Virus record (IMG/VR): IMGVR_UViG_3300032342_000081
Location: 1-21,364 of that record
Length of the DNA: 21,364 nt
DNA from: a virus
Direction: 5' to 3' (one strand)
Below are positions 1 through 21,364 of this stretch, piece after piece (position 1 is the first letter of the stretch; the number at the start of each line of letters is the position of its first letter). Both the position numbers and the translations under genes were made by a program. The notes below the pieces were generated by a model, which saw only the letters and a list, made by a program, of their open reading frames with translations, ran no database searches and was not told where the DNA came from.

Positions 1-869
1 GGCGTCGGGCTTATCCAAGGATTAGGATCACACGATGCTATATCTCCCCTTTTAGTATAGTTTAAACTTGTTCCACCGCCATATCCTGTTCTGGCTATGT
101 AATGGCCGGGTTGTGCAGTGGTTACAAAATTACCTACACCAAAACTTGAACCGGGAGGTATTATGTCCGTGTAATCATATGCTGTACCATTATTAGAATT
201 TTGTCCTCTACCAATAGTATCAAAACTCGCCCTACCATAAATTGAACATTTCCAAATATCCGATGCTCCCGCATATGAAAAGATATCACCAAACATCCAA
301 TGATAATAACGTCCGGCAGCATCTCCCGTAGCTATCCACATATACATTGTAGTATCGTCGGCAAAAATTATCCAATATCTAGGATTGGAACTGGCGGAGT
401 CAAAAGTTAAACTTTTTCTAACTATAACATATCCAAATGTATTTTGTTGTGTTGGTAGTGGAAATTGTCCAAGTCCAATTCCAACGCTTCCAGACCTATC
501 TCCACCAAGTAATTGTGATGGTGTACATGTGGAGCCAGAAAAAGTTAATGTTTCCCATCCTGTTATAGTAGCTTCTCGGTTTCCCACTGTAACGTTTACA
601 CCAAAATCATTAACAAATAATGACATTGATGACCCGCCGCCTTGTCTGTAACAACCATAGGCTGCGCTGCCTGTGGCACTAGAACTAATACTAGCAGAAT
701 TTTGAAATGGTTTAGTCCAACCTGCCGGTGCTTTGAAAGACGAACCCGTTCCATATCCTGCTACTAAAACGTAATCCAAAATATTTATAAGAGAGCCCGT
801 ATTTCCATAAATAGGACCCGGCCCTTGTGGGTCATTCGCCGAATAAAATTTAAATTGTGATGTTGGCAT
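1..869 (-). CDS. Virion/adhesin protein, third tandem paralogue (3' end outside window)
   Basis: At least 289 residues are present; the ATG is at 869 and the C-terminus lies beyond the left edge. The start MPTSQFKFYSANDPQGPGP matches the two proteins encoded just upstream (1955-3064 and 873-1949). It shares with them a TGSL-(I/V)-x-(V/I)-LDYVLVxGYGTGS segment, an AGWTKPF segment near residue 45, an SLFVNDxG segment and a WIIFADDTTMYMWIAT segment about two-thirds along. Only 3 bases separate its start from the stop of the gene before it, so it is co-translated with that gene. I know this layout from uncharacterised virion proteins of tailed phages, but no enzymatic motif is visible. Its place beside a giant tail fibre suggests a fibre-tip, collar or receptor-contact component. 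The structural role is inferred from context and paralogy only. Confidence 0.7.
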   Translation of the reverse strand, partial: MPTSQFKFYSANDPQGPGPIYGNTGSLINILDYVLVAGYGTGSSFKAPAGWTKPFQNSASISSSATGSAAYGCYRQGGGSSMSLFVNDFGVNVTVGNREATITGWETLTFSGSTCTPSQLLGGDRSGSVGIGLGQFPLPTQQNTFGYVIVRKSLTFDSASSNPRYWIIFADDTTMYMWIATGDAAGRYYHWMFGDIFSYAGASDIWKCSIYGRASFDTIGRGQNSNNGTAYDYTDIIPPGSSFGVGNFVTTAQPGHYIARTGYGGGTSLNYTKRGDIASCDPNPWISPT

Positions 870-872
870 AAT

Positions 873-1949
873 TTAATTTGTTTCTACAGTGTTGGATACT
901 TCCAATCCCCAAAATCCACCACTATTTCCTCCAACTGTAATAACCATAAAAGTTTTTCCTGCATATGTGCCAGACCCATCAAGTTTTTGACCTACTGTAA
1001 AAGTGGTTGCGGGATGACAAATCTGATACAACCCTCTATATCTACCTCTTATATTAATAGAAGGTGGTTCTACTACCCATAAAGGAGAAATGTAATACGA
1101 ACCATCATATGCATTTGGGGATGCCATAATTCCATCAATTATACTTGCTTGATTTGATGTTGCAGAAACTCCTGACGTAGATGATAACCCTTGATCGCCT
1201 TTAACGGCGTTAAACACACTTCCTCCTGTTCCTGATGCATTAGCCGCAAGATAATGTCCATTCAGTCCCACGGTTAAAGAATTTATATTGCTTTGTCTTC
1301 CTGCGTCCTGTGAACCGGCACTCATTGTATCACACCAATTATTTGCCGCGCCGGTGGCATGTCCACCATAAATAAAACATCGCCATAAATCTGTTGGTCC
1401 TTTTAATGAATAAAACTCACCAAATCCAAAGTGCCAATATCTTGAACCATTGTCGCCGGTTTGAATCCACATATACATTGTACTGGCATCAGCCGCAAGA
1501 ATCCATTGTCTAGCAACGGAACTAGCGGTTACACTTTTTCTAATTACAAGATGTCCAAATGTTAGTAATTGTATAGGTGTAGGGAACTGTCCATAGCCTG
1601 TTCCCACAGAGCCAGTATTCAATATTCCAGCAGGAGGAATACTAGAACTTAAATATTGCCAACCTACAAGACTTGCTTCAGTAGCCGTAAGTCCAGTAGT
1701 AGGTGCGCTATCATTTACAAACATTGAAAACTGAGAACCAGATGCTTGTTTAAATCCACCAGCAGTACTAGCTGAGTCGGGACAAGGTTTACTCCATCCT
1801 GCTGCGGGTTTAAAATAAGACCCTGTTCCATATCCATTAATCAAACATGCGTTTAATATTCTTAATAAAGACCCTGTTAATCCATTGCAAGCACCCGGAC
1901 CGTCACGGTCTTCTGAGGTATAAATTGTAAATGATGACGTTGTAGGCAT
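873..1949 (-). CDS. Virion/adhesin protein, second tandem paralogue (358 aa)
   Basis: A complete paralogue of its two neighbours. It begins MPTTSSFTIYTSEDRDGPG and ends with the shared C-terminus LEVSNTVETN. Shared blocks include GYGTGSYFKPAAGWSKP near residues 40-55, SMFVNDS, RQWILAADASTMYMWIQTGD mid-protein, and a C-terminal block RGRYRGLYQICHP followed by GKTFMVI. The segment between the AGWSKP and FVND blocks and the loops after the MYMW block differ most among the three copies, as expected if the surface loops vary. There is no signal peptide, membrane helix or catalytic motif. It lies 5 bases downstream of the preceding paralogue and 3 bases before the next, in a fibre operon. The role as a phage surface protein is inferred. 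Confidence 0.8.
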   Translation of the reverse strand: MPTTSSFTIYTSEDRDGPGACNGLTGSLLRILNACLINGYGTGSYFKPAAGWSKPCPDSASTAGGFKQASGSQFSMFVNDSAPTTGLTATEASLVGWQYLSSSIPPAGILNTGSVGTGYGQFPTPIQLLTFGHLVIRKSVTASSVARQWILAADASTMYMWIQTGDNGSRYWHFGFGEFYSLKGPTDLWRCFIYGGHATGAANNWCDTMSAGSQDAGRQSNINSLTVGLNGHYLAANASGTGGSVFNAVKGDQGLSSTSGVSATSNQASIIDGIMASPNAYDGSYYISPLWVVEPPSINIRGRYRGLYQICHPATTFTVGQKLDGSGTYAGKTFMVITVGGNSGGFWGLEVSNTVETN

Positions 1950-1954
1950 AAAAC

Positions 1955-3064
1955 TTAATTAGTTTCTACTGTATTTGAGGTTTCTAACAACCAAAGTCCA
2001 AGACCGTCAGTTGTCGGTTTAATTACCATCAACGTTTTTCCAGAATAATCACCACCCGCGGTGATATTTTGTCCATCAGTAAAATTAGCAATTGGATGAT
2101 TAATTTGATATATTCCTCTCATTCTTCCACGATAACATATACCACTTGGTTCTATTATTTGTAATGGTGTGATGTATATTGAATTATCTGACCCGTTCGG
2201 TGTTTGCAACACTCCCGTCATAGATGTGGTATCTGCTGTTGTCTGGTCCACCGCGCTCGAAGTGGTTGGATCTCCTTTTTTAGTTATTCCGGTGCTTCCT
2301 CCTGTTCCTGACATACTTCTAGCTATCCAACATCCGGGCTGTGCGGTACCTATACTGGTTCCACCAACACTGCCAGCACCAATGGACGCACCAGTAGCAA
2401 TCAAACCAGTCATATCGTTGTTAAGAGTTACACTAGTATTTTCCGTAAAACGACCCATTACTAAACACCTGTATATGTCATTTGTGCCTCTTAATGAAAA
2501 GATATCACCAAACATTCCATGATAATATGCCGTGGTATCCAATGTAAGTACCCAAAGATACATTGTGCTAGAATCGGCTGCAATAATCCATTGTCTAGGG
2601 GTTGTATCAGCAGCAGAAGATTTTCTCCAAACAACGTGTCCACTATTTAATTGTTGACCGGGAAATGGAAATTGTCCAAATCCAAATCCATTGCCATAAG
2701 AACCTGAATAAACAAATCCTGAACCACTTGTTGGATTTGTTAAACTTGTTATAAGTTCAAATCCACAAATCCAAGCTTCTTTTCCCAAAGAAGTAGCATT
2801 TGCTCCTGCATCATTTACAAACAAAGATAATTTAGACCCCGATGCTTGTTTATAGGCAGCCAATAATGACGGCCCGTTAAGAGTTCCAGATACGTTTGTT
2901 AATGGTTTACTCCAACCGGCTCCCTGTTTAAAATACGACCCGGTTCCATATCCACCGACCAATACATAATCAAGGACGTTTATCAAAGACCCTGTAGCAC
3001 CGTTCATTGGACCCGGTCCTTGTGGGTCAGATGAAGTGTAAATTGTAAATTGTGATGATGGCAT
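1955..3064 (-). CDS. Virion/adhesin protein, first tandem paralogue (369 aa)
   Basis: The first of three tandem paralogues downstream of the giant fibre. It starts MPSSQFTIYTSSDPQGPGP and ends LLETSNTVETN. Conserved blocks are GYGTGSYFKQGAGWSKP (about residues 39-55), SLFVNDAG, RQWIIAADSSTMYLWVLT (about 160-177), the block with DIFSLRGTNDIYRC, and RGRMRGIYQINHP near the C-terminus followed by GKTLMVI. It is Gly/Ser/Thr-rich and lacks Cys-rich or membrane segments, which fits a beta-rich extracellular virion protein. The 61-base gap upstream separates it from the fibre gene; that gap is AT-rich and shows no convincing hairpin. Function is not established; a receptor-binding or fibre-associated role is inferred from position and copy number. 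Confidence 0.8.
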   Translation of the reverse strand: MPSSQFTIYTSSDPQGPGPMNGATGSLINVLDYVLVGGYGTGSYFKQGAGWSKPLTNVSGTLNGPSLLAAYKQASGSKLSLFVNDAGANATSLGKEAWICGFELITSLTNPTSGSGFVYSGSYGNGFGFGQFPFPGQQLNSGHVVWRKSSAADTTPRQWIIAADSSTMYLWVLTLDTTAYYHGMFGDIFSLRGTNDIYRCLVMGRFTENTSVTLNNDMTGLIATGASIGAGSVGGTSIGTAQPGCWIARSMSGTGGSTGITKKGDPTTSSAVDQTTADTTSMTGVLQTPNGSDNSIYITPLQIIEPSGICYRGRMRGIYQINHPIANFTDGQNITAGGDYSGKTLMVIKPTTDGLGLWLLETSNTVETN

Positions 3065-3125
3065 ATTATCTTATCTTTTGGTTATACATATTCTGTTATA
3101 AAAAGTTTTAGATTTTTTATTTTCA

Positions 3126-6100
3126 TTAAGCATTGGATAATTCTGCAATAACCGTCCAATTTTGTGCAGTTCCTAGAGTTGTTACATTGAATCTCAATTT
3201 ATCTCCGCTTACGGTAGTTGTAAAGGTTCCTGTCGCATAATTTTCATAAGAACTACTAGGCAATGAAACCGAACCAATCAACGAAGCAGAAAAAGCACCC
3301 ACAACCGATGATTTTTCTATATTGATGGATGATGTAATGGATTCTACGGATTGTGCTCTAATAGACAATCGTTTTACACTCCATGATATTACAGTGTTAT
3401 TTTGTGGATTAAACGGAACTATAACTTCCGCCGCGTCGCCGCCGGTTGTGGTTGGTGAAAATGCTGAACATAATACCACAGACCTACCAATAGGCACCCA
3501 AGAAGCCGTAACTGCATAACTTGATGAAAGTGCTACTGATGAGAATGATGAACTAATTGACCGTGAAGCGAACGATGCTGACGTGGCCCAGAATGATTCT
3601 GAGGCAAATGATGCTGATATAGCATAGTCACTCGGAACTGGTGGTGCCCACGATGCGCTGATGGATTGACTTGCAAACGAAGCACTTATTGCAAATGATG
3701 CAAATAATGAAGCCGACGCCCAAGAAGCAGATATTGATGATGTAGCTATAAAAGCTAATTGAGCAAAAGAAGCATAACTTGCACTTACAGCTTGAAGAAC
3801 ATTCAAAGTATTCAATGCCCATGACGCCGTTCCAAATAAACTCGAAGAAACCGCTGGAACAGTTATAGCATCCGTTGCTGGATTATATGTAAGATTACTT
3901 CCACTATCAATATAAAGTCTCTGAAATCCACTACCAGTTACAAATGGAATGTAGTAAATGCTAGAACCTGTTGCTAAATTGATATTTACAAACAATGACA
4001 TGGAAGAGTTTACGGCCCATGATGCAGACATTGATTGTGTAATAGATGGCAAGAAATAATTGGCCGCGTAAGACCACGACATGTTTTGAAACACTGTTGT
4101 TTCATCAGCAAGTGCTTGAACACCTAAATCAAGAATTGATGCGGATTGAATTCTATTTGTTGCAATACTTCCCGTCGAAGTAAATCCACCATACAACAAC
4201 AGTTTACTTCCTGATACAATAGCTACTTGTGAATGGTCATTAAATGAGTTACTAAACAGTGTACTTGCATATCCACCCGGATTACTTATTTGTGCTCTAT
4301 TGATTTTTGAAGAAATTATACTTCCGTTATATCCACCAAAATTGTAGTAATAATTTCCAATTACAACACCACTGTTGTTTATGTAAGCACATCCCGGATT
4401 AATACCAATATTAGCCACACCCCACGCTGACGGATTTTGAACGGATGATGTATAAACCGATGTATTTACGTTATTGAATCCAGACCCGTTAAACCCACCA
4501 AACGCACAAATTTTATCACCAAGAACGGCGGCATTACCTGCAATCGTTGACTGATATCCTCCACCACCAAACCAAGTTACAGGAACAATAGACCATGATA
4601 AAGGATTACTAGCCGTAGCATACAACGACGCTGAAAATACTGCACTTCCCGAAGAAGTAAGACCACCGAAAATCCACAATTCTTGATTGTCATTAATAAC
4701 AACCGTGTTATGATTACTTAGATTAAATGGCAACGAACCGGTAGCAACCCAAGTAGTAGGATCATCTAAAGATGCGGTTTGAATTGAAGATGTTGGAGTT
4801 CCTACGTTATCAATAGCACCACCGAAAAGATAAAGACTATTACCCAAACGAATACAATTGGTTTGTAAAACTGGTATAGGTAAAGTTTTGCCTGTAGCTA
4901 CGGTAATTTGACCACCATCACCGACTGATGAAGTCCAAATTGTACCAAGTGCCGCTGCGCCACTATAACCACCAAAAACATACACCGTTCCACTCACCAT
5001 TGCACCAGCCGCACCATAAAAAGTTGATGATGCGGTTCTAGCGGTAGCACCCAATCGTGATTCCGAAAGTTGAAGTTGATACCAACCCGGAATAGGCCAA
5101 GTAATCGTAGTATTGTTGGAAAATGATGCGCTAGTAGAATAACTTGATGTAATATTCCATACACCCGAACCTGTAACTACCGTCAATCTTCCATTGGTTG
5201 TAGTAACAACAACCGAACCAGAAGGCATCGTTATATCATTTATAGCAAATTCTTTTCTAGCTGTACCTGTATTAATTGTACAAAACCACTTATCAGTATT
5301 GAATTCTACAACACCTGCTTCTGGAACAGTTAATAGAGTACTTGAATCCCACTTCATCTGACCTCTTGTTGCAGTTCCATCGCCACCCGCCAAATGTAAT
5401 AAAGCAGTAGGAGTATCACTAACAACGTTTTGTCCAATTCTAATACCACCAATGGTTATTTTTGCTTTTGTCGAACCAACATCCGTATCACCATTTACAA
5501 GAAAATAATGACCAGCACTTACAGCATTAGCATATGAAACATATACTACTTGTTTTAGATAATCGGTTCTCCATCTACCAGCCAAACTGTTTGAACCGCT
5601 GATGATGGATGTGATATGTGTTTGACCAGTAAGACTTGGATTAACCAATGTTATATGGTCTGTTGCTGTAGTAAAGGCATTTGTATTACTTAAAAATATG
5701 GTTAAACTGCCTGATGGGGCTATAGTTCCAAGACCCACTTTACTTCCTGTTTCATACAAAGAACTTGTATCCGACAATGAACCACTTGTAACCCACGTTG
5801 TAAAATACTTTGGTGTACCCGGTCCTATAGCTATTAAAGCATAAGAAGCCGTCACAGCATAACTTGAACTTAAAGATTGACTGGCCCAAGAGGATGATAT
5901 TGAAAACGCCGTTACACCTGATGGAGGCGCCCATGATGCGGATGTAGAATTATACGCCCAACTAGCTGTACCAAAATATAGACCACTACTACTGACAAAA
6001 GCAACGGTATCAGATGTAAAATTTTTCCAAGATTGAATTGTACTAGAATCTAAAACATAAGGAGCAACGTTTATGTATTGGTGGTCAAGTGGTAAACTTG

Positions 6101-9100
6101 AAGTTAGTGCATATTTCCAAGCCAAATAACCTTCCATTTTACGTTGTTCATCAGAACTAATGTTTTGGTTCGTAATAATGATTTCAGCAATTTCTCCACT
6201 AAATGGTTGCCCGAAGTTAGGTTCAAATCCAACAAACAAATCACGAAGATCCATGTCATTTGAACCATTAACAACACCAGAACTTGTAGCAGCATTATTT
6301 ATGTAAACGGTTAGAATTGAATTATTAGAATTAACATTACCGTTGACAATATACCAAGAACGAGAAATATTTGCCAAAGCATTTATGTCATAAGTTGTAG
6401 TTCCTGATTCATTATACATATTCCATTCAGGAACACCACTGAAAATTCTTGGTCCTAATGTAAAATCTCTGGAATTACCAGAATGTCCATTAGCAATCAC
6501 GGTGCCGTTTGAAAAAGCTGACGGTGAAACTGGAAATGTTTGTGGCTTGACTACAGCAAATACACACAACGATGATTGAGATATTGATGTACTTCCTGAT
6601 ATAGCACTCAACCTATCATTTGTACCATCAAAGTGAACAACACTGTGTCCGTTGATTGATGATGTGTATAAAGCCGGTTGATTACCAGCCGTAGATTGAG
6701 TAAAGTAATTTCCATAAGAACCTGTATCAGGCCATAGAGATACGGATGAACTTTGTGACCCTGTTATATCATCACCACGCAACCATACTCTCATTGGAAC
6801 GGTTGCGTAAAACGGACTCCAAAGAATGTTACTAGATGATGAAAATGCTTTGACAGTCAATGTTGCATCTATTTGTGACCCTGTAGCACGAATGCCTACG
6901 CCTACTCCTGTATCAAATACAGAACTGGTTTCAGTAAGACTGTTATTCTGCCATTTTGGAAGATAGTTGTTAGTTCCAACAATTCCAAAGGTAGGTGCCC
7001 ATGATGCACTCAATGAAAAACTTGCCCACGAAGCAGATTCAGCAAAGCTATTAAACTGTGGTGGCGACCAAGAAGCACTTATTGCAAATGATGCACTTAA
7101 AGAACGTGATGCCCAAGAGGCTGAATCAGCAGCGAACGATTTACTAGCAAATGATGATGTTACTGATATAAAAGATTTACTAGCAAATGACGCGGTGGTA
7201 GCCCAAAAAGACTCTGAGGCCCAAGATGCTGATACAGCAAAATCACTTGGTATTGGCGGCGCCCACGATGCACTAATTGATACAGAAGCAAAAGACGCAG
7301 ATGTAGAAAAGAATGACCGTGAAGCAAAAGATGCCGATGTGGCAACAAATGATGCGCTTGCCCAAGATGCGGAAAGAGCATTAGGATTTACATTCAATGA
7401 GAAAGATGCAGTAATAGCGAAACTTGAACTCAACGATTGACTTGCCCAAGATGCAGATACAGCATTAGGATTCAAATTGGTGGCGAAAGAAGCCGTCAAT
7501 GCAAATGATGACGTTAAAGAATTGCTTGAACTTAATGATTGACTTGCCCATGATGCTGTATCGGCAGAAAAAGATTTACTAGCCCACGATGCAGAACGTG
7601 CAAATAACGATGATGATGCAAAGGATGCCGATGAGGCCCAGAACGATTCTGAGGCCCAAGAAGCTGATATAGCATAGTCACTTGGGAGTGGTGGTGCCCA
7701 ACTTGCAGATACGGCCTGATAAGCATTTACCGCACTTGAGGCGGTCAAAGCATATGAAGATGATATAGCTTGACTCGAACTCAACGATTGACTTGCCCAA
7801 GATGCAGAGGTTGATGAGCCTGCTGAGCCGGGTGCCCACGAAGCACTAATAGCAAAAGAAGATGTGGCGTATAGTATTCCACTACCACTAAAGAATCCTA
7901 CAACATTTCTGTTTATATCTTTCCATACTTGAATATTGCCGCCACCAAGAGGTATAGGCATGGATGTTTTATAGGTATGTGCTGTAGGCAAACTTTGCAC
8001 CAATCCATACTTCCAAGCCAAATATCCTTCAACCCTTGATTGGTCGCCAGCTGATATGGATGAAGTTATGATAATGATTTCAGCTATATCACCATTAAAC
8101 GGTTGATTAGATGAAGATTCCCAACCAATACACAAATCTTTCAAATCTAAGTTTGTAGATTGGGCTGATACTCCTGAACCAGAAGCAGAACCGCTCAAAT
8201 AAATTGTTGTTGAACTTGCACCGCCATTTACAATTACGGTATTGATATACCATTCACCTGTTTTAGCGTTGTATGGATTAATGGGAGTTTCCGTATCAAA
8301 ACTTGAAACTGCATCTTCGGTGTGAAGAGTCCAAGTAAATCTTGAAGTTCCACCATCAAAACGTTCACCAACTACAATGTCTCTATTATTACCAACGTGA
8401 CTATTACCAAAAATTGTTCCTACATTTGCGTTTGTAACAGTAGGAGCATAAGACGTTACCTTGGCTACCACGAACGCTGTCAATGCACTACAACTTACAG
8501 AAGTAGGAACAAGACAACGCATCTGGTCATTTGTTCCGTCAAATCTAACGGCGGGATAACCATTAAGAACATTGTAAACCAACACCGGCCTTGAAGTAGC
8601 AGCAGACGCGGTAGCATGGTTTAAGTTTGGTGTGGAATCGGGCCATAAGTTTAAAAGACTGGCAGAAATGTCTGTAATAGCATCAGCTCTATACCACAAT
8701 CTAGGACTATCACTACCCAAAAGCGTAGGCGTCCATAAAACATTTGAATTACTTACTTCTGTAATTGTAAATGTATCATTCGCTATAGGATTTGGTGTAT
8801 TTATGCCTACATTGTCATCGTTTACATAAATCAAACTGCCAGTAGTAGGCACATTATTCCACCAATACCCTACGTAATTGTTACTTCCCACCAAATTAGA
8901 ACCTCCGCCGCCGCCATTTAAAGCGTGAGAGGCTGTCACGGAAAAATATGAATTTTGAGCAAAGCTAGCAGAAATTGGAGTTTGTTGCCAAAATGCGTTG
9001 TTTGTTCCACCAATTAGAGTGTATTCTTTACTGTCATTTGTAACCCAAACTCTCAATCCAAGGTATCTATCACCAAGAGGAATTGCATCACGAGCCGTAG

Positions 9101-9398
9101 TATCTACTACAACCGTTCTTTGGTCAACTGGCAAAGGATTGTCGGTTGTTATAAAGAAAGATGTACTAAGTGATTGACTAGCCCAAGATGCTGATATTGC
9201 TGCATTAGCGAATGTGGTTGGTGGTGGATAAAGAGTATAAAAAGACGCAGATTTATCGGCATTTAAATTTCCCGAAGCATCAATATGAAGAATTACTTCG
9301 GATGCCGAAATGTGAGTTTCACCATAATACGTATTTGTGGCATCACGTTGTAAAATTACAACATCTTTCGGCTGTGGATTTGTATTAGTAATCGGCAT
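3126..9398 (-). CDS. Giant modular tail fibre: LamG x2, six kelch blades, Ser/Ala shaft repeats
   Basis: A 2090-residue protein, approximate residues given. Residues 1-210 form an N-terminal attachment region containing a DGNxxLP-type phrase (DTTARDAIPLGDRYLGLRVW). Residues 220-500 form a LamG/concanavalin-like jellyroll, with LWYRAD, VRFDGTND and GYLAWKYGL as landmarks. Residues 510-810 are Ser/Ala-rich shaft repeats based on SASWAS and SASFAS. Residues 855-1130 are a second LamG-like copy (VWLRGDD, VHFDGTNDR, GYLAWKYAL). Residues 1200-1420 form a region with TPTALLHLAGG and PEAGVVEFNTDKWF, known from phage fibres. Residues 1455-1760 hold six kelch-type blades, five with FGG and the last with YGG. 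More SAS repeats follow at about 1850-1965, then a beta-rich C-terminal domain of about 120 residues. A good ribosome site (AAAGG) lies 7 bases upstream of the ATG. It follows the gp15-like gene. LamG and kelch folds commonly bind glycans, so host surface recognition is the likely role. Confidence 0.9.
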   Translation of the reverse strand: MPITNTNPQPKDVVILQRDATNTYYGETHISASEVILHIDASGNLNADKSASFYTLYPPPTTFANAAISASWASQSLSTSFFITTDNPLPVDQRTVVVDTTARDAIPLGDRYLGLRVWVTNDSKEYTLIGGTNNAFWQQTPISASFAQNSYFSVTASHALNGGGGGSNLVGSNNYVGYWWNNVPTTGSLIYVNDDNVGINTPNPIANDTFTITEVSNSNVLWTPTLLGSDSPRLWYRADAITDISASLLNLWPDSTPNLNHATASAATSRPVLVYNVLNGYPAVRFDGTNDQMRCLVPTSVSCSALTAFVVAKVTSYAPTVTNANVGTIFGNSHVGNNRDIVVGERFDGGTSRFTWTLHTEDAVSSFDTETPINPYNAKTGEWYINTVIVNGGASSTTIYLSGSASGSGVSAQSTNLDLKDLCIGWESSSNQPFNGDIAEIIIITSSISAGDQSRVEGYLAWKYGLVQSLPTAHTYKTSMPIPLGGGNIQVWKDINRNVVGFFSGSGILYATSSFAISASWAPGSAGSSTSASWASQSLSSSQAISSSYALTASSAVNAYQAVSASWAPPLPSDYAISASWASESFWASSASFASSSLFARSASWASKSFSADTASWASQSLSSSNSLTSSFALTASFATNLNPNAVSASWASQSLSSSFAITASFSLNVNPNALSASWASASFVATSASFASRSFFSTSASFASVSISASWAPPIPSDFAVSASWASESFWATTASFASKSFISVTSSFASKSFAADSASWASRSLSASFAISASWSPPQFNSFAESASWASFSLSASWAPTFGIVGTNNYLPKWQNNSLTETSSVFDTGVGVGIRATGSQIDATLTVKAFSSSSNILWSPFYATVPMRVWLRGDDITGSQSSSVSLWPDTGSYGNYFTQSTAGNQPALYTSSINGHSVVHFDGTNDRLSAISGSTSISQSSLCVFAVVKPQTFPVSPSAFSNGTVIANGHSGNSRDFTLGPRIFSGVPEWNMYNESGTTTYDINALANISRSWYIVNGNVNSNNSILTVYINNAATSSGVVNGSNDMDLRDLFVGFEPNFGQPFSGEIAEIIITNQNISSDEQRKMEGYLAWKYALTSSLPLDHQYINVAPYVLDSSTIQSWKNFTSDTVAFVSSSGLYFGTASWAYNSTSASWAPPSGVTAFSISSSWASQSLSSSYAVTASYALIAIGPGTPKYFTTWVTSGSLSDTSSLYETGSKVGLGTIAPSGSLTIFLSNTNAFTTATDHITLVNPSLTGQTHITSIISGSNSLAGRWRTDYLKQVVYVSYANAVSAGHYFLVNGDTDVGSTKAKITIGGIRIGQNVVSDTPTALLHLAGGDGTATRGQMKWDSSTLLTVPEAGVVEFNTDKWFCTINTGTARKEFAINDITMPSGSVVVTTTNGRLTVVTGSGVWNITSSYSTSASFSNNTTITWPIPGWYQLQLSESRLGATARTASSTFYGAAGAMVSGTVYVFGGYSGAAALGTIWTSSVGDGGQITVATGKTLPIPVLQTNCIRLGNSLYLFGGAIDNVGTPTSSIQTASLDDPTTWVATGSLPFNLSNHNTVVINDNQELWIFGGLTSSGSAVFSASLYATASNPLSWSIVPVTWFGGGGYQSTIAGNAAVLGDKICAFGGFNGSGFNNVNTSVYTSSVQNPSAWGVANIGINPGCAYINNSGVVIGNYYYNFGGYNGSIISSKINRAQISNPGGYASTLFSNSFNDHSQVAIVSGSKLLLYGGFTSTGSIATNRIQSASILDLGVQALADETTVFQNMSWSYAANYFLPSITQSMSASWAVNSSMSLFVNINLATGSSIYYIPFVTGSGFQRLYIDSGSNLTYNPATDAITVPAVSSSLFGTASWALNTLNVLQAVSASYASFAQLAFIATSSISASWASASLFASFAISASFASQSISASWAPPVPSDYAISASFASESFWATSASFASRSISSSFSSVALSSSYAVTASWVPIGRSVVLCSAFSPTTTGGDAAEVIVPFNPQNNTVISWSVKRLSIRAQSVESITSSINIEKSSVVGAFSASLIGSVSLPSSSYENYATGTFTTTVSGDKLRFNVTTLGTAQNWTVIAELSNA
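3495..3850 (-). repeat. Ser/Ala-rich shaft repeats near the fibre C-terminus
   Basis: A second, shorter block of SASWAS/SASFAS units (about residues 1850-1968), directly before the C-terminal domain. It contains a cassette PPVPSDYAISASFASESFWA that is nearly the same as two cassettes about 3.6-4 kb away in the main block. This suggests internal duplication. Confidence 0.75.
6985..7845 (-). repeat. Ser/Ala-rich shaft repeats inside the fibre gene (main block)
   Basis: This is the coding region for fibre residues of about 515-810. The protein consists of units starting [ST]-[AS]-S-[FW] and typically running SASWASxSL or SASFASxSF. Many units are 6, 9, 12 or 15 residues long, interrupted by longer loops with NPNA or PPxPSDYA. 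At DNA level this gives many imperfect copies of gacttgcccaagatgc and similar words on the plus strand. It most likely forms an elongated trimeric shaft between globular domains. Confidence 0.8.
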
Positions 9399-9405
9399 CT
9401 ATTTA

Positions 9406-9410
9406 CCTTT
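9406..9410 (-). promoter_or_regulatory. Ribosome binding site of the giant fibre gene
   Basis: Read on the minus strand, AAAGG lies 7 bases before the ATG at 9398. This is one of the few clear Shine-Dalgarno-like sequences in the window; many neighbouring genes have none and seem to depend on overlap with the gene before. Confidence 0.5.
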
Positions 9411-9419
9411 ATTGTCCCC

Positions 9420-9427
9420 TATAAATA
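9420..9427 (+). promoter_or_regulatory. Perfect T4-late-promoter-like octamer TATAAATA, antisense orientation
   Basis: TATAAATA lies in the 50-base gap between the gp15-like gene and the fibre gene. As written it points rightward, against both flanking genes, so it may be fortuitous or drive antisense RNA. For the fibre gene itself, the best minus-strand candidate is CATAAATC at 9440-9447, one mismatch from NATAAATA and about 42 bases before the start codon. An octamer of this kind is expected by chance a few times in an AT-rich 21-kb window. Confidence 0.2.
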
Positions 9428-9448
9428 TAGGAACATTAAGATTTATGG

Positions 9449-10429
9449 TTAGATAGAGCCAGATGTATTCAAAGGATTTCCTAATACAACTGGTGTCGCT
9501 GGTATTATTTCATCCGCCGGCAAGTTTGGATATCGTTGACTTCTCCATTTTTCTCTATTTTTATCCAACGCATTAAGGTCAAATGAAGACGCAACAACTT
9601 CTGTTCCCATAACTATTTTCTTTGGACTAAACCATTTCTGAGTGGTCATTTTACCGTCAGCAAGATTGTAATTCATGTCAGGCAATAAATAACCGTTAAC
9701 CATCAAGTCAAACTCCGTTTTAACCATTCTATCTTGTTCTACTTGAAGTTCTATCGTGTGAGAAAAAGACTCAATCTTAGTTCTAAACCTAAGACCTCTG
9801 GCATTTCCCCAATAATCTTCCGTTTCAAAATTAAATCGTTCTATTATAGTGTTCATCTGTTCTACATATTCCGTCCATACGATGAAATGATATGTGAACA
9901 ACATATGGTCAGGCATAACTACATCATAAACTTCACGAACAGGAATATTTTGACCAACTAAATTACTAAATCTTGTGTAACGATTCTTTTCGGAATATTG
10001 TCTCATTACAGGATAATTCAAATAACGATTGAACATCAACATAGTTGCATCTTTTTCTGATGAAGTTCTTTGAAATACTATGGCAGGTAAAATCAATTTA
10101 CCATTATAATCACGAATAACACCATCACTTTGTATAGATTTCCATTTTTCTGGAGAAGCATAATATGATGGAACGATGATTTTATTTCCTTCGTCTATTA
10201 CAGTAAATTGAAGTTTTTCCAACTGCGTCATTATGGCAGTGTCAATATCAAGCAATGTAACCGTATTGTTTTTATTTTTGTCGGTGTCACGACGCACCTG
10301 TTCAGCACGATTAACATTAGCCTTCTTCTCACTGAGATTATCCGACTGTTGTACAACCGTCTGACTTAAATCGGTTTTTACATTTCCGATATTAGGAACT
10401 GGATTTTTTGGGTCGCCTGTCCATGCCAT
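9449..10429 (-). CDS. gp15: Tail completion / sheath stabiliser protein, T4 gp15-like
   Basis: 326 residues starting MAWTGDPKNPVPNIG. The first 60 residues are polar and look disordered. The core resembles T4 gp15 as I recall it: IIVPSYYASPEKW (about 83-95) parallels the gp15 VPITYASKEH segment. A central block, FTYHFIVWTEYVEQMNTII, parallels gp15 YELSIFTRYEDDMFQIVEQI. A later block, RMVKTEFDLMVNGYLLPD, parallels gp15 RRIEWSLTFEVNGWMYPP. T4 gp15 is about 270 residues, so this version has an N-terminal extension. In T4 the protein caps the tail tube and sheath and joins tail to neck. The position downstream of gp13- and gp14-like genes supports the call. The start lies 5 bases after the stop of the acetyltransferase gene. 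It does not carry the MIKLK-type N-terminus of its neighbours. Confidence 0.68.
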   Translation of the reverse strand: MAWTGDPKNPVPNIGNVKTDLSQTVVQQSDNLSEKKANVNRAEQVRRDTDKNKNNTVTLLDIDTAIMTQLEKLQFTVIDEGNKIIVPSYYASPEKWKSIQSDGVIRDYNGKLILPAIVFQRTSSEKDATMLMFNRYLNYPVMRQYSEKNRYTRFSNLVGQNIPVREVYDVVMPDHMLFTYHFIVWTEYVEQMNTIIERFNFETEDYWGNARGLRFRTKIESFSHTIELQVEQDRMVKTEFDLMVNGYLLPDMNYNLADGKMTTQKWFSPKKIVMGTEVVASSFDLNALDKNREKWRSQRYPNLPADEIIPATPVVLGNPLNTSGSI

Positions 10430-10434
10430 ATGTT

Positions 10435-10818
10435 TTACTTTTTATACACCAGCGAACCTTCATATTCTGGATGTTCAACAAATCCATTCTTCTTGTAGAA
10501 GTTGATTTGTTCTTCGGTGTTACCGTCGTATCCACCCGGTTCAACTAAAATATTTGCGTCAGCGTCTTGTTTAAGAACTTCCGCCACAGCTTTTTGTAAT
10601 AGATAACTTCCAATGCCTTGCCCCCTAGAATTTCTATCACCAACCAATGCTCTTGCCACCCACCACCTATTACCGTCAATCCTATCTATACTTACAACCG
10701 AATTTCTTGTGGGACCAAGACCCAATCTATGCATAATAGATACACTTTGAGAGGTAGATAATACAGTTATATCTTTTTCTTCAATTGTTTCAAAAATTAA
10801 CTGTTTAAGTTTAATCAT
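10435..10818 (-). CDS. GNAT-family N-acetyltransferase with capsid-targeting-like N-terminus
   Basis: 127 residues from the ATG at 10818, chosen over an ATG 9 bases upstream because it makes an ATGA overlap with the preceding stop and begins with the shared peptide MIKLKQLIFE. The acetyl-CoA binding motif A is clear: SRGQGIGSYLLQKAV (R-x-x-G-x-G), preceded by a WWVARALVGD beta strand. The late GNAT segment INFYKKNGFVEH is also present. The protein is near minimal length for a GNAT domain. The substrate cannot be read from sequence. It sits between the neck genes and the gp15-like gene. The first ten residues end in I-F-E, matching the T4 prohead protease rule, so the mature protein would start at about Thr11. 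A packaged, injected acetyltransferase acting on a host protein or small molecule is my inference. Confidence 0.82.
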   Translation of the reverse strand: MIKLKQLIFETIEEKDITVLSTSQSVSIMHRLGLGPTRNSVVSIDRIDGNRWWVARALVGDRNSRGQGIGSYLLQKAVAEVLKQDADANILVEPGGYDGNTEEQINFYKKNGFVEHPEYEGSLVYKK

Positions 10819-11174
10819 GTTCCCCAATTTGCTAGAGCATTTTTCAATTCGTTACTATTCATTGGTTCAAATTCATCGCCTTGTATATGTGCATACCATT
10901 GACCATGTTCATCATTATAATAAATTGAATCATCCATTCTTTTTTTATTGGCCAACATCCACGTATTTTTTGCATTAAGCGGCGACATTCCAACGACTGA
11001 TATTCCAGTACCTCCATGATGAATTGATACAATATCTTTTGGGTCTTCGTTGCGTTTCATGGCTGTAGCACTAAGATAATGAAGAACTCTAATAACATCA
11101 TCTGGAGTACCTGATTTTGAATGCCAACGATACGTAGGGATTCTTGCTTCTATTAAAGTCTTTAGTTTAATCAT
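10815..11174 (-). CDS. Small protein of unknown function with MIKLKTLIE start
   Basis: 119 residues, starting MIKLKTLIEARIPTYRW. I do not recognise the rest. It is soluble and mixed alpha/beta, with SIHHGGTGISVVGMSP (about 50-65) and a C-terminal region around YNDEHGQWYAHIQGDEFEPM followed by a short helix. The start overlaps the stop of the gp14-like gene as ATGA, and its own stop overlaps the start of the acetyltransferase gene in the same way, so the three genes are translationally coupled. The N-terminal L-I-E fits the [LI]-x-E prohead-protease rule, leaving a product of about 110 residues. I infer a packaged internal protein. A reading as an ordinary neck accessory protein cannot be excluded. 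Confidence 0.75.
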   Translation of the reverse strand: MIKLKTLIEARIPTYRWHSKSGTPDDVIRVLHYLSATAMKRNEDPKDIVSIHHGGTGISVVGMSPLNAKNTWMLANKKRMDDSIYYNDEHGQWYAHIQGDEFEPMNSNELKNALANWGT

Positions 11175-11644
11175 ACTTGTCTTTCTACAAGACTCAATTT
11201 ACTCAATCTTGCGTAATGAGTGTTTACAATTATTGAAAGAGATTTATCAGAAATACCTCCAAGAAATTGTTCTTGAACTACATTATCAATCTCATGATAT
11301 CGTTTATTAAATTCTACGATATCACCAACCTCCGGATACAAATTGACAAGTTTCAAGTTATCTTCTCTAAATTTGAATACAACAGTTTGATTTCTGTCTG
11401 GACCAAATTCATCAAAGTTAGTATCAATATCAGCGCGGTCAATAAGACAGGTGCATTCAACTCCGGGATAAAATACTTTACCAGATTTTGGGTCTGATTC
11501 ACCATAAATATTGATTCTGGTTTGGTCTGCACAAATCTTATAGATAAAGACTTCTGTTTGAATGATATCGCCCATCAACTCTGCATTTATGGAGTTGATG
11601 AACTTTACATCCCTATCTGAAAAATATCTTCCTAGTTTTCCCAT
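11171..11644 (-). CDS. gp14: Neck protein, T4 gp14-like
   Basis: 157 residues from the ATG at 11644 (MGKLGRYFSDRDVKF). An upstream in-frame ATG at 11713 would add 23 residues but would overlap the preceding gene by 65 bases. The ATG at 11644 lies 4 bases after that stop and is preferred. Features recalling T4-like gp14 are the early helix with AELMGDIIQTEVFIYKI, a beta strand with TVVFKF, and the phrase YPEVGDIVEFNKRYHEIDNV followed by QEQFLGG. The last phrase parallels gp14 GDLIYFPMDNSLFEINWV. T4 gp14 is about 256 residues, so this is a short form. In T4, gp13 and gp14 form the neck that seals the filled head and accepts the tail. Order between gp13-like and gp15-like genes supports the call. 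Certainty is moderate. Confidence 0.55.
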   Translation of the reverse strand: MGKLGRYFSDRDVKFINSINAELMGDIIQTEVFIYKICADQTRINIYGESDPKSGKVFYPGVECTCLIDRADIDTNFDEFGPDRNQTVVFKFREDNLKLVNLYPEVGDIVEFNKRYHEIDNVVQEQFLGGISDKSLSIIVNTHYARLSKLSLVERQV

Positions 11645-11648
11645 AAAA

Positions 11649-12128
11649 TTATCGGTCAAAGTCTCTATCATCATCCCTATCTTCGTCATAATCTGGCTCA
11701 GCATCAAAATCAATGGAATTCAATATTTTATCTTCTATATCAGATTGATTTTTGTTCACATACTGTTCTACATAGACTCGCAAAGGTAATAGTTGTTCTG
11801 GTGTCAATTTGGCTACATCCCACTCTACTTCTTGTCCCCTTTCATCTGTGACTTTCATTGAAACAGGATATTGTTCAATAATATCTACCGATGCTCCCTC
11901 TCCCGGATAACAATTCTCAGGCGGTCCATAAGTTTTTCCCTCACAACCACCATCAGCTTCATATCCAATGGTTATATTGATTAATACATAATCACCCATA
12001 TTTACAATGCCCGGAATTGCTAAGTCATCTACTTCAATTTCGTAGTCTTCGTATTCACCACTAGCACCACTTTGTCTTTTACGAATTTCTTGTACAATTT
12101 CTTTTATTAGTGATTTTTTTCTTTTCAT
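11649..12128 (-). CDS. Acidic-tailed protein of unknown function with MKRKKSLIKE start
   Basis: 159 residues. A basic N-terminus, MKRKKSLIKEIVQEIRKRQ, is followed by an acidic stretch EYEDYEIEVDD (about 25-36), then a beta-rich middle containing GDYVLINITIGYEADGGCEG and PPENCYPGEG. A predicted helix follows around LTPEQLLPLRVYVEQYVNKNQ, and the tail, PDYDEDRDDDRDFDR, is very acidic. No family is recognised. The N-terminus is a diverged version of the shared peptide and ends in I-K-E, so a prohead-protease cut after residue 10 is plausible. AGGA lies 4 bases before the start. It begins 1 base after the stop of the gp13-like gene and ends 4 bases before the gp14-like start. A packaged internal protein or a neck accessory are both possible. 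Confidence 0.75.
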   Translation of the reverse strand: MKRKKSLIKEIVQEIRKRQSGASGEYEDYEIEVDDLAIPGIVNMGDYVLINITIGYEADGGCEGKTYGPPENCYPGEGASVDIIEQYPVSMKVTDERGQEVEWDVAKLTPEQLLPLRVYVEQYVNKNQSDIEDKILNSIDFDAEPDYDEDRDDDRDFDR

Positions 12129-12129
12129 A

Positions 12130-13347
12130 TTATCCTATGTAAATGAATAATGGAACCCGTTTCAATGTTTCCATCATTTGTTCTGATTGTAAGGCTTGAT
12201 TTTCCATTTGTTGTTTTTGACTTGTAGCTAGAAGCGATTCTCTGAGTTGTGTAATCAAATCGGTTTTTTCTTGTTGGGCTTCGCTTCTTAATTCTGCACC
12301 ATCCAAAGTAACATCACCACCCGGGATAGGAAGAGTTTGATACTTTTGACGAATAGCACCAAGAAGTTCCTTACATACAGCCAAGAAATATTTACGAATC
12401 CATTGCCTACCAACAGAGTTTAATGTATTGTAAACAACGTTATTATAGGGAATGTTAGCATAGTCAGCAACGTAACTACCTGTGTAGTGTGGGTCGCCGC
12501 CTGAGTTCAATGAACCACTTAATCTATCTTCCCTCAACATATAGTCAAAATAAACATTAAATCCATACGTTGGAATTGGAAACAATTTCAATTTGTTATT
12601 TACCAACTCAAATGAATATGCGCTTTTACGAACCATGTCATTAAACTCAATTGCTTGCATACGAAGCAAATCTTCAAAAATCGGAGTCATGAGAAATTGA
12701 ACCGCAGGAGAATATGCACCAAATCCTAATTCATTCAATACATTTGAATAACTCATACCCGTCATAGAAAAGGGGTCATAGACACGGGCGGAAGCAGGAG
12801 CCCGTTCATGGAATATCCTCATTACTTCAATTCTATTACAATTTTCCACTTTATCCCCCCACAAAGCTTGTAAATCATACGTTTGTTGATGAGGATACGT
12901 CGTAATGAAACCTTTTTTCCAATCTGCATATCCACCAACACCAACTTCTCTACCATATCCCTTGGCAAGTTCTATTATGTATGGTAGTGTAGTTCCGGTT
13001 ACGGCTTTACCTGTAAGATTTCCCAATGCTGTAACTTTTTGTCCTTGAAATACTTGAAGGTAATTTTGAATATTCATCTGATTGACTTGAGCTGAATATT
13101 CATTTACCGATTCTTCATAGGCAGCATAGAAATTTACATCTAAAAGTTCAATGTCAATGACAGGATACCCAAGTCTGTATGCAGCCCAAATGGCCGCCGC
13201 TTGTGCATCGGCCTGAAACATGAAATCGTTGTCGTAAAAGCCGAATGGCGTTTTACCTACCACCGACGAACCGCTGCCGGGCCATCTTACACGGTCTTGG
13301 TCAACTAAAGTAGTTGGATTGGTTATTGGTTGTGTTACGTCGCTCAT
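12130..13347 (-). CDS. gp13: Neck protein, T4 gp13-like
   Basis: 405 residues from the ATG at 13347 (MSDVTQPITNPTTL). A GTG 9 bases upstream would add three residues, but nothing favours it. The recognisable region is residues 45-90: AAIWAAYRLGYPVIDIELLDVNFYAAYEES followed by VNEYSAQVNQ. I associate this pattern with the neck protein gp13 of T4-like environmental phages (a head-completion fold with an acidic helix that engages the portal). The rest includes IEVMRIFHERAPASARVYDPF, a block LKLFPIPTYGFNVYFDYM typical of virion proteins, and a C-terminal helix rich in Gln and Glu. It is longer than T4 gp13 (about 310 residues). It is the first gene of the leftward operon. The call rests on pattern memory plus gene order with gp14- and gp15-like genes. 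Confidence 0.55.
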   Translation of the reverse strand: MSDVTQPITNPTTLVDQDRVRWPGSGSSVVGKTPFGFYDNDFMFQADAQAAAIWAAYRLGYPVIDIELLDVNFYAAYEESVNEYSAQVNQMNIQNYLQVFQGQKVTALGNLTGKAVTGTTLPYIIELAKGYGREVGVGGYADWKKGFITTYPHQQTYDLQALWGDKVENCNRIEVMRIFHERAPASARVYDPFSMTGMSYSNVLNELGFGAYSPAVQFLMTPIFEDLLRMQAIEFNDMVRKSAYSFELVNNKLKLFPIPTYGFNVYFDYMLREDRLSGSLNSGGDPHYTGSYVADYANIPYNNVVYNTLNSVGRQWIRKYFLAVCKELLGAIRQKYQTLPIPGGDVTLDGAELRSEAQQEKTDLITQLRESLLATSQKQQMENQALQSEQMMETLKRVPLFIYIG

Positions 13348-13369
13348 AAAAATCACATGTATCTATCTG

Positions 13370-13377
13370 AATAAATA
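13370..13377 (+). promoter_or_regulatory. Candidate late promoter (AATAAATA) for the rightward operon
   Basis: AATAAATA fits the NATAAATA late-promoter consensus of T4-like phages. It lies 36 bases upstream of the ATG at 13414, in the 66-base divergent region, and a start site about 6 bases downstream would leave a leader near 30 bases. Chance occurrence in AT-rich DNA is a real alternative. Confidence 0.4.
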
Positions 13378-13402
13378 TAGAAACTGATAGTGTTTATGCT
13401 TA

Positions 13403-13410
13403 TATTTATG
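13403..13410 (-). promoter_or_regulatory. Candidate late promoter (CATAAATA) for the leftward operon
   Basis: On the minus strand this reads CATAAATA, again NATAAATA. It lies 55 bases before the gp13-like ATG at 13347. Together with the plus-strand octamer at 13370-13377 it makes a face-to-face pair whose predicted start points nearly meet. Confidence 0.35.
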
Positions 13411-13413
13411 TCC

Positions 13414-13806
13414 ATGATTAGCCTTAAAAGAATTATAAATGAAATTATGGAAGCATTACCTCCGATACCTCCTGCACCGCCGGCTATAATACAACAAGTT
13501 CCTTCCGTCAACACAAATGCTATTGCCGATGCTATTTATGTGGCAGAAGGCGGTAAGAAAACAAGGTTTCCATACGGAATATCTTTGAAAAAGTCAGGAA
13601 TTCAAACGGCAGATGAAGCCGACGCTAGAAAAATTTGTCTAAATACGATATCACACGCACTTAATGATTGGAGGGTTAGTGGTTCAAAAGGAAACTTCAT
13701 AGATTTTTTATCACTGAGGTATTGTCATGAAAATCATAAGAACTGGGCAAAAATGGTAAAATCCATCATGATAAAACAGAAAAAAGAAAAAGAAGCCAAG
13801 AAGTAA
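13414..13806 (+). CDS. Small lysozyme/transglycosylase-like protein with capsid-targeting-like N-terminus
   Basis: 130 residues from the ATG at 13414, chosen over an upstream GTG at 13390 because it begins with the shared peptide (MISLKRIINE). A proline-rich linker follows (about 15-30), then a compact domain with IADAIYVAEGGKKTRFPYGI (37-56), ARKICLNTISHALNDW, FIDFLSLRYC and HKNWAKMV. I have seen this arrangement (AEGG...PYGI...FIDFLxxRYCP...NW) in small phage proteins that look like degenerate lysozyme or transglycosylase domains. Glu45 is the candidate catalytic acid. The C-terminus is lysine-rich. It is the first gene of the rightward operon and its stop is 1 base before the next start. 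If packaged, it could help DNA or protein delivery across peptidoglycan. The enzymatic call is tentative. Confidence 0.6.
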   Translation: MISLKRIINEIMEALPPIPPAPPAIIQQVPSVNTNAIADAIYVAEGGKKTRFPYGISLKKSGIQTADEADARKICLNTISHALNDWRVSGSKGNFIDFLSLRYCHENHKNWAKMVKSIMIKQKKEKEAKK

Positions 13807-13807
13807 T

Positions 13808-15601
13808 ATGTTAAAGGAAACCGAAAAAAAGATAAAACTCGGACTTAAGAAATTACAAGCCATCACAGGATTTGTAAACGATTCTTTTGATATAATAGCA
13901 TCCGATGAACTTTCTCGTCACGATGATGTTTTGAGTCGTGGTCAGGGTTATGGTATTACTGCCAATGATAATAGATGGCGTTATCATTATGACGATGAGA
14001 TTGTAAGATGGTGGGAACTCATCCCATCTGAAAAACAGAGATTTGTAGTTGAAGAATTCCTAAAATACCAGTATAATGTTAAGGTGAAACGCCATGTTTT
14101 ATACGGACAGTCACAACCGGAAGACTTTGGCGGAAACAAACTTATGGAAGAAATTAAACAGTTGATTAAAGAAGGCGTCAAAGAAAAAGCGTTGGAAGAC
14201 TTTATCAGTAAGACTATTCGGGGAACTGAATGGCACGGTAAGGTATTCATCGCCGGTGGATATGTCCGTGATGAGTTCATGGGCAAAGACCCAAAAGACC
14301 TTGACTTGTTGGTAAACGCTCCAAATGGCGGAATCGAATTTGCCAAGTGGATTACCAAAAAAGTAGGAGCTTACAGAGGCGGGGCTAACGAAGAAGACCC
14401 CGGCTCTAATCCTGTAATCTTCCCAAGATTTGGCACAGCGAAGTTTAATCTTCGTGGTGTTGTTCACAATGGTATTGACTTATCCGATATGGATATTGAG
14501 TCTGTAATGCCACGTAAAGAGGAATACACAGCAGGTTCAAGAAAGCCTACCGTAACAGGTGGAGAATTGAAAGATGACGTTGAACGTAGAGACTTTACCG
14601 TTAATAGTCTATTGAAAGACTTATCAACGGGAGAAATCCTAGACCTTACAGGAATGGGCAAGGCTGACATTCAAGCTGGAATCGTCAGAACCCCTCTCAA
14701 TCCTGACAAAATTTTCACGGATGACCCACTTCGTATGTTGCGAGCAATTCGATTTGCTGTCAAATACAATTGGAAACTTCCAATGTTTATGTTGAGGGGA
14801 TTGAAGAAGAATGCTAATCAACTTCCAAACATTTCTCAGGAAAGAATTCGTGATGAATTGAATAAGATGTTGGTTACAGGCCATCCATCAAAGGCAATCA
14901 AAATGATGAAGGTTACAGGTTTGTTACCATTTGTCATTCCAGAACTTTTGCCTGCCGTCAAGATGGTTCAGAACAAATATCACAAAGCTGATGTGTTTCA
15001 ACACACTCTTGATGTTCTTGGTAAAACCGAACCTGTATTGGTTCAACGTTTGATGGGATTGTTTCATGATATCGGCAAGACGGTTACACGTTCTGTTGAA
15101 CCTGAGACAGGCGGCGTTCATTTCTACGGTCATGAAATGGAAGGTGAGAAAATGGTTGAAGAAATCATGGCTCGTCTAAAATACCCAAGAGAATTGATTG
15201 ACGCCGTTAAGTTGGGCGTTCGTAACCATATGCGTCTAAAGCAGGCAGGTGATGTTGGAATTAAACTAAAAGACAAGACTCTGTTGAAGTTTCGTAATGA
15301 AATGGGCGAACAGTTGGAAAACGTCTTGAACTTGATGCATGCTGATAACATTGCTCACGCCGAAGCGTCATCTATGCCACATCAGATTGCTGGTATTCGT
15401 AAACGTTTGGAGACATTGAAAGATGTTCCTACCAAACCGAAGATGCCTATTTCTGGCTTTGACCTACAAAAAATGGGATTGAAACCCGGACCACTGTTCA
15501 AGGAAATCATTACTGCGGTTACTGATGCTTGGTATGAAAATCCCGGATTAACAAGAGAAGAAGCTTTGGACATTGCTAAAAAAGTAGCAAATATATCATG
15601 A
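13808..15601 (+). CDS. CCA-adding enzyme / poly(A) polymerase-like nucleotidyltransferase with HD domain and extra N-terminal module
   Basis: 597 residues. The nucleotidyltransferase core shows AGGYVRDEF (G150-G151, R154), the metal-binding DLDLL (D164, D166), RRDFTVNSLL (260-269) and DDPLRMLRAIRFA. These are the hallmarks of the tRNA nucleotidyltransferase/poly(A) polymerase family. An HD phosphohydrolase domain follows, with H399, LFHDIGK (H420-D421) and H442. A class II CCA enzyme would restore tRNA 3' ends, and the HD domain in this family has phosphatase or phosphodiesterase activity. Residues 1-112 are an unrecognised module (WRYHYDDEIVRWW). It is joined by MEEIKQLIKEGVKEK (113-127), which resembles the shared targeting peptide and contains I-K-E. 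The N-terminus itself does not fit the MIKLK pattern. The stop overlaps the next start (ATGA). CCA addition versus another nucleotide transfer cannot be decided here. Confidence 0.87.
   Translation: MLKETEKKIKLGLKKLQAITGFVNDSFDIIASDELSRHDDVLSRGQGYGITANDNRWRYHYDDEIVRWWELIPSEKQRFVVEEFLKYQYNVKVKRHVLYGQSQPEDFGGNKLMEEIKQLIKEGVKEKALEDFISKTIRGTEWHGKVFIAGGYVRDEFMGKDPKDLDLLVNAPNGGIEFAKWITKKVGAYRGGANEEDPGSNPVIFPRFGTAKFNLRGVVHNGIDLSDMDIESVMPRKEEYTAGSRKPTVTGGELKDDVERRDFTVNSLLKDLSTGEILDLTGMGKADIQAGIVRTPLNPDKIFTDDPLRMLRAIRFAVKYNWKLPMFMLRGLKKNANQLPNISQERIRDELNKMLVTGHPSKAIKMMKVTGLLPFVIPELLPAVKMVQNKYHKADVFQHTLDVLGKTEPVLVQRLMGLFHDIGKTVTRSVEPETGGVHFYGHEMEGEKMVEEIMARLKYPRELIDAVKLGVRNHMRLKQAGDVGIKLKDKTLLKFRNEMGEQLENVLNLMHADNIAHAEASSMPHQIAGIRKRLETLKDVPTKPKMPISGFDLQKMGLKPGPLFKEIITAVTDAWYENPGLTREEALDIAKKVANIS
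14165..14173 (+). other. Possible internal prohead-protease site I-K-E (residues 120-122)
   Basis: Codons for Ile120-Lys121-Glu122 lie between the unknown N-terminal module and the nucleotidyltransferase core, within EEIKQLIKE, a near copy of the shared N-terminal peptide. A cut here would release the enzyme from the N-module. Predicted only from the [LI]-x-E rule. Confidence 0.35.
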
Positions 15602-17568
15602 TTAATCTCAAATCCATAGTTTTAGAAAATACTCGTATCAATACCTTTAAAAAGGAATTGACCGACCTTATTAAACGGTGGCGTAAATCGCCGGAAGGTG
15701 GGTATGATAAAAAACATCTGATGGATTTAATCAAACTAGCTTTAATAGAAATAGAAAAAGAAAAACACAAATCTCCATCACAAAGAGAATACGAACAAGA
15801 CAAAGAAGAGTTCTTTAATCATCACTACACAGGATTTATTGGGTCTGATGCGTATAAGAATTATGAGAAGGAAGGTGGATTGTCTTGGTTGGGAAGTAAA
15901 TCTAAATACCCAAAACTTTTAGATAGGGGAACATACGGAAATTATGAAGTTGAGTTTAGACAAACAGGAGAAAAAAACCAATATACTCAACACGATGCTA
16001 ATGGTGAAATCGTTCGATACCCAAATGGAGATATAGGATACATGACTCCGGACGAAATTAAAAAAGCAAACCTGCCAGAATATAATACTAGCATTGTAGC
16101 TTTTGTTGGTGATAAACCAATTGGTTTTGCTGGTGATGAGTTTGGAGCTGTTGGAGTGTGGGTTGAAGGTCCATATCAAAAATTGGGAATAGGCACAGAT
16201 TTGTTGGATAAACATATTGAACAAAGACCAACGGTAAAAAGTGGCAGGGGAAAAATAGGTCAGATGACTAATAAAGGTATTTCCATGACCAAAAAATATT
16301 ACGATTTGATGGCAAAAAGACATGGAGTAAATTGGTTTCAAAAACTAAAACAAAAACAACAAAATATAAAGGAAAGTTTTGAAGACCGAACGCCACTCCA
16401 AATTGATACGGAGAAGTTTAGGAAATCCTTAATTCAAAAATATCCACAGTTGGAGGATTTGTATTTTTACATTTCTGCTGACCGTTCATTATATCTAAGT
16501 TCTATTAGAGTTAAATTAGAAGACCGACATATGGGAGTCGGAGGGTCAGTAATAAGAGACATTAAGAAATTTGCAGATGACAGAGATTTAGTCATTACTT
16601 TATCACCAGAAGCAAAAAGAGGTTATACAAAAAAGTTGGATAGATTTTACAAAGATTTGGGATTTGTGAATAATAAAGGAAGAAAAAAAGATTATAGCCT
16701 TGGTGGTTTTTCCGGTCGTATAATGTATAGAAGACCTAAAATAAACGAATCATTCAAACTTGCTCCTAACGTTGACAGTCAATCTGAGATATTAGCTAAA
16801 TTTATCGCATCGTTCTTTTTGAAATATTTTGAAACGAGAGTGCAAAACTCCAAGACAAAAACTGACCATGCGATTGTAAAATATAATGAGTATTACAAGT
16901 TAGCTAAACAATATAGAGATGAAGGAAAGAAATTATTCAAAACTATGAGATGTGAAGAAGATACCAATTGGGGTCAGGCTTCTCTACGAGTATATCCAAC
17001 GTCTGGTGTAGATGGAAAATTTATAATGCCTGATGTAATTTTGAAAATTACAAATGGATATACAACATCAAATGGTGGATATGTGGTCCATTCAAAATCT
17101 CCACAAGATATTTACATTTTGGTCAATAGACACAGTTTTATACATTCATTTAAGAAATCTACAGAAGAATTAACGGATACAATAAAACATGAAATTAGAC
17201 ACGTACAACAATTTAGTGATAATATTGGATTTCCTAAAACTAAAGTATTAAGTAAGACGGCGGATGTTTTGGGATTTAGAAATATTCATGGATATAATGC
17301 TAGAGAAAGGCATCATATGCGTGATGTTGAATTTAAGACCAATCTTTACAGTTATAAATTTCACATTGAAAAGTTTTTGAATCGAAGTTTTCCATACAAA
17401 CAATGGAAGGAAAAATTCAATGATATAGTTACAGGTAAACCAATTTACACAGGCATTGATACTTTGGAAACTATCATTGATAATTTAGAACACATGAAAA
17501 ATAAAGACTTCCCACGGTGGAAATTATTCACCAAGGAATTATACAAACTAATTTTTCCAAATGGATAA
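15598..17568 (+). CDS. GNAT-GNAT-zinc metallopeptidase fusion with capsid-targeting-like N-terminus (likely polyprotein)
   Basis: 656 residues, starting MINLKSIVLENTRI. Domain 1 (about 100-250) is GNAT-like: TSIVAFVGDKPIGFAGDE, then the acetyl-CoA loop PYQKLGIGTDLL (Q-x-x-G-x-G). Domain 2 (about 265-380) is a second GNAT-like domain: SSIRVKLEDRHMGVGGSVI (R-x-x-G-x-G analogue) and RFYKDLGFVNN. Domain 3 (about 386-656) carries a zincin motif HEIRH at 531-535 within DTIKHEIRHVQQF. Glu578 in MRDVEFKTN is a plausible third ligand. The linkers hold NIKESFED (cut after E259) and KINESFKL (cut after E384), both I-x-E-S-F and both at domain boundaries. I infer one packaged precursor yielding three mature proteins. 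The start overlaps the preceding stop (ATGA), and its stop overlaps the next gene by 8 bases. Substrates are unknown. Confidence 0.82.
   Translation: MINLKSIVLENTRINTFKKELTDLIKRWRKSPEGGYDKKHLMDLIKLALIEIEKEKHKSPSQREYEQDKEEFFNHHYTGFIGSDAYKNYEKEGGLSWLGSKSKYPKLLDRGTYGNYEVEFRQTGEKNQYTQHDANGEIVRYPNGDIGYMTPDEIKKANLPEYNTSIVAFVGDKPIGFAGDEFGAVGVWVEGPYQKLGIGTDLLDKHIEQRPTVKSGRGKIGQMTNKGISMTKKYYDLMAKRHGVNWFQKLKQKQQNIKESFEDRTPLQIDTEKFRKSLIQKYPQLEDLYFYISADRSLYLSSIRVKLEDRHMGVGGSVIRDIKKFADDRDLVITLSPEAKRGYTKKLDRFYKDLGFVNNKGRKKDYSLGGFSGRIMYRRPKINESFKLAPNVDSQSEILAKFIASFFLKYFETRVQNSKTKTDHAIVKYNEYYKLAKQYRDEGKKLFKTMRCEEDTNWGQASLRVYPTSGVDGKFIMPDVILKITNGYTTSNGGYVVHSKSPQDIYILVNRHSFIHSFKKSTEELTDTIKHEIRHVQQFSDNIGFPKTKVLSKTADVLGFRNIHGYNARERHHMRDVEFKTNLYSYKFHIEKFLNRSFPYKQWKEKFNDIVTGKPIYTGIDTLETIIDNLEHMKNKDFPRWKLFTKELYKLIFPNG
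16366..16374 (+). other. Predicted prohead-protease site I-K-E|S-F between GNAT domains 1 and 2
   Basis: Codons for Ile257-Lys258-Glu259, followed by Ser-Phe, after a Gln/Lys-rich linker. This matches the T4 prohead-protease rule [LI]-x-E and resembles the N-terminal site I-I-E-S-F in the protein encoded at 19981. Confidence 0.45.
16741..16749 (+). other. Predicted prohead-protease site I-N-E|S-F between GNAT domain 2 and the zincin
   Basis: Codons for Ile382-Asn383-Glu384, followed by Ser-Phe, directly after the last predicted strand of the second GNAT domain (GRIMYRRP). It has the same tripeptide plus S-F context as the first linker site. Confidence 0.45.
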
Positions 17569-18823
17569 ACTAATAAACATACTATTTGAGAGTTTAGAGG
17601 ATAGAGAGAAAAATATCCAAAAATGGCTCGATAATTTAATAGATAATGCGCCCGGTAAAGATAGGGGTGAGAAACTTCAATATCTGTGGGATAAAGACCC
17701 ACGGTGGGGTAAAGTTGTTAAGGCTTTGCGTAATTTCAATAGATACAAGCCACCACATCCAGAAGCTTACAAGGCAAAATTTCAAGCCGACCATTACTAT
17801 GTTCGATTTGGCGACATTCCAAAAAGTGGTAAATCTTCAAATCATGTAACCGGTGGATTTGAAAAAGGAATAAGTGCGTATCCTGTGAAGTGGAATACTA
17901 AACGTGGTATGTGGGAATTGGATACAAGTCAGTTAAGTGATATAGGATTGAATACTTTGGATAGTTTGATAGGAGACTTTTTTGATAAAAAAGGAAGACC
18001 CATTTATTTGATACAAGGTCAATCGTTGGAAGATTTGGGTATTCATGATGATGAACCACTTTTGGACTTGAATAAAATCAAAGTCATCAAAAAATTGAAT
18101 CCAGAAGAAATTTGGATTGAACATTATGGAGGCAATGATTGGGGTAACATTGATGAAGTAGTTGGTAAGGTGTTTCTAAGAGAAAATATTGAGTTTGATA
18201 AAGGAGACACAGTAATGAGGATACAAACACCAAAGGGTGAGTATCGTGTCAGAGTTTTTAAGTTTGTAAGGGATGGGATTGTCAAATACAACTATGATAT
18301 CAACTCTCCACCCGACCATTATGCAGACTATCATGGCAAAAAGATTGGTGTAGGTGGAACGGTTCATTTGGGGCCAGCTAGCACAAACGCAGAACAGATA
18401 TATGCTGCGTTAGCAGAACAGTTGAAAAAACTAGGCCTTCCTTATACTCAGGCCTTGAAATTGAAGGTGGTTGATACCAATACTCCTGAGAATAAGGCGT
18501 TCTTGGATAAATTGGGCACTGTAATAGATGATTTCAAGAAAGAAATGCAAAAGCCAGAAAACCAACCGAAACCATTTGGCGCTGGCCCACCAGAATACAG
18601 TCAATGGATTCGTGGTGAAGATATTAAGAATGGTAGAGTAAAATGGGTAATAGAGAACTATGGCGACTTCTGGATAGTCATTAAATGGTCGGCGTCTCCA
18701 AGAGAAACCATGAAAGCTAGTGAGTTTTTGAAGAATTACGAACAAATTATATCTGGTAAGAAAGCGAAGGGTGACTATGCTATGGAAGTATTTATAAGAA
18801 ACGAACCATTCAGAGGAATATGA
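17561..18823 (+). CDS. Protein of unknown function, two-part, with MDKLINILFE start
   Basis: 420 residues. The start MDKLINILFESLEDRE is a diverged shared peptide; L-F-E-S at 8-11 fits the prohead-protease rule and SLED echoes the SFED after a linker site in the gene before. I do not recognise the fold. Residues 75-195 contain YYVRFGDIPKSGKSSNH, GGFEKGISAYPVKW, RPIYLIQGQSLEDLG, DEPLLDLNKIKVIKKL and PEEIWIE. That layout vaguely recalls ADP-ribosyltransferase-like domains, which I treat as a guess. Residues 210-420 include GEYRVRVFKFVRDGIVKYNY, YHGKKIGVGGTVHLG, a helix EQIYAALAEQLKKLG and a C-terminal region RVKWVIENYGDFWIVIKW. L-R-E at 206-208 lies between the halves. The start overlaps the preceding stop by 8 bases and the stop abuts the next gene, so it belongs to the operon. 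Function unknown. Confidence 0.8.
   Translation: MDKLINILFESLEDREKNIQKWLDNLIDNAPGKDRGEKLQYLWDKDPRWGKVVKALRNFNRYKPPHPEAYKAKFQADHYYVRFGDIPKSGKSSNHVTGGFEKGISAYPVKWNTKRGMWELDTSQLSDIGLNTLDSLIGDFFDKKGRPIYLIQGQSLEDLGIHDDEPLLDLNKIKVIKKLNPEEIWIEHYGGNDWGNIDEVVGKVFLRENIEFDKGDTVMRIQTPKGEYRVRVFKFVRDGIVKYNYDINSPPDHYADYHGKKIGVGGTVHLGPASTNAEQIYAALAEQLKKLGLPYTQALKLKVVDTNTPENKAFLDKLGTVIDDFKKEMQKPENQPKPFGAGPPEYSQWIRGEDIKNGRVKWVIENYGDFWIVIKWSASPRETMKASEFLKNYEQIISGKKAKGDYAMEVFIRNEPFRGI
18176..18184 (+). other. Weak candidate internal site L-R-E (residues 206-208)
   Basis: Codons for Leu206-Arg207-Glu208, followed by Asn, between the two halves of the 420-residue unknown protein. It fits [LI]-x-E but lacks the Ser that follows the stronger sites, and such tripeptides arise by chance. 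Confidence 0.2.
18812..18817 (+). promoter_or_regulatory. Ribosome binding site deciding the 2H phosphoesterase start
   Basis: AGAGGA lies 5 bases before the ATG at 18823 and only 2 bases before the adjacent ATG at 18820. The spacing favours 18823, which also restores the MINLK start shared with the neighbours. Confidence 0.5.
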
Positions 18824-19569
18824 TGATTAACTTAAAAAAAATGTTGACTGAAAATAGAGACGTATCGGCACGTAAGGGGTGTTTGATGGCCATGTTATCA
18901 GAAGAAGATACGGCCAAAATTCTTAAATTCAGTAAACAATTGATTAACGATGAAGACCTGTATCTTGAAGGTAATGAATATGGTAGAGAAATGGAATCTC
19001 ATGTTACTATTCGTTATGGATTTTTAAAAGATTTGAATGAACTTGATATACGTCAATTGATTCAAGGACAAAAACCATTCATGATGGAAATTTTTGGGTT
19101 GGATAAATTTGCACCACATCCAAGTTATGATGTGGCTGTATTTAAAGTAAACAGTCCTGTATTGAAAAAATTAAACGAATTATCAGGAGCCCATCTGAAT
19201 GAAAGTGATTATCCTGATTATATTCCACATCTTACTTTGGCTTATGTTAAAAAAGGAAAATTCAATCGTCTTAAAGAAGGGTTGAGATTAAATGTTCCTA
19301 TTAAGCGGTTGTGTTATTCACCTATTAGTGGTGGTAAATCATATTTTGATTTGACCGAAGGTAATATCCATCACGACATAGATGGTAAAATTGCACGACT
19401 TGAACAAGAGTGGGATAGATTGGACTCTACGGGTACAGGCACAGCTAGACAACAACAGATTCAACAGGAATTAGGAATGCTTAGAGCCGAAAAAGAAAAA
19501 CAACCATTATCCCCAAGCGACCCTAAATCTAAAGAACTTTGGTCAAAAGTAAAAAAATCCACGTCATGA
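18823..19569 (+). CDS. 2H phosphoesterase (2'-5' RNA ligase/CPDase superfamily) with capsid-targeting-like N-terminus
   Basis: 248 residues from the ATG at 18823, starting MINLKKMLTENRD. Two H-x-T motifs define the 2H fold: HVTIRYG (H60, T62) and HLTLAYV (H136, T138), about 75 residues apart. Family members open 2',3'-cyclic phosphates or cleave 2'-5' bonds, and phage members include Acb1, which degrades cyclic oligonucleotides in CBASS defence. After the 2H domain (ending near residue 180 at SYFDLTE) comes a charged helical tail (IDGKIARLEQEWDRL, QQQIQQELGMLRAEK) of unknown role. The L-T-E at 8-10 fits the prohead-protease rule, and a further L-T-E precedes the tail. The start overlaps the previous TGA, and the stop overlaps the next ATG (ATGA). 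Substrate (RNA end or signalling nucleotide) is undetermined. Confidence 0.83.
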   Translation: MINLKKMLTENRDVSARKGCLMAMLSEEDTAKILKFSKQLINDEDLYLEGNEYGREMESHVTIRYGFLKDLNELDIRQLIQGQKPFMMEIFGLDKFAPHPSYDVAVFKVNSPVLKKLNELSGAHLNESDYPDYIPHLTLAYVKKGKFNRLKEGLRLNVPIKRLCYSPISGGKSYFDLTEGNIHHDIDGKIARLEQEWDRLDSTGTGTARQQQIQQELGMLRAEKEKQPLSPSDPKSKELWSKVKKSTS

Positions 19570-19994
19570 TTAAATTAAAGTCATTACTTAAAGAAATAGA
19601 ATATCCTCTTGCTGGAAAAGAAGACCTTCAATCCTATGGTGGTAATGAAGGTTGGAAAGGAAAGGTTGTGTGGATGACTCCTGATAAATTTTTAAGTCTA
19701 GTCCATCCTCTTCCTGACAGTGAAAATGATGATGAATCCATGAAAAATTTGGAACATAGAATGAGAAATGGTCTTCCTCTTGATTTTTTAGTATTGACGG
19801 TTGATGTGGCAAAAAAGAAAGTTACTGGTCACGAAGGAAGACACCGAGCAACCGTTGCCAAAAAACTTGGTATTGAAAAAGTTCCTGTATTGATATTTAC
19901 TGGTAGTATGTTTAAGAGAGTTCCAAAGTGGAGTCCAGAAGACCATGAGATGATAGATAAATCAGAATTTAAACCTGAATATGATAAAACTTAA
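19566..19994 (+). CDS. ParB/Srx-like domain protein with MIKLKSLLKE start
   Basis: 142 residues from the ATG at 19566, chosen over an in-frame ATG 27 bases upstream because it gives an ATGA overlap and the shared start MIKLKSLLKE. The diagnostic segment is KKVTGHEGRHRATVAKKLGI followed by VPVLIF (residues 85-110). This is the GHxGRHR-type phosphate-binding or nucleotide-binding loop of ParB N-terminal/sulfiredoxin-like domains, preceded by VWMTPDKFLSLV and DFLVLTVDV. Free-standing members include nucleases, ATPases and kinases, and phage examples are mostly uncharacterised. There is no helix-turn-helix DNA-binding domain, so chromosome partitioning is unlikely. The L-K-E at 8-10 fits the prohead-protease rule. 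Its last 14 bases overlap the next gene. Activity is unknown; injected effector by inference. Confidence 0.75.
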   Translation: MIKLKSLLKEIEYPLAGKEDLQSYGGNEGWKGKVVWMTPDKFLSLVHPLPDSENDDESMKNLEHRMRNGLPLDFLVLTVDVAKKKVTGHEGRHRATVAKKLGIEKVPVLIFTGSMFKRVPKWSPEDHEMIDKSEFKPEYDKT

Positions 19995-20394
19995 AGAAAT
20001 TATTGAATCGTTTAATGAACCGATACCGCCTGTTTTGTATCATGCAACGTTTAACGCTCTGGTTCCTAGCATCCAAAAACACGGTCTTATTCCTCATGGA
20101 ACTACTATTAGAAATTTTGATGGTGCGGAGTGGGGAGTGTATTTAAGCGATAATGAATCTTTTGCGGGAAGTATGGTTCAAGCGGGAACAGAAAATGAAG
20201 ATATTCCAGATGAATGGTTGGATGAAGTAGTAATTTGTGTTATTGACACAGGAAAATTTGATACATCAAATCTTGATAAAGACCCACATGTTAATATGTC
20301 GGCAGTAGAAGATGAAGAGTTACCAAAATCATATATCTACAAAGGAACAATCCCAGCATCAGCAATAACAGAAATAAAGGACTTCGTAGAATAA
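19981..20394 (+). CDS. KptA/ADP-ribosyltransferase-like protein with MIKLKEIIE start
   Basis: 137 residues, starting MIKLKEIIESFNEP. The core opens with VLYHATFNALVPSIQKHGLIPHG (residues 18-40), the typical first block of Tpt1/KptA and related ADP-ribosyltransferase folds, with His21 as the NAD-binding His candidate. WGVYLSDNESFAGSMV supplies the second-block Tyr, and a C-terminal SYIYKGTIPASAI closes the fold. The glutamate-rich VEDEEL preceding it may provide the third residue of an H-Y-E triad. Family members remove a 2'-phosphate from RNA using NAD, or ADP-ribosylate proteins or nucleic acids. T4 also packages an ADP-ribosyltransferase (Alt) with a cleaved targeting peptide, so the parallel is close. 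I-I-E at 7-9 followed by Ser-Phe fits the prohead-protease rule. Which reaction it performs is unresolved. Confidence 0.72.
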   Translation: MIKLKEIIESFNEPIPPVLYHATFNALVPSIQKHGLIPHGTTIRNFDGAEWGVYLSDNESFAGSMVQAGTENEDIPDEWLDEVVICVIDTGKFDTSNLDKDPHVNMSAVEDEELPKSYIYKGTIPASAITEIKDFVE

Positions 20395-20415
20395 TCGAAG
20401 ATATTTATACCTATA

Positions 20416-21339
20416 ATGAAATTAAAGACCTTAATCAAAATCAATGAGTGGATTAGTCACGGCCCGGCGGTCAATGGTAATCCTGACTCCAAACTCCGTC
20501 CTATGCCCGGAGGATGGAATGATGATTCACCAAATTGGGATGGTATTGTTGAGGGTAAAGACTGGTTTTGTTACATGGAAGGTAATGATTGGCAAACTAA
20601 ACGTTCTGGCGCCACGGTTTATATCAACGAAGATGATAAACCCCACAAGATTTGGATTAAAATAAAGACGCATAATCTTCGTAAACCCAACGATACCAAT
20701 GAGTCTTACAAGGAAAGAGTCCGTAAACACACAAATAAAGTGGCTAGAACGTGGATGACTGCAGCAAAGAAAATCCATAACAATCCAGATATCAATGAAG
20801 CGGGTAATCCTGTCCCTATAACGTGGAAACAAGCCTTTCGTGAGTCTTTGAAGGATGCAAAGCTTAAAGCGCATCTGGCCGACTGTGGCGAACAAGAAAC
20901 ATCATCTTTGGCAGACCCAGTGAATTTTACACCAAGACTTCAAGAATCCATGCCATACAAAAAAGTTAGTTATTCTGCTGTAGTTTTAGATGATGTTGAC
21001 CAAAAGAAGCTTTTAGAATTTTTCAAGGATAAAATGGATTCAAATTGGAAAGAATTTGCCCATCACATGACTATTAAAATGGGCGAACTTCCACAAGATA
21101 AAAAACAAGATATTGGTAAGAAAGTTCAATTAACCGCTTACGAGTTTGGTAAGTCTGATAAAGCTGTCGCTGTAAAAGTAAGAGGGTATTGGACAACCAA
21201 CGAAGTTGCTCATATCACATTATCAGTAAATACTGCCGACGGCGGCAAACCTGTAGATTCCAATAAAATTGAAAACTGGGAACCACTTCCAAATACAATT
21301 CCTCTAAGTGGAACGGTTACTGAAATTCCTTTCAAATAA
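20416..21339 (+). CDS. Two-domain protein: unknown N-module plus C-terminal 2H phosphoesterase-like domain
   Basis: 307 residues, starting MKLKTLIKINEWISHG. The N-module (about 12-160) is unrecognised; it has WDGIVEGKDWFCYMEGNDW and, at its end, NEAGNPVPITWKQAFRESLKD, a phrase I associate with uncharacterised phage proteins. The C-terminal domain (about 178-307) has two H-x-T motifs, HHMTIKMG (H217, T219) and HITLSVN (H266, T268), followed by DGGKPVDSNKI. This makes it a second, divergent 2H-type phosphoesterase in this operon. Between the two lies TPRLQESMPYKK, where L175-Q176-E177 followed by Ser fits the prohead-protease rule. The N-terminal I-N-E fits too. A 21-base gap separates it from the preceding gene. 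It is the last complete gene before the right edge. Confidence 0.78.
   Translation: MKLKTLIKINEWISHGPAVNGNPDSKLRPMPGGWNDDSPNWDGIVEGKDWFCYMEGNDWQTKRSGATVYINEDDKPHKIWIKIKTHNLRKPNDTNESYKERVRKHTNKVARTWMTAAKKIHNNPDINEAGNPVPITWKQAFRESLKDAKLKAHLADCGEQETSSLADPVNFTPRLQESMPYKKVSYSAVVLDDVDQKKLLEFFKDKMDSNWKEFAHHMTIKMGELPQDKKQDIGKKVQLTAYEFGKSDKAVAVKVRGYWTTNEVAHITLSVNTADGGKPVDSNKIENWEPLPNTIPLSGTVTEIPFK
20938..20946 (+). other. Predicted prohead-protease site L-Q-E|S before the 2H domain
   Basis: Codons for Leu175-Gln176-Glu177, followed by Ser, exactly between the unknown N-module and the start of the 2H domain (YKKVSYSAVVLDD). This is the third domain-boundary site in the operon with the form [IL]-x-E-S. 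Confidence 0.45.
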
Positions 21340-21364
21340 CTCACTTCTTATAGAGCATCAATTG

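Follow-up and report, generated by a model that had tools for sequence, protein, structure and literature searches.

The internal proteins IPI-IPIII and Alt of phage T4 bear a capsid-targeting sequence (Mullaney and Black, 1996, cited by PMC5694885 and by PMC9391042). It comprises about ten N-terminal residues ending in [LI]xE and common to otherwise unrelated proteins, and the T4 payload includes, in Alt, a host-modifying enzyme. The ip loci of T-even phages are hypervariable (Repoila, 1994, as cited in PMC12373910; also PMC3012670), and the available parts of PMC12373910 report at least 10 payloads, with Ip1-3 blocking different GmrSD enzymes. Polyvalent proteins are multi-domain chains with zincin-like, ART, GNAT, NTase, ParB-like and 2H domains. 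The accessible text of Iyer et al. (2017; PMC5512222) predicts that they are packaged and injected, likens them to polyproteins and has embedded zincin domains release them; its main text uses neither of the terms targeting sequence and capsid-targeting. An N-terminal packaging signal for internal proteins is described for DarB of phage P1 (PMC9024508, in excerpt). Phage SPN3US has head propeptides and a protease that cleaves after A-x-E; 13 of its 14 mapped cuts strip N-terminal propeptides, mostly long, and the available part of PMC10052503 describes no payload polyprotein. A search of titles, abstracts and some passages, which did not cover most subscription journals, listed no paper that brings capsid targeting together with payloads of polyvalent or polyprotein type.

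How does the present locus compare? The window analyzed is a 21,364-nt viral fragment, positions 1 to 21,364 of IMG/VR record IMGVR_UViG_3300032342_000081. With good confidence we read it as part of a capsid-targeting system like that of T4 but in a distant lineage, whose packaged polyproteins the prohead protease would cut; packaging, cleavage, injection and host function are all inferred. As in T4, the leader has about ten residues and the [LI]xE ending, and relatives encode a gp21-class protease and a T4-type capsid. Unlike T4, the consensus is IKLKxLLxE rather than TYQEFIAE, the repertoire is far larger and more enzymatic (23 core-pattern genes in the relative G002), and fused payloads carry sites at their joints. 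Diverse payloads with only the leader in common recall the T-even ip loci, whose products of known function are, in the excerpts available, Escherichia phage inhibitor proteins, whereas here named enzyme folds occur, often in multi-domain chains. The list of domains overlaps that of polyvalent proteins, but with a tag and joint sites of prohead-protease type in place of release by embedded zincins. The N-terminal signal has a parallel in P1 DarB, and head propeptides one in SPN3US.

Leader peptides in the window and its relatives

A peptide of the type MIKLKxLLxE opens ten genes of the window, with a different protein behind it each time (reading frames and coordinates checked). The first-pass annotation had claimed such a peptide on ten unrelated proteins and its absence from named neck, tail and fibre proteins. 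All ten ORFs are present where it had placed them, with ATG starts at 10818, 11174 and 12128 on the minus strand and at 13414, 15598, 17561, 18823, 19566, 19981 and 20416 on the plus strand, and the named structural proteins do lack the peptide.

10789-10818, minus strand: leader MIKLKQLIFE of a GNAT acetyltransferase gene (10435-10818; Pfam Acetyltransf_7, E 2.2e-8, above cut-off)
11148-11174, minus strand: leader MIKLKTLIE of gene 10815-11174, whose body is of an unknown family that recurs in relatives
12099-12128, minus strand: leader MKRKKSLIKE of gene 11649-12128
13414-13443, plus strand: leader MISLKRIINE of gene 13414-13806
15598-15627, plus strand: leader MINLKSIVLE of the 15598-17568 protein (pLDDT under 50 at residues 1-10)
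17561-17590, plus strand: leader MDKLINILFE of gene 17561-18823
18823-18852, plus strand: leader MINLKKMLTE of a 2H phosphoesterase-like protein (18823-19569; phrog_755, E 1.2e-11)
19566-19595, plus strand: leader MIKLKSLLKE of a ParB_N-like protein (19566-19994; Pfam E 0.089, weak)
19981-20007, plus strand: leader MIKLKEIIE of a KptA/ART-like protein (19981-20394; Pfam PTS_2-RNA, E 0.066, weak)
20416-20448, plus strand: leader MKLKTLIKINE of gene 20416-21339, an N-terminal domain plus a 2H-like domain (2H motifs by eye; phrog_36523, unknown function, E 5.6e-11 on residues 185-286)

The bodies are mutually unrelated at BLASTP E 0.1, one weak GNAT-GNAT pair excepted (the 10435 and 15598 proteins, E 0.031, 30% over 50 residues), and the genes lie next to or interspersed with those for neck, tail and fibre proteins, a late, structural context. 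Of the payload labels proposed earlier, the ParB-like and KptA-like matches fall below curated cut-offs, and zincin is supported solely by a single HEIRH motif (residue 531 of the 15598-17568 protein). For the 18823-19569 protein, 2_5_RNA_ligase2 is at the Pfam cut-off and the anti-CBASS family Acb1 just below its own (PF23474, 25.4 bits against a cut-off of 27), and a PDB sequence search with this 2H protein gave no match. PADLOC, run on eight window proteins, returned a single weak match (Cas3a2-like, on the HD part), which was set aside.

The tag is exchangeable, as the first-pass annotation had inferred: homologous bodies occur with a short or a long form of it, and domains change partners. 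Homologues of gene 10815-11174 have the long leader MKKSILKRLIKE in G002 (G002:30194) and a short one in L011 and L013, while G002:11297, homologous to gene 11649-12128, has the long leader MKKEQLKILVRE. Leader-bearing genes also lie near the neck gene in G003, L007, L009, L011 and L013, without BLAST homology to gene 13414-13806. Nucleotidyltransferase orthologues as distant as about 40% identity still have the tag.

A core pattern, [LIVM]K.[LIMV][LIVMF].{0,1}E starting at residues 2-8, was devised after the window had been seen. Eight of 18 called window genes match it, against a mean of 0.17 after shuffling residues 2-16, as does one of 117 Met codons inside these genes (Fisher p 1.7e-7). 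The match is the tag itself in seven of the eight, the exception being gene 11649-12128, where it is the next stretch, IKEIVQE; MDKLINILFE and MKLKTLIKINE lie outside the pattern. Genes were called with a home-made caller, and N-terminal statistics used unmoved start codons only. In a first set, 27 of 128 leader proteins had their start codon shifted to a leader-like ATG, and the same rule was applied to a larger set (310 leader proteins of 2509).

More such starts, which the first-pass annotation had proposed to seek beyond the window, occur in G002 (23/488 genes), G003 (7/48), G016 (11/79) and G015 (13/338). G002 is a 365-kb relative whose neck protein is 83% identical to that of the window. 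Its shuffle means are 1.38 and 1.55, one of its 1595 internal Mets matches (Fisher p 4e-14), and a structural arc, picked after looking, holds 15 of its 23 leader genes and 73 of 465 others (p 3e-7). Matches fall at fixed N-terminal positions, mostly at 0-based start 3 or 5. The pattern is lineage-specific, with 1/219 in T4 (145 kb); counts are also low in G013 (0/45), LR756501 (0/57 in 41 kb) and the cultured cousins Mel-JY01 (3/214) and immuto (2/213), where the candidates are:

Flavobacterium phage immuto, 113188-113946: MKKSQLRQIIKE
Flavobacterium phage immuto, 109868-110455: MGNLADLLLE
Flavobacterium phage immuto, 81525-81944: MKLDLLKKLIKE
Microcystis phage Mel-JY01, 60339-60926: MIKLKSLLQE
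Microcystis phage Mel-JY01, 60923-61105: MIKLKSLLKE

A tblastn search of cultured phages with a 20-residue leader gave no match, the query being too short to inform, and no virion proteome of the cultured cousins immuto and Tunturi 5 was found. Included in the core-pattern counts are a terminase-like start in G004 and, from six relatives, the major capsid protein (MCP); other terminase starts fit a looser pattern. Spurious leaders occur, such as that of the fibre-like G002:299053, and some tagged proteins (Mom, a serine hydrolase, an exonuclease) are not obvious early effectors. Among payloads of the relatives, ART-PolyVal is found below cut-off in 2 of 20 and ArdcN above cut-off in one, and the HEXXH domain recurs, by motif only. 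The common starts are observed directly; that the leader is a targeting peptide of the T4 internal-protein kind is very probable, with packaging inferred.

Protease and capsid genes of the relatives

Lack of a gp21-class prohead protease had been named in advance as a refutation of capsid targeting. No such S77 protease was found in the 21-kb window, nor was a T4-type MCP recognized among its genes. In the relatives, Peptidase_S77 is present in 14 of 19 distinct records, G002 included (there at 342792-343421; above cut-off in 10 of 12 and then in 4 of 7 further ones, with the T4 positive control detected), and the Gp23 family in 11 of 12. Judged by the relatives, the capsid-targeting reading withstood the protease criterion. 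Nine of 11 relatives' MCPs open with IK[SQ]LL[ST]E, which is nearly the leader peptide (e.g., SDIKSLLSE); those of G002 and G003 have LLTN, without Glu. All 11 keep QLI[DE]E/A, of the [IL]xE/A type, at the T4 gp23 maturation point (a slash follows the Glu of each site), where T4 gp23 itself is cleaved. Peptides of the same size and ending are found in T4: MKTYQEFIAE (IPII, IPIII), MELITELFDE (Alt) and MAKINELLRE (gp24). Genes with the long leader form MKKSQLKxLIRE lie near the protease in G012, G004 and G007. On the other side, [LIVM]xE is only mildly enriched in the scaffold-like protein of G002 (23 against 16.6 shuffled).

The presence of these protease and capsid genes is a direct observation, and removal of the leader by the S77 protease, although cleavage is inferred, is strongly favored. 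The enzyme would cleave after [LIV]-x-E, so that the tag is lost and the mature protein stays in the head, to enter the host along with the DNA. The main sequence tests run, of protease, further starts and exchangeability, thus bear out the capsid-targeting reading, in which packaging and cleavage remain inferences.

Sites retained where payload domains are fused

The payload genes would form a shuffled cassette of GNATs, 2H phosphoesterases, the HEXXH domain, ART/KptA-like and ParB-like proteins and the CCA nucleotidyltransferase. Payload domains that are separately tagged in one phage are fused in another, and the junctions with retained sites, which the first-pass annotation had not seen, are the newest and most novel part of the analysis. 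The window contains:

13808-15601, plus strand: fusion protein, an N-terminal part (residues 1-122) followed by a CCA-type tRNA nucleotidyltransferase (123-597; PolyA_pol E 2.2e-18, phrog_2244 E 9.6e-56)
14144-14173, plus strand: internal leader copy MEEIKQLIKE/G, residues 113-122 of that product, at the fusion junction
15598-17568, plus strand: 656-aa predicted packaged polyprotein, with leader, GNAT-like part, second GNAT fold and HEXXH (zincin-like) domain
16366-16374, plus strand: predicted internal cut site IKE/S, after residue 259 of the 656-aa protein (pLDDT under 50 at 250-264)
16741-16749, plus strand: predicted internal cut site INE/S, after residue 384 of the 656-aa protein (pLDDT under 50 at 381-385)
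18176-18184, plus strand: possible internal cut site LRE/N, after residue 208 of the 17561-18823 product (by eye)
20938-20946, plus strand: predicted internal cut site LQE/S, after residue 177 of the 20416-21339 product (pLDDT under 50 at 164-184)

The 13808-15601 protein starts untagged and has a complete leader copy inside instead; the unfused G002 orthologue of its nucleotidyltransferase opens with MSIKQLILE/G. Domains of the 656-aa protein were mapped by BLASTP to separate tagged proteins, its GNAT-like part being homologous to G002:7066. IKE/S and INE/S, aligned with the ends of the leaders MIKLKPLIIE (G002:5322) and MIKLKTILNE (L011:2029), flank a predicted GNAT fold whose model spans residues 262-381. 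The best VIA match of this model (Z 10.8, rmsd 3.2, 93 aligned) is compatible with an AcrVA5-type acetyltransferase, but other GNATs follow at Z 8-10. At LQE/S the unfused orthologues terminate (...NFTPRK in L005 and L013, ...NFTNTV in L009), and the 2H partner is a separately tagged protein in L009. By eye, LRE/N marks the start of a domain placed behind a GNAT domain and IEE/G in L009:5233. The 15598 and 13808 proteins each combine at least two domains of disparate activity, [LIVM]xE sites are repeated at domain borders inside the 15598, 17561 and 20416 proteins, and the three window joint sites in predicted structures all lie in low-confidence linkers.

Over all the junctions counted, [LIVMF]xE stands exactly at the expected tag end in 26 of 46 junctions, against 1.07 expected; in untagged families it does so in 6 of 311, against 6.00 expected (tagged versus untagged, Fisher p 1.5e-21). 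Cut-offs were fixed (query start at most 10, over 45 bits, more than 40 residues in), no row was dropped by hand, identical 40-mers were collapsed to one, and LRE/N is not part of the set. There are 21 distinct upstream-by-downstream combinations and 13 downstream clusters, with near-identical pairs (e.g., G004 and G006) counted twice. No exact site exists in 20 of the 46 and none within 3 residues in 14, several site-less junctions stemming from queries with a probably spurious leader. Untagged families, too, score somewhat high when sites within 3 residues are counted (61/311 against 40 expected), so the exact-position measure is the trustworthy one. Nine other records or loci yielded four junctions (0 exact, 2 within 3), too few to decide, and three further viral scans added little.

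Domain exchange and the retained sites are thus seen directly. That the internal joint sites are cut is inferred and reasonably likely. On balance we lean towards packaged polyproteins, in which one tag would import a multi-enzyme chain into the prohead, the prohead protease would cut the [LIV]xE joints and the effectors would be injected together. End-to-end fused payloads would in this way give several separate enzymes from one tagged chain, and evolution may switch freely between a single long chain and several separately tagged proteins.

Behind a genuine targeting tag, could the internal motifs instead be uncut fossils, left by gene fusion as former leaders came to be read through? An entire leader including its Met survives in the nucleotidyltransferase fusions of the window, G003, L007 and L011, as read-through would leave, and that Met might also be a second start. 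Many other joints, however, have lost Met and IKLK yet kept P3 and P1 (YEDLKE/I, VVKE/A, RLQE/S, TLSE/A, NIKE/S), the exact-position excess is absent from untagged families, and the three modeled window joints fall in low-confidence linkers; we regard fossils as unlikely, if still tenable. The joints might also be cut by an embedded zincin-like metallopeptidase rather than the prohead protease. The window 656-aa protein and proteins of relatives have a HEXXH domain, and processing by zincin-like domains is proposed for polyvalent proteins in the accessible part of Iyer et al. (2017; PMC5512222). It counts against such an enzyme that the joint motif is identical with the end of the leader and with the site conserved in the MCPs, both of which in T4 are part of the prohead-protease pathway, and that 18 of 23 exact-joint proteins (20 of 26 joints) have no HExxH, although action in trans is possible; we judge it improbable.

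Two further accounts dispense with heads or with the peptide itself. The leader may be another protein signal, for membrane or compartment targeting for instance, as packaging has no direct evidence and Mom and a serine hydrolase are among the tagged proteins; yet the MCP N-terminus is similar, the [IL]xE ending is common to the MCP site and T4 leaders, and the long form lies near protease genes, and we give this little credence. A nucleotide-level feature, aiding translation initiation or marking a recombination hot spot, might be suspected since the starts are A/T-rich, which could aid translation, and CTA for Leu is commoner in leaders (12/51, against 0.07 in G002 genes). Codon usage is otherwise near that of the genome, and MIKLK is encoded by 21 different 15-mers among 51 leaders, so selection acts on the protein; sites are moreover kept within proteins at a distance from any start. 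Mere nucleotide conservation is rejected on the codon evidence, and this variation together with the internally kept sites largely refutes the nucleotide-level account as a whole, which is scarcely credible. Late-promoter scans, for their part, gave capsid targeting no support: candidate sequences (TATAAATA with at most one mismatch) are at chance level in the window (49 against 51.5), and late-promoter-like octamers are not enriched upstream of leader genes in G002 (0/23 against 32/465 others). Separately, in 5 of 7 related regions such octamers occur on both strands of the divergent gap that precedes the cassette; these regions are homologous and carry little weight.

What the tag would mean for these phages

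If capsid targeting and polyprotein processing are correct, a ten-residue tag would allow one to read from sequence alone which effectors are injected by a large group of phages, most of them uncultured, and the long-standing question of which proteins are injected at first contact would become a testable list. The prohead protease, otherwise known for propeptide and scaffold removal, would gain a new role in the processing of effector polyproteins, and a rule would follow for where to put the cut sites when phage heads are loaded with cargo enzymes. For the phages themselves, it is somewhat probable that the head carries an RNA-repair and anti-defense kit (CCA nucleotidyltransferase, KptA-like, 2H and GNAT proteins), inferred in both packaging and function, that would serve the first minutes of infection.

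Leader peptides in the window and its relatives

Eighteen genes were called in the 21,364-base virus record with a home-made gene caller: leftward fibre and tail genes, a neck protein of gp13-like type (phrog_211), and a divergent gap flanked on both sides by a small-gene cassette. The first-pass annotation had described ten genes sharing a start peptide of the type MIKLKxLLxE, and all ten were recovered, coordinates included. Their bodies are mutually unrelated at E 0.1, except for a single weak GNAT pair. A core pattern written after the window had been seen ([LIVM]K.[LIMV][LIVMF].{0,1}E, starting at residues 2-8) is matched by 8/18 genes, and in 7 of these 8 the match is the tag itself. Shuffled N-termini give a mean of 0.17 matches and internal methionines 1/117.

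Window features
3-869, 873-1949 and 1955-3064: fibre-like genes, three in tandem, that begin alike (both of those scanned match phrog_9600)
3126-9398: 2090-aa Ser/Ala-rich protein adjoining these three genes
14144-14173: internal leader copy with its in-frame ATG kept, as in equivalents in the related records and loci G003, L007 and L011; translation starting at this ATG could give a nucleotidyltransferase with a tag of its own
15598-17568: 656-aa protein
20416-21339: 307-aa protein

An IMG/VR search with the window neck protein gave 312 related stretches, of which 80 were kept. The nearest long relative, the 365-kb contig G002, has a neck protein 83% identical to that of the window, and 23/488 of its called genes match the core pattern (means of 1.38 and 1.55 after shuffling; internal methionines 1/1595), at 0-based position 3 in 8 cases, 5 in 14 and 2 in one. 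Fifteen of the 23 lie inside the structural arc. The match positions reflect two kinds of leader, short (MIKLKxLLxE) and long (MKKSQLKxLIKE). The anticipated occurrence of such starts outside the window is thus borne out in relatives; the cultured cousins, Microcystis phage Mel-JY01 and Flavobacterium phage immuto, are poorer in them.

Core-pattern starts per genes in other records (six records have their major capsid protein among the counted starts, and G004 a terminase-like one)
G001 (neck protein identical to the window's): 9/24
G003 7/48; G007 12/341; G009 4/195; G010 6/71; G006 3/59
G014 11/298; G015 13/338; G016 11/79; G017 5/80; G012 5/58; G004 5/54
Low or none: G019 1/49; G018 1/29; G013 0/45
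Cultured cousins: Mel-JY01 3/214; immuto 2/213

A similar peptide at the head genes

The first-pass annotation had named a gp21-class protease as a check on its proposal. Peptidase_S77 (the T4 gp21 family) scores above the cut-off in 10/12 records of one set and 5/8 of a second; as G012 is common to both, 14/19 distinct records are positive. The five without a match are 33 to 74 kb long, and the family is detected in the controls T4, Mel-JY01 and immuto.

A Gp23-type capsid protein is present in 11/12 relatives. In 9/11 records IK[SQ]LL[ST]E follows the first two to four residues of this protein; in G002 and G003 the start is MENIKSLLTN, without the Glu. All 11 keep QLIDE/A or QLIEE/A (the slash marks the known or presumed cut position) where T4 gp23 has FLTE/A and is cut; Mel-JY01 has QLISE/A and immuto QIVSE/A. 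The capsid protein therefore repeats the IKxLL part of the tag where it begins and the [IL]xE part where it is matured. The leaders of T4 itself, taken from the T4 record, match this tag in length and ending. The long leader also lies on genes near the protease (G012:16763, G012:18285, G004:46879), the place occupied in T4 by the core genes gp67/gp68, which suggests that core proteins use the same signal. MKKSQLKxLIRE is seen on small protease-adjacent genes at G012 16763-18776, G004 46879-47181 and G007 274387-274698.

Payload families and their exchange

What do these leaders precede? Payloads in the window comprise GNAT, CCA-type nucleotidyltransferase and 2H-like proteins, with weak matches to ParB_N and KptA. 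Twenty proteins scanned from relatives include GNATs, the ArdC N-terminal domain, Mom, a serine hydrolase and RNase T, with ART-PolyVal (in two) and NT5C/HAD below the cut-off; nine of the 20 had no family match at E 0.02. By family, several are RNA-repair or defence-related; action at the onset of infection is inferred. The Mom-family gene in G002 (86532-87077; PF25680, E 1.3e-23) has the leader MNLKKLIIE, and a Mom-family fusion in G015 (248836-250047) retains an IHE/G joint; the protein is possibly a packaged DNA-modification enzyme.

When bodies without their first 12 residues were clustered and directly matched, homologous bodies were found with either leader form, as in G002:30194 and window 10815 (E 2.4e-7), whose leaders are long and short respectively. 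Many payloads occurred in a single genome only. The 656-aa protein corresponds to separate, individually tagged proteins elsewhere.

Matches to the 656-aa protein
Residues 66-253: G002:7066
Residues 262-380: first part of L009:5233
Residues 387-655: L011:2029

Unfused orthologues of the 307-aa protein (window 20416) end in ...NFTPRK (loci L005, L013) or ...NFTNTV (L009). Fused proteins of this type read NFTPR[LI][QG]E/S at the same point, followed by a 2H-like domain; in L009 that domain is a separate tagged protein.

An AlphaFold2 model of the 656-aa protein, built on 8 sequences, is of modest quality, with a mean pLDDT of 65.4. Its pLDDT falls below 50 at 1-10, 250-264 and 381-385, among others, covering the leader and both predicted joints; because 181/656 residues score below 50, both joints would fall in such stretches by chance with p about 0.08. 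Between the joints, at 262-381, VIA-align finds a GNAT fold, with AcrVA5 as the top match (Z 10.8, 93 aligned); Foldseek alone returned nothing under E 0.001. The 307-aa model is below 50 at 1-47, 56-61, 164-184 and 275-279, with its joint at 177.

Retained putative cleavage sites at domain junctions

Junctions, meaning internal stretches of larger proteins that align with a tagged protein's body, were collected from 2509 proteins (window, 16 relatives' contigs, 17 further loci), giving 46 non-redundant places. [LIVMF]xE lies exactly at the tag-end equivalent in 26/46, against 1.07 expected from the same proteins; allowing 3 residues either way, it is found in 32/46 (6.17 expected; 0/100,000 simulations as high). 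Untagged families treated identically gave 6/311 exact (6.00 expected) and 61 within 3 (40 expected), and shifting the reference point by ten residues gave 10/335 (6.35) and 72 (42). Exact sites remain at 22/40 with strict leaders only and at 18/38 without the nucleotidyltransferase family. A replication in nine other records or loci yielded only four junctions, 0/4 exact and 2/4 within 3.

Could the fold alone preserve these sites? The 26 exact junctions represent 21 upstream-by-downstream combinations, from 19 upstream and 13 downstream clusters. One GNAT end, MYR[RK]P..[NK]E/, precedes different domains in different places, HEXXH in the window and KptA/ART-like in G017; with differing upstream partners often just the hydrophobic P3 and the Glu are left, as judged by eye. 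Fold constraints shared across so many families can hardly account for retention of the site.

Two long proteins lie further afield. In LR756501 (L258, a 735-kb phage; 17700-21401) a nucleotidyltransferase sits inside a chain of ~1233 aa with MLNE/A three residues before the extrapolated joint; no leader-type start was found among 57 genes (41 kb covered). In Tunturiibacter phage Tunturi_5 (L260; 10597-14685) a gene close to those for the head-tail connector and minor tail proteins encodes gp321, 1362 aa long and annotated MutT/NUDIX. It has 2H-like, ART-like and GNAT-like domain types by eye, with SKAAA/KSAA repeats where the domains seem to meet; this may be the same polyprotein principle with a different protease motif.

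In the literature, T-even internal proteins have only their targeting sequence in common and counter restriction enzymes (PMC3012670, PMC9391042, PMC12373910), targeting sequences span 10-20 residues and N-terminal propeptides are removed by gp21 (PMC5694885), an N-terminal signal is present in P1 DarB (PMC9024508), and in SPN3US nine proteins undergo 14 cuts, 13 of which remove N-terminal propeptides (PMC10052503). Polyvalent proteins share their domain list with these payloads; their description likens them to polyproteins and ascribes their proposed processing to their own zincin domains (PMC5512222). The term "prohead protease" does not appear in the main text of a jumbo-phage survey (PMC7824862), and at the level of titles and abstracts no paper was found that links payloads of this kind to a capsid-targeting tag or places prohead-protease sites at their joints.

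The proposal of T4-type capsid targeting is thus supported by independent sequence tests, short of biochemistry. With packaging and cleavage inferred, the system is of the T4 internal-protein kind, much enlarged; unlike that of T4, it belongs to a distant lineage and has a far bigger repertoire. Its seemingly new feature, likewise inferred, is the packaging of multi-enzyme chains that keep prohead-protease sites at their joints.
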